DNA of 64,000 bases, from positions 133,393,203-133,457,202 of the forward strand of contig OY997588.1 of the NCBI GenBank assembly GCA_963921825.1, read 5' to 3'. Below, piece after piece: positions 1 through 64,000 of the stretch. Under the pieces are notes generated by a model, which did no database searches, was not told the DNA's origin, and saw only the letters and a list, made by a program, of their open reading frames with translations. The DNA comes from Erodium maritimum. Its lineage: Eukaryota > Streptophyta > Magnoliopsida > Geraniales > Geraniaceae. The stretch's first letter is position 1. Every line of letters begins with the position of its first letter. Both the position numbers and the translations under genes were made by a program.

Positions 1-3000
1 TGAGCCAGCTAGGAAGAAATTCTTCACAGGTGTCCTTTGATCAGGTCGGAATGGATCTTTACCAGGTCCCTCACGATATAGGGATTGTCCAATTTTCACA
101 ACTGATGCCCAAGTAACTTGTAAACCCTGGGATGATGGGAATAAATCCAAAACCTGATACAAGTAACGAACCGTGAAAAACAATTGGTTGCAGATTTGTT
201 TTAGCTATCTTCGGCTGTGAACCTCAAGGAAGTAACACAAACTTTCAAGAAGGCTGGATGCAACTGATCATTGTTCTTAATTAGCCCAGATTCAGACCCG
301 AGACAATATATAAAGATGGAGATAAGATTTGCATCCTCTAAATTTAATAGACACAGCCCGTTGGGACATGTCAATTCTTCAATAAATAAATGTATGTTAT
401 AAATTGTGTACTTTCTAGTTAGGGATGAGTTCATGTATACACGCCTTAAAATATAAATCTCTTAAAATATGAGCATGATAATTACAAATACACCACATGA
501 TAAATACAAAAAATATATATATCATTATCATTTCGTATAATTACAAATTTGGAAAAAAATGTTTTTTTTTTTGCAATTATCATAAGTGTGCTCATAATCA
601 TCATCTAGTGTATATGCAATTATCAGGTGTATGTCTTTAAGGGATTTGTATTGTAAGGAGTTGTCTGTATTTGAATGTATCTGTTCTAGTTATATTAAAA
701 TTGGATTTACCTAATGTGACAAGCAAAGAGTAAAAATCTTGGGTGTTATATACCAAAATGTTTGATTATATAAAGGAACACACAAACAATACCCAACTTC
801 CTAACCAGTAGTTACTTTAAATTGGTAATTTGTTGTTATTGTATTTTTTTTATAATAATAAAAAATGGCATGCATGCCCGTGCAGGGGGCACTATGTTTT
901 GAAGTTATCGTGCTTCCTGGTGCCTAGTCACTTTTCAGAACAAGTAATACTTGTCTAAACAAATTGAAGAAAACATGACAAATGATGCAAGTATGTCAGA
1001 GTTAATTAAGTAATTAATTTCCAGAAACACAACTCATCCAAGTAACAAAGAAGTTCGTGTAGAAGCTACTAACTAACCTGCTTCTTAACTCTTCTTATGA
1101 TTTCATCATTTAGTAAAGGCATGTAGGGGTCACCGGGTGTTAAGACACATCTGAAAGTTGAAATAGTAATTGATAAGGAAAAGATAAGAACATACCGGAA
1201 TATCAAATTTTGGTTGATTTAATATCCGAGTTACCATGGAATTTTCTATGCAAACATATTGTAATAAATAATAAAATTATTAGAAGCAACAATGATCATA
1301 ATACATAATCCTTACTGGAGCAATGAACCTTGACCCTCGATGTAGTAATCTTCGGGAGATGTAAGAGCGAGATCTGCAAAGCAGGAGAAATCTGCGTCTG
1401 GGGTATAAAGAAGATTGTCTAGCCCAACAGCAATCCCCAGCTGCCTACATGTCACAAATTGAACCTTCAGTATGCATGCAATAGGTTTAAAGAAGATGGT
1501 CAATGGCAATTTGTTGTCTATTAGTCTTAAAAATGAAGCAAACAGATATATTTTGGCCCTCAACACAAAATCTTCAGATGAGAGGATCACCTTGAACGTT
1601 CTAGATCTTGCATCTCCGTAACCCAACCATCATATCTGAGTTGCACTGTGACAACAGGCACCCCAACTAGCTCATATATGTTGTTAAAGAATTCCCACTC
1701 TCTCCACTGTGGTGGAACTAATCTTTTAATTCCAGGGACATCACATGCTATTGCCAAAAGGAAGCGTTCAATGCTGTTAAAATCATCCACTTGAAATGGG
1801 AAAGAAGAGTACATCTAAAATAAATGGAGTAGATAACCACATACCAGCAACATAAGCATCAGCTTTAACAATTTTCTTATTTGTCGCCTGTAGGTAGAAA
1901 TAGTACACGTCAATCAACCCACACAATTGTCTGGCTGGAAATGACGAATAGTCCATACAAACCTTGATGATAAATCAAGGTACATCTAATTCTATATTTC
2001 TAACTATTTTTTCCCCAAATAATACTTCATTGAGATCCTTTAAAGTGAGTTAAAATGCATAGAAAAACTGCCATTCACTAGTTTGGAATTTAAATGTTCT
2101 AGTAGACTGCAACAAGTCTTCGCATCCACTACTCAGTATTTTAGAAAGAAGCAAATCATCATGGTTCCCAATTCTCTGGTAATTTTGTCCAAGAAATATG
2201 TAGCTCATTCAGAATTAGAAGGAGGAAAGTATTATTTATCTTGATTAAAATTTATACTTCATATTATCATTAAGAATTCAACTGGTAAACCTGGAAGTAG
2301 TTCAAAGCTATAATGCCACAAAATAGATGGATTCCAACACACCCCTTGAAACATAGAAGAAGCAAAAGCAACATACTCTAGACATGGCAATTCCTGTGAC
2401 AAATGTCTCTCCATCAGCAGATCTGTCATATAGAATCTCTCTGCATCCCCAACGTAGATGAAACCTACACCGTTGGACAAAGCAGGAGCAGAATAAATAT
2501 GTCATCTCACAAACAAACAACCAGTAAATATTTATTGCAGTACATCTCACAACTATACCTGCCCCCTTTATCTGTGATATACTTCCTGATAGGACCACTT
2601 AGATACACATCTGGAGAACCCTTAAGCATGCGCAGTAGGGAAGCCTCTGTCTTAGTGGCAAATAATGAGAATATAGTGAGCATACAGCGAGCACTGATAT
2701 TATCACAGTCAATAAACCCAAGGGCATAAGCAACAGGATCCCACATTCTCTGAATGCTCGCGCGTGTACCACCCTTCGACATGAACCAATCAGAGAAGCT
2801 TATCTGGAAGAAGCAAGCATAATTGAGGTGAGAAACATTCATGTAATAAGATCTGCTGGTGAACAATCAAAGTGCAGAATCATGAACCTAACAAGACACA
2901 AAAAAAACATAGCACCATCAAAGTTGTTTAGCCTGGATCAAACTATTTCCCAATGCCATAGCTAAACCACCCCACTTCTACCAAAACAAACAAAAAATAA

Positions 3001-5645
3001 AAAAAGAACTACACATTACACAAAAATGGTTTTCAAGGTAAGAGAGTGTAGCTAGATGCATTGTTCTTACACTATCCAGATTCCGTATATCTTGCATTGC
3101 TCCATCAGGATCAACAAGAGCCCTCACAACTGGACTTAAGGCAAGAGCGAGAGCATTTCTTGCTTTATCATAAGTCTGCACATGAATAGCAAAGATATTA
3201 TGAGACAAACAATGCTTAACTTTTTAGGGTGTCAATTATCCCCAAGAAGGTACACAGGCTCAACAAACATAAACACTTAATGCCAATGTCCAATAAAGGA
3301 GAGTATCCAAGATGGCAAAATATGCCAACATAGACATAAGTGTCTGGATGCAGGATATGGACATAAAGATAACATAAATAATGAAAATGCAACAGGGTAA
3401 TGTAGAATGGGGCACAGAATAGTTAAATTACCTTTAGTTGATTAGTAGATAAAAATGCATTAATTCCATGTAATGGTGCTCCGACTGGAAAACGAAAATC
3501 AAGTTCTGCATTCTATAATCAAGTTAGATATGTTTCTGAGTTGCAAGTTCTCAAATATTTCATACCACATACATGACTTCTTCCAGCTAAAGGGTGCAAC
3601 AGTTAAAAAGACAGATATTATTTCAATAAGCTATGCATTTTCAGTACAAGATGAAGTATTGAATCATACCACCAATTTCACCTCCCTTGTTCACAAAAGT
3701 GTGAGTATGATCCTTGACAAGTAGATTTTTTTCTGCACCCACCTATATTAGAATGAAGATCCAGTAAGAATAACCAAAAACCATGCAAGTACAAACCATT
3801 GTCTTCAAGAAGATGAATTTTAATTTCAATAGGGAGAGAATGTGTATAAGGATAGGGAGTCTGCTAGATTATCGATATTCCTTGGTTGATGACGTGCCAC
3901 AAATAATATTAAGACAAGTTAACTCTCTTTACTTCATTAGAACACATAGGAGTATGTGAGAGAAAATCCATCGTGAAATAACTTATCCTTAACTTTTATC
4001 AAAATGGGAAGTGTACGCATATTTTGGAATGTAGTATTAAATAAGGGCCATGTAGAATCTCATGAAAGGTGCCCCACAATGAGTTGTGTGAAGAGTAATT
4101 GGATAAGTTGTTGGTTGATGGCAAGTATAGAGATACCCCCTTGTTCCGCGCAAGGCCATGTTTTCCACTCAATGAGTAAATATTATTTCAGGTTCAGAAT
4201 AACTGACTAATACACCCGAGTTACAAAATATTATTATATTTCTGGTAAATGAAATCACCTTTTTCAACAAGCGAAAAAGGTTGTTGTAGCAACCAAAGAA
4301 CACATGGAGGCCCATTTCAACATGGTTACCACGTCTATCAACAAAAGAGCCCACCTTTCCACCAATGAAAGACCTTGACTCATATATATCCACCTGAATA
4401 TATTGAATGCACTTATTAGTTCAATTTTCATGGAAAGGAAGTAAACCAAATAGAAGAAAATAACTCACCGGTCAGCATACAAATAGATCAAACTAAATAG
4501 AAATAACTATCCGGTGTCAAGTACACAACAATTGGTAAGGAATGGTTCCATACGTACTTCAAAATTTTATCTTTAAAATCTCTCTGGAGGAAAGAAAAAG
4601 TTGATATAGAAACAACTAACCCTACAATGAGCAATGCACTTAGGAAAGATACGAAATGAATATGAGCAGCAAGAAAAATGCTAGACCTCGTGGCCTTGAT
4701 CCAAAAGTTCCACAGCAGTTGACATCCCTGCGAGCCCAGCCCCAATTATTGCTACTTTCAACTTAGGTCCTCTATAATGTTCAGGCTCTGGGGGGAACAA
4801 ACCCTTGGGAGCTGGCAAAGAACCATCAATACACATAGTCAGATCCAATGAGTAAAATTATTACACGCAAGTTCATTTTCATTATACTTTAATGCAGGTG
4901 GGATTTTCATGGTTCAGCCCAAAATATAATTAAGGTGAAGCTTGAAAAGAGCACACATATGCTGTATTCAAGGGACTAACCAAGTGCACTTCAGTGAATT
5001 ATTCATTTATACTAAATATTCACTAATTAGTCTTCTTTTCTTGTTGGGTGGGGATGGGTGTGGGCAATCTACACATGTGTACAGAGAATCGAATCACGAC
5101 CTCGCTTCAAGGGGAAACAATTTTGCTAAGATAAGAGCCTGCATCTAATTAGTTTTCACTGAAGAAGAAAAAAAAACAGCTTAATCCTCTTCATTCAAAA
5201 AAAATGCTATATGGTTGACTATTGTCCAATATAAGAATGATCCACTCCAAGCAGCTCATTCTATGACTATGAACTGCTATTAACTTAATATAGCTCGCGC
5301 CCACTCAAAACTCAGTGAAATTCAACAGGACTGGAGCAACTGTTTACAGGGAAAACTTAAACTTGAATTAAACCCACCATCTACCTCAATTCCAGCAACA
5401 AAAAACTCGCAATCAATTCAGTATAACAGATATCGCGAATTTCCAGCCAATTATGCAATTGGCAAAAGAAAAATGGTAGAGCGGAGGTTACCATTAACAC
5501 TCATGTCAGAGACATCAGAGTCGAGGGAGGAGCGAACGAAGAATCTCCGGGTCTTGAGCGGGCGGTGAGAGGAGAACAAGGTGGCGTTGAAATTAGCTCT
5601 GGTTCCGGCGAAGGAAGGCGCCGGGAAGAGCATAGAAGAAGCCAT
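1..5645 (-). CDS. ZDS: zeta-carotene desaturase, chloroplastic (3' end beyond window)
   Basis: FAD-dependent plastid enzyme of carotenoid synthesis that desaturates zeta-carotene through neurosporene to (pro)lycopene, with plastoquinone as usual acceptor (family knowledge). Thirteen exons are seen on the minus strand: 5645-5492, 4811-4687, 4393-4259, 3742-3670, 3505-3432, 3175-3071, 2803-2559, 2464-2377, 1887-1845, 1747-1591, 1444-1316, 1150-1078 and 153-1. All junctions are GT/AG and phases close, giving 518 codons so far; the usual length is about 560-590, so roughly the last 50 codons lie outside. The start [12 protein letters not shown] opens a serine/arginine-rich transit peptide of about 40 residues. 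Exon 2 carries the dinucleotide-binding motif [11 protein letters not shown], and exon 3 the acidic end of the Rossmann fold (VDIYESR) and GGKVGSF. Later family blocks include [20 protein letters not shown] and [13 protein letters not shown]. No lesion is seen, so it is probably functional. Confidence 0.97.
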
Positions 5646-5800
5646 GAAAGCAAAAGGGCGTGAGAAAGAGTGTGGCGAGGCTACACAGAGAAGAGAGTAG
5701 GGTAGGGGAAGGGGCTTTATTGAGACGGAGAGAGAGAGAAGGAGAAGGAGAAGGAGAAGAAGGTGGGTAATGTCAAGGGTATCGTGAGTGGAGGAGATGC
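5646..5800 (-). promoter_or_regulatory. ZDS 5' leader with pyrimidine-rich tract
   Basis: Directly upstream of the ZDS ATG (ATG at 5645-5643) lies a purine-rich stretch on the plus strand at about 5723-5763, which reads as CT/CTT repeats on the ZDS sense strand. Such CT-rich leaders are common near plant transcription starts (Y-patch or CT microsatellite). No convincing TATA box was fixed. The regulatory role is inferred. Confidence 0.35.
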
Positions 5801-6249
5801 TGTGACTCTCACTTTTGTCCGCTAACTCAACTTCACCATTTTATTTGGAGACACCATTTATTTATTATTAATGGAAGTTATTGTGGTTGGATTGAACGGA
5901 CTTTCCTCATTTTTAAGTAATTTATCACGTCAGGTGCCAATGGTGCTGTTAACACCTCCACCACCAGTCTACACTTCCATAATTGTGTTACTCCTCTTTT
6001 GGCTATTAACTTAAATCAATTTTTATTTATTTCCTCATTCAAATTTATTAGAAGTGTGCCAAGAACGTAATTGATCTTCATTTTTTTTTTGAACAAATGA
6101 AACTTTTTGATAAAAAACAACTAGCAACATACAAATCGACAATGTTACTATAAATTTCATTCAACTTTCGCAACATGATTATATTGGAACAAAATGCATT
6201 ATTTGTCTTTCTTATTCTACTAGACAGAATGAGAGTGGGATTATATTTA

Positions 6250-7200
6250 TAAAATTAGTGTGTTTTTTTAGTGAAAGAAAGGTTATATTATAAAATACGA
6301 AAAGTCCTACTCAAAGTGAAAACAGAAAATTTCAACATAAGGAAGTATTGAAATAACAGTTTAAACATCATGGGACCCAACAAGAAAAGAAAAGATTTGA
6401 AGTAACTGCTTAAATAACTGACTTGTTCCACTGAGATGTTCGGAAGGGGATACTACGGTAGCGTCCGAAGAAATCGATATAGCGGATCCAAATTGGGAGC
6501 TAGGACAGAGCTGGTCCATTTCTGGATTGGCACCTAGGCGAATGGTATACTCTCCAGGTTGCTAGTGTGTGTCGTCCTCACTGGAGTAATAGACTAGGGC
6601 TCAAAAAGCGCGAGAGTGGTGGCCTCCGAGGTGGTAAGAGAGCACTGTACCAGAATTTGGTAGAACCATTTCCATCTTACTTCTAGTGGGGCGGTGTTGT
6701 TGGCCGACCCCCCCACTGGACCACGAGCTCCTCATTGGTCGAGGCAGTGGTGCTTGTAGCCCCCCGCCACTGATCGGGCTACTCCCTCAGAGCATGTAGA
6801 GCTCTCTGACTCTAGGTTCTGATCCTCCCTCACTCTTCGCTTCCGCCATGTTGGAAGAGAGGATGTGGCTAAGTTTTAAGCGGTATCTGAGTACTCCTCC
6901 GCCCGAATTCTCGAGAAAGAGTGAGGATGCCCCCTAGAGTGGGCTGGATAGCTCCGATGCTTCTTTTGTCATTATTTTCTAGCGGCCACTATGGGGAAGA
7001 TGAGGACGAAGGAGAAAGACGAGACCCGTACATAACGTTCATCGATGAGGTGGCGCCCAAAATCAAGACCTCGAACAATGCCCATGGATTTTCCTAGCCC
7101 TAAACGGGTGTCCTTAGTTCTCACCATGAGAAAGATGTATTCGATGACGTCTGAGGTAGGAAGATCACCCATGAAAAAAAAAGGTTAAGGTCAACTAGTT
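6250..7200 (-). repeat. decayed non-LTR retroposon copy
   Basis: The stretch has no intact gene. A T-run near 6266 is followed by sequence resembling the 3' ends of other minus-strand retroposon copies in the window. Its right part (about 6970-7200) matches the 10457-11087 copy, for example the shared 'ctcaccatgag' block and the GTCGACTAGT-like end. Short open stretches here are chance ORFs of a decayed element. The 5' limit is blurred because a solo LTR inserted just beyond it. 5800-6250 is AT-rich and shows nothing I can name. Confidence 0.45.
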
Positions 7201-7216
7201 TCTAAGACTCTTGTTG

Positions 7217-10200
7217 TAAGAAACGCCCGCGGTCGACACCGGTCGAACCGGTGAAATTTGGGAAAAGTTGACTTTCCGCCGGAAAAGTCAACCGATGACT
7301 CCGGGAGTCATTCGGGACCTTTTCGGGACCCAAAAAGCTTAGTCGTCATTACAGTTAGCTTAGTTGGATCGTTTTCTTTCAAATATGTAAATTTGCGAAA
7401 AAGTCAAATCCGGGTCAAACGGGGTCGAATTAGGGGTTTTAGCGAACTAAACTAATTGAGCTGGGATATTTTGGGTAGAGGTGGACCCCACATGGACACA
7501 TGTCCATGGTGTTTTGGAGGAGAAGAAAAGGGTGGAAAAGGACCATTTAACCCTCATTTTTGGGCCTAAAGAAGAAAGTAGCACCAAAGGTATTTTGGGC
7601 ATTGCCCTTTTAGGTTAAAGGGCCACTTGAGAGCATTTTCAGCTCATTTTAGCTAGCTTGGCCGAAATTTAGAGAGGGAGAGAGAGTGAAGCCTTCATTG
7701 CTTGAAGAAGAAGAAAGTGAAGAAAGGAAGCTTCTTTGGGTGATTCTCAACACCAATCTTCTCCAAATTTACTTCATTCTCATCCCCTCTTCATTTCTAA
7801 GGTGAGTACCCATTAAAAACCCACTTCTAATGACTTTGGGGTTGTGGGTTTGGTAGAAATTGCATGAACTAGGCTTGGGTTCTAAGGATTTGAGGTTCTT
7901 CATGTTTAATTAGATGATTTGTGTAGAAAAGTGGAGATTGATGATGAATTTTCATTGAGTTTTGTTAATTGGATGAAACCCACTTGGGGTTTGAAGTTTT
8001 GGGACTGATTTTGGAGGTTTTGGAGGGCAACAATGGAGTTTTGGAGGTTGGAAATTCGTAGGGGACAAAGTTGAGGGAAGAAGAAGAAGGAGACCCTCTG
8101 AGAGGCACGGAAATGGCTTCTGACCGGCCCTCTGAGAGGCACGAAAAGCGTCTTTGACCGGCCCTCTGAGAGGCACGGAACATGCCTCTGACCGGTCCTC
8201 TAAGCGACCCGGAATGGGTCTCTGAAAGGCCCTCTGAGTGGCACGGAATGAGTCTCTGAAAGGCCCTCTGAGTGGCACGGAATGGGTCTCTGAAAGGGCC
8301 TTTGAGTGGCATGGAATGGGTCTCTGAAAGGCCATCTGAGTGGAATGGAACATGTCTCTGGATGGCCCTCTGAGGGGCATGGAACATGCCTCTGGAAGGC
8401 CCTCTAAGGGGCATGGAACATGTCTTGTTCCGGCCCGGTTTACTATCCGGTTCGTGTATTCTTGTCGGGGGTAATTCGGGTGTTTTATCTTTAAACCGCC
8501 CTTGAATTATTACTAATTGTATTACTTTGTGATCTGAGACGTTGTTCCCGAGCACGGCGGAGGAGGCTACTAGGAAAATCGTGATTCTTCGTGTTTGGAT
8601 AGCGGTTGATGTAGGGAAAAGTAGCGAATACCGGTTTAATTGCGGAAAGTTACTAGTATGCATATAGGTTATGAATTCTCGATATAATATAGAACCGTAT
8701 GTAGGATGTGAAAAACTAGCGTAGTCATATAAATATGAAACCACTTGCGGGCCAGGTCGTGCTCGTAAGTGTGGGAATTGTTGTGCTGTGGTATCACATG
8801 TGGGTCCCTGGTTGGGCCCGTAGGATTGTGTGTTGGTTGCGCTTGTTTGTGATTAGTAGCTTGTACTATTCGATATGTGGTATGTTTTGTTGGTAAATTA
8901 AGGATCATGATATGATATGAGAACATGGTACATGTTAGTGTGAATTATCACCTTGTGATATGATCGGGTGATTGATAGACCGATGTGGTGTGTTCGGTAA
9001 GATTTGTTCGGTATGGTATGTTGGTGTGGTATATTTGATATGATGTGTTTGAGGATTATGTTCCGGTCCGATATCGTGGCTGATGTTGTGTGTTCTGGCA
9101 CGATATGTTCTGAGGCGGTGTGTTCCGGTCCGATACCTATATCGATGGATGGTTCCGATATAGGATATCTAGACCGAGGCTTCCGGTATGATATCTATAT
9201 CGTGGAGGGTTCTGATATAGGATATCTAGACCGAGGATTGGTTCTGGTGCGATGCATGCATTGTATGTGTGTATTCTGGTACAAGATATCTAGAGCCGAG
9301 GAGGGTGTTCCAGAGCAATGTTTATACCGAAGAGAATTTCGGTATAGGATACCTATGCCGAGGTTGAGTTTCCGGTATGGCATGTGTGATGTGATTTGTA
9401 CCCCGTGCTACGGGAAGATATACCCGACCGACGGAAGATTTCGGTCCGCTATATTATGAGTTGTACCCCGATGTTGTGTGTTCCGGGAAGATGTCTAGGC
9501 CGATGTCGAGTTCAATACGATGTGGATAAGTCGGGTTATGGGAATCCGGCGCATTGCTCTGGGATACCAAGGATGGGCGTGGTTACAAATAATATTACTC
9601 TGTGTGTTGATCTGTTTTGGTTGTCGTGATTACTTATGCTTGTTATGTGATCTTCCGTAATTTGAAATACAGTTATACCTGAGTTCAGTGTATTGCCGTG
9701 CGAGTTCGCACATGTGGTCGGTTGCGAGATAACTGTGGTAGTTGTCTATCGAGAATTGATTGGGTGACAGTGGTTAAGGGCATAGTCAAGAAGAAATGCA
9801 TGAGTTCGGTTCAGTGTAGAGTTTGATTTACGGGTTGCTCCCAAGTGGGGGTCAAGCGTTGTCTTGGGTTACTTGTTTAACTGATTCGTTAGTTTTTGTG
9901 CTTACTAGTATGCCCTAATTGGACAATTACTCGTGGTGGTGAGCGGTTAGCTCATCCCCTTAACTACTTTTTCCTACTGAGCGAAAGCTCACCCCCTTCA
10001 TTACTGTTTTACAGGTTTCGATCGTGAGTTGGTTTAGAGGACGTCTCAGAGCTGGGGAGCCTGGCGAGAGTCCTTGGTTTAGGGTTGTCTAGCGACGTAT
10101 TTCCCTTTGTACTAGACTTCGTTTTACTATGGTTTTCGAGCGTCGACTCGGTATTGTTAACTTTAAACAACTTATTGAAGCTTTATTTCGTTTAAACTTG

Positions 10201-10265
10201 TTTTATTTATTATTATTTTTAGCTCACGTCTCGAGTCTGATCAAAACCGGATTTGGGGCGTGACA
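7217..10265 (+). mobile_element. solo LTR of a Ty3/gypsy-type element (fossil)
   Basis: The element starts TGTAAGAAAC and ends GGGGCGTGACA. It is flanked by a perfect 5-bp target duplication, cttgt, at 7212-7216 and 10266-10270. The end GGGGCGTGACA is shared with the LTRs of the complete chromovirus at 48979-61860, and both begin TGTAA, so it belongs to the same broad group (Tekay/Del-like) but a different family. No internal coding region is present, so this is the product of LTR-LTR recombination. Inside are a 34-bp tandem array (8094-8433) and a looser ~60-bp repeat around 9130-9260 with shared GATATCTAGACCGAGG. The long minus-strand ORF across the 34-bp array is a product of the repeat, not a gene. 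Confidence 0.9.
8094..8433 (+). repeat. 34-bp minisatellite, about 10 units, inside solo LTR
   Basis: About ten consecutive 34-bp units run end to end. Each starts CCCTCTGAGNGGCACGGAA-like and ends TCTCTGAAAGG or TCTGACCGG. Units diverge from one another by a few bases. The unit carries a CCGGAATGGG/CACGGAATGGG core that recurs in the LTR at 37186-38735 and at the window's right end. Confidence 0.9.
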
Positions 10266-10456
10266 CTTGTTAAAATTCTCGTTTTTAAAATTCAATATAG
10301 TTAAGTGAAAAAAATATAAATATTAGTATGATTAAATAAAAAAAATATGTGGTGCATTGTTGTGAGAGAACATAATTCTATCCATCCTAAAATATGCTTG
10401 TCCGCTATTTAAAATGAATGTTTATAAATAATCATCTTATTTATTATTTTGTGTAT

Positions 10457-11087
10457 GATTTTTTTAAACGTGACGACATAGAATTTTATTAATAATTTCG
10501 ATCAATCGTTTAGAAAAATGGGTCAAGGACCCTAAGTACCATAAATATGTCTAAGATCCCAGTAGGATTCCCAACTCTCTTGAAACTGTAAAAACGTCTA
10601 ATTTCCATCTTAGACAACAAAACTAAAGCGTACAAAGAATTGAAGCAATAATAAAACACATAAAACAGTAAATCAATCCATGATCAAAGTTTCCTAAGGA
10701 TCCTTGAAAAGAGATGCATAGATGACTACTCGAACGTCTCATGATAGATCTTGTTTTACGGATCTTGGGATGCTTTGCATGGAAAGGGTTGGTCGGCATA
10801 TCGTCTTTAAATTTTGGGATAACCCGGGATGGGGTGTTGTGGAATCGTACATCATCTTACCGTCTCACCCCACGGATCCCAAAACCATCTAGTAATTGTC
10901 GCGTAAAAGGCGACAATGAAGGGGGAAGACAAAACTCGCACCTAACATTCATCGGGGGATCTCCTTAGCCCTAGCACGATGGGCATGGCTCTCCTCTCAC
11001 CATGAGGAGGGTGAACTTGATAGCACCGGAGATTGAAGAAGCATTTATGGAAGAGGAAAACTAAAGTCGACTAGTCCTTACACTTTT
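10457..11087 (-). mobile_element. non-autonomous L1-like retroposon, ~630 bp
   Basis: A T-run followed by AAAC at the left edge (about 10458-10468) is the complement of a 3' poly(A) tail, so the element points to the minus strand. Flanks carry a probable 10-bp duplication, ttttgtgtat, at 10447-10456 and 11088-11097. The body shares blocks with copies at 18-20 kb and 47 kb, for example the GGTGT(C/T)GTGGAA...CCATCTTA(C/T)CGTC region near 10831-10867. No intact protein is present. Confidence 0.65.
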
Positions 11088-11097
11088 TTTTGTGTAT

Positions 11098-12330
11098 TAA
11101 GTCAAGACTCTTTATCTAGTGATCAGAACAAAGATTCATGTTTTTATTTCATCTAATCAATTAATAGTAAGTGATCATACAAGTAAACATTGTTTGTAGA
11201 CATGGGAAATTTATTAGTCATATTGAACAAAACCAGCATAATATCACATTTAAAAAAAACCCAAAAAGATTCATAATTATTGATAAATCATAAGGGCCAA
11301 ACACACATTGAATAATATAAGTGGCGTGTCTATCGATTGTTCTCGAAAATCCGAGGGACGACTAGCGAGATGAATATCTCTCGAAAAGGATGACACATCG
11401 TCTAGATAAACAACTACTATAAAGTCGGCATTTCTTATCGGCTACCCGGAGAGATGCATCAAAAGAAAGACCCAACTATACATACTACTAGAGGCAACAA
11501 CGACACCTACTGGAGATTCAGGACACAGAGGAACAACAAAATACAAACAACATAAACAAAATAAATAACAAAAACAACAACGACAAGCATAAACTACTCG
11601 CGGTCGGCCTCCGATTCTGGAGTGAGGAGGGCGGCGCAGGCGGGTACAGATTTGACCCGCTTAGGGTTGGTACACGGTTTTGGTTGGGTAAACACGATAA
11701 GAAGGAGCAAGGTAGAACAGCTCATGTTGCGATATTTCGACAGAAGGTGGGTGTAGATCTGACCGTCTAGCAGGAAGAGAGGTGTGGGGGATAGGAGAGG
11801 AGAGGCTAGAGTCGTAGTCATCGGGAGGTAAAGCTGGAGGGAGGAGCAAGCAGTCGACCATTATCGTTGTCGGGAAAAAGGGTTGGGGAAGGGGCAGAAG
11901 GGCGTTGGGGCAAAGAGGGGGTGGGTCTGGAAAAAGACTTTTCGGAGAAGGCCAAAGGAAGACGAGTCTCACAGAGGAGGGTGATGGGTGACAGATCAGA
12001 CCGTAAGGATCAGGGAAGGGTGGATCTGGTCTGTAGAGGGCGACGAAAGAAAGGGAACAGCGATAGGCGGTGGTCGCGGACCGAGCTCTGACAACCATGA
12101 TCTATGGTGGTGTGAGTTTGACGACAAAATGTAGAAGGTAGAGGAAGGGAAATGAGTAGAAGGAGGGCCACCAGCAACTACGGCTGAAGTCACTATACCC
12201 ATCGGCAACAACAAGATGTTGCGTTGAAGACGTGTAGGGTTTTATTGCAGCTTTGGGTTTACATGACATCAACCTAAATTTGCTACTTCCGGAAAAACAC
12301 AAATGAAGTACACATTTTGTCTTTGTATCG
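11098..12330. other. intergenic stretch with GC-rich repeat remnant
   Basis: The left part (11100-11580) is AT-rich and shows nothing I can name. The part at about 11590-12230 is GC-rich. On the minus strand it resembles the proline/serine-rich 5' regions of the L1-type copies elsewhere (11.6-12.1 kb against 19.6-19.85 kb). Open frames here overlap on both strands and look accidental. Probably the 5' end of an old retroposon; the assignment is weak. Confidence 0.3.
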
Positions 12331-12341
12331 TATAGATACAA

Positions 12342-13000
12342 GGAATAATTGTCCAAAACTACTCTAAAGTTTCGTCCACAAACGTATTGGTGCACAAAGT
12401 TTCGTCCACGTCGTGTGACTACACTATAGTTTCGTCCACACACTACTGTCAGGAAAACTTAACAGGAGAATCTGAAATAACTATTTTACCCTTTTACGTT
12501 TGAATTGAATTTTAAGTAGATGAATTGAAAAACGATTATACCTTTTATTTCATTAAATCCTTAATAACTCATTAATGTTTTAATTAATTCAATTATTTAT
12601 TTCTCAGTATTAATTTTTTCAAAATAATTTTTTTAATTAATTAATTATTTAATTTATTTTCAAATTTTTTAAATTAATTATTCAAAATAAATTTTTTATT
12701 TTATTTTTATAAATTTAATTAATTATTATTTCTATATTGTAACGTTAAAATTAAAATCTGAATTATAACGTATTTTATAAAATTAGAAATTAATATTTTT
12801 AAAACTAATATTTGGTTTAAAATAGCTTTGATAAATTAATTAAAAATATTTTATTTTATTTGTTTATTATTTAAAAAGGTAAAATGATTTTTTTTTAAAG
12901 TCAAAGAGTTCAAATGTTAAGAGTAAAATGATAATTTCCCTACTTTCATACACCAATCCGTGTATGAACGAGACTTTAAAATATTCTAGACAATTATCCC
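12342..13000. mobile_element. Mutator-type MITE (non-autonomous), 659 bp
   Basis: Inverted termini start GGAATAATTGTCC on the left and GGGATAATTGTCT on the complement of the right. They stay alignable for about 70 bp (left ...AAAGTTTCGTCCACAAACG; right ...AAAGTCTCGTTCATACACG). A perfect 9-bp duplication, tagatacaa, lies at 12333-12341 and 13001-13009. A 9-bp duplication with long terminal repeats is the Mutator signature. The interior is AT-rich and non-coding. The TIRs are unrelated to those of the big MULE at 35-47 kb. Confidence 0.85.
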
Positions 13001-13347
13001 TAGATACAATTGAAGAGAGTATGCGGTACGGACTCTCCTTTCTTCATACAGTTTGAGAACAAATTAGAATAAATTACACTCTTGAACAGAAACCAACTCA
13101 TTTAGAGCTGACATTTTGGGAAAGGTCTTTGTTGTGTCCTGTAATATTTAATAAATAAATGTGTACAAAGACTCGAACAAAGGACTAGAAAATAGCTAAA
13201 AATACCATCCATAATTCAGTTACGCAAGCAACATTTGCCTTCATCCATTACAAGAGCTGCTCAGATAAACAGATCCATCAATTAATATTTGAAGCTTAAA
13301 AGACAAATGTATCCCAAAGCATCCAAATGACACGGGATTAGGAGGTG

Positions 13348-16300
13348 TCAGTGATCCTCAATCTTCTTCAGACCCTTCATATCTGTAGTCTCCACACTGT
13401 GCATTACAAACAATAAAATATGATCCCAAAACTTACATTCTCTATATAGGTCAATATCAGTGTAACAGAGTCCATGCATATGTAAAACCCCAACTGATCC
13501 TATCTAGTCTCACAAAAACTATAAGCTAATCAAGCTTCAACAACCATGAGATCATATTTTGGTAAAATGCATTTTAAACAACTGTTCTCATCATACTATT
13601 TCTTTAACCATCACACACGTGTTCACTTATAAGTTTATATCTATCTAAAATAGACAAACCTTCTCATCTTCTCTTGGAATTAGCACTTTATATTATTCTA
13701 TTTGTATCCTTTTACCACATATTTCTTTGCATCTTTCCCTCTCAAAATAGTCGTTTTGGTTTGATATGAAACAATATCGAGAGGATGGGTTGAAGTGAAC
13801 CTATACTTTTTACACTCTATCCTACTAACACGTAACTTCATATTGTTAAGGCTGCTAAAAAATGTATGCCTATACTAAAAGATAATTAATAACTAAAATG
13901 CTGAGCTGTACGCTACTCATATGGTACCTACCTAGTACCTAACCATTATAGCTTACATACTTGAGGGATGATGACATAAATACACCGTGTACTTAAATTT
14001 GTTTGCAAGTTGTTACTGTCCTCTTCATTTTGTAGCACGTTGTTACCATGTACTTTTTTTTAGTTGCACCGTCTATAACGGAGTAAAAAACAGATAGAAA
14101 ATACCAAATTGCCCTCAAATTTAGCTCAGATTTAAACAAGAGGAAGAAGGTTAATGTTGTCATTTTGATAATTTGGCAGGCCACATGCTGCTCTAAGTGG
14201 CTTTTTCTGTCAGTTTTAACAGATTTTAACAAATGGTTTGCAACTAAAAAAGCACAGGGTAATAACCTGCTAAAAAATGGAGGGCAGTAACAACTTGCAA
14301 AAAAAAAATTAAGTACACGATATATTTCTGCCACTATCCATATACTCTTACATCAGCTAAGCAGTAAGAATAACCAACAGGGGTAGGGATAGACTACAGT
14401 TATATAACGATAAATGGTTTAACAGAGGGTAGCTATTTCAGAAATCAAACCTAAACATTTTATCTAACTCCAAAACCTGGCCAGGAGTTGTAACAGATAT
14501 GGGAACGTCATCTAGTTAATAGTTACTAAGATGAGAGCTCAAAATATGCAAACACAAGAAAAATATCAAAACATGTACAAGGTATTACAGTTCTGACTGG
14601 AAAATCTTAAGAGTATCTAAGATAAAAACTACAATCATAGCAACTGGAGAAGGAATGTGTAAAGCAGCTCAGTATTTTTTGAGTGACTTACGTGGTTCCA
14701 TAGAGCACAATCTTTTGAACTTTGGTGATGTCGGCACCAGATTGATTGTCCTCAATAAAAATTGTCAAACTGGAAGAGATTAACAAGTAGGATGGACAGT
14801 TAGTTTCACTAGAAGTGGTCATAACTCATAAGGCTGAAAGGCTAACACAAACATGACTTACCTACGAACATTTTGAAACTTGACATACTTTAAGACTACT
14901 GGTTTACCCTGCAAAGGTGAAAATGTTCATAACCACAGCAGGAAAATTCTAATAAATAGGTTGTCAACTCATTTGCTCAAAAAAGTATTGTTTTGCATCA
15001 AGGTGGAAAAATACAGAATAAACTAATGGAAGATACGGGTATTAAGAACTCACCTTAAGATTCTCTGAGGATAGAACCATTGTGTCACTAGGGGGAAAGT
15101 CATTGACATTGCTGAAGATAAGATCATATATGAAAATGAAATAAAAACCATGAGCATACAAAAAATATTTATATTGTTCACATCTCAAAATAGTAAGCGT
15201 CATCCATCTAGCAATACCTAAATCCCATGTGCTCCTTGTTTGAGAAGAGCTTCACTGTCTTGGGACCTGTCAAATAACCACATTAGTATACTAAACAGAG
15301 TCTATTTCATTAATCCATGTAGCGCTCAACACTAAACCTATTCAGGGGGGAGAATCATAAAGTGATGATCATGTTTGAGACAGCCAGCAATGTTAGGACC
15401 AGAAGAACCCATCAGATGCAGATGTTTACAATTGATCAATTATTAAGACAAGAAGACCATTTGTAACTATAAAACAATTTAAAATCATCTGATTAGCCAG
15501 ATCAGTGCAACACTCAGCACAAGACACATTTAACCCTGGCCACTAAAGAAGGACCTATTTAGTTATTCTTATCATGTTTGGATATAAAATAGGTAAAAAA
15601 ATCCTTTTCAAACAACAATCTTGGCAATGTGATTCCAGACAGTTGAAAGTTGTATAGCATTAAGCGATAAGAAGAAGAATCTAACAGATAACAGAACAAA
15701 CACACATGAAAATACAGAAAATAAATTAGATTGTATTGTTTGCAGTAACTGCCTTCACAACTAGGTTGAAACATTCAACTATCAATAACTAGCAAAAAAA
15801 CATAGATAAGCTCTGAATGCAGAGTACGCATTGATGTATGCATACTACCAATGAAACTCAATATAGTCAATAGAAATTATCAGGTACCTTCATCTTCAGG
15901 TCCTTGGACAGCGATAGAATGCAATTTAATAACTTGGGTGAATGGTATATAAATCAACAGCTGCTCATCTGCATCACTTTCTAGATGCAACCCTTCATCT
16001 TCTCTGTAACCCTAATTCATGCAACAAAATTGGTCAAACCACGAAATGCAATTTGATCAAGAAGCAGAGCTCACTAAAGCAAAAAAGAGGAAAAGGGGGA
16101 GTAAATACAAGGGTCTAAAATTGCGGAATTGAGATCATAAGTTAACCTGATATTACCGCCACATGAAACAAATTAATATACCAAATGTGGATTTGGAATA
16201 ACTACTATCCTATGATACTTTGAAATTCAATAGGAACTAATTGAGATAACAGAATACCCAAATGTACATTACACAAAAATCATCAAAAAAAGACAGAATG

Positions 16301-16875
16301 AATTATCTAAAAACTCATATCCAAATCCACATATAAAATGATTCAATCAAAATACATCAGACATTTATTTCAAATCACAGAATTCAGACTTTTTTCTTAA
16401 TCAAGGAACAGATGTTTTTTAGTCAAATGGGCGTGAGACAGGTTGTTGAAAAGTGTTAAATTGTACAAACAACAAAACACATAATACTATAATAGTAACA
16501 TTAATATCAATAAATAGCCAATTATTGCTTCATATATCAATTATGAGTAAAATATTTAATATCGGAGCAAACAATGAAAACCAAACGATGACAATAGAAA
16601 GAATGAAAACCCTAGTAGTGGGTGATTTAGAAGAACCTGTTTGATAGCATTGGGGATAGAGTGACTGGTGTTCTGATTCAGACATTCGACTGCAGACCAG
16701 TCTATGAATTCTAACAGATCGACCTGGCAAGTACAAGGAAATAATAAAAGTTATCTCAGGCCTGGTCAACGTAAGTTCGATTCCGAATGAGAATTCTCGG
16801 GAAACAAACACAGGGTAAGGGGAAGACAGTACTTACTTGGCTTCTTAGGATTGCATTGGCTGATTCGGCTGACAT
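13348..16875 (-). CDS. PITH domain-containing protein (At3g04780 type)
   Basis: Small cytosolic protein consisting of a single PITH (DUF1000) beta-sandwich domain, the domain found in thioredoxin-like TXNL1 as a proteasome-interacting module. The plant stand-alone form is about 176 aa. Eight exons on the minus strand: 16875-16837, 16723-16637, 16011-15888, 15266-15218, 15111-15054, 14908-14862, 14769-14692 and 13396-13348. They total 531 nt including the stop, i.e. 176 aa, exactly the family length, and all junctions are in phase. Landmarks are MSAESANAI at the start, [67 protein letters not shown] and the end KKIEDH. No lesion is seen. A MITE sits in the last intron without touching exons. 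The biochemical role of plant stand-alone PITH proteins is not well defined. Confidence 0.96.
13986..14319. mobile_element. MITE in last intron of the PITH gene, ~334 bp
   Basis: Long inverted termini: the left reads CGTGTACTTAAATTTG...GCAAGTTGTTACTGTCCTC, and the complement of the right reads CGTGTACTTAATTTTT...GCAAGTTGTTACTGCCCTC. They stay alignable for about 80 bp each side, so nearly half the element is terminal repeat. It lies wholly within the intron 13397-14691. The target duplication is not clear, so the superfamily is open; Mutator-like is my guess from the TIR length. Confidence 0.75.
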
Positions 16876-17081
16876 GTTTGCTTGTTAGATGGGTGATAAG
16901 CTTCGGAGAGAAAGGTGAGACCTTGGAGAAAGATTTGAAATTGGAGAGAGAATGAAACAGAAGGACAAGACAACCCTATATTGAAAGTTGAAACCCAATT
17001 GGAATCGGAAATTGCGTTACCCAAACGCACCGTCTTCGTACAACAGTACAGGCAAAGGGGTAAAAATAAAATAGTACTTTT

Positions 17082-17935
17082 TTTTTTAAACAAGAGGAAG
17101 GGTATTATACCAAATAGACGGTTACAGAGTAGACCCTAACGGTCCTGGATACCAGATTTTTGTTCGGGCCTCCCGTAGGCGACCCAGCTCTTATGGTTCC
17201 GTAGAAGTACTACGTTTTACCGTAGATACAAACTGAGGACATCCTCTTACACAGCGTTTCAGCTTATTGATTCTAAGAACGAAAACAAAACAGCAACAGA
17301 GAATCCATCTAAAACAATACTCGCAATTCAGAATTGAAACTAAAATTGACTCCAATCTAAAACATAAAAGACGATCTGCTTCCTTTCTCCTCCTAGGACG
17401 GCCGAACAACGTAAGTCCCGAATCATGATGCGTAGGTCCCGGATCCCAATTCCACTGATTCTTCAAAATCTTCTCCAAGCAGATAGACCGTGGAGGTCGG
17501 TTCGTGATTACCCCGGAGGGTTCAGTTTTACCTGAAAGTTCAACCTTCTCCAAGTGGATACACTATGGAGGTTGGTTCGAAAATACCCCTGAAGGGTCGG
17601 TATAAACCGAAAGTGCAGCATAGTCATTTTCGACTCTGTGTTACCTCGGTGGGTGATGGGATAAACCACCAACCGCACACCCGATTGAAGCGTGGATCCG
17701 GCAACGGTGGAGAAACACGACGATGACGGCGGCGACAATACGAAGGCGGTGAGAAAGTACGCAAGTGAGGACGATTATTGAGAGAGGGACTCAATACAAG
17801 AAGGAAGAGGAAGAGTAATCTCCATTGACAACCTCAATGGCCAAAGCCATGGAGGCCGTCGACGGCTAGGACGGCTAGAGTTTTTTGGGGGGAGAGTTCT
17901 CGCAGGGCTGTGAGAGGATTTACGCTTTCCTGTTT
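17082..17935 (-). mobile_element. L1-like retroposon remnant
   Basis: The left edge is a run of about ten T then AAAC (the complement of a poly(A) tail). The right edge is a GC-rich 5' leader ending in GGGGGGAGAG-like sequence, as in the 47-kb copy. A block near 17430-17450 (CCCGGATCCCAATTCCA) is shared with the copy at 18.6 kb. An internal imperfect duplication occurs (TCTCCAAGCAGATAGACCGT against TCTCCAAGTGGATACACTAT, about 17470 and 17548). No intact protein. Confidence 0.55.
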
Positions 17936-18039
17936 TTTACTTCGATATTAGCCTGACTAACATTCACGTTTTAAATTTGCATGAAATATTACTTTAATTA
18001 TCATAAAATCTCTCCCTTTTTTAACAGTAAATAAACCTT

Positions 18040-19020
18040 TTTTTTAAATGTGAACATAGATGTTTTATTAATCATGACAATAAATCGTAAATATAAATTG
18101 GGTCCGTGACCCTGAGCTTCAGTATATGTTCGAGACCTCTGTAGGGCATCCGGCGTACTTGGATTGGACCCGTATTAGTAGCTTACTTTGTATCGTAGAC
18201 AATAAAGGCAACAAATAAACAAAAAAAACGAACCTAAGAAACTATAGAGCATGTGATGTCAATTCTTCTAAACCCCGTAACTTGCGTACTGGGTTGTTTT
18301 GGTATTGCCAACCCATCGTCTTGAGTCATCGGGGATCACCTGAGATGTCCCTCCATGTGATGAGACTTGGTTTAGATGTTGTAAGGGCAGCGGAGCATGC
18401 TCCGATTGTGACTTCACTGATACCTTTCACAGAATTAGGTCACTTTTCCCTCCATAAATCATCATCAGATCGACCCACCCTACCGTAATCCGGTAGGACC
18501 TGTCCAAAATTGACATATCCCAAAAGGGTATGTCCAGACTTGAGGTATCCGACCTTGGGTGTCGTGGAGACAGACCCCATCCTATCGTCGCTCCTCCCGG
18601 ATCCCAATTCCACCGTCTGTATTGCTCTGAGACCTTCTCCACCCGATTCGGCCAGACATTCGGTTGGTAAAGTTGTACCAAAATCAAAACCCTAAATTGT
18701 GGGAATCAGTTTCGGATTAGTCCTGAAGGCCCTTTATAGTCTCTTAGACTCAGTGTATAGTCTCTTAGATTCAGTGGAAAGTGACAGTACATATGGGCGG
18801 ACAGAGAAACAAGACCATCATGGAACCGGTAAACTCCGCCTCCATTGAATGGTTGTCGCCGCCACACCGCCTGTTAGTTCTGGGAGTGAGGACGTCATTC
18901 TTCGACATCGTTTTTGTTGTGAACAAGAGGAATAGAACTATGGCGTAAGCCATGGAAGATACCATGGCCAACTTCTTCTCTATGCGGCGTTGCTCTAGTT
19001 TTCTTTGTAGATAGAGTTTT
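18040..19020 (-). mobile_element. L1-like retroposon remnant
   Basis: The left edge is T-run + AAATGTGAACATAGATGTTTTATTAAT, closely matching the 10.46-kb copy (AAACGTGACGACATAGAATTTTATTAAT). The internal block near 18250-18310 (GAGCATGTGATGTCAATTCTTCTAAACC) matches 19400-19430. The block at 18556-18605 (GGGTGTCGTGGAGACA...CCCATCCTATCGTC) matches 19505-19545. Two near-identical 20-bp units, TATAGTCTCTTAGA(C/T)TCAGTG, lie at about 18736-18777. Confidence 0.55.
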
Positions 19021-19039
19021 TTACAATGTAAAATTAGAT

Positions 19040-19880
19040 ATTTAATAAAAAAAATTCTTAAACATGCGACAAAAGAATTTGAATTAATCATGTCATAACA
19101 AAGTACAACTTGACTTATTGTCTTTGGGTTCCAAATATGTCTGTTGACTCTTGTAAATATCAAGCGTTTTTAGATCCGTAGACTTAGTCTAATTTGTAAT
19201 TTAAACAAACAAACCAACATCTGCCCAAACAACAATATATAGTACAAAACAACAAAATAAACCCAACTAAAAAACAAACAGAAGTATTCAAAAAAGAAAA
19301 AAAAACAAACAGAAAAAACCCATAAAACAACGGCCAACTCCCGCCTGCTCTCTTCCTTCTCCTGTGTGCGCCGAGGGGACCCTGTGGAACATTAAAACTA
19401 GGGAGCATGCGATGCCAGTTCTCCCAAACCTCATAGCTTTCGTGGTGGGGCGTCCTTGTACTAGTGATCTGTCATCTTGACTCGTCGGGGTAACCTGATA
19501 TGGGGTGTCGTGGAAACATATCCCATCTTATCGTCCCACCCTCGGATCTCAAACCCATTGACTAGATTGTTTCAATGCCTTCTTCAGTCAACTCGTACGG
19601 GTGTTCAGTTGATAGACCTTTAGCTGTGGTTGGTTTTTGTCTGAACCCTGGCCTCGACAATTCCAAGTCATGAACTTGGCCATTGAAGATTCCAGAAACC
19701 AGTGAACAACAATACGAGAGGACAGAGCGTAGTGAGAGTATCGCGTACCTGAATATTGACGATAGTTGGATAATGTTGGAGAACGTATTTGCTGGAAGAA
19801 GATGTAGGAATGTTAGTCTCTCAGAGGAAAACGATCTTCGTCGACCATAGAAAAATTGTAGCCTTCGCAGCTCATATAAA
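19040..19880 (-). mobile_element. L1-like retroposon remnant
   Basis: Same family and orientation as the preceding copy: TTAAACATGCGACA at the left edge (19050), the shared GAGCATGCGATGCCAGTTCTCCCAAACC block near 19403, and GGGGTGTCGTGGAAACATATCCCATCTTATCGTC near 19503. No intact protein. Together with the 18-kb copy this looks like tandem or nested insertion in one orientation. Confidence 0.5.
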
Positions 19881-19948
19881 CTTTTTATTAATAAAAAAGT
19901 ATTAGCTTGAAAAATAGATTTATGTAGGAAACTTTCTTCTCACTATTA

Positions 19949-20735
19949 TGTGAAATTTCATTTTAAATAAGTATTTTAAACTTTTTTTTTCCATTCCGTT
20001 ATCCTAAAAAAAATTAATTTCCAATGTAGTCTTTTTCGTTATTTTTCCGTTCAAAACATTTAAAAATCCAAAATACGCTTTCACTAACAATGAAATTTTC
20101 AAAATCATATCTTGACTTTTTAGAAAATCATTTTGTTTAATCTTTAATTTTTATTAATACTAATACCCCTATTGATTTCAGTACCCATAAGCAATCTAAC
20201 TCAAAACTTAGAACGCCTCAATTTTCATCATCTTCTTCAAGATTTTTTGTTGGTAATGGCTCAAATCTGGCTTTGAAACCATAAATATCTTGATAGTCCT
20301 CATAAGTCAAAAGCGTATACAAAATCCATAAAACCTATCTCAAAAATCAAAACCCATAAATCGATAATCCCCATGAATTAAAACCAAATCAACCCCATTA
20401 TTATGAAAAATGAAACCCATTTTGTTTTTATTCATAAAAATTGCTCATTTTGTACGAACAAATCCATGGATTGAAATAGAGATAATGGAGATGAAGATGC
20501 TTTTGTGTATGAAGATGGAGGCAAGAAACGATGGATGGTTCGGGGATGGAGAGTGATATGATGGAGATGGAAATAAAAGAGGGTTTAAAATTTGAGGGGT
20601 AATTTTGTCATTTCCAAAAAGATGAAAACGACAAAATCAAAAAAAAAATTAGGGTAGTGAAAAAGAAAAAAAAATTAGGGTACCATCTGAAAATAAAACT
20701 TTTTAGACTACCGAGTTGAAAATTTCACCAAAAAA
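19949..20735. repeat. possible Mutator-type inverted-repeat element
   Basis: The left segment GTGAAATTTCATTTTAAATAAG...TTTAAACTTTTTTTTTCC...ATCCTAAAAAAAATTA is matched by the complement of the right segment (GGTGAAATTTTCAACTCGG...AAAAAGTTTTATTTTC...ACCCTAATTTTTTTT). The match is loose and AT-rich, and I cannot fix a target duplication. There is no gene inside. Confidence 0.35.
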
Positions 20736-20798
20736 TAAAACAATACGAAAGATGTTGCTTGGGCATAGATTACAACGATGGAAAAGAAAAGGGACTAA

Positions 20799-21381
20799 AA
20801 GCATCTAAAGTGGCAGGTTGTTCTTGGTGGCTGCTCATGCTGGTTGTTCGAATAAAATATAATAAAATTTTCTATCAACCAACAAACTCCAGTGGTGTTT
20901 TTTCTACTGACTTTTTCGGTGTTGGCTGATAGGATAAATTAATATTAAACATAACACTTTTATTTTAAAAAAACACATTATTATTACACTATTAATTTAA
21001 AATTAATAAAATAAGTAATGAAGAAAATTAATAAAAAAAATAAAGAAAGAAAGTTAATAGAATAATTAATAAAGTAAATATAAAAAAAATTTAAAAAATA
21101 TAAAAACTAATTAATTAAATGAATAATATAGAAAATGTAAAAAAGAAATTAATAAAAACAATAAAAAAAATTGAAATGAAAAGAAGAATTAATAAAGAAA
21201 ATAAAAAAATAAATAGAAATAAAAAAAACTCAGCAGCATTTTTGTTACTTTCTGTTGGAGCATGGTGTTGTCGGTTGCGTCAGCATCGATAGTCTCCGCC
21301 AGCACCGAACCGTCAACGAATCATTTGCGAGCCGCCACCGTTTCATCTCCGCCAGTGAAACGCTTAGCGTTGGAGATGCTC
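20799..21381. mobile_element. Tourist-like (PIF/Harbinger) MITE, ~583 bp
   Basis: Termini are AAGCATCT on the left and GAGCATCTCCAACG on the complement of the right, flanked by the 3-bp duplication TAA (20796-20798 and 21382-21384). GAGCATCTCCAA-type ends with a TAA/TTA target are the Tourist/Harbinger hallmark. The interior is a long A-rich non-coding stretch (20940-21235) framed by GC-richer ends. The left terminus has diverged, so exact pairing is short. Confidence 0.55.
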
Positions 21382-21399
21382 TAACACATAAACAACATA

Positions 21400-22680
21400 A
21401 ATTTGTCACAAAAAAAAACACCTAACCTAATATTATCGCGTACGGCGACACTCATTCTAAGAACAATCGTTAGAAGAATGTAAGGTAGACTTGACTTGTC
21501 CATCACGACAGTACTAAGTATGCTTAATTAGACTATCCAACCTTCCGACGTCCTCCTCTGATATGATTGAGGGTCCAAAAAAATTAGCGTTGTTGAATCC
21601 CAACATAGGTCAAGGTTGCCTAATAGCTACTCGGATGCTTGTCTATAAGGAGTATTTTCACCCCATTTAGCGACACGTGAAACTCTCATGGGGAGAGGCA
21701 GGGGTCTTTACCACCCCTCGCCTGAATGAACCTAACCTTTTTGGTGCTCCCCACCTCAGAATGTTTCGATTCTTAGGGGTTGTGTTCTGGCATCTTCCTA
21801 GAGAGCGTGAATTCTTTCAGCCACTACCTCTCTTATTCGGACCTTCCATTTCTTTTCTCAATCCATCTCCCGGGAGGGACCAGATCTCATGAAGATGCAA
21901 AATTCCAGGGGGGGACTCTATTCCAAGACAGGTAGGGACACATGTCATTATGTGTCTCTCCCTAGGTGTTGGAAGCAGTTTTAGTGGTGGTGGAAGCATC
22001 TCGGGATTCTTTCCCTTAACGTTGAGCGTATCACCCTAAGTAAGCGGTCATAGATCATATGGTCAGACCTCCTCAGCCTCCTGACCCATTGTAATTACAA
22101 ATTCGGCATGATCAGAGTCAGGGCTCGCTCCTGATACTAAGCCACACGAATGACTCTCGACTTCCAATGTCCTACTATTGGCATGTCGAAAAGGAAATGG
22201 TCTGACAGTAGAAGCCTCTGAATGGACCGAAATGGGTGCCTCCAACAAGTACATGTGTCTCGACCTATATTGTTCGTTCTTCTTAAGACAATTACCACCA
22301 CGCAGTTGCATGTTTGCCTTCATGGATTGTCCCGCTAGTGGCTCGCTCATGTCCGCTCGGAATGCTCCTACTGAAGCCACCTTGCAGTCCCAAACAACAT
22401 GTCGTATCTGATTGTAGTTGTAACAATAATCAGTCAGCCGCTCGTAACTGAGGTCGACCTTAACTTGCATTCGCCTGTCTCCTATCTCAAACAATAGTTG
22501 CCAATAAAAGGTTTGGACCAACGAGATCCGGACACAAAACTGGAGATAATTCCCACAACTCCGTCCATTGGAATCGCCATCAACATCCATGCATGTTCCC
22601 AAGACATTCCTGAACTGATATCCTACCTTTCGATTTATGGCACCGATGGGCAGGTTAGATGATATAAGTCGGTATCGAGT
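21400..22680 (-). mobile_element. L1 LINE ORF1 remnant
   Basis: A 179-codon open frame at 22602-22063 (minus) contains VKVDLSYERLTDYCYNYN and a degenerate CX2CX4HX4C-like end (IRHVVWDC). This matches the DUF4283 plus zinc-knuckle region of plant L1 ORF1 nucleic-acid chaperones (usual form KYERLPxFCYxCGxxGHxxxxC). Downstream on the minus strand (22060-21560) the frame is lost. There is no reverse transcriptase. It is inactive. Confidence 0.6.
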
Positions 22681-22910
22681 GATCTCGTTCGATTCAATTT
22701 TTAAACAAATGATAAGTACTCTTAAGACATGGGTAAAATAGTATTTTAGTTATACAAACCATTTATTCCTTCAATTTATAAACAAACTGATAAATATTTT
22801 TACAACATATAAAATTAAATTAAACCTTAGAATTTAACCTCTAAATATAACTTTTTTTATCTACTGTTTATGAAAAGGATGAAACTAAACGCTATCCAAG
22901 TTAACAACCT

Positions 22911-25505
22911 CAGATTTTCCTCCCTCTTTTCCCCTCTCACTTTGTAAATTAGTAAACCTTTTCCCAAAAGAATACGCAGCCTTCTCTCTCAAACAGAACT
23001 ACGCTTTGCGACCCATGGAGGCGACAACATGGATTAGTTCCTCGGATTTCAGCAACACCTATGCCCCAAGCGGCGACGGTGGTACTCGGACGGTAAGTCT
23101 CTCCCGTCCATGGTCCCCGCCCTCACTGTCTCGCGAAACTTCGCGGTCACCTGTCGTTCCTTCATCGGTACATAAGGGTGAAGAGATTCAGGAAGGACTG
23201 GCGATGGTCTTCTCCGCCAGTAAAGGGGCGGAGCAGGAAATATCGAAGGGATGAAGAATGCTAGGCGGTTGACGATCGCAAGGGGTCCTCCTCGAGAAAA
23301 CACATGGCGCCGTGAGGAGAACCCCGACGGTGGGACCACGGCCACGCGTGAGGAAAGAGACGATGACACCGGAAGGGTTGGGTCGGGGAGTTCCAACCCC
23401 ACCCTCTCCGATCAGATTGCAAATAATTGCATCTTTTTGGACAGACAATGTGCCAGTACATGGGAGGCCGGAGACTGAAACGGAACCGAAAGAGGACAGA
23501 GACACGGATCTCATCTTGGGGGTCGGAGGCGTTCTACCGGATTCCTTGGCATGTCAAGAATCGGGCTTGTTTGCTAATACGCATACGACCCACAAGTTGG
23601 CCACGACCTGACGGCGACGCAAGGGCAAGGAACCCATGAGAGTTCTGAGCGATGAGGAGAGGGAGGAAATGGGATGGGACTAACAGTGGGCTTTGACCAT
23701 GTGAACCTTGGGCCGAGAAGGGGTTTTGGACCATAGGTCGAGGACTTGGGTCGGGGTCACAGTAATCGTGATTTGGGCCGTCGTCCGGGCTGGGTGGATA
23801 GAAGTTAGTCGGGAGCTTCTCGGTTTGTAGGTACGGGCCAAGGCCGGTCTTCGGTTGGGCCTTGGAAAAGAACAGGGGTGGGCCGTCATTATGGGGACAT
23901 GGACAGACCTGGGGTAGGGTTGACCCGATGAGATGTCTCGAACCCAAGAACCACGACTCCAAGAGCAGGCAGATATCGAACCAGAGAAGGAAATTACTCG
24001 ACCCTGTTTGCAATTTTTGAAGAACAAACAAGAGTAGAAGCTTTGGGATCCCAAATGGGGTCTTTGTGTATTAAGGAGGTTGTGATTCCTCCAGTAGAAG
24101 TGCGTAGGAGAGGACCACATTTTTCGTTTGCATTAGCAACGAAAGTCCTATCTAACCGAGCCTTCTTTCGGAAGATGCTAGTAAATTGGCTCGCGGACAA
24201 GTGGGAAGTCAGAAATGAGAAGGACATGGAATTGTAGGAGGGGGTGTTGACTTTCTTCTTCAGGAATGCTAGAGAAAGGGTACGAATACTGGTAGGGGAA
24301 CCTTAGGAATTCAAGAATTCCTTGGTCTTGTTTGCAGACCTTAGGCCACATATGCGCCCAAGAGATATGGTTTTTACCCATTTCTTGGTCTGGGCAAGAA
24401 TATCGAATCTCCCTGTTGGTGCTTGGAACAAGGGAGTAGGATTCAGATTGGGAAGCGATTTGGGTATCTGTCAAGCAGTAGATGATGAAGCAGACGTGAT
24501 GTGCTGGGGGGACTTCATGAGAATCCGGGTCAGACTCGACATTCGTATTCCCCTACAGAGCCAGTTATGGTTCTGACTTTTGGAATCTCAAGTACGTACG
24601 ATGCTTCATATTTTGTATGAGAGATTTCCCAATCACTGCTTTAGATGTAGTTGTGCTGGCCACCTATTTACAACATGCCCAGTGGACGGAGGGGTTCGGG
24701 CCCGTCACTAAGATCACCAGCAAACCCTTGATCGGCCTTAGTACGATCGAAACATGGAAAGCCTGTACCAGGGACAAATTGGGACTATATAAGGGGCTCC
24801 TCGGGACATCAAACCCGAAGGTTCGCCCTAGAGGCCCCGAGAAGGATAACAAGGCAGGATTGGAACCCAAGGGGCCCAAGATAGGTCATTCTGGAAATAC
24901 CACCAGGTTTCAAACTCAGTACCTCTGTTTCAGCGTGGAGGAAGAGGCCGGTAAGGGAGGATGGAGAGGAGGACTCTGAAAGATCTACCAAGACTAGAGA
25001 GGCGACAAGTGCAGCGGCATGGGGTTTTAAACACCCTTGCCTCACCGAATGAGTCTGAGGTGGTCTAGTGGGGGGTTGGTCGGCTTCACCGCCCCACTGG
25101 ACGTATGGTGGATGAGGTTCCATCAAGATCCGACAAGATACCCCTCTACCTTCTTGGGGGCCAGCAATTTTGCGTTTAGGAGCCCTACTTTTATCATTCA
25201 AGGAAAGACAACACACGCTGCATCCTGGAGGAGTACCCAGTCCACCGTAGTTCCAATCCGGAAATGGGTCCGCTCTACCCTAGCTTCCAGGTCAGATTAG
25301 TTGTATCGGTGTCCCTAAACACTACCGCAGTACCTTCTTCTAATCGTTTCAGCGAAGAGGTTTGGTCAATAAGTCAGATTTTTGGTTGTCACAATTTCTT
25401 TTGTATCAGTTTTCCTTTTCGGTACTTTTATTTTGAAGATGTCTGGTATTTGTACTTGTCATATTCTGCTTAACATAATATGAACCGTTGTTCTGTCAAA
25501 AAAAA
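22911..25505 (+). mobile_element. ORF1-only 'half-LINE' (L1 derivative) with intact ends
   Basis: A 13-bp target duplication, aagttaacaacct, lies at 22898-22910 and 25506-25518. The 3' end is GTTCTGTC followed by an A-run (about 25499-25507). The 5' leader is pyrimidine-rich and is followed by an ATG at 23015 (MEATTWISSSDF). Between 24043 and 24680 one frame, broken by a few stops, carries plant L1 ORF1 features: a DUF4283-like region (FADLRPHMRPRDMVFTHF, ARISNLPVGAW, MRIRVRLDI) and the zinc knuckle CFRCSCAGHLFTTC. After it, about 800 bp lead straight to the tail. No endonuclease or reverse-transcriptase domain is present. It is 2.6 kb instead of about 6 kb for a full L1, and would need enzymes supplied by a complete L1. 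Confidence 0.8.
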
Positions 25506-25518
25506 AGTTAACAACCTT

Positions 25519-26015
25519 AAAATCTAATCTATTTTTCGTTTATATTGTTCATTATTTGTTAAAAATCCTCTGACTTTGAAAATAATTTTAATCCCCGTAA
25601 CTTTGATATATATAGGCTTTAAATAATCTGAATAAATTAAATACTTTTATACAAAATCTGAATTTATTTTTAATTCTTTTAAATTTAGTTGAAAATATGA
25701 GCTTATTTTTATTTATTTTTAATATCTAAATTACATAAAGTTATTTGTTAACTATTTTGTGAAGAAGAAGAAAAACTAGCTCTACATTTTTTCGCTTTAT
25801 TTTTTCTTATTCTTCCTCTACTCCTCAACTCTCATGAGCGATTATATATTAGGTTTTTTACACCAAAAGTTTGACGAGTAGATTCCAAAATTACATCGCC
25901 AGCCACTTTTCCCTTCCTTTTACTCCATCACTGATAAGGTTTCAGTACTGTTGTGGGCGTATGGTGAATAATCCATCGACGTGGTAGAACGTGGTTGGCA
26001 GAGGGTTGTTACGGT
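25519..26015. other. intergenic, nothing recognised
   Basis: AT-rich sequence between the half-LINE and the hAT MITE. I see no gene, no clear inverted repeat and no RNA gene. Confidence 0.4.
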
Positions 26016-26023
26016 GTTGCAAC

Positions 26024-26408
26024 CAAGGTTCTAAAAGTGGCTAGGCGTAGTCGGGCATCTATGACCTTCAGGGATTAATCGGGGACTAGACGGGGATTAA
26101 TCGGAGTTTTTGTTTCTATTTTTAAATTTTTAATAGATATATTACTATATATAGAAACAAAATATGAACTTGCTTATATTTAAAATGGTAACAAATATTT
26201 AAAATACCTAAAAAATAACACCAAACAACTTAGAAGCACAACCCCTAATATCATCAACATCGAACAACTCTAGACAACCATCTAATTATTTTAATTTAGT
26301 CAATATAATATGCAAAATTGTTCTAGGCGTCTAGTTGGGTCGGTTAGGCTCAAAATAAGGCCTAGGAAGACGCCTAGACGTTGCCCAGTCGGGAATTTTA
26401 GAACACTT
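26024..26408. mobile_element. hAT-type MITE, ~385 bp
   Basis: The left terminus is CAAGGTTCTAAAA; the right terminus complement is AAGTGTTCTAAAA. Sub-terminal CTAGGCG / GCCTAGACG blocks occur at both ends. An 8-bp duplication with one mismatch flanks it (gttgcaac 26016-26023; gctgcaac 26409-26416). Eight-bp duplications and CARGG-type ends fit hAT. The interior is AT-rich and non-coding. Confidence 0.65.
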
Positions 26409-26744
26409 GCTGCAACATCGTTTTCGATGGGGAACACCATGTCGTGGGCTCCTCGCGAAAATGGACTCGACTTGTAACATCATGGCCTGACCCTACGATG
26501 TTGCTCTCCCTAAATGACTACATTACTTCTCAGCGTGTTATGCCGAGAGATCAACATTCCCCAAATTCTCCCCAATCCCGCGTTCTCTTATTGTTCCACT
26601 TGTGTAATTCGTTTTGAATCGTATATTTTGTTACCCGTAAAATACTATCCTTTTCACCACTTTGACTGGATTTATGTTTTCAATCTCATAGCTGCATTGT
26701 GATAACTATTTTACATTGTATGTTGATAAGAATTTTTTCATTAT

Positions 26745-27600
26745 TAATTTTTTTAAACAAAGGAGGGAAATATTATTTACAATGTCGATTGAGTGTTACA
26801 AATACGGGTCCTAAGACCTTGCGCTCAAAATTAAAGCATATGACTCCTGTAGGTGTAACGATACTTTTAGACCCGTAGACAAACTCAATTTTGCATCATA
26901 AATACTCGGGACATAAACAACTTACTTGAACAGAAAAGCCATAGTAGGAAAAAAAAAAGGATTGTCCCTGAGTTGAAGTTGCCTGGGGTGTGGAGTAAGC
27001 CCGTTGGAGCGCCTCATGGAAGACTGCAAAGGTGACTGCTCGACCGCCCAATGGTAGATACTGTCTCCTAGAACAGAATGGGGTGCTTCGCCCAATGAAA
27101 GTTGGTGAGACCCGACTCGGGGCCGCTGGTGTAGGACTCCATCATCCTTCCACGCCGTTATGGGCCCAACTCATTGGTCTTAGTGGGGTTGTTTTGCAGC
27201 CCTCACTAAGAAGAAGCACCCTTCCTACTCCTCATGCATCGAAAGGCCGAAGGAATGGCGGTCCTAGTTATTTCGAGGGCATAGGCGACTCGATTGGGAT
27301 TATGTTTGTCCCGTCTTCCTCTGACCCCTTTTCTTTCACCCCTTAAGCTTCATGAGGCCATATCCCCCAAACATATCTTGAGGCTCCTTACGCTTCCCAT
27401 CCAAAATCGGTTCGGAGTGAGATTCCCGACCTAGCTCCAACACCCCCTTAAGACGATGAGGGATATTCATTCGTCCCCAGGTAGAGCTCGAAGGGGGAGT
27501 CAAATAATATCCCCCCTCCTCCGCCTCCCAATACTCCTGGGTCTTGTTAGCCAAATTACAGATTTTTGTGATCTCGATTGTCCCGACATCCGACTTGGAG
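26745..27600 (-). repeat. retroposon/L1 remnant
   Basis: The left edge is T-run + AAACAAAGGAGGGAAATATTATTTACAA, the same type of 3' end as the other minus-strand copies. The body (27000-27560) is GC-richer, with overlapping chance ORFs on both strands. The plus-strand block GAACAGAATGGGGTG and neighbouring sequence look like decayed L1 body. No intact domain recognised. Confidence 0.4.
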
Positions 27601-27859
27601 TGTGACCACTACCCAACTATGCGCATCCTCTTAAAGTATTGTTAGATGATGTTTCCTCTCATGATGCGCCCAATGATAGATGATGTCATTACAATCATAC
27701 CTTTGCTTGTTTGAATGTGGATAAGTAATGTTGTGATTTTGAATGATGACGTGATATCATGATAGATCTGTATATGACTTGAGTGGTTTTGTAGAGCACC
27801 ACATACATTTAATAAATGAAAGCTAAAAAATATGAAAGTAAGTATAAATGGAACGGAGT

Positions 27860-28240
27860 ACACGTTAGAAACAAGGGGATAAAAGCCAAACCCTTCCTTT
27901 TTTCTATTTCAAAAAAGGGTAGCCCTTTGCTTAAGGAGGAGTTCCGAAACCCCCCTGCCTTCTTTAAAATATCATGAACGGTTCCTATAGGTTGAGCGCC
28001 TTGTTCAAAAAAACAGAGAATAGCAGGAACGTTTGAATGGGTTTGGTTGTTTATCGGATCATAAAAACCAACATTTCGAAGAGCCCTTCCCTCTCTTTGG
28101 GCTTGAACATCAATTGCAACAATTCGATAAAAGACTCGTTGCTTCCATCCACATCGTTTCAAATCCATAACTTAAGGATGGTTCTGATTAGATTTCTCCT
28201 CATAATAGTTCGGATATTTTTCACATTTATCCCTTAAAAA
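27860..28240 (-). pseudogene. rps16: nuclear insertion of plastid rps16 exon 2 (NUPT)
   Basis: The minus strand from 28168 reads [20 protein letters not shown] and continues with [17 protein letters not shown] and [13 protein letters not shown]. This is plastid ribosomal protein S16 from the start of its second exon (usual form [20 protein letters not shown]...GFYDPIKNQT...[10 protein letters not shown]). After KKAGGF the sequence leaves the family and the frame runs on into unrelated sequence. Exon 1 and most of the group II intron are absent; about 70 bp upstream may be the intron end. Several substitutions (such as RK to WK) show it has drifted. It is best read as a dead nuclear copy of plastid DNA. 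A functional nuclear-transferred rps16 would need a transit peptide, which is not visible. Confidence 0.75.
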
Positions 28241-28569
28241 ACTATACCACGCCGAAACTCCTTATGTGGCATTCAAATTACCTATCTCTCCACCGACTGT
28301 TGCTTTTTTCAATTCAGTTCATCTACGTAAAGCAAAAATGTCCATGTAAGTATGGACCTCTTGACCTTGTTCATCACCAAAACATGCGTTTCTTGGCCTC
28401 ATTAATACATGGTCAAACAATTAAATTAAATTAAATTATGTTACACACACAAGCTCATACATATACATTCACATGCAAAATGTATCAGATAGCCTGATAT
28501 GTTATTATAGCTACCATATGATGGAAATGATACAATACAACACTGAAAACTTGGAGGAATTACTCTTTC
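28241..28569. other. 3' flank of the DRIP gene
   Basis: AT-rich sequence after the DRIP stop codon (28572-28570), presumably holding its 3' UTR and polyadenylation region. An ATTAAATTAAATTAAAT repeat occurs near 28417. No other gene seen. Confidence 0.4.
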
Positions 28570-31500
28570 TCATGGAGCTTTTATTTTTCGACAATATGAC
28601 AGAACCATCACGAAGTCCTTGGCTGACGAGCCCACTGACGCCGGTACTTTTTTTGAAGTTGATGCTGCGCGAAACCAAAGGTCAACTAAGTTATGTAGCT
28701 CTAATGATGGAAGCACCGGCTGACCCCGGCACATTATCTCCACCTATCAACCAACCAAATGACAATTCAGTAAAATAAAAGACATGCAATATCAAAAGAC
28801 ATATTCAACAGGATAAAAAATTAGGAGCCTAAGAGCAAACATTTTTAGAACAGTTAAAAATAGCTTTATAATGCTACTTCTTCAACTGATCTTTAGATAT
28901 ATTGGTTTCAAAGATTAAAAATATACATTTATTCAGACAAAGTATCATTAGGCGCTACATTAAAGTAGAACATAAAAACTATTTTCTCAAATTAGCACAT
29001 TCATACATGCAATCACCCTAAGCTTTCTGTCAAAGCAAAGAGAAATAAGCGCACCTCAGTTTCACTAGCAAGGTCAAGTTTCTTCACGAGGTACTTCTGA
29101 ATTAGTGAGACAGGAACAGATGCATCTCTGTAATGAAAAGATAGTCAACACAACATAAAGCTTTTCCTAATGAGCAGAGCATCAAAACCAAGTCAACTGC
29201 TAACTTCATATAGGTTGTTTCATGGAGTATAGCTTTAATCATTTATCGCTTTTCACTAAACAAACATGCTGTCTACATAATGACTTGAACTTGGTTGGAA
29301 ATCTAAATACAGTACCCCATTCTACCAATATCACACATTTAAACTCTTGAAAACACAAGTTATCTCCATTTGATTACACCCTAAGATACAATTGCACGAT
29401 AAAGCTAAGTTAGAAAGGTGGCGAGGTCAGAGAAACTCACTTTAATCTCAAGTAACCTGCAGATATCTGTGGTAAGGAAACATCTCCTTTCCTGTATCCA
29501 TAATATGAGATCAGATTACAAACGTTCATGGCAACATAATTATATATCAATCAATATATTGAAGTAGAGTTTATAGTCACAGTAATATCTTACTGGTCTT
29601 CAGAAGCAACTAATGAGAACCAAATCGGGCTGGTTCTTCGGTTTTGCTTAATCCCAGCATCATCAATCACACACGAGTCCTCCGGCCCAGTTGATCTTTT
29701 ATGACCAACAGGACGCAACCTTCTATGCCTCGTTGGCCCGGGCCGCGAGGTGATTCCATTCTTATGGTCTTGCATTCTAGTTTTGTGTCCACGAACCTTT
29801 AATTTGGTTTTAGGTGTGTAAGATTCGCTTTCTCTGGCAGAAAGCGGTTCATCTTTGGTTTTGGAGCTGTGTGGGTATGGTTCACCACAGGAGGCATCAA
29901 GTGGCTCTAATTTGGCCAGATGAGTTCCTTCAGAATTAAACTTAGATGATTTGGTTCTGTTAGCAGCTTCAACAAGACAGTTTAAGGGAGTCCATAGATC
30001 AGCCTTTCCCTCTATTAATTCACCGTCATTTTCTATATCTTCATCAGTATTCTGCATATTAGAATGCTCTGTTACATCAATTATAATGATGACGCAGAGG
30101 GGTTAACATAAACTGAAGGGCTGATGTATTCAGAACAGGTAGCCTGTAACTGAATTCAAAGTCAAGTTTTCATTTGAAGCCATAAAGAAGTAAAGACAAT
30201 AAGAAGTAAAATCTGTCTTCCTTTACCTGCCTTCTATTGTGAGCAACTTTATTTGGAGAACCCGAGCTCACAGGACAATCTTGTTCTTTCTTGGTGACCT
30301 CAACAGCTAAACGACATCCTCGTAAAATGGAAGATTTTCTTGAGACAGGCTTAGTTCTCCTTCCAGTTAAACCAGTCTGCACTGACACTTCTGGGGTACT
30401 AACAACCAATGATGAAAGCGATCTTTCCTTCCTTTTAATTGGCAGTGAAATTGAGGGAATAACTTCAGGTGCCTTAACCTTTCTTTGTTTGAAAGGGAAA
30501 ATTTTGGATCTTAAATCTTGCAAATTGTGATCAGGCCTGCATGTTATTTAAGGCATGCTTCATTACATTGACAGGTAAAATGTCCACAAAAGCTTTTCAA
30601 ATAAAACCCCTAAGGTAAGTGCAATTAAGAATAATAAATAAATATCATCTTCATTAGGATCAACATCAGACATGATAGCAGCAAGTTCAGCCATGCTAGA
30701 ATTAAGGCATATGGCACAATTGATTTTTTTTTTTTTTGCGGATGTTCTGATTTCATTGCAACATATCTACAAAGGTCTACCAAAATTCTATGTTGAAAGC
30801 AATAAATCAAACCAAAATAGCACTCTCATAAAAAAAAATTAAAAAAAATTAGCATCATCATATATCAGAACCACCTTACACTACAAGCTTACTTCATATT
30901 CTTGATCATAACTATCAAACTAAATTTCCCCAAACGCTAAAAGTAATATTGATCTCGGTGTTAGGGTAGCAGCAATATACATCGAATTTGTCATTTTAGG
31001 AAAGGATAAAATGTCATAACAGAATATTTTGTACTAAGAAATAATTGATCAAAGCACCAGAGTAACATGACAAGAAAGTTTCTTGAGAATAGAGATGCGA
31101 CTCAAATAGAGTTGACCCATGAAATTGAAGCTTCATTAAGCTCGGTGAGTTTAATTCAATACTATGCTACTAGTAGATCTCGGTGAGAGGCAGACAGAGG
31201 ACAAATAGGTATTCCCTGAATAGAACTGAGGACTATGGACACTAGTTCAACCCTTATTTTCTTTCTTTTCCGTTTGTAAGTACAACTTCGCTAAAAGAAA
31301 ATGGAACTTAGTACAGAAGTACACAATATAAGCACATAGAAGAATGATGAGATTAGCCAGATGTGAAATTCAACATGGTTATAAAATCTAGAAGGAGACC
31401 ATGCAAAGAAGTAAAATTTAAGAAGCATCTGACGGAAGATTAGTGCATCTACCCACCACAATCAATTCTATATAAAATCTGTGTGGGCAAAAGATTTTTT

Positions 31501-34500
31501 GTATGCATTTCGGATGCTTTACTTCGAGAAAATAAGCTCGTATCTGAATCCATAAGAGCTTACCAAAAACAAATATATGGATGTTGGATGTCCAGGAATG
31601 ATACTCAAAAGTATAACGAATTGGCAATACAACACCGTTAACAATTTAGGTTGGACTCTTCTGTAAGGATGCCAGCAGTTACAGATGTGGAATTAAAATA
31701 GATATTTTGTTCACATTTAGTACCCAAAGTATACATCTATGTTGGGTTAGCGACACAATTTTAATTCATGAAGGACTATATAGTAAATTTATTATATATG
31801 GCACATTCATGGCCCTGTTATGAAAGAGGCTAGACATGAACAAAAAGAACGCTTTGGGTACTAATTATGAGGGGAATTTTTTTTGTTCCTTTAATGGAAC
31901 AGAATGGATACTTTGGATACCATTCAGAAACATTCTTCTTGGTTGTTTGGTAACTCTGTTTGGAGTATTGCAGACATTTCCAACAAGCACCAAATCAGAT
32001 TTTGGAGCCTCAACTTTGTTCTGTAAACTTGCAGCTAAAAGAGGTGGAGTAGCGGTGAATATCTGAAGTGGCCAAAATCCCACAACCATTACGGAGGAGC
32101 TGCAGCAGTTTCACTACCTCTACTTTCCTGTAACAAATTGGTCTCAATCTTTTCCATTTATCATAAGGTCAAAGGTCAACCTTTCAGTAATATGTTTGGG
32201 AAGAAGACAATGAAAAGTCTACCTTTGGCAAGAAAATGTTGGCCTTTACCACTAAAGGTGGAAGTTTATTTAAATGAAAAGGGTCGACCTAACCCTCATG
32301 GTTAATGGTCGGCCTTTATTTAAAGTGGAAAGGGTAAACCTTTATTGATAGGGGTGAATTTTATGTAGCAAATATGTTTGTCTATATTCCCCTGCAAATT
32401 AAATTCTATTTCTTGTTTTACCTATTTAACATATACAAGATTCACAAGGGCATTTAGGATTTTCCAATAATTCATAATCAGTTCCAAACATTTGTTACCA
32501 CACAATATCATCTTCAAAAAACCTCTTTCATATGAACCAAACAATATCATTTTTTACACATAGATTCACTGAAGCACCTCTAGAAGCAAATAAGTAATTT
32601 TTAGGGTGCTAAAAACTACCTTATGAATTGTCCACATATGAAAAGCTACCTTATGTATGGTCCAAACTACCCTATCTTTTGACCACGGTTATCAGTTCAT
32701 TTTTTCAACGAAATTACCACCCTTATGTAGTGCCCACGTGCGAAAACTACTCTTAAGTATTGTCCATGTGCGAAAACTACCATTATGTATTGCCCACGTC
32801 CCTAATTTTAACGGAATATTCCAAAATTTGTCAGTAAACGACTGTGGTCAAAATATAGGGTAGTTTAAAAGCACGGACAATACATAAGGTAGTTTTTTGC
32901 GCATGTATGATTCGTAAGGCAGTTTTTAGCAATTAACCCTAAATTTTAAGAATGCCCCCTGTGAATTAAAGAAATACAAAAATGTCTTCTTAACATGTAA
33001 ATGACCAAAATACTATATTTATAAATTACAGCCAAAATACCCCAATTACTTCAAAGGTACCTAAAATACTTCTATCAGCACAAAACTACCAAACACATCC
33101 CAACTCACACGAAACATCTGAATTAATCTTATATGAACGGCTAAAATTTCTGGAGCAAACAGTATATTTAAATAAACTCCAACACATAAATTAAACATAC
33201 CAATACACACATATGAAACATAAGTAATACATTTACAGTCGTTTCCCCACATCATTAATACGAGCAAAAAAATGAAGTATTAACAAAAATGAGAAACTAA
33301 TAATAATCGTATAAACACATGAATGAATTCCAGAATATCTCAAATAAAGATAAAATATATGAACTGTTCATCAGAATATAAGCCATGCAACATGAGAAAT
33401 TTAGTTGGTGCAATCAAAGCAAGGACATGGGTAGCATGTTGCATCAGAGTACTTAAGTTAACTCCACAATTTAACCCACAGGGATGTACACAACAACTAC
33501 TAATCAATTCATCTAAATTTACCCTTACAAAATTTTTAACCAAACTTATATATGTGCATCTCTAACTATGAAAGATACAAAATGAAGAATTTAGGCACAA
33601 GTACCAACAAAAATTCTAACCAAACTAACCCACATGCGCATTTCTAATCATGAAAGATATACAATAAAGTATTAAGGAACAAGAATAACCTGAGTTTCTC
33701 AACTGGAAGACACCCCAGATCAATATTGCACACTGGACAGCAGTCCACTTCCTCGTCTGAGAGCTTCTCGTATATGCATTTCCTGCAAACTATACAGGAG
33801 GTCAAAATAAAATGTATCATAAAGTAGGCATCGAGAGAGTCAATAGTCAACCAAACTCAATACTAAAGCAGGCAAGTAACTCGTGAAGAAAAGGAAAAAA
33901 ACATGCTAGAGCATAAACAGAAGAAAAATGTAAGGAAATTATTATAGAGACAGCCTATGATGGCAAACATGATTGATCAACGGAGATTGAAAAATCTCAA
34001 CCAAAAATCCAAGATGATAGATGTAAAGTAGATTGTTAGAGGATTGACTACAAACCATATTGCAGAATGAAGGAACATAGGAGCCTAAATCTACTCAATC
34101 AGTTAAACAATGTATTTCCTCAAACTTAATCTGAAGCAAATAATCAAGCAACAAAGAATATATCAAATTTCTGCACTCCCAAGCCAATTTGAAGACACGT
34201 CGGAAGAGAAAATGGGTAGTGGAAGAACTGATCACGAGATAGAGGCTATAACTTGAAATTCTGTAACGAACAAAATTTCTAGACATCCTCCACTCACATT
34301 ACAAATGAGCAGTAGAAGGGCTTCTTTTGTTGGATGCATATTACACGTTAGAAGCAACAATAATGAGGATGATTGAGAAAGTTTCACTATTCAATTGACA
34401 AAATCTTACATAGGGTGCGCAGCTTAAAGCTACAAAATTGCCATTTCCTTCTTAGTGCATTATAACCATTTTGGGTCATGTCCTATTCAAATGGATAGAC

Positions 34501-34858
34501 AAACACACACCATATGTACCATTTAAGATACGATATGTGTACCATGATCAGATCATCAAGAAAGACATAGTACCGGTGAGACACAAATCATGCAAATCAA
34601 TCACATAAGAAGCAATGCATAGCAGAAAAAAAGCAAAATTCCTACAGAAATAAACATACGCGTATACGTATATACGTGAATCATCAATCACCCCTAGTCC
34701 ATGCTGAAATTGAAGGAAGGTGAGCAGAGAAGAAGAAACTAACACGTATGGAGGCAGAGGGATATGGTGGTGGCCTCCTTCAAGAGCTTGTTACAGAGAG
34801 GGCACGTGATGCATGCTTTTAGCGTCTCTCTCCGTACTTGCACGACCTGGCTCGCCAT
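28570..34858 (-). CDS. DRIP2: DRIP-type RING E3 ubiquitin ligase (DREB2A-interacting protein)
   Basis: In Arabidopsis, DRIP1/DRIP2 are nuclear E3 ligases that ubiquitinate the drought transcription factor DREB2A and so restrain stress responses (family knowledge). Seven exons: 34858-34744, 33789-33690, 30536-30227, 30051-29594, 29491-29441, 29127-29055 and 28743-28570. They total 1281 nt with stop, 426 aa, matching the family length, and all phases close. The N-terminal C3HC4 RING uses C19, C22, C35, H37, C40, C43, C56 and C59 (ITCPLCNKLL ... LCLHTFCRKC ... CCPVC). Next comes the family block IFPFKQRKVKAPEV and KRKERSLSSLVVSTP, then WTPLNCLVEAANRTKSSKFN. The C-terminal ubiquitin-like RAWUL region is spread over exons 5-7 (VSLIQKYLVKKLDL ... 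LPSLELHNLVDLW). Intron 2 is 3.15 kb and contains a MITE. The choice between DRIP1 and DRIP2 is not certain. A large MULE sits about 0.55 kb upstream. Confidence 0.96.
32604..32939. mobile_element. Mutator-type MITE in DRIP intron 2, 336 bp
   Basis: Termini GGGTGCTAAAAACTACC on the left and GGGTTAATTGCTAAAAACTGCC on the right complement stay alignable for about 90 bp. A 9-bp duplication with one mismatch flanks it (taattttta 32595-32603; taaatttta 32940-32948). Inside, a ~38-bp unit (ACTACC..TTATGTATTGTCCACGTGCGAAA) recurs several times. Wholly intronic (intron 30537-33689). Confidence 0.75.
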
Positions 34859-35393
34859 CTTCTCCTTCTAGAGCTTCGAAATCAGCATTCAACAACAGAG
34901 GTAGGCGACGAGAACGGAACAGAGCAAATCAAGCGGTGGCGGAAAATAGAGAAGAAGAAGGGAGCTTTGGGGGGTTTTCTTGAGAGGGTTGCGAGCGGGA
35001 GTGGATCTGATCTGATTTGAGGGATTTGGGGAGAAATTAGGACGAGGGTTTGGGGATTTGGGGAGAAAAGTTACGTAGGTTTTGTGGGTTTTCGACGGGA
35101 ACGGCATGAAAGAGAGAGAAGCGAGCCGGGAAGGAGAAGAAAGCTATCGCGGTGTGGTCTGTGACGCGTAATGGGAAATGTGATATAGAAATGGAACTGG
35201 AGTGAAACTCTACTACGGGGTTTTAAAAACCGACCGGTCGTATGAGTCAAGTCATTGGTTATGGTTTCACAGCGAGCCAACCACTTGGATTGTTCGGTGG
35301 ATCCATTATATACGTATGGGCCTATCTTGTTCAAAATAAGAGATGAAGTACAGGCAATGAGAAGTGTCGACTTTCAGGAAAGATACGAAAATA
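34859..35393 (-). promoter_or_regulatory. remaining DRIP 5' leader and proximal promoter
   Basis: About 535 bp separate the DRIP ATG from the target duplication of the MULE. The part next to the ATG is pyrimidine-rich on the sense strand. Any control sequence that originally lay further upstream is now separated from the gene by 11.5 kb of transposon. The functional effect is inferred. Confidence 0.4.
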
Positions 35394-35403
35394 TTGGATG
35401 TAG

Positions 35404-35469
35404 GAGGCGAAATCAGCTGAGAACCACAATTAACGTTGGAACTGTGAGAACTCATCTGATCCGTCCATC
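35404..35469 (+). repeat. MULE left terminal inverted repeat
   Basis: Pairs with 46815-46881. Conserved blocks are GAGAACCAC, GGAACTGTGAGAAC and the inner CCRTCCATC. Identity is roughly 75% by eye. Confidence 0.9.
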
Positions 35470-36067
35470 AACAGCAACCAACAGCCCAGATCAAACCTTC
35501 AGCTCCTTCCTATTTTGCACGCTTCTTCATCAACGCAGGGGTAAGACCGTCAATTCGACATGCTTCTTCCTCCTAATATCAGTCATCGCAGTCATTGTTG
35601 TCGCGCGATTCAAACAGTTTCGCGCTTCTCTCTCACCAATTCAACTGCAAAACAGGTCAGAAATCTTTGCTTTCATGATTTGATGATCATACAAACACAT
35701 TCGAGCGACAATTCTCTCTTCTCTACAACCTGAAAATCGTGCTCTGTTTTTCTTCTTTTACTGTGCATCGCAAAATTCAGCTGTTTTGTCGACGGATCAA
35801 GCTCAAAAACTGGTGATAATTTCCTTTCCACTTCATTAGATCTTCATGTAATCAATTCGACAAACAAAATATCAAAAATAAGCTTGTGATTCAAAAATTT
35901 GATATAATGCTCTGTTCTACGGTTTATCGACTTTTTTCTGCGAAATCATCTTGTTTTTCGCCAGATCAACATGTCTGTGACTGTGATAAACATGTCCAGT
36001 CGTGCTGTAGAGAAATCGTTGAGAAAATTACGGTTTCTTAGTGATAAAACCTAACTTCAAATCGCTT

Positions 36068-36420
36068 TACGTTGATAAATGTAAGGTTAATAGTTGATAA
36101 ATGACTCAGGTCTGGTGCTTGTCTGAGTTGATAATCGATGCAGACACGTGTTGTGTTGTCTGACAACGTTGATAAATCTGTACTTAAGTTGTTGATAACT
36201 GTAAGGTTAACAGTTGATAAATGACTCTGGTCTGGTGCTTGTCTGAGTTGATAATCGATGGAGGCACGTGTTGTGTTGTGTGACAACGTTGATAAATATA
36301 TGGTGTTACGTTGATAACCGAGGCATTAAAGGTTGATAATTGACTGCGATGTGCTGGTGTTTGTCTGACTTGATAACCTGAGCATAAACATGTTGTGTGG
36401 TCTGATAAGATGATAAATCT
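36068..36420 (+). repeat. ~120-bp tandem repeat upstream of the transposase
   Basis: Two well-kept units (36068-36170 and 36189-36290) share GTAAGGTTAA, GTCTGGTGCTTGTCTGAG and CACGTGTTGTGTTGT, and a third, more diverged unit follows to about 36410. Each unit carries three to four of the TGATAA motifs plus a CACGTG box. Confidence 0.85.
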
Positions 36421-36604
36421 AGGGCGTCTAGTTGATAAATTTAGGTCTAGGATTGATAAATCCTGTGAACTGATTCTTGTCTGAGTTGATAACCTATGCA
36501 AGCACATGTTCTGTTGACTGAAAATAGTTGATAAGCCTAATGTGTTATGTTGATAAAATACACGTTCGTGAGTTGATAATTGTGTATGTACATGTGATGC
36601 AGTG

Positions 36605-39600
36605 ATGGGAAGCTTGGATCATGATGATGTAGAGTTCGGATTCGAATATGAAGATGACGACGAGACTGTTACAGAAACTATAAGCACTCAGAAAGTTTGG
36701 ATCCCTGAATGTGGTGATGAGTTAAAGCCTCGGAAGAATATGAACTTTTCCTCCTTGGAGGAGGGAATTATTTTCTACCAAACGCACGCGTTAAATTGTG
36801 GGTTTGGGATACGTCGAGGCGCTGAGAAGAAAAAACCAAGGAGTAACACAGTCTTTTTTTAAGTACATCTACTGTGCAAGACAAGGAGAACCATTTGTAG
36901 GAGAAATCGAAGGATGTAGCAATGACAAGATAAGAAAGAGGTCTAGAATGTCTACACGAACATGTTGTATGGCAAGGATGTCTTTGAAGGAAACTGAAAA
37001 TGGATATACTGTATATGAGTTCAGAGAAGACCACAACCACCCGTTACAGTGTAAGCGTGATTTCCAATATCTGAGGTCAAATAGGGATTTATCAGCAAGG
37101 CACAAGCAATTTATTATAGACTGCTCAAAGGTGAAATTGGGAGCTACGAAGGCGTTCAATCTTTACAGCCAAATAATTGGGGGTCTGACGCCCTGAGAAT
37201 TAACTCACAAAAAGGGCGCGGCAAGCGCACCGGTCGTCAAGTAGTATTTCGGTTCAAGTCCGGTTATCGTACCCAAAGGAGCAATAAAACAGTCACTCGA
37301 TTTAAAATCCGTTAGTTAATCTGTTTCTGAAAAGATTTGGTTTTGGTTTTGAAAATTAATTGAAAAATTGAAATGCCAAGAAAAATAAAGTATGATCAAG
37401 TAAAAGACAAAATATCAGTTTGTTGTGAAATTCAGAGGAAGAGGTGATCTAGGGCTTTTGACGGGGTCACAATATGACTATTGACTCGCAGGGGTTTGTG
37501 TTTACATGTGCAAATAAGGTAAGTCTAAAGGTAACAGAAGTTCTCTCAGCTGGTCTTAAACATCTTTCGATCGAATTAGGTCCCTAGTATAATCTGACCA
37601 CCTAGTTATTTCTAATCTGGGTGTAGTGAGACATACAGCATTACGATTCATGAACTCCTCTAACTTTCGGTTTATACGCCTATAGTTGTTACACTCGTGT
37701 TAACCTAATTTTATTAGAGACTAGATTTAAACCCGAGTTACATAATCCTTAGTCCTTTTAGACACTCCCAGCTTTCGATTATTGAGTGCTAAAACCTAAT
37801 CAACTATCAAGTGATCAATTTGATGAAGCATTAATTCCAAATTATGTAAACAATATCCTAAACACAAATTGCACACAATAACCACAAACCCATTGAATTA
37901 ATTCATCGTATTGCTTCCCCTAGCCCTAGATCGATGGAAATTTAGTTCATGGAGAAGAAGGAAGAACACAAAGATGAAAAAGAACAAGAGATAAACATAA
38001 TTGAAAGGTAAAGTTGATACAAAATACCAATTCAATGATGAAACTTCAATAGTTTTGCTTCAATCCTTGTTCCTAAGCACTTCTCTCTCACCAAATCTCA
38101 AACTCTAACTCTCAATCTCTCTCAAATAATGCCCATACCAGACCTTCCCTTTTCTTAATGGATGCTCTTCTATATATAGGACTTCAAGACTCCCCACTCC
38201 AAATCAGAATTGGAATAGGTAAATTTGGCTTTTGAATGAGGAAATTTCCTATTTTTATGCCAAAAACGGAGCTGGGAGAAGGCCTGACGCGTGTGGCCCG
38301 GAGCGTGGCCCGGAATGGGCCCAAAAACGGCCCGGAATGTGGTCCGGAACGTGCTGGAAACCGGCCCGGAATGGGCCAGAAACCGTGCCGGAATGAGGGC
38401 CGGAACGGGTCTCTTCCCGTATCAGAACAGTTATGGTCCCTTGACGAAAGTTGTAGATCTTTGAATGCTCTTCGATTTGATATATTATTTGAAGCAATTC
38501 GGAATTCGTATGAGGGATTTATTCCCTTTGCAAAATCAGCCAGCTTCCAAAACTCCTAAAACCGAATTTTCCTTTGTTTTAGCCCTTTTTTCGATGAAAG
38601 CACCTACAAAACACAATGAGAGACAAGGTACGAGTATAGAGAGAAAAGTGCACCAACTTGTACAACCCCGGGACTAAAGAGCTCAATAATGTGGGCTAAA
38701 AACATCCAAAACCGATGCATTTTATGCCTACATCAGGGTCCTAGCAAAGTAGGAGCATGTCCAACTGACTTCAGGAACTTCCAGCGGGATCTCAAAGTGT
38801 ACATTGGAGAGAGTGATGCGCAGATCACAATCGACCAATTCCATACTAAAGAAGATTATTCTAGCGACTTCTTCTTTGAGTACAAAGTAGATGCTAGTGA
38901 CCGACTAAGTCACCTTTTTTGGGCTGATTCAAGGTCGAGGAAGGATTACGAGCTCTTTGGTGATACGGTATCGTTTGATTCAACTTATCGATCAAACAGG
39001 TAAAATCATTCCTCAGTGTATAATAAAATTTGTTGTTACTTTGATAAACCATATTGTTTCAGTTGACAACCCTGAATCTGGGAATGATAAACCATATTGT
39101 TTCAGTTGACAACCTTAATCTGGGAATGATAAAACCTTGTTTGAGGCTTGATAAAAAGTCACTCTCTATTGATAATTTATTTATTTTTGTTGCAGATACT
39201 CGATGGTCTTTGCACCATTCACTGGGGTGAACAACCATAATAAGTCAATCATATTTGGGGCAGCTTTACTAGCCAAAGAGGATGCCGAATCTTTTGTTTG
39301 GTTATTCCAAACATTCCTCAAAGCTATGAAAATGAAAGAACCGATCTGTTTTATAACTGACCAAGACCCAGCAATGAGAAAAGCTTTTGAAGAAGTGTTC
39401 GCACAAAGTAGGCATTGCCTGTGTATGTGGCACATAATGCAGAAGCTTCCTTCTAAAGTAAGTTTCATTTTGAATTAATATAGTGATAAATTACAAGTTA
39501 GGAGGTGCACATTTGTTTGGTCGAGCGTCACAAATATGTTATTCTTCTTCCAGGTGCCTCATAATGTATACCATGAGACAAGTTTCAAGAAGAAATTTAA

Positions 39601-40876
39601 GGCATTGGTGTGGAGTAACTACACTGAAACAAATGAGTTTGAGCTGAGTTGGAAGTCTTTGATGGAAGAATTCCAACTACATGATCACACTTGGTTGTCC
39701 TCTATGTTTAAAATACGAGATAAGTGGATCCCTGCATACTTCCGAGGACTGAAAGTGGGTCTATTCCTTAGGACTACATCAAGATGAGAGAGCGAGAACA
39801 GTGCATTTGGTCAATTCACTAACATGTACCTTTATGATTGATAAAATGAATCATGTGTTATTGATAAATTATGAATTCTTAATTGATAAATATTTATGTT
39901 GAGACCATGTTGTTTGCTGATTCTATAATTTCCTGTGGTGATAAATGTTTAATGAAGAACTGATAAATTATGGAGTCCTGATTGATAAAATAACTTGTTT
40001 TCCAGGTGTCTTACGCTGGTTGAGTTCATGTGGCGTTTCGATACAGTCGTTGAAGGTCATAGACAGAAACAATTACAGCTGGACTTCCAATCAAGCACCT
40101 TAGCTCCAAACTTCTTGTTATTATCTGAAATTGAGAAGGACGCTTGGAGGATTTACAGCCGCTCAATCTTCGACATCATAAAGAAAAGTGTGGTGGGAAA
40201 AACCATCAGGTGTGGGATCAAAATTTGTGTTGAAGAGGATGGAAAGAAGGTATATAACATCGCAAACAAACATGGGAACAAGACGTTTGTTGTTGTGCAA
40301 AGCTTACCTGGGAACCATTGCACATGCTCTTGCATGAGATTTGAAGGATTTGGCATCCCTTGTATGCATATTTTCTTGGCTTTGCAAGCATCTATGGTTG
40401 ATCAAATACCGGAGAGCTTGATCACGCAAAGATGGACAAAGGATGTACGCAAGAATGCTGAAAACTCTAGAGATTCTGAAGAATTACAACCATCTGCCTA
40501 TGGTGAGTGTAAGCAAATTATATCAGACATATGCTCGATGCTTCAGTCTTGTGTCCTCCATCCAGCAGTGAACGCTGCAAAGTTGAATGAACTTGTAGAA
40601 CAAGTAAAGGACTTCAAGAAGCAACTGAATGATGATGAAGCTGATGATTTTGAATCAAGCACAACGCATGAACTTCAGACTTTAACAGGGCTTTCTAAAC
40701 CTTCACAAGTTATTGTCAAGCTCCCACAACAATCAAGGACAAAAGGCTGTGGAAAGAGAATACAATCAGGGATGGAAAAGTCCATAGAAGAAGCTAAGAA
40801 AAGGAAGCGCACTTGCAAGGTTTGTGGTGAACCAGGACATGACATTAGGAAATGTCCCCAGAATAACAAAGAATGA
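36605..40876 (+). pseudogene. FAR1/FHY3-type MULE transposase, interrupted
   Basis: Exon parts: 36605-37185 and 38741-38999 (one exon, split by the solo LTR), 39196-39457, 39554-39825 and 40006-40876; about 745 codons, normal for the family. Order: acidic N-terminus; FAR1 DNA-binding zinc domain (FSSLEEGIIFYQTHALNCGF, later the HNHPL end); MULE DDE domain with first Asp in FDSTYRSNRY, second in FITDQDPAM, and C/H block CLCMWHIMQKLP; SWIM zinc finger (CTCSCMRFEGFGIPCMHIF); C-terminal zinc knuckle (CKVCGEPGHDIRKC). Lesions: one extra T in the T-run near 36854-36860 shifts the frame after the FAR1 start, and codon 39785-39787 is TGA where relatives have Ser (TTSRSESEN context). The reading frame matches on both sides of the LTR insertion. 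Role: binds and cuts the element's ends. FAR1/FHY3 light-signalling factors were domesticated from this family. Confidence 0.9.
37186..38735 (-). mobile_element. solo LTR inserted in the MULE transposase gene (fossil)
   Basis: 1,550 bp, with ends TGACGCCC...CTACATCA on the plus strand (TGATGTAG...GGGCGTCA on minus). A perfect 5-bp duplication, gggtc, lies at 37181-37185 and 38736-38740. On the minus strand the sequence after the middle looks like a transcribed leader. The element is from a different LTR family than the chromovirus. The nested piece at about 59555-60707 belongs to the same family. Contains a run of CCGGAATG-type units at 38295-38405. No internal genes remain. Confidence 0.9.
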
Positions 40877-41669
40877 AGTGATAAATCTTTTAGTTCTGTT
40901 GATAAACTGTGTTCAAAATGTTGATAATAGGTGTGTTTCTTACTACTGACTCTGTCAGGTTCACAACCTGTGCAACGTTCAAACTTTATTGATAAATTCT
41001 TCAAGTAGTATTGGTAAAGTCTATTTCTAAGGTTGATAAAAAGAATATTATTCTTACTTATGTCTGTCTGTGTGGTGCAGAACAGTTGATAATTCCCACT
41101 GGATTAGACATGATAAATCTGTTCAAGCAGTTGTTAATGTCTTCAGACATGTATGATAAAAGTCAACTTCAAATCATAATTAACTCTGGATATAAAATAT
41201 ATCCAGATGAACTGATAATACCTGAGAAACTAGTTGATAAAGCAAGTTATTTAGTTGATAAATCTGTTCACGCAGTTGATAATATCTGAACACATGTATA
41301 ATAAAATCAACTTCAATCCAGATGAACTGTTAATGCATGAAAAAAAAAGTTGACAAACACAAACACATACAGTTGATAAACCCAGTTGTCAGATCTGATA
41401 AGGCATTAAACCTTTCAGGATCATTCTTGTCCACAAAAAAACTTAACACATGTATGTACATTTCATACAACCTGTTTCCACCCATAAAACTAAAGTGATC
41501 ACAAAGTCATTACACCTTCACCAAAATATAAACCACAACACACAACATTGTTTTTGTCATCTACCAAGTACTACCCGGTTCTTTCCAAAGAACCTGAAGA
41601 TACTCCATCGTCTTTAGTTTGTTCCTTCATCTGGCAATAACTCTTAATCCTTGTCTCATTAATTATCAT
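40877..41669. other. spacer between the converging MULE genes
   Basis: Holds about 15 TGATAA motifs to 41400 and a ~140-bp-spaced duplication (CTGTTCAAGCAGTTGTTAATG at 41119 against CTGTTCACGCAGTTGATAATA at 41265, each followed by an AAATCAACTTCAAATC-like block and CCAGATGAACTG). The 92-codon open frame at 41011-41289 follows this repeat and has no recognisable domain. 41400-41660 shows nothing further. Confidence 0.6.
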
Positions 41670-44600
41670 TCATGTGCTGCTTGGGTATGTGCAGAGCTTC
41701 ATGAGATAGCGATGCCTCAGGTTTGCTATTTGATCAGCCTATATGCACACAACAAAAAACCAAAACTAGTTAAATCCGTAGCAACAAAATATACGAAAAG
41801 ACCAACAACATATACAAAAATATGATCTTACATTGTTTTTTAACATTGGATACCCCCAGGCACTGCCGCTCTGACCCATATATCGTTCCATGTGGAACAT
41901 ACAATACACACCGCAGTCGATCTTGTTGGCGTTGCTGCTCCAGTCTATCTTCAGACACCTTGCACTTGCATTTTTAATTTTCACCGAGAGTGTAGCGTCA
42001 TGCTTTTCCAGAAATGCAGAAATCATATTCTTTTGCCGATTATAGAAAACATACACATATTAGAACCTAAAAAGGTGCATAATTTAATAACTAAATTACA
42101 TATATACTTACCAAATTGGTAATTCTGTTGCCATATTTGGACCTAAAGTTCGACCCCTCCAAATTATCAATTATAGAAATACTAGGTTTCTTCATATTGA
42201 TGCACACCAAGTAATAATGATTGCATGCATGAATTGGGAAAAACACCTGTAGTTGATAAATGAACCATACCAATGTGGTTACACACATGCACAAAACTAT
42301 AAGTATAGATAGACCAAAAAAATAGAGGGAGATTTATTACCAAATCAGTGGCAGTGATATCCACATGCGGGTACATACCCAACTCGATTTCAATTTGTTC
42401 AGCCCAACTTCCACTCTTTGAATCGGTTAACCCAACCTAACAATAAAAGGGATGCACAATGTTATACAAATTCCAACATTACTCTTATTAAAGAGACAAC
42501 AACTTACACTTGCATATGGTGTGAAAAAAAAAACCTCGAAGGTTCGTCTGGTGTTCTCTTATCTTCGACGCAATTAAGATAAGCTGCCTATCCAATAAGG
42601 ACACCCATCTTCAATTCCGACCCCACTCTCATAGTGCACAGATCCTTTCTCATCACCCCTAGATCACCATCCATTACCTCAAACACCATATCCCTGCAAA
42701 AAAACACATTTGCATATAACTTGACAGTATTGATAAAATGTCCAGATGAGTTGATAAATCAGTTCAGGATTGGTTGATAAATTTGTCAAAGATAGGATAA
42801 CAAAATCTAAAATTAAAGTTGATAAACCTAAATAACAACATTGATAAAATGTTCAGATAACATTGATAAAAAATGTACAGACATATTAAAAAGGCAATAT
42901 TTCATAAAAATGAGTTATGGTTAATAAAATAAAACACAGAGTTGATAAACCTACAAGACAATATTGATAAAAATAAATTAAAAGAAAGGCTAGCACAATA
43001 CCAGTCATCTCCCCGCTTATCGTTAAGAAGCCACTCCATCCACATTTTCTCTTCTTCAGTTAATGGAGAATCCACATCTGTCATTCTTGTGTCTGACATT
43101 TCCACTGCAACTTCCTTCCTTGTTGGCCTTGTCTTTGTACTTCCGGATGATCTCCTGGATGATCTCTCTTGTTTCTTCTATTTACCCTTCTTTCCGCTAG
43201 CTACATCTTCACATACTGCAATTCCTTCATTGATTACTGGCCTTTTCTCAATACTTCCAGCCGTTCTCTCCTGTTCTTTTTCTTTGCCCTTGTCTAAACT
43301 GAGCAAACCTTCACACGCTTCTCTCCATATCTCACTAACTTCCTCAAGCCCTAGGCTGAGTGTTGGCATGCCACGACCTTCTATCTCCACTCCATTAACC
43401 TCTTCCTCAACTCTCTCAACTTCCTCAACCCTCGCATTAACATCATCTACAACTTGTTCTCCTACATCAACAGCTCCGCCCTGTTCACTAACACTGTCCC
43501 CTCCTAACCCCGCATCAACATCTTTTCCTAACTCTGCCACCTCTTCCACTATCTCCTCACTCACGTTGTTATTTTCTACCCCAACACAATCAGTTTCAAC
43601 AGTCTCTCTCTCTCTTGCAACATGTTGACCACTACTCTGACTGGTCACTTTAGTCGCAGCCTTCATCGCTGCTTCAAATGCTTTGATAACGTCTGGATGG
43701 TTAAAAAAACGGTCCTATCAGGACTCTTCAATATCATGCTCAGGTTGAGCCCCCAACATCTTGTTGACAGCATCGTGCAGTCTCCTAACAGTGACGGTAT
43801 CAGAGAAGTTTGAAATGGCATTTCTAATGGTTTCCTTGAAAGCCACAAAGCATTCAGCAAGCTGTAATGCTTGATTCGCCAAGTTTACAATGCATTCCTA
43901 CAAAAGTTTCAACAAAAAAATGTCAGCGTTAACACAAAAATCATCAATTTCAAACACAAAGTATTTTGATTATACCTCTTGTTGTACTCCGGGAATGACA
44001 TTATCTATTTCCTTCGGCACGTACGGGTCTTTCTCGATATAACCTTCCCCGAACGAGGCATACTTCAATTCAAGAAGCTCCCGATTTTTCAAATGCTCAC
44101 TTGTCCAACCTATAACAGATGGTTGGGCCCTATCGACAGTTCTTTTCTCTAGAACTACACGATCGACATAGTAAAGCTGCACAACACCAAAAAAAAAAGA
44201 ACATGTGACTTCTGCTAGTGATAAAACCATGAAACAGATATGATAAAACATGGGTTAACATTGATAAAAAGGGTGAGATCAGAAAATAAAACATGTGACT
44301 TCTGGCAGTGATAACATCACTTAACTGAGATGATAAAAATCAGTTCTGTGATGATAAAACACACAGCCATGAAAAGGGAGGTCAGAACACAGAGATGATA
44401 AAAACATTGTTTAACAGTGATAACATCATTTAACTGAGATGATAAAAATCAGTTCTATGATGATAAAACACACAACCATGAAAAGGGAGATCAGAAACAG
44501 AGATGATAAAAACATGTTTAACAGTGATAATATCATATAACTGAGATGATAAAAATCAGTTTTATAATGATAAAAACACAAAATGAAAGGGAGATCAGAA

Positions 44601-45719
44601 AAAAAAGACAGACTAACCATAAAAAAAGTCATTGGACCGACATAATACTTCTCTCCGGTAACTGATTTCTCCCACTTCTTTTGGCTTTCAAGGAAGCCAT
44701 CAATAACATATGAACACCAGTTGTACTCCGCAATAGTATCTGGATCCTCAATTCCATACAAGACTGCGTGATTCACATAGCTCCTACTTATGCCTTCTAC
44801 CATCAGTGTAGAGAATAAGACCAGAAAATTCCATTTGAACATTGCATATCTTCCCCTTTGATTCTTCATTTTATCGATCACATTTCCCATCGTCACATGA
44901 AACACCGAATTCGCCTTCTCGAACTGCTCAAACCACCGCTCAACAACTGGACAATTCTCAGTCCGCCTTGCAACAATTGGACGCCCCCCGAGGGGGATCC
45001 CCAATGTCTCCCAGACATTTACATCGCTGACATGTAAAAACTTGTCCTGCCCAAGTTTCAGACACCTACTACCAGTATGGAAATTACTCGCAAGAAAAAA
45101 CCCCAAGGCTTGGGGTAATTCCTTCACTCGCAGCTGAAAAAGGCTAGAAAACCCCATCTCAAAGATAGCCACCCTCTGATCATCTGTCACACTCTCTAGG
45201 AAATTTACCAGGGATTTTGGTGATGTCCTGATCTTCAACCTTCGAACACCATCCCCCCTAGAAACCACAAGCTCTTTCTTGCTCTTCTTTGTCGGTGGAA
45301 TTGCAACATCTTCACCCTTTCCCAGCCCCCTCTTCTTCACAGGGACGACATCAAGTTCCATCGATGGAGCCGCTCCTACATTATCTTCAGCATTAGGAGG
45401 TGGTGGAGTTGATGAACCTTGCCCCACATTATCTTCAGCATTGGGAGCGGTTGGAGTTGACGAACCTTGTCCTATGTCTTTTCCTGTTTGACTACGAGTG
45501 ACTACCGCTGATGAAACCTCTCCTGCTGGATTGGGAGGAACTTTGATCTTGACAGTGAGCTTTTTGGCTTTCCCTGTACACATAAAAATCATAAAAATCA
45601 ACTGAATAATCATCACAAACACCAAGATAAAAAAACAATGTTTAAATAATTCAAAACCCTTTACCTGGAATCATATCCTTCAGCAGCATTGAATCATTAT
45701 TCTCATTAATCTTCACCAT
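41670..45719 (-). pseudogene. ULP1/C48 SUMO-protease-like gene of the MULE, interrupted
   Basis: Exons on minus: 45719-45665, 45573-44618, 44176-43976, 43897-43002, 42693-42510, 42436-42341, 42246-42112, about 42045-41832 and 41738-41670 (stop 41672-41670); roughly 930 codons. The N-terminal half has the SPKSLVNFLESVTDDQ...IFEMGFSSLF...DVNVWETLGIPLGG block common in ULP1-bearing plant transposon proteins, then an acidic/glutamate-rich middle. The C-terminal half is a C48 cysteine protease: His in NHYYLVCIN, Asp in SISIIDNLEG, Cys in KIDCGVYCMFHMERYM. The catalytic triad is thus kept. Lesions: adjacent in-frame TGA and TAG near 43724-43719, TAG near 43181, and TAG near 42590; the phase into the eighth exon is unclear. 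Such proteins may remove SUMO from host or transposon proteins. Its role in transposition is not established. Confidence 0.85.
44300..44600 (+). repeat. ~110-bp tandem repeat in ULP gene intron 2
   Basis: Three units starting near 44303, 44415 and 44521 share CAGTGATAACATCA(C/T)TTAACTGAG, GATGATAAAAATCAGTTCT and CATGAAAAGGGAG. Each unit holds about four TGATAA motifs in plus orientation although the host gene is on minus. Confidence 0.85.
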
Positions 45720-46814
45720 TTTCTGAAAACAAAACACATTGATACACAAAAAGTGAGCAATCAAAGCTTAGAGTGACTGATAAAATACATGAACACATGT
45801 GATAAACTGTGAATTCAGAGTTGATAAAATACATAGATGACAGACAATCATTCATACACAAAAGGTAAAAGCAATCAACTTACAACTTGATAAATTACAT
45901 GCAAGCAAGTTATAACATGTGAAGACACAGTTGATAAAACAGATATATGACAGAACAATCATTTATCCACGAAAAGTGAGCATCATACTTATAAAAGTTC
46001 TTGATAAATTACATGCACTCTGTTGATAAATGTACAGACATAGTTGATAGAACACATAAGACGGAACACACAAATCTACATAGTTTCAAACAACTAACAC
46101 TGACCATGCAGATGATAAATCATGACATGCAATTGATAAAAATGACGTCCAATGTTGATAACATAGATTTAACCACCTGTAAGCAACCAAAGCCTATGTG
46201 TAATCGATAGATCACATAATATACTTGATAAAAATCAAGAAAAGTTGACAAACATAGAAAAACATATCACAACCAAAGACACATTCACTCAAACATGCAT
46301 CAAAACACTAAAAACAGAGTGCATGCAACTTCAAATATGTTCTTCCTCTCTAAATCGCACAAATAAACATTCAGAAGCAACTAAATCAAGTATCGAGCGC
46401 AAAAATTAGGTCAAAAATCGACTGTTCTTAACAAAAAATCCCTAAAATCAGTAACACCCACAGCAGCCAAAATAAACTTAAAATCAAAGGAATCAGAGCA
46501 ACAAACCTTCAGTAGAACTCGAAATACGCTTCGATTTCACACGATTTGCTTCAACCTTCAACCACGCGCAACAAATCTGGAGGACGAACACAGAGAGAAA
46601 AGGAGCGAAGAAGACGAACCGAGAGAAAAAACTGAGGGAGTCGATTGCATGAGACGGTTGCTATTTAGTGTGTGTAAGGAGAGATATAAAATTACCCCTA
46701 AACCCTCACCAACACAGCGATATTACAAAAATGCCACCGAAACTGCTGTTTTTTTTCAACAATTGAGTCAACAAGTCAACTGTTCAACTTTGCATCTAAG
46801 CCATCCATTCTTGA

Positions 46815-46881
46815 GATGGATGGCTCAGATTGGTTCTCACAGTTCCTATCTTAAGAGGTGGTTCTCACCAGATTTCTCCTC
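46815..46881 (-). repeat. MULE right terminal inverted repeat
   Basis: Complement of the left repeat. A short palindromic pair (CCATCCATTCTTGAGATGGATGG, split as CCATCC / GGATGG arms) lies at its inner edge, 46801-46823. Confidence 0.9.
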
Positions 46882-46968
46882 TTGGATGTAGTATTAAAAT
46901 GTCAATATATCAAATTGGGAGATTAATTATAAGGGATAGTTTCAATTTGTTATCTTAAAATATTCTTG

Positions 46969-47997
46969 TTTTTTTTTGTAAACGGATAACGAGGAATTAT
47001 ATTATTAGTGTCAATCAAAACATATAAGTAGGGTTAGAATCTTTGGGAACCAGAATAAAATCGGGTCTCGCATAGGACACCCGAAGGTCTTAGATCCGTT
47101 GGAGTAGTCTAATTTCCATCTTGGATATAGATAAAAATTCCTACGTCCTACCTTGAACTGGTAAATAAAAATATTGAAAAAACATAAATAACATGCATCA
47201 AACTAAAACGAAATGAGGAGCAGAAAAAACAGCATGAACTCCTTAGGCAAACCAGGTCACAGTAGGTAGACCCGGTCCCAGGTCGTGAGGGGTAGGCTAC
47301 CAGCCATCTACCCTCGAGCTCTATGGTGACTCATGGTTCGTGACGAGGTTTTTTAGCAACCCTCGCTTGATTAGCGTCCTCTTCTTCCACATCAACAAGT
47401 CGGGTCGTGAGGGCTCTTGCAGTTGTAACGGTCGTGACAGGGACTATGATTATTTTGTCTTCGTCTGGATAATCTTCAAAGGATACACCCTAGTCGGTCA
47501 GAGATGACATCCACAACCCCTCGAGAAGTTGGAGGAACAGAGAGTGGTTGATTTGGCCCAGAAACGGTGCTCGGTTGGTAGATTCGATCGTGCATGGCGC
47601 GTCCGAAGGAAGGCAGCGCCTACGACAGAGGGACATGACTAAGGAGAGGTGGGGAGAACGGTTGGAGATCCGCTCGGGTAGAGCCCCAACGCATTAATGG
47701 AGTTGGCGAGACTTGGTTGGGCGATGGCGAACGATGAGGGGATGGGTGGGTAGACAAACCCACGGCGAGGCCTGAGAGGCTTGCCGATAGAGTTCTACGA
47801 GCGGATGAGACCAAATCGCCAATGGTTGCATCTACACGAGGGGGGAAAGAGGAAGAGCATCCAAAAAGGCCATGGAAACGTGGAGGCGTGCAACGACTGC
47901 GAAAAGGAGAGGGGGGGGGGGGGGGGGAGAAACCCTATTTTGAGGGTCTCTTAGACTTGTTTTTCTAGAAATTTGATTCGTTTTTTTATCGAGTCCC
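46969..47997 (-). mobile_element. non-autonomous L1-like retroposon, ~1.03 kb
   Basis: An 11-bp target duplication, aaatattcttg (46958-46968 and 47998-48008), flanks a T-run and GTAAACGGATAACGAGG at the left edge (complement of the 3' tail). The right end is the GC-rich 5' leader with a long G-run at about 47912-47927. Block CTAATTTCCATCTT (47109) is also in the 10.46-kb copy. No protein domain recognised. Confidence 0.75.
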
Positions 47998-48008
47998 AAA
48001 TATTCTTG

Positions 48009-48973
48009 TTTTTTAAAATCATTATTTTAGTCAGTATTTTTTTTTCTCTTGCTATCCTAATGATACAAATTTTTCAAGATACTATTTTCTATCTAAATTT
48101 GACAAAATATCCCTCAACTTAAACAACGGATAATATCAGCTTACTACCCTAAAACATTTCGTTTTTCAAATCACTACCGTAGCCTATTTTTTTCTCGCTA
48201 CCCCAACGACAATTTTTTTCAAACTACTCTTTATTGTCCGTTTTTGGACAAAAAATTGTCACGTGTCTGACACATAACTCTATTTTCCCGGAAAAAAAAT
48301 GCCAAAATGCCCTCACACCATAAATATGATTATTAACTAAAATTGAAATAAAGAAATAACAAAACCTCTCTCGCGAGGTGCTATTCATCTCCCTTTTCTC
48401 GAAACCCTCTCGCAAGACCTCAAGTTTGAGACCGACCTTGTGTGTCTCTTCTTTTCCAAGAGAAGAGTTCAATTAGTTTTAGTCTAGTTGAGGACGTAAA
48501 TTCTGAGGTCACTGAACTTAATGTCCCTGAAGGTTCTATTTCTGATGAACGAATTTTACCTAAATGTTTCTCAAAGTTTCAATTTAGAAGATATGAAGAT
48601 TCGTATTAATAAAAATAAATTATTCAAATGACATGTTTTAAAAAGTTGAAAATTACTAAAGAGGGTTATTAAAATTTCATTCTTTTTTAGCTATGAAAAT
48701 TCAATAGCATGATTTTAAAAATTGACTATTAATGAGGTATTATTGAATTTTTACGTGTTTTTGACGGAATATTAACACCATGGAGTAATTTGGTAAAATA
48801 TCTTTGGGTAGAGAAAAGAAATAAAGGTTAAGGGGATATACACCTCAAGCGAGGCTTGCTATGCAATCTCGCCAAACCAAATGAAGCGTTGGATGAGCAA
48901 CGGGGTGTGTATGTGGATACACACCTCGCCCTATAAAGTTCGGACCTTTACCAACACTCTGATTCTCGTATTC
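48009..48973. other. intergenic, nothing recognised
   Basis: AT-rich sequence between the retroposon and the chromovirus. A few stretches (CTACCCTAA..., TTTTTTTC) recall ends of Mutator-type MITEs, but no paired termini were found. No gene seen. Confidence 0.4.
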
Positions 48974-48978
48974 CCTAG

Positions 48979-51959
48979 TGTAATAACCACTTCCGGTCAA
49001 CGCCAGTCAAACATGCGAAAAACGGGAAAATTTAAAAATTTTAAGACAGACACTAAACTGAACCTAAATTGACCCCGAGGGTCATACCGGACTTAAGTTG
49101 ACCCCGTTATCGACCAAAATGAGTTCCGGGGACTCAAGGCAACTTTCTGATCAATTTGGGAAATGTTGACTTTTCGCTGGAAAAGTCAACCGAGCGACGT
49201 TTTGGTCCATTCGAGGACCGTTTTGGACCCGAAAAGCTTAGCCGTCGTCGTAGCGGTCTTAGTTGAGCCGTTTCCTTGAAGCCCGTCAAGTTTCGTAATT
49301 TCTTGGGAAAAGTGCCCGTTCGGGGCCCGAAACGTCCGTTTTTCGCAAAACTGATTGAAAAATATCAACTAGATATTTTCCAAAAGCTGTGGGACCCACC
49401 TTGACACATGTCCTAATTGTGGTGGTGTTAGTTTTTTGGGGAAACTAGATGGGACTATAGGGTGGCCGGCCATGTGGGTTAAAAGAGAAAAAAATAGAGT
49501 TTGTTGTTAGTTGTTTTAAATTAGAAAGAAGGAGAGAGTGTTTAGAGAGAGAAGGAGAAGGAGAAGAAGAAGAAGAAGAAGAAGAAGAAGAAGAAGAAGA
49601 AGAAGAAGAAGAAGAAGAAGAAGAAGAAGAAGAAGAAGAAGAAGAAGAAGAAGAAGAAGAAGAAGAAGAAGAGAGAGAAGAGAGGGAAAGCTAGGGTTTG
49701 GGAGAGTTCAAGCCTTTGGATCGTCTCAAGACAAAGAGAAATCGTCTTCCCCTCGTCCTCCTCGTTGGTAAGACCTAACCCGATCTTCGTTTTGTTAACT
49801 TTGGAAAGTTAAGGTTTTGTATAACACTATGGGTTAGGGTTGTAGTGAGTTTGGGGGTTTGTTGGAGACGTTTTAGAGGTGGTTGGAGGTGTTATTGGAC
49901 GTTTTCCGGTGACCGGAGACTCGGGAGGAGCTCCGGCCACCATGGGTGGTGGCCGGCCGGCCATGAGTTGGCTGGCCGGAGCTGGCACCAGCCACCACAT
50001 GGTGGCCGAGCCCCTCCCCTTGAACCCTAGGGAACGGCCAAGTATTTTGGGTGGGGCCCACGTGCTCGGTTGCTCGGGTTATAATGTTCGGGTGGTTTAA
50101 AACGTTCCTCGGACCATTTATCCTTAATCGAATCGAAATTTGGAATTAAATTGGAGAAGTTGCAATTAACGGGTTTTAGAAACTTTAAACGTTAATAATT
50201 TGACTTAGAAGTCGGAATTCGATTCCGTCAAGTGCGTTGGGTTCCTTGAAATATTCTAAGACCGTAGAAACGAAAACGGGGGCTTTTGGAGCCCCGGAAG
50301 GCAATTATTGAAAATCCGGGCAGATTCGCCATGTCGGGCTAATCGGGCCTTTAAGGGTCCTTTATCGACAATGTCGAGTAATTGGGAAGTTTGGGAGTGA
50401 TCGTCATTATCGGGGTTACGTTTGGGCGTTAAGTTTATTGATTTTCGGTTTTTTCGTAATAGTTTAAAAGTGCTTTAAAATTGTGTTCTTTTAGATCGTG
50501 CTGCGGACCGAGGCAAAGGGAAGCTCGGCGAGTGACTGTGTTTACATCGAGGTTTAGTGGAGCGCTTTTGGAGTGTTATACGAGGTAGGGAAAAGTAGCC
50601 GGATTTCAGAGCGAACAAAATCGACCGTTTTATCGATCCTTAAGCACGAAACACCCAAAATGCATCGGAAATCCATCAAAACACCGAACATATCGATAAA
50701 ATCAATTATTCATGCTAAAACTACATATATGATAGAAAACCGGGACCAAAAGCCTGTAAACTCGATATAATGTGGCCCTTTTACGTGTTAAAATGCACCT
50801 GCATCAGTGGCCTTGAGAGCCCGTGTTAATTATTGTTGAGTTTGGGTGGCCTTGAGAGCCCGTGTATTTAAATTGGTGTCTTGGGTGGCCATGAGAGCCC
50901 GTGTATTTAAATTGGTGTCTTGGGTGGCCATGAGTGCCCGTGTTTTACCGTTGGTGTGTCTTGAGTGGCCGTGAGTGCCCGTGGGGTCGTTGAACCCGAG
51001 TTTGACCGTTGGTGTGTCTTGAGTGGCCGTGAGTGCCCGTGGGGTTGTTGAACCCGAGTCTTGACCGTTGGTGTGTCTTGAGTGGCAGTGAGTACCCGTG
51101 GGGTTGTTGAACCCGAGTCTTGACTGTTGAGGTGTCTTGAGTGGACTTGAGTGCCTGTGTGATTGAACTTACCTGTGATTGTGATTGTGGTTACCTGAAG
51201 TTGTGAGTTCGAAAGGTCGACAGCCTGATCCGACTTAGTGTCGATGAATTGCGATAGGTCGACAGCCTGATCCGACTTAGTGTCGATGAACTGCAAAGGT
51301 GGACAGCCTGATCCGACTTAGTGTCGATGAATTGCGATAGGTCGACAGCCTGATCCGACTTCGTGTCGAGGAATTGCGATAGGTCGATCCTGGACCTGAT
51401 TGAGATTGGTTACTGAGCAGCTGGTGTGCGATCCTTTGTGATCTTGTTTGGTGTTGTGTAGTCTTTCTGTCACGTCCTTGGAGGAGGTCGTCTATAGTTG
51501 TGTCGGGTCTACATTACTTTATCGAGTGTTGAGTCTGTTGAGGAAAGTAACGGGTTGTGGGTCAGTTGGGTACTTGAGTTGGGGATTGTAGTCCCGGTGT
51601 TGGGTTTGGTTTTAGTGTTACTGGCTTTTCTGCTAATTATGCCATAGTCAGTCTGTTATCCGTGGAGGTAAGCGAACACTCACCCCTAACTGCTTTTCCT
51701 ACAGGTACTGATCACCGGACGGACTAGGTTAGCTCTTGAAGTTCATGGAGCTTGGAGCGGAGTCTGGTCTTTATTTTGTTGAGTCTAGTGGCGGATATTG
51801 TACCTTGTCCACTTGTTGGGACGTTTTTGTATTGTAAATATTATTATTTTTGAGAACTAAATGGAAATGTCAATGCTTTTATTCAAAACAGGTTCAAGTG
51901 TTTTTATGTTTTTAAATGTTCGCGTCCCGAGTTCGGTTTACTGAAATTGGGGCGTGACA
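48979..51959 (+). repeat. 5' LTR of the chromovirus
   Basis: 2,981 bp, TG...CA ends. Contains a (GAA)n microsatellite at 49553-49672, and towards its 3' half two repeat zones: about 50805-51150 (units around GAGTGGCCGTGAGTGCCCGT) and about 51215-51385 (units around GACAGCCTGATCCGACTTAG). Open frames over these zones are repeat artefacts. Confidence 0.95.
49553..49672 (+). repeat. (GAA)n microsatellite in 5' LTR
   Basis: About 36-38 uninterrupted GAA/AGA units. The same place in the 3' LTR (58228-58246) has only about four. Translation gives a poly-arginine ORF, which is not a gene. Confidence 0.97.
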
Positions 51960-51962
51960 GCT

Positions 51963-51974
51963 TGGTATCAGAGC
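51963..51974 (+). other. primer binding site (initiator Met tRNA)
   Basis: TGGTATCAGAGC, three bases after the 5' LTR, complements the 3' end of plant initiator methionine tRNA, the standard primer for Ty3/gypsy and copia elements. Confidence 0.9.
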
Positions 51975-52799
51975 TCGACGTTTCACACCTCGGACTGTCC
52001 GTCAATTAGGTGGGAGAGTCAAGTCAGTGTAGACCCGTCATGTCTTGAGTCTTGTTTTTTTTGCTTGTGCGTATGTTGTAGTATTTTGTTGCTGGCATAC
52101 TGATTGTGTGTGGTTGCGTGAACTGTTTTTAAACTGTCACGGGTCGACTCAGGAGCGCTCCTATAGTCGGACGTGACGGTGTTGATGTCAAGTCGGTACA
52201 ACGTGGTTCGGGGACACCTAGACCGGTTGTAACTACGTGATGTCAAGGAATGAAGTTTTAAAATGAAAGGGTGAAAGTTTTTAAAATTGTTGGCCCTGTT
52301 GGCGTGTTTGAACTTGATTGGCCCTATGGGCGTGTGTTTTGATTTTGGTTGGCCCGGTGGGCAAGGTTCGACTTTGGTTGGCCCGGTGAGCGGGGGTCGT
52401 GTGGTTGTGTTGTTATTGGCCGTGTTGGCTTATGATTGAGGTCGGTTTTTATTTGCCCTACTGTGTTATGTTTTGGGCGGTCGTTTGTCTGCGACGTACT
52501 AGTGGACGGGTCGTGTACCGGCCTGGTCCAGCGAGTCGTTTTCAAACTTTTGGTGGTCGTTGCTTCGTTTTGTGGGTCGGTTTGTCGTCACTTGTTTGGT
52601 GCACGTCGGTGCGGTCTCGTTGAGGTCTCTTTTACTAATACTATATTTAAAGTATGTTTAGCTTGAGCGGTGTGGTGTTTTAGGGATAAGCACGCTAGTG
52701 TAAGCGTAGACCGGGTGAACGTTAGTGTTTTTGAACTGTGATCTTTAATTGAGTTCGCAAACTGAACGTTTGTGTGTATCCGTGCAGAGGATACTGACT
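51975..52799 (+). other. untranslated leader of the chromovirus
   Basis: Lies between the primer site and the gag start. Contains several TTGGCC(C/T)(G/T)(G/T)TGGGCG-like repeats (52289-52440). No coding signal. Confidence 0.5.
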
Positions 52800-55700
52800 A
52801 TGGCTCGCGGTAGACACGGACGAGCAGCGGGAACACGGGGTCGGGCATCCACGCGAGGCCGGCGGGGACGGTCAGCGGGGGCACCGGGGAGGGTGCCAAC
52901 CGTTGAGCCCGCCGAGTACGCGGAGGTGCAGGGCACTTCTGTCGGAGAAGACAGGAGAAGCGACGTGGGGCCGTCTACAGGCACCCCTAGTGTTCCGCCA
53001 GTCGCGGAACCTCCAGTTATGACTGCCCTGGATGAGCTGACCAGGACAGTTCAGAGTTTGGTGGCGGTCATCGGCAACCGAGAGTCGGCTTCGCCAGCAC
53101 CAGAGGCAGCCGCGGTCCCGGTGAGGGTCGTTCAGACAGAGGATCATACCTCCCGAGCACTACTAGATTTCCTGAAGCTCGGGATACCTACTTTTGTCGG
53201 GGAGCCGAACCCCGACCTAGCCGAGCGGTGGCTAGAGCAGGTCACGCGAGACCCGGATACATCGGGTGTCGAGGATGGCCGTCGCAGGGTGTCCTTCGCG
53301 GCCCATCAGCTGAGAGACAGCCCCTACCACTGGTGGGGGTGTGTGAAGGACATGGTCGGATACGACTACAACGTCTTTCAGGATGTGTTTCTAGCACAAT
53401 ACTTTCCCGAGTCGGCTCGGCTGGAGCGACATCGGCAGTTCCTAGATCTGGAGCAGGGAGGATTGACAGTGGCGGAATACGAGGCCAGATTCACGGCCTT
53501 GACCAGATTCGCGCCAAAGATGGTGACTACCGAGCTGAACCGGTGCCTGCGGTTTCAGGGGGGACTGAGACCGGTGATTCGGGACAGGGTCCTTGCCTTG
53601 AGACTGCGGAAGTATACAGATCTAGTGGACACCGCAGGGACGGTGGAGCAGGGTTTTCGCGATACGGCCAGGACCCGCGAGGTTCGACAACGGCCGACCA
53701 GCTTTACGGGGCCGTCAGACTCACGAGACTCGCGGAGGCAGAAGACCACATGGTTTTTCCGACCACCGCCTCATCAGGGTGAATCGAGACAGCATGGGTC
53801 AGTAGCGTCAGTGGGACCAGTCGCCTCAGAGAGGAGGCCGATATGCTATCACTGCGGTCAGCCAGGCCACTTACATCAAGACTGTCCGGCGAAGGGAGGG
53901 CCCGCGGCATTACCAGCGACTAGCCGGACAGGCCAGGGCTCGGGGTCGAGAGTCGATGAGGCCAGCTGTTTCCGGTGTGGCCGGATGGGACACACTATGG
54001 CATGGTGCCGCGAGCAGTTGGGGGAGACATCAGCGCGGCGACCGCAGCAGTCGCGGACAGTACAGTCGCCTAGGGGTCTCCCTCGACAGCGTCAGCAGCC
54101 GAGGTCGTCATGGCCGTCTACGAGCGCACCGATTCCGAGACAACAGTAGAGTCACGGGTATTCAGCAGCCAGTGCGCCGGGCCAGAGGCAGCAGGCCTCG
54201 CAGGGGAGAGTGTATGCAGTCACCGACTCCAGAGCCCCGGGACCTAGCACGTACCGCGAGACCATCCAGGGTACGTGTTTATTGTATCATTTATGGGCTT
54301 TATTCTTGTTTGATATCAGGGCGTCGCACTCTTTTATTTCGTCGGGTTGTGCTGAGAGGTTGGGGTTGAGCTTAGAGCCGTTGAGTCCACCCCTATGCTT
54401 GGACACCCCAGTTGAGGGTGGTGCATCGTTGACTAGAGTATGTCGTGCCTGCGAGATTAGAGTTGCAGACTGTCCTTGCCCTGGTGATCTTCTCGTGTTG
54501 GGATTGACTACCTTTGATGTGATCTTGGGAATGGATTGGCTGTCGAGGTACCGAGCCAATATCGATTGCTACAAGCGACGAGTGACAGTGATAGTGGGTG
54601 GCACGAAGGTGACGTGTGTTCTGGGTAGTAAGAGCGGGGTCCTCCTTTCAGCATTGTCCGTTGAGGAGGAAGTGTCGGCTGTGCAGAGCCGAGAGTTACC
54701 GAGAGTGGTATGTGAGTTCCCTTAGGTCTTCCCTGAGGAATTGAGCGGGTTGCCACCGGTTCGTGAGGTGGAGTTCGGGATTGACCTAGTGCCGGGAACG
54801 GCGGCGATATCGATGACGCCTTACAGGTTTACGCCGGTAGAGTTGACTGAGCTGAAGCGTCAGCTAGAGAAGCTTCAGCAGAAGGGGTTTATCCGTCCGA
54901 GTGCATCGCCGTGGGGAGCACCAACACTCTTCGTGAAGAAGAAGAGTGGAGAGCTACGGATGTGTATAGATTACCGGAAGCTGAACCGGGTTACGGTGAA
55001 GAACCGATACCCGATGCCGAGGATCGATGACTTGTTCGACCAGTTGAGAGGGGCGACCTACTTCTCGAAGATCGATCTGCGATCCGGTTATTATCAGTTG
55101 CGAGTCCGTGAGGGGGACGTCGCAAAGACTGCATTCTGGACACGTTATGGGCACTACGAGTTCCTGGTGATGCCATTCGGACTGACGAACGCACCTACAA
55201 CGTTCATGGACCTGATGAACAGCATCTTCCGGCCGTACTTAGATCAGTTTGTGGTGGTGTTCGTGGACGACAACCTGATCTACTCGCAGAATGAGGCGGC
55301 GCATAAATCACATCTGAGGGCTGTTCTGACACTACTGCGCGAGCATCAGCTTTATGCCAACCGGGAGAAGTGCGAGTTCTGGCTCTCTGAGGTGAGATTC
55401 CTCGGCCACATCGTGTCCCGTGACGGTATCCTGGTCGATCCGTCGAAGATCGACGCGGTCTCGAAGTGGGCACGGCCCACGAGTGTTTTCGATATCCGCA
55501 GCTTTCTGGGATTGGCATGCTACTATCGGCGATTTGTTCAGGATTTTGCACGACTAGCCGCACCGATGACTCTGTTGACTCGCAAAGGAGTCGGGTTTGT
55601 GTGGACAGAGGACTGTGAGCGTGCATTTGCGGAGTTGAAGACTCGACTGACTACAGCTCCAGTGTTAGTGGTGCCCGAGCGAGGGATCGGTTATGATGTG

Positions 55701-57650
55701 TACTATGATGCGTCCGGAGAGGGACTGGGCTGCGTACTGATGCAGTTGGGAAGAGTTGTGGCTTATGGCTCCAGGCAGTTGAAGACGCACGAGCGCAACT
55801 ATCCTACCCACGACTTGGAGCTAGCAGCAGTTGTGTTTGCGCTAAAGAGCTGGCGATATTATCTGTACGGCGAGGGGTTTCAGGTGTTCTCGGATCACAA
55901 GAGCCTCAAGTACATATTTTCCCAGCGAGACCTGAACATGCGTCAACGAAGGTGGATGGAACTACTCGAGGAGTACGACTTCGAGCTACACTACCATCCG
56001 GGCAAGGCGAACGTTGTCGCCGACGCCTTTAGTAGGAAGTCGGTTCCGAGCCTCGCCAGCATGTTAGTCCGAGAGTTGGACATGATGGGGGAGCTGAGCA
56101 CGTTCGGGCTCGAGCTTGAGGAGATTACTGGCGTCGTGGCCGTGTGCTCATTGGTGGCTCAGCCCTCATTGCTTGCCCAAGTGTTGGAGGCGCAGACGGA
56201 GGACGTCGAAGCGTCAGAGATCCGCGAGAGAGTCGTCAGGGGTGACGAGGTGGTGGGCTGGGAGGATAGTATTTATTGGGGATTACGGTACCGCGGGGGG
56301 GCTGTTCGTACCGGTTAACTATAGAGACGCCGTGTTACGAGAGGCACACCATTCGCGTCTTACAGTACATCCAGGGGGCACCAAGATGTACCGTGACCTC
56401 AGACGGCACTACTGGTGGCGCGGGATGAGGAGAGCAGTCGCAGAGTTTGTGTCGAGATGCCTCGTCTGTCAGCAGGTGAAGGCCGAGCATCAGCGTCCCG
56501 CGGGATTGTTACAGCCACAACCGATTGCTCAGTGGAAGTGGGAGCACATTACGATGGACTTCGTTTGCGGGCTACCGAGATCGCCAAAGGGAAACGACGT
56601 CGTGTGGGTGGTGGTCGACCGGTTGACCAAGTCGGCCCACTTCCTGGCGATGAGGATGACTGACCCGGTAGACAAGTTGAGCAGCTTGTATATTCAGGAG
56701 ATAGTACGTCTCCACGGGGTCCCGATGTCGATAGTGTCTGACAGGGATCCCCACTTCACGTCCAAGTTTTGGCCGAGTCTGCAGAAGGCACTGGGGACCG
56801 AGGTTCAACTCAGCACCGCACATCATCCTCAGACAGACGGTCAGTCTGAGCGTACCATTCAGATCTTGGAGGACATGCTGCGAGCATGTGTGCTGGATTT
56901 CAGGGGATCTTGGGAGACCCACCTGCCATTGGCCGAGTTCGCATACAACAACAGCTTCCAGACCAGTATCGGGATGGCACCGTTCGAAGCGTTGTATGGG
57001 AGGTCGTGTCAGTCACCAGTATGCTGGGCAGAGGTGGGGGACAAGAGTCTGCTGGGGCCAGATCTTGTCAGAGAGACGACGGAGAAGGTCGCATTGATCC
57101 GCGATCGGTTGAGGACCGCGCAGAGCCGGCAGAAGAGTTATGCCGACAGGCGACGTCGACCTCTTGAGTTTGCAGTCGGGGATCACGTGTTCCTGAAGGT
57201 GAGCCCGAGGAAGGGGTTGGTGCGGTTCAGACGCAGCGGGGGCAAGTTGGCTCCAAGGTACATTGGCCCGTTCGAGATCTTGGGCAGAGTGGGAACAGTG
57301 GCTTATCGTCTGGCGTTGCCACCGCAGCTTGGGAGAGTCCATAACGTCTTCCATGTATCCCAGTTGCGGCAGTACAACGCAGAACCCTCCCACGTCATTG
57401 AGTGGTCTGATATCGAGGTGGCTGACGATGTCTCCTATGAGGAGCAGCCGGTTCGGATCATGGACACACGGGAGCAGGTCCTACGGGGAGGCAAGATTAT
57501 CCGCTTGATCCGAGTGCAGAGGAAACATCACGGGGCTGAGTCGACGTGGGAACGTAAGGACGAGGTTCGCGCGAAGTATCCCTGCCTGTTCGACTCCCGA
57601 GGTACGTCTGCTTTAAATTTCGCGGATGAAATTCCTTTAAGAGGGGTAGA
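52800..57650 (+). pseudogene. gag-pol region of the chromovirus (fossil)
   Basis: Parts in order, approximate limits: gag 52.8-54.1 kb, beginning MARGRHGRAAG and with two zinc knuckles (CYHCGQPGHLHQDC, CFRCGRMGHTMAWC); retropepsin-like protease 54.25-54.65 kb (DVILGMDWLS); reverse transcriptase 54.8-55.5 kb ([26 protein letters not shown] box); RNase H 55.65-56.05 kb ([25 protein letters not shown]); integrase 56.3-57.2 kb (HHCC zinc finger around CLVCQQVKAEHQ, TMDFVCGLP, VSDRDPHFTS, HPQTDGQSERT); chromodomain at the C-terminus (ESTWERKDE). Together they mimic a normal Ty3/gypsy chromovirus gag-pol but are interrupted in a few places. Confidence 0.93.
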
Positions 57651-57651
57651 C
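57638..57651 (+). other. polypurine tract
   Basis: TAAGAGGGGTAGAC immediately precedes the 3' LTR, in the place where plus-strand DNA synthesis is primed in LTR elements. Confidence 0.7.
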
Positions 57652-60600
57652 TGTAATAACCACTTCCGGTCAACGCCAGTCAAAACTGCGAAAAACGGGA
57701 AAATTTAAAATTTTTAAGACAAACACTAAACAGAACCTAAATTGACCCCGAGGGTCATACCGGACTTAAGTTCACCCCGTTATCGGCCAAAATGAGTTCC
57801 GGGGGACTCAGGGCAACTTTCTAATCAATTTGAGAAATGTTGACTTTTTGTTGGAAAAGTCAACCAAGCGACGTTTTGGTCCATTCGAGGACCGTTTTGT
57901 ACCCGAAAAGATTAGCCGTCGTCGTAGCGGTCTTAGTTGATCCGTTTCCTTGTAGCCCGTCAAGTTTCGTAATTTCTTGGGAAAAGTGCTCGTTCGGGGC
58001 CCGAAACGTCCGTTTTTCGCGAAACTGATTGGAAAATATCAACTAGATATTTTCCAAAAGGTGTGGAACCCACCATGACACATGTCCTAATTGTGGTGGG
58101 GTTAGTTTTGGGGGGAAACTAGATGGGACTATAGGGTGGCCAGCCATGTGGGTTAAAAGAGAAAAAAAATAGAGTTTGTTGTTAGTTGTTTTAAATTAGA
58201 AAGAAGAAGAGAGTGTTTAGAGAGAGAAGGAGAAGAAGAAGAAGAGAGAAGAGAGGGAAAGCTAGGGTTTGGGAGAGTTCAAGCCTTTGGATCGTCTCAA
58301 GACAAATAGAAATCATCTTCCCCTCGTCCTCCTCGTTGGTAAGACCTAACCCGATCTTCGTTTTGTTAACTTTGGAAAGTTAGGGTTTTGTATAAAACTA
58401 TGGGTTAGGTTTGTAGTAAGTTTGGGGGTTTGTTGGAGACGTTTTAGAGGTGGTTGGAGGTGTTATTGGACGTTTTCCGGTGACCGGAGACTCAGGAGGA
58501 GCTCCGGCCACCGTGGGTGGTGGCCGGCCGGCCATGAGGTGGCTGGCCGGAGCTGGCACCAGCCACCACATGGTGGCCGAGCCCCTCCCCTTGAACCCTA
58601 GGGCACGACCAAGTATTTTGGGTGGGGCCCACGTGCTCGGTTTCTCGGTTTTTAATGTTCGGGTGGTTTAAAACGTTGCCCGGACCATTTATCCTCAATC
58701 GAATCGAAATTTGGAATTAAATTGGAGAAGTTGCAATTAACGGGTTTTAGAAACTTTAAACGTTAATAATTTGACTTAGAAGTCGGAATTCGATTCCGTC
58801 AAGTGCGTTGGGTTCCTTGAAATATTCTAAGACCGTAGAAACGAAAACGGGGGCTTTTGGAGCCCCGGAAGGCAATTATTGAAAACCCGGGCAGATTCGC
58901 CATGTCGGGCGAATCGGGCCTTTAAGGGTCCTTTATCGACAATGTCGAGTAATTGGGAAGTTTGGGAGTGATCGTCATTATCGGGGTTACGTTTGGGCGT
59001 TAAGTTTATTGATTTTCGGGTTTTTCGTAATAGTTTAAAAGTGCTTTAAAATTGTGTTCTTTTAGATCATGCTGCGGACCGAGGCAAAGGGAAGCTCGGC
59101 GAGTGACTGGGTTTACATCGAGGTTTAGTGGAGCGCTTTTGGAGTGTTATACGAGGTAGGGAAAAGTAGCCGGATCTCGGCCCTGACTAGGGAAAGTTAA
59201 CGGTAGAATTGCATGTGACACCGGGGTGTCGTGGGTTATTTAGGTTATCGAATATTAGAAAAGCATGTTACGGGAACTTAGTAATTATTGGAAAGGCATG
59301 TGACACTTAGTAGTGTCGTAGGAGCAGAGAACTTAGCGATAATTGAATTACTGGAGGCATATGACCATGCCCGGAGGTTGTTTGTGAAACTAGTGATCTT
59401 AGGACTGTTGGAGGCATCGAGTATGCCGGAGGTTGTTGTGCGTTATTTATTGTTGAGTTTGGGTGGCCTTGAGAGCCCGTGTTAATTATTGTTGAGCTTG
59501 GGTGGCCTTGAGAGCCCGTGTTAATTATTGTTGAGTTTGGGTGGCCTTGAGAATCCTAATTCGAAACAATTACCAAGCCTACACGGGAGGTAAAGCATTA
59601 AGCACAAATCAATCATAGACACTAATACAAATCATCAATCACCACAATCGAATCATCCAATTTATAGAAATCACTACTCTAATCCCCCATAACCCTAGAA
59701 ATTGGGGGTTTAGTTGTTCATGGTGAGAAAATGCAAAGATGAAAAGGAGAAAACAATTAAATTCACAATCAATATAAAAGTTGAGATACAATCACCAAAT
59801 TAGTCCTCTAATGTTGCTCTTCCTCTTCTTCGATCCCTCCCCTTGAAGCTTTTGAAGATCCACCAAAAGAAATTCACTTGTGTAGCCAACAATGGAGTTT
59901 ATCTCCAAAAATCAACACCCAAATAAATCACAAATGGTTCTTTACCCAGTAAAATTGATCCTCAACAAATAATACAAGATAAAAGCTTTCTATTTAATTC
60001 TAAAAAAAAAAGAAATAAAAACTATACAAAAAGATGCTATGTGCTCGTGTTCTCGCCTCTGTGTGCCAAAAAATTCAAATGAAGAAGAAGCTCATCTCCT
60101 TTGGTGCGGCGCTGAAGTGGAGAGTAATAGGGTTGAGCTGGGTGGGACACGCGGCAGGGAGAGATGGGCTGCTGGAGTGGACAGGTGTCGCGAGATGGGG
60201 GGTGGCGGCTGGAGGACAGGTGTCAGGCGGAGAATGGAGCCACGCAGGAGGGGTGTGGGGCTGGCGTCGCCAGCTGTCGGGCGCAGGAAGAGAGGCGGCT
60301 GACCAGCGCCACGTGTCGCGCGCAGGAAGAAGGGCGGCAAAGGCTGGCGGCGCCACGTGGCGGACTCTGATGGGCTGCTCCATTTTTGCTCCTTTTCCGC
60401 TATTTTGCTCGCTTCGGCTTCGTTTGAACTCCGATCGATCTCGTTCTTGCGCCAAAAAATTCCTCTTTTCAAGACCTACAAAACAAGACCAATCATGAAT
60501 ATATTTCAGAGCGAACAAAATCGACCGTTTTATCGATCCTTAAGCACGAAACACCCAAAATGCATCGGAAATCCATCAAAACACCGAACATATCGATAAA

Positions 60601-61860
60601 ATCAATTATTCATGCTAAAACTACATATATGATAGAAAACCGGGACCAAAAGCCTGTAAACTCGATATAATGTGGCCCTTTTACGTGTTAAAATGCACCT
60701 GCATCAGTGGCCTTGAGAGCCCGTGTTAATTATTGTTGAGTTTGGGTGGCCTTGAGAGCCCGTGTATTTAAATTGGTGTCTTGGGTGGCCATGAGAGCCC
60801 GTGTATTTAAATTGGTGTCTTGGGTGGCCATGAGTGCCCGTGTTTTACCGTTGGTGTGTCTTGAGTGGCCGTGAGTGCCCGTGTGGTCGTTGAACCCGAG
60901 TTTGACCGTTGGTGTGTCTTGAGTGGCCGTGAGTGCCCGTGGGGTTGTTGAACCCGAGTCTTGACCGTTGGTGTGTCTTGACTGGCAGTGAGTGCCCGTG
61001 GGGTTGTTGAACCCGAGTCTTGACTGTTGAGGTGTCTTGAGTGGCCTTGAGTGCCTGTGTGATTGAACTTGCCTGTGATTGTGATTGTGGTTACCTGAAG
61101 TTGTGAGTTCGAAAGGTCGACAGCCTGATCCGACTTAGTGTCGATGAATTGCGATAGGTCGACAGCCTGATCCGACTTAGTGTCGATGAACTGCAAAGGT
61201 GGACAGCCTGATCCGACTTAGTGTCGATGAATTGCGATAGGTCGACAGCCTGATCCGACTTCGTGTCGAGGAATTGCGATAGGTCGATCCTGGACTTGAT
61301 TGAGATTGGTTACTGAGCAGCTGGTGTGCGATCCTTTGTGATCTTGTTTGGTGTTGTGTAGTCTTTCTGTCGCGTCCTTGGAGGAGGTCGTCGATAGTTG
61401 TGTCGGGTCTACATTACTTTATCGAGTGTTGAGTCTGTTGAGGAAAGTAACAGGTTGTGGGTCAGTTGGGTACTTGAGTTGGGGATTGTAGTCCCGGTGT
61501 TGGGTTTGGTTTTAGTGTTACTGGCTTTTTCTGCTAATTATGCCATAGTCAGTCTGTTATCCGTGGAGGTGAGCGAACGCTCACCCCTAGCTGCTTTTCC
61601 TACAGGTACTGATCACCGGACGGACTAGGTTAGCTCTTGAAGTTCATGGAGCTTGGAGCGGAGTCTGGTCTTTATTTTGTTGAGTCTAGTGGCGGATATT
61701 GTACCTTGTCCACTTGTTGGGACGTTTTTGTATTGTAAATATTATTATTTTTGAGAACTAAATGGAAATATCAAAGCTTTTATTCAAAACAGGTTCAAGT
61801 GTTTTTATGTTTTTAAATGTTCGCGTCCCGAGTTCGGTTTACTGAAATTGGGGCGTGACA
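57652..61860 (+). repeat. 3' LTR of the chromovirus, with nested LTR piece
   Basis: 4,209 bp, the same ends as the 5' LTR and the same two internal repeat zones. It is longer than its partner chiefly because it holds a nested piece of another LTR family (about 59555-60707). The 5' LTR retains only the last ~200 bp of that piece. Confidence 0.93.
59555..60707 (-). mobile_element. nested partial solo LTR inside the 3' LTR (fossil)
   Basis: The sequence ends TAAAATGCACCTGCATCA, like the TTTATGCCTACATCA end of the solo LTR at 37186-38735. It shares AAAGATGAAAA...GAGATACAA...CACCAA blocks and the ATAATGTGG(C) block, so it is a related family in the same orientation. The other end is not preserved and no target duplication is visible. 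Confidence 0.65.
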
Positions 61861-61865
61861 CCTAG

Positions 61866-62565
61866 AGTTCTCCCTAGATGTCCCCCCCCCCCTTCAATCG
61901 CCTTTTATAAATCGAAACAAGCATTTTCAGGTCGAGTCAAGAAATGAGTACTATGAACTGTACCTGCAGTGCCACACTTGTGTACCCTGTCCACCAACTT
62001 TTCTTCTTGAAATAGTCGAGTTTCTTGTTATAAAGTTAATGTCTGGTACCTATACGGGTCATGACTCAAGTCTTACTATTTTAATATGTTTATTTCTATT
62101 TGCATTCCTTTTTTGGTGTTCAACTTTCTAATACGTCTGTACTTTTAATTTCCATCTAATAAAATTACTATATGCTAAAAAAAGGAGTATAATAGTCTTT
62201 GAATTCATATGTCACCCTAAATTCAAATGTAGAAGGACATAATGGTCATTATATGTTTTGTTGTTATTTTTTGCTAATAGATATTTGTGACTAAAAAGTT
62301 GATAGGGCATGAGTCACTTTGAAACATATGGGACCATAATTTTTTTATTACTTATTTTTTTTGCCTCTTCAGTTATACCCATTGAATTCATGATAATTAT
62401 CTAATTGTGCCCCCTGATTTTTTATTATAACCTTTTATTTATTTTTCTAATTGTTTTATGTATTTTATGTCAAGTTTCTTAATATCAGATATTATCTTCT
62501 CATACTTATTTTAAAAAAATACCTTTTCCCCTCAAATTAAGGATCCTCATTTTCAATCTCCTTTA
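61866..62565. other. intergenic, nothing recognised
   Basis: AT-rich stretch with a C-run at 61881-61891. It was continuous with 48.9 kb before the chromovirus inserted. No gene or paired repeat seen. Confidence 0.4.
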
Positions 62566-62569
62566 CTGC

Positions 62570-62866
62570 TCCACTCATTCTTGCGATGATAGGAAATTTG
62601 TGATGATCATATGGTCATACATTATTATGCACAACATGATACTGGATGACGAACGAGATACCTTCCAAGGGGATATTGAACGCCTCACATCCGAAGAACC
62701 AATGTTACCCGTGATCCGACGACCACTACCACCATACGATGATATCCGATACAGGTCGAGCCAATTAGATGATCGAGCTTTGCACCAGCAAATGAAGGGT
62801 AATCTGATTCAACACATTCAGTCGTTGTTCGGACATGAGCTCCGTACGGGGTACAGATCGGAGTAA
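62570..62866 (+). pseudogene. PIF/Harbinger (ALP1-like) transposase, C-terminal remnant
   Basis: An 88-codon frame reads IIMHNMILDDERDTFQGD, matching the last DDE_4 block of plant Harbinger transposases (usual form ACIILHNMIIEDER). It ends with the family-like tail ALHQQMKGNLIQHIQSLFG and a stop at 62864-62866. The catalytic Asp residues and the N-terminal two-thirds are absent upstream, so it is a fragment. Host ALP1-like genes share the domain, but the truncation argues for a dead transposon. Confidence 0.75.
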
Positions 62867-62889
62867 CTTGGGAACTGTATTTCCATGTA

Positions 62890-63042
62890 CCTAGCGATGG
62901 AAAAATAACCCGAACCCGACGAGTACCCGATGTACCCTACTCGACGGGTAGGGTATTGACCGAGTATTTTTTTAACCGGGTAGGGTATTTCCCATTGACC
63001 GGGTATGGGTAGGGTACGGGTTTGGCCTTACCCACCCCGAAC
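62890..63042. repeat. GGGTA-rich sequence, possible hAT terminus
   Basis: Begins TAGCGATGGAAAAATAACCCG, typical of plant hAT ends (TAGNGATGG). It is then full of inverted CCCGACGAGTACCCG / CGACGGGTAGGGTA blocks. It stops where the next LTR begins, so the other end cannot be seen. Confidence 0.45.
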
Positions 63043-64000
63043 TATAAGAACCGCCCCCGGTCGAATCAGAGGTTTTCGGCGAAAGTTGACTTTTTGCCGG
63101 AAAAGTCAACCGATGACTCCGAGAGTCATTCGGGACCTTTCCGGGGTCCAAAAATCTTAGCCGTCGTTACGGTTAGCTTAATTGGGCCGTTTCTTTTCAA
63201 ATGACTGTAACTGTGGAAAAGTCAATCGTCGGTCATTTTCGGGTCAAACCACATCGAATTAAGGATAAAACCGATTAAATTAGAAGTGCTGGATTTATTT
63301 TGAGCAGCGGTGGTCCCCACTTGGAAACTTGTCCTTAGAAGCTTGGAGGGGAAGAAAGTGGGTTAAAAAGACTCATATGTCCCTAAATTGGGTTGCCTTG
63401 AAGAGATAAGGGTAATGGGTCATTTTAAGGATTTCGAAAGTAGGTTAAAGGCACAAAAACCTAGACCAACTCAGCTCATTTATGCTTGTGGCCGAAATTG
63501 AGAGAGAGAGGAAGAAGAAATGGAGTTTTGGTAGCTTGAAGAAGAAGAAAGGAGGAAAAAGGGGGCCTTGAACCCATTTCCAACCCAAAATCTTCCATTT
63601 TCACTTGATTCTTCATCTATTCTCCATCCTCAAGGTAAATCCCCAACACTTTTTCGTTTTTGATTGAATTGGTTCATGGATTTTGAGGAGAAATGAAGAA
63701 CAATGGTTGAGTTTAAAACTTGTTGGTGCTAGATGATGTTTAGGGTGATAGAAGTGAAGTTGGATGAGGGGAATTAATTGATTTGAGTAGTTTTGATGAA
63801 ACCCATTGAGGGGATTAAAGTTTCAGAGATTGTTGGGTTTTTTTTTGGAGATTTATGAGTTCATCAATGGAGGTTTGAAGTAGAAATTCGTAGAAAACGA
63901 AGTGGAAGAAGGAGGAAGAAGGTCTGTCCAGACCGCACGGACCGGGCCAGGTTCCGGCACAGAACGCGGCACGGAACGGGCCAGGCTCCGGCACAGAACG
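63043..64000 (+). mobile_element. start of an LTR related to the 7.2-kb solo LTR (runs off window; fossil)
   Basis: Aligned from its first bases with the solo LTR at 7217: TATAAGAACCGCCCCCGGTCG against TGTAAGAAACGCCCGCGGTCG, then the shared GGAAAAGTCAACCGATGACTCC and GTCATTCGGGACCTTT. Both then continue with the leader 'gagagaggaagaagaa' and similar spacing. The visible end enters a GGCACGGAACGGGCCAGG-type tandem array, the counterpart of the 34-bp array. Whether it is a solo LTR or part of a full element cannot be told. Confidence 0.85.

Follow-up and report, generated by a model that had tools for sequence, protein, structure and literature searches.

An oriented array of TTGATAAA-like boxes with a preferred 22-bp pitch in the noncoding DNA of a ULP-bearing MULE, a putative protein-binding array

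It is still an open question how a VANC-type protein singles out its own element from many others, and motif density has been proposed as the basis of this choice (Hosaka 2017, PMC5735166). A Mutator-like element (MULE) in a 64,000-nucleotide stretch of the Erodium maritimum genome (hereafter the window) bears on this question: a sequence-only reading had noticed about 80 TGATAA motifs on one strand of its noncoding DNA, and had suggested a VANC-like motif read by a protein that the element itself encodes. Here, we ask what these boxes are, how they are arranged and maintained, and which protein might bind them.

Results

The element and its genes

The MULE occupies positions 35404-46881, as the sequence-only reading had placed it. 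It is flanked by an identical 10-bp target-site duplication, TTGGATGTAG, at 35394-35403 and 46882-46891, and bounded by terminal inverted repeats identified via inverted-repeat search and alignment on the left (35404-35469, + strand, ~66 bp in two matched blocks) and on the right (46815-46881, - strand). Block I1 matches at 83% and block I2 at 76%, the latter extending into the target duplication. Two convergent genes lie within. The transposase gene (36605-40876, + strand; exons set by eye at about 36605-37185, 38736-39000, 39196-39459, 39553-39823, and 40006-40876) encodes a FAR1 DNA-binding domain (PF03101, 3.7e-8), a MULE domain (PF10551, 1e-23, or 1.5e-29 once exons are joined), a SWIM zinc finger (2.2e-5), and a weak zinc-knuckle match under the Pfam cut-off. 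A FAR1 N-terminal region, MULE core, SWIM or CCHC C-terminal region, and terminal repeats are marks of the Jittery group, an assignment made on domain and repeat evidence; a table in PMC6446971 gives the FAR1 N-terminal region as a mark of this group and does not list it for VANDAL elements, while the same source notes that some VANDAL relatives do carry terminal repeats. No Rfam family matched the 64-kb window at gathering score.

The second gene (41833-45719, - strand) encodes a Pfam-blank N-terminal region, a variable region with peptide repeats, including a 48-bp coding repeat, and a C48 (Ulp1) protease domain (Peptidase_C48, 1.5e-7). Its exons were set by eye at about 45665-45719, 44618-45573, 43976-44176, 43002-43897, 42511-42693, 42341-42436, 42112-42246, and 41833-42041, with an uncertain 3' end, and part of 40877-41832 may therefore be transcribed. 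The N-terminal part of 463 aa has no Pfam match at E <= 10, DUF1985 included, and VANC homology of the ULP protein hence stays putative. The whole protein as search query retrieved no match among 7993 candidates, whereas residues 128-440 retrieved one relative among 1574 candidates, an Ulp1-family protein of Artemisia annua with 30% identity that likewise lacks a DUF1985 match. AlphaFold yielded no usable fold for the N-terminal exon (mean pLDDT 36 from a single sequence and 31 with two sequences).

Both genes are broken in this copy, a feature absent from the sequence-only reading: the transposase gene carries a nonsense codon, a frameshift, and an insertion, the ULP gene several in-frame stops. 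Comparisons with related copies nevertheless indicate purifying selection on the transposase (dN/dS 0.18-0.40 in 14 of 16 comparisons; the other two, both among distant copies, give 0.67-0.68). Likewise, sequence comparison between subfamilies indicates that the C48 protease gene is under purifying selection, with dN/dS of 0.30-0.45 in the N-terminal part and 0.29-0.53 in the protease part (six comparisons each). Among the closest copies, which differ by few changes, ULP dN/dS reaches 0.98, a value that counts against the explanation favored below.

The insertion in the transposase gene (37186-38735), probably a solo LTR, has TG...CA ends and a 5-bp duplication GGGTC. Alignments with other copies stop near element position 1782 and restart near 3333 (for example L129-L136, L138, and L141-L143, among the listed top matches reaching the insertion point). 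This foreign DNA contains no box and is a natural control within the MULE.

Boxes are enriched on one strand of noncoding DNA

TGATAA occurs 83 times on the + and three times on the - strand of the element, compared with 16 and 16 in the remaining 52.5 kb, and the longer TTGATAAA occurs 37 times on the + strand of the element and never on the other. The noncoding element DNA (4,945 bp) accounts for 82 + and one - sites, whereas 500 dinucleotide shuffles of this DNA gave a mean of 4.6 TGATAA (maximum 13) and of 0.5 TTGATAAA (maximum 4). The count of about 80 motifs and their sparseness off the element thus stand, and the count inside and outside the element that the sequence-only reading had proposed yielded neither equal strands nor a lack of enrichment. 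The strand excess of any 6-mer is at most 15 in 5-kb windows off the element (every second window), as opposed to up to 37 for TGATAA within it. Exons hold one + and two - sites (1 + / 1 - in ULP exons, 0 + / 1 - in transposase exons). The motif had been described as nearly absent from exons, and exonic sites are indeed few, but with 1.8 and 2.0 expected from 300 shuffles they are at chance level and not depleted.

All box arrays lie on the + strand. The array 5' of the transposase comprises 22 boxes at 35814-36579, many of them in a 120-bp tandem unit. Transposase introns contain five boxes at 39042-39175, a single box at 39484-39489, and six at 39839-39988, and 14 boxes occupy 40879-41401 between the convergent genes. 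In ULP introns, antisense to the gene, we find a single box at 42254-42259, eight at 42731-42970, and 14 at 44219-44573, the last partly in a 109-bp tandem unit; 11 more lie upstream of the ULP gene at 45778-46231. Tandem units of 120, 109, and 43 bp contain boxes, yet many boxes are located outside such units.

Successive boxes prefer a 22-bp pitch

Spacing, which the sequence-only reading had given only as every few tens of bases, revealed a second regularity. Among 81 successive box intervals, 41 measure 21-23 bp, compared with a mean of 3.5 and a maximum of 11 under random placement. This spacing is present in all five noncoding compartments and persists outside the tandem arrays (23 of 50 intervals), and box triplets in register occur six times in the window and in none of 100 shuffles. 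The spacers themselves are nearly unrelated (31.8% identity versus 27.8% when shuffled). Phasing past immediate neighbors is weak, with 30 intervals of 24-110 bp peaking at 11.6 bp rather than 10.5 bp. A strict helical lattice was rejected, as intervals outside 21-23 bp miss clean multiples of 10.5 bp; steps of 34 and 41 bp repeat within the 120-bp unit.

Boxes outlast surrounding DNA in related copies

The 763-Mb genome was searched with the 5' array (window 36000-36600), yielding at least 51 matches, the window itself included and with some copies giving several matches, and 20 further stretches were fetched. As the 5' array served as query, copies devoid of it would be missed and the sample favors 5' boxes; the other arrays lie outside the query. 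Boxes and their spacing are retained in 20 of 20 stretches, 19 of which have boxes in one orientation, so that a loss of the motif in related copies, named by the sequence-only reading as evidence against its idea, was not seen. L147 carries two arrays in opposite directions. A scan of bacterial and archaeal genome contigs and one of viral contigs found no relatives; a pattern scan of viral contigs listed at least 120 stretches, which play no part in the argument.

Box hexamers are intact in 927 of 1051 cases compared with 6122 of 10037 control hexamers, a score that starts from the boxes preserved in the window copy and is taken across copies that share ancestry and are not independent. In four distant relatives, at a noncoding identity of 66-72%, the intact fraction is 83 of 113 for boxes but only 139 of 825 for control hexamers, and boxes are more conserved than exons. 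Divergence of box bases amounts to 1.1, 2.1, and 4.7% in close, mid, and distant copies versus 7.9, 16.8, and 36.8% in 22-bp spacers; box divergence may be understated by up to about twofold, since boxes lost on the branch leading to the window copy go uncounted, and BLAST alignment itself favors box-to-box pairing. One distant element harbors 83 + and 6 - boxes, and 34 of its 82 intervals measure 21-23 bp. A 3.2-kb derivative (L137) has lost most of both genes and retained both outer arrays.

Near boxes, the ratio of CG to CHH changes is 2.15 (raw CG rate 23/558), compared with 3.55 (37/783) in the remaining noncoding DNA and 5.34 (102/1757) in exons. In pairwise comparisons, CG deamination is lower in noncoding DNA than in exons in six of seven copies, L129 being opposite. 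Deamination at CG is thus only weakly lower near boxes, a point against the explanation favored below, and selection in exons may explain the difference between noncoding DNA and exons.

Box direction is constant whatever the gene direction, sense in transposase introns, antisense in ULP introns, and the same upstream of both genes, as the sequence-only reading had seen around the minus-strand ULP gene. Together with the boxes kept across diverged copies and the outer arrays kept in the gene-poor derivative, this makes a DNA-level, oriented code well supported.

Discussion

A putative binding array and its alternatives

We consider it reasonably probable, on sequence evidence, that the 82 same-strand TTGATAAA-like boxes form a cis-acting array bound by a VANC/KIU-type anti-silencing protein that the element itself encodes, probably ULP; the earlier idea of a VANC-like motif and an element-encoded putative binder is plausible. 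Intact relatives would supply the protein, the N-terminal part of ULP (C48) being the likeliest to bind the boxes, and bound proteins would sit side by side on one helix face with neighbors two turns apart. High local box density would favor cooperative loading on the protein's own family rather than on stray single boxes. Once bound, the protein may strip noncoding DNA of silencing marks or block them there, as VANC does for VANDAL, so that family members can express their transposase and ULP genes; a SUMO-linked silencing factor is a possible target of the protease domain.

The boxes might instead bind the FAR1/SWIM transposase, as internal or subterminal sites for transposition complexes or for self-regulated transcription. 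The protein does carry a FAR1 DNA-binding domain and is under apparent purifying selection in the 14 of 16 comparisons given above, and two internally deleted copies, L129 and L130, whose flanking duplications match at 9/10 and 10/10 positions, keep their arrays. However, noncoding boxes span 35814-46231, so that none lies in the outermost 410 bp of the left end or 650 bp of the right end, the terminal DNA on which a transposase has to act, and 49 of the 82 boxes lie in introns and between genes. We regard this reading as unlikely, and the box-free termini lead us to favor ULP over the transposase as candidate binder.

Recruitment of a host factor, such as a GATA or I-box type regulator that drives expression or opens chromatin, appears improbable as well. 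TGATAA fits both the GATA consensus WGATAR and the I-box core, and a dense array does lie upstream of the transposase. A cluster of GATA-factor sites was nonetheless rejected, as the other, degenerate WGATAR words are not enriched in noncoding DNA (AGATAA 2 + / 0 -, AGATAG 3 / 1, TGATAG 1 / 0, versus TGATAA 82 / 1). To our knowledge, neither a fixed strand in the introns of both genes nor a 22-bp spacing is expected of host promoter sites.

A strand-marking code for replication or recombination, for instance an oriented origin or a Chi-like sequence, would agree with a single fixed strand over ~10 kb, but the bias in the window is limited to noncoding parts of one transposon, unexpected for a host replication code, and we judge this very unlikely. 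A purely mutational origin, in which slippage and tandem duplication spread a functionless box-bearing unit, is highly improbable. The 120-, 109-, and 43-bp tandem units do hold boxes, and the 22-bp interval could reflect an ancestral repeat of that length. In gaps of two intervals, decayed boxes tend to be in register, in 5 of 12 cases (shuffled mean 1.5, P 0.009), or in 4 of 9 without duplicates (P 0.018). Against this, boxes are kept between nearly unrelated spacers, box columns differ at 2.8% and other columns at 34% in the 5' tandem array, the corresponding values in the ULP-intron array being 11.9% and 28.7%, and boxes outlast exons in the four distant copies. Pure slippage was rejected, as equal decay of boxes and spacers was not seen among the copies tested and the rates are very different. 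An RNA-level role in splicing branch points, phased small RNAs, or transcript stability is scarcely credible, for although intervals of 21-22 nt recall phased siRNA sizes and TTGAT resembles the branch-point consensus, intervals mix 21, 22, and 23 bp and box orientation is independent of gene direction, on which ground a codon or RNA effect was rejected.

For the favored anti-silencing array, we propose more tentatively that sequence-specific anti-silencing arose or spread outside the VANDAL clade, in a FAR1/Jittery-type MULE with terminal inverted repeats, via a ULP protein with an N-terminal region unlike DUF1985 that would assemble cooperatively into a filament along boxes spaced by two helical turns. 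If true, the fixed-pitch array would act as a recognition code setting the element apart from stray single boxes. It would also account for boxes and spacing staying constant while spacers drift, perhaps escaping small RNAs.

Comparison with known systems

Iteron arrays of plasmid origins consist of direct repeats of a short site ~22 bp apart on one strand, bound side by side; the likeness is an analogy of geometry only, as proteins and role are unrelated. A closer parallel is VANDAL21 with VANC21 (and VANC6) in Arabidopsis thaliana (Hosaka 2017, PMC5735166), likewise a MULE with a short motif dense in noncoding DNA and in one orientation, and with an element-encoded candidate protein combining conserved blocks and variable peptide-repeat regions. 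Tandem repeats with turnover in VANDAL elements find a counterpart in tandem units that diverge within arrays and between copies, though many Erodium boxes lie outside them. The box differs, TTGATAAA here versus YAGTATTAY or AGTTGTCC/AC there, while AGTTG of the VANC6 motif is common to 20 noncoding sites that read AGTTGATA. The Erodium transposase is of FAR1 type with SWIM and accompanied by recognizable terminal repeats, in contrast to the VANDAL clade with degenerate or absent repeats, a distinction drawn from domains and repeats rather than a tree, and its ULP protein has no Pfam match to the DUF1985 of VANC. The strong 21-23 bp spacing also sets it apart from VANDAL/VANC as described; the words spacing, helical, and periodic are absent from the main texts of Hosaka 2017 (PMC5735166) and Sasaki 2023.

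KAONASHI and its Ulp1-bearing VANC, KIU, in Arabidopsis carry the ULP (C48) gene antisense to the transposase, as here, and KIU systems recognize motifs of their own family, according to the accessible part of a 2026 review (PMC13317346). The same part describes Arabidopsis KIU elements as non-TIR MULEs of the VANDAL group, unlike the Erodium MULE with its terminal repeats and FAR1 domain. In grapevine Jittery-like MULEs, the ULP gene lies downstream of the transposase, as here, and ULP genes occur in either orientation in TIR as well as non-TIR elements; the accessible part of that report (PMC2528002) makes no mention of a motif array for ULP MULEs. Within the accessible parts of the literature compared, anti-silencing is not described for the FAR1/Jittery-type clade. 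Arabidopsis already provides examples of same-strand motif clusters and of ULP-bearing VANCs; what is apparently new is the TTGATAAA box, its 22-bp pitch, and a carrier of FAR1/Jittery type that has terminal repeats. A box with this preferred pitch, conserved across diverged subfamilies of one genome, offers a testable rule of spacing and helical face, and would point to a function for the ULP genes that are widespread, yet unexplained, in plant MULEs.

TGATAA boxes crowd one strand of the noncoding DNA of a MULE

The element occupies positions 35404-46881 between perfect 10-bp duplications and ends in terminal repeats of ~66 bp that form two matched blocks (83% and 76%). It carries two convergent genes: a plus-strand transposase gene encoding FAR1, MULE and SWIM domains, with a zinc knuckle that matches weakly, and a minus-strand ULP gene encoding a C48 (Ulp1) protease domain (E 1.5e-7), with no Pfam matches in the N-terminal half of the protein. 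Both are broken in the window copy, the transposase gene by a frameshift, an insertion and a nonsense codon, the ULP gene by several stops. The first transposase exon is split by a 1,550-bp insertion (37186-38735) that begins with TG, finishes with CA and is flanked by a duplication of 5 bp (GGGTC); it is probably a solo LTR, arrived after the element itself had landed, and contains no boxes (TGATAA-core sites). Gene content points to a plant as the host.

TGATAA occurs 83 times on the plus strand of the element and three times on the minus strand, and 82 of the 83 plus-strand sites lie in its noncoding DNA (4,945 bp), where 500 shuffles gave a mean of 4.6 and a maximum of 13. The remaining 52.5 kb of the window hold 16 sites on each strand. 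The same-strand crowding of noncoding DNA and the sparseness elsewhere, as described in a sequence-only reading, are thus borne out, and the oriented motif is real and strong. That reading also held exons to be avoided: exon sites are indeed few (one on plus, two on minus), but about two and two are expected, so that the pattern is one of noncoding enrichment, not of exon depletion. Preferred bases flank the core (G at -2, 43/82; T at -1, 51/82; A at +7, 61/82). The extended form TTGATAAA was counted 37 times on plus and never on minus, and its single-base variants are scarce (0-2) unless it is the first or last base that differs. GATA-type words other than TGATAA are not enriched. Other repeats in the window include an oriented CTCTGA cluster at 8096-8368 (steps of 12-46 bp) and a run of 22 AGAAGA copies at 49550-49681.

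Boxes recur at a pitch of about 22 bp

Among 81 successive box intervals, 12 measure 21 bp, 25 measure 22 bp and four 23 bp; boxes placed at random over the noncoding regions concerned yielded a mean of 3.5 such intervals and a maximum of 11 (2,000 trials). This spacing, absent from the earlier observations, is seen in all five compartments: the 5' region (9/21), transposase introns (6/11), the DNA between the two genes (6/13), ULP introns (15/22) and the right side of the element (5/10). Outside tandem arrays it accounts for 23/50 intervals, and a search pattern for three in-register boxes matched the window six times and none of 100 shuffles. Spacers between neighbouring boxes are nearly unrelated to one another (31.8% identity versus 27.8% shuffled). 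Gaps of two intervals hold their best box remnant in register in 5/12 cases, compared with 1.5 in shuffles (P 0.009), and in 4/9 when duplicated gaps are removed (P 0.018). The data do not support a rigid helical lattice: the 30 intervals that measure 24-110 bp show a weak peak at 11.6 bp, and steps of 34 and 41 bp recur within a 120-bp unit.

Boxes are kept in related copies while spacers diverge

A search of the genome (763 Mb, 40 contigs) with the 5' array, a query that would miss array-less copies and leaves out the intron and right arrays, gave at least 51 matches, the window's own included. Twenty 10-kb stretches were fetched. Boxes are present in all 20, and the expected conservation in related copies was thereby found; 19 are mainly one-stranded (28-93 plus versus 2-7 minus). 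The remaining stretch, L147 (C6:32854091-32864090), has opposed arrays of 19 and 30 sites, each strand showing intervals of 21-23 bp, and represents nested or inverted family copies. Boxes were intact in 927/1051 cases across all stretches, compared with 6122/10037 control hexamers, and in 83/113 versus 139/825 hexamers of like composition in L145-L148, where noncoding identity is 66-72%. A distant element read across two adjacent stretches, with both ends found (73% and 77% identity) and a diverged ULP gene, holds 83 plus and 6 minus sites, with 34/82 intervals of 21-23 bp. A JGI hypothetical protein (P0018, 2,743-bp contig) is a partial transposase with 82% identity over a third of the query, and thus marks a close relative in another sample.

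Copies were grouped as close (n=7), mid (n=6) and distant (n=4), excluding L130, L133 and L137. Mismatch per aligned base in these groups is 1.1, 2.1 and 4.7% for boxes, somewhat understated because boxes were picked in the window copy, compared with 7.9, 16.8 and 36.8% for 22-bp spacers; noncoding DNA outside arrays differs at 3.9, 8.1 and 22.2%, and exons at 3.2, 7.9 and 14.4%. Spacers of 22-bp-spaced boxes (36073-46156) diverge 1.7-2.1 times as fast as noncoding DNA outside arrays, through scattered single changes and no block replacements in the copies viewed. This fast divergence may help the element to evade small RNAs, or may just reflect weaker constraint. Spacer indels per base are rarer in close copies only (0.3 versus 0.5% outside arrays) and not in mid and distant ones (1.4 and 4.4% versus 1.1 and 2.0%), so that indel rates do not reveal selection on exact spacer length.

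An internal-deletion derivative and possible traces of methylation

Element ends were inspected in five chosen copies, L129 (7.4 kb), L130 (4.4 kb), L136 (9.4 kb), L137 (3.2 kb) and L144 (9.6 kb). The flanking 10 bases match at 10/10 in L130 and L136 and at 9/10 in L129 and L144; those of L137, in AT-rich surroundings, show no clear match. L137 (C9:51443757-51453756) is an internal-deletion derivative that keeps element positions 1-1434 and 9746-11478, and with them both outer arrays but only the starts of both genes. It has 33 same-strand boxes at stretch positions 513-2654 and one opposite-strand site (TTATCA) at 623. This structure fits a cis-acting array that would be served by a protein from elsewhere.

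C-to-T changes were scored against a majority reference from nine close copies and the window. The ratio of CG to CHH changes is 2.15 close to boxes, 3.55 across the rest of the noncoding DNA and 5.34 across exons, a direction that agrees with lower CG methylation at arrays but is a hint only, because raw CG rates differ little (23/558, 37/783 and 102/1757, respectively) and exon constraint depresses the CHH rate. In pairwise comparison, noncoding DNA shows less CG change than exons do for 6/7 copies, L129 being reversed.

Selection on the ULP protein

Six between-subfamily comparisons, which like all those made here take in dead copies, gave dN/dS of 0.30-0.45 for the conserved N-terminal part of the ULP protein, 0.42-0.69 for its variable parts and 0.29-0.53 for its protease part, with the transposase at 0.23-0.40. 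These ratios indicate purifying selection on the ULP gene between subfamilies. Closest copies reach 0.98 on small counts, and two distant-transposase comparisons gave 0.67-0.68. The single sequence relative that turned up for the N-terminal part is an Artemisia annua protein labelled as Ulp1 family (30% identity).

Comparison with known anti-silencing systems

The proposed DNA-level code is well supported as a reading of the boxes. Their best explanation is a putative VANC-like role, and the boxes probably form a target array for anti-silencing in this TIR-MULE of FAR1/Jittery type. In a table of PMC6446971, FAR1 appears under the Jittery group, and VANDAL forms a group apart; grapevine ULP genes are described in MULEs of the MuDR-like and Jittery-like kinds, both where terminal repeats are present and where they are lacking (PMC2528002). 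The main texts of Hosaka 2017 and Sasaki 2023 lack the words spacing, helical and periodic, a negative confined to those texts, and we therefore make no claim that a 22-bp pitch is unpublished. The VANC6 motif is given as AGTTGTCC/AC (Hosaka 2017, PMC5735166), and Ulp1-bearing VANC genes (KIU) are described as likewise recognising their own motifs (2026 review, PMC13317346). A 48-bp tandem repeat within the ULP coding sequence (45378-45469), with a NAEDNVGQGSSTPPPP-like peptide repeat, is reminiscent of VANC proteins, whose variable regions bear repeats. The box of this MULE is apparently new, and its 22-bp pitch is marked.
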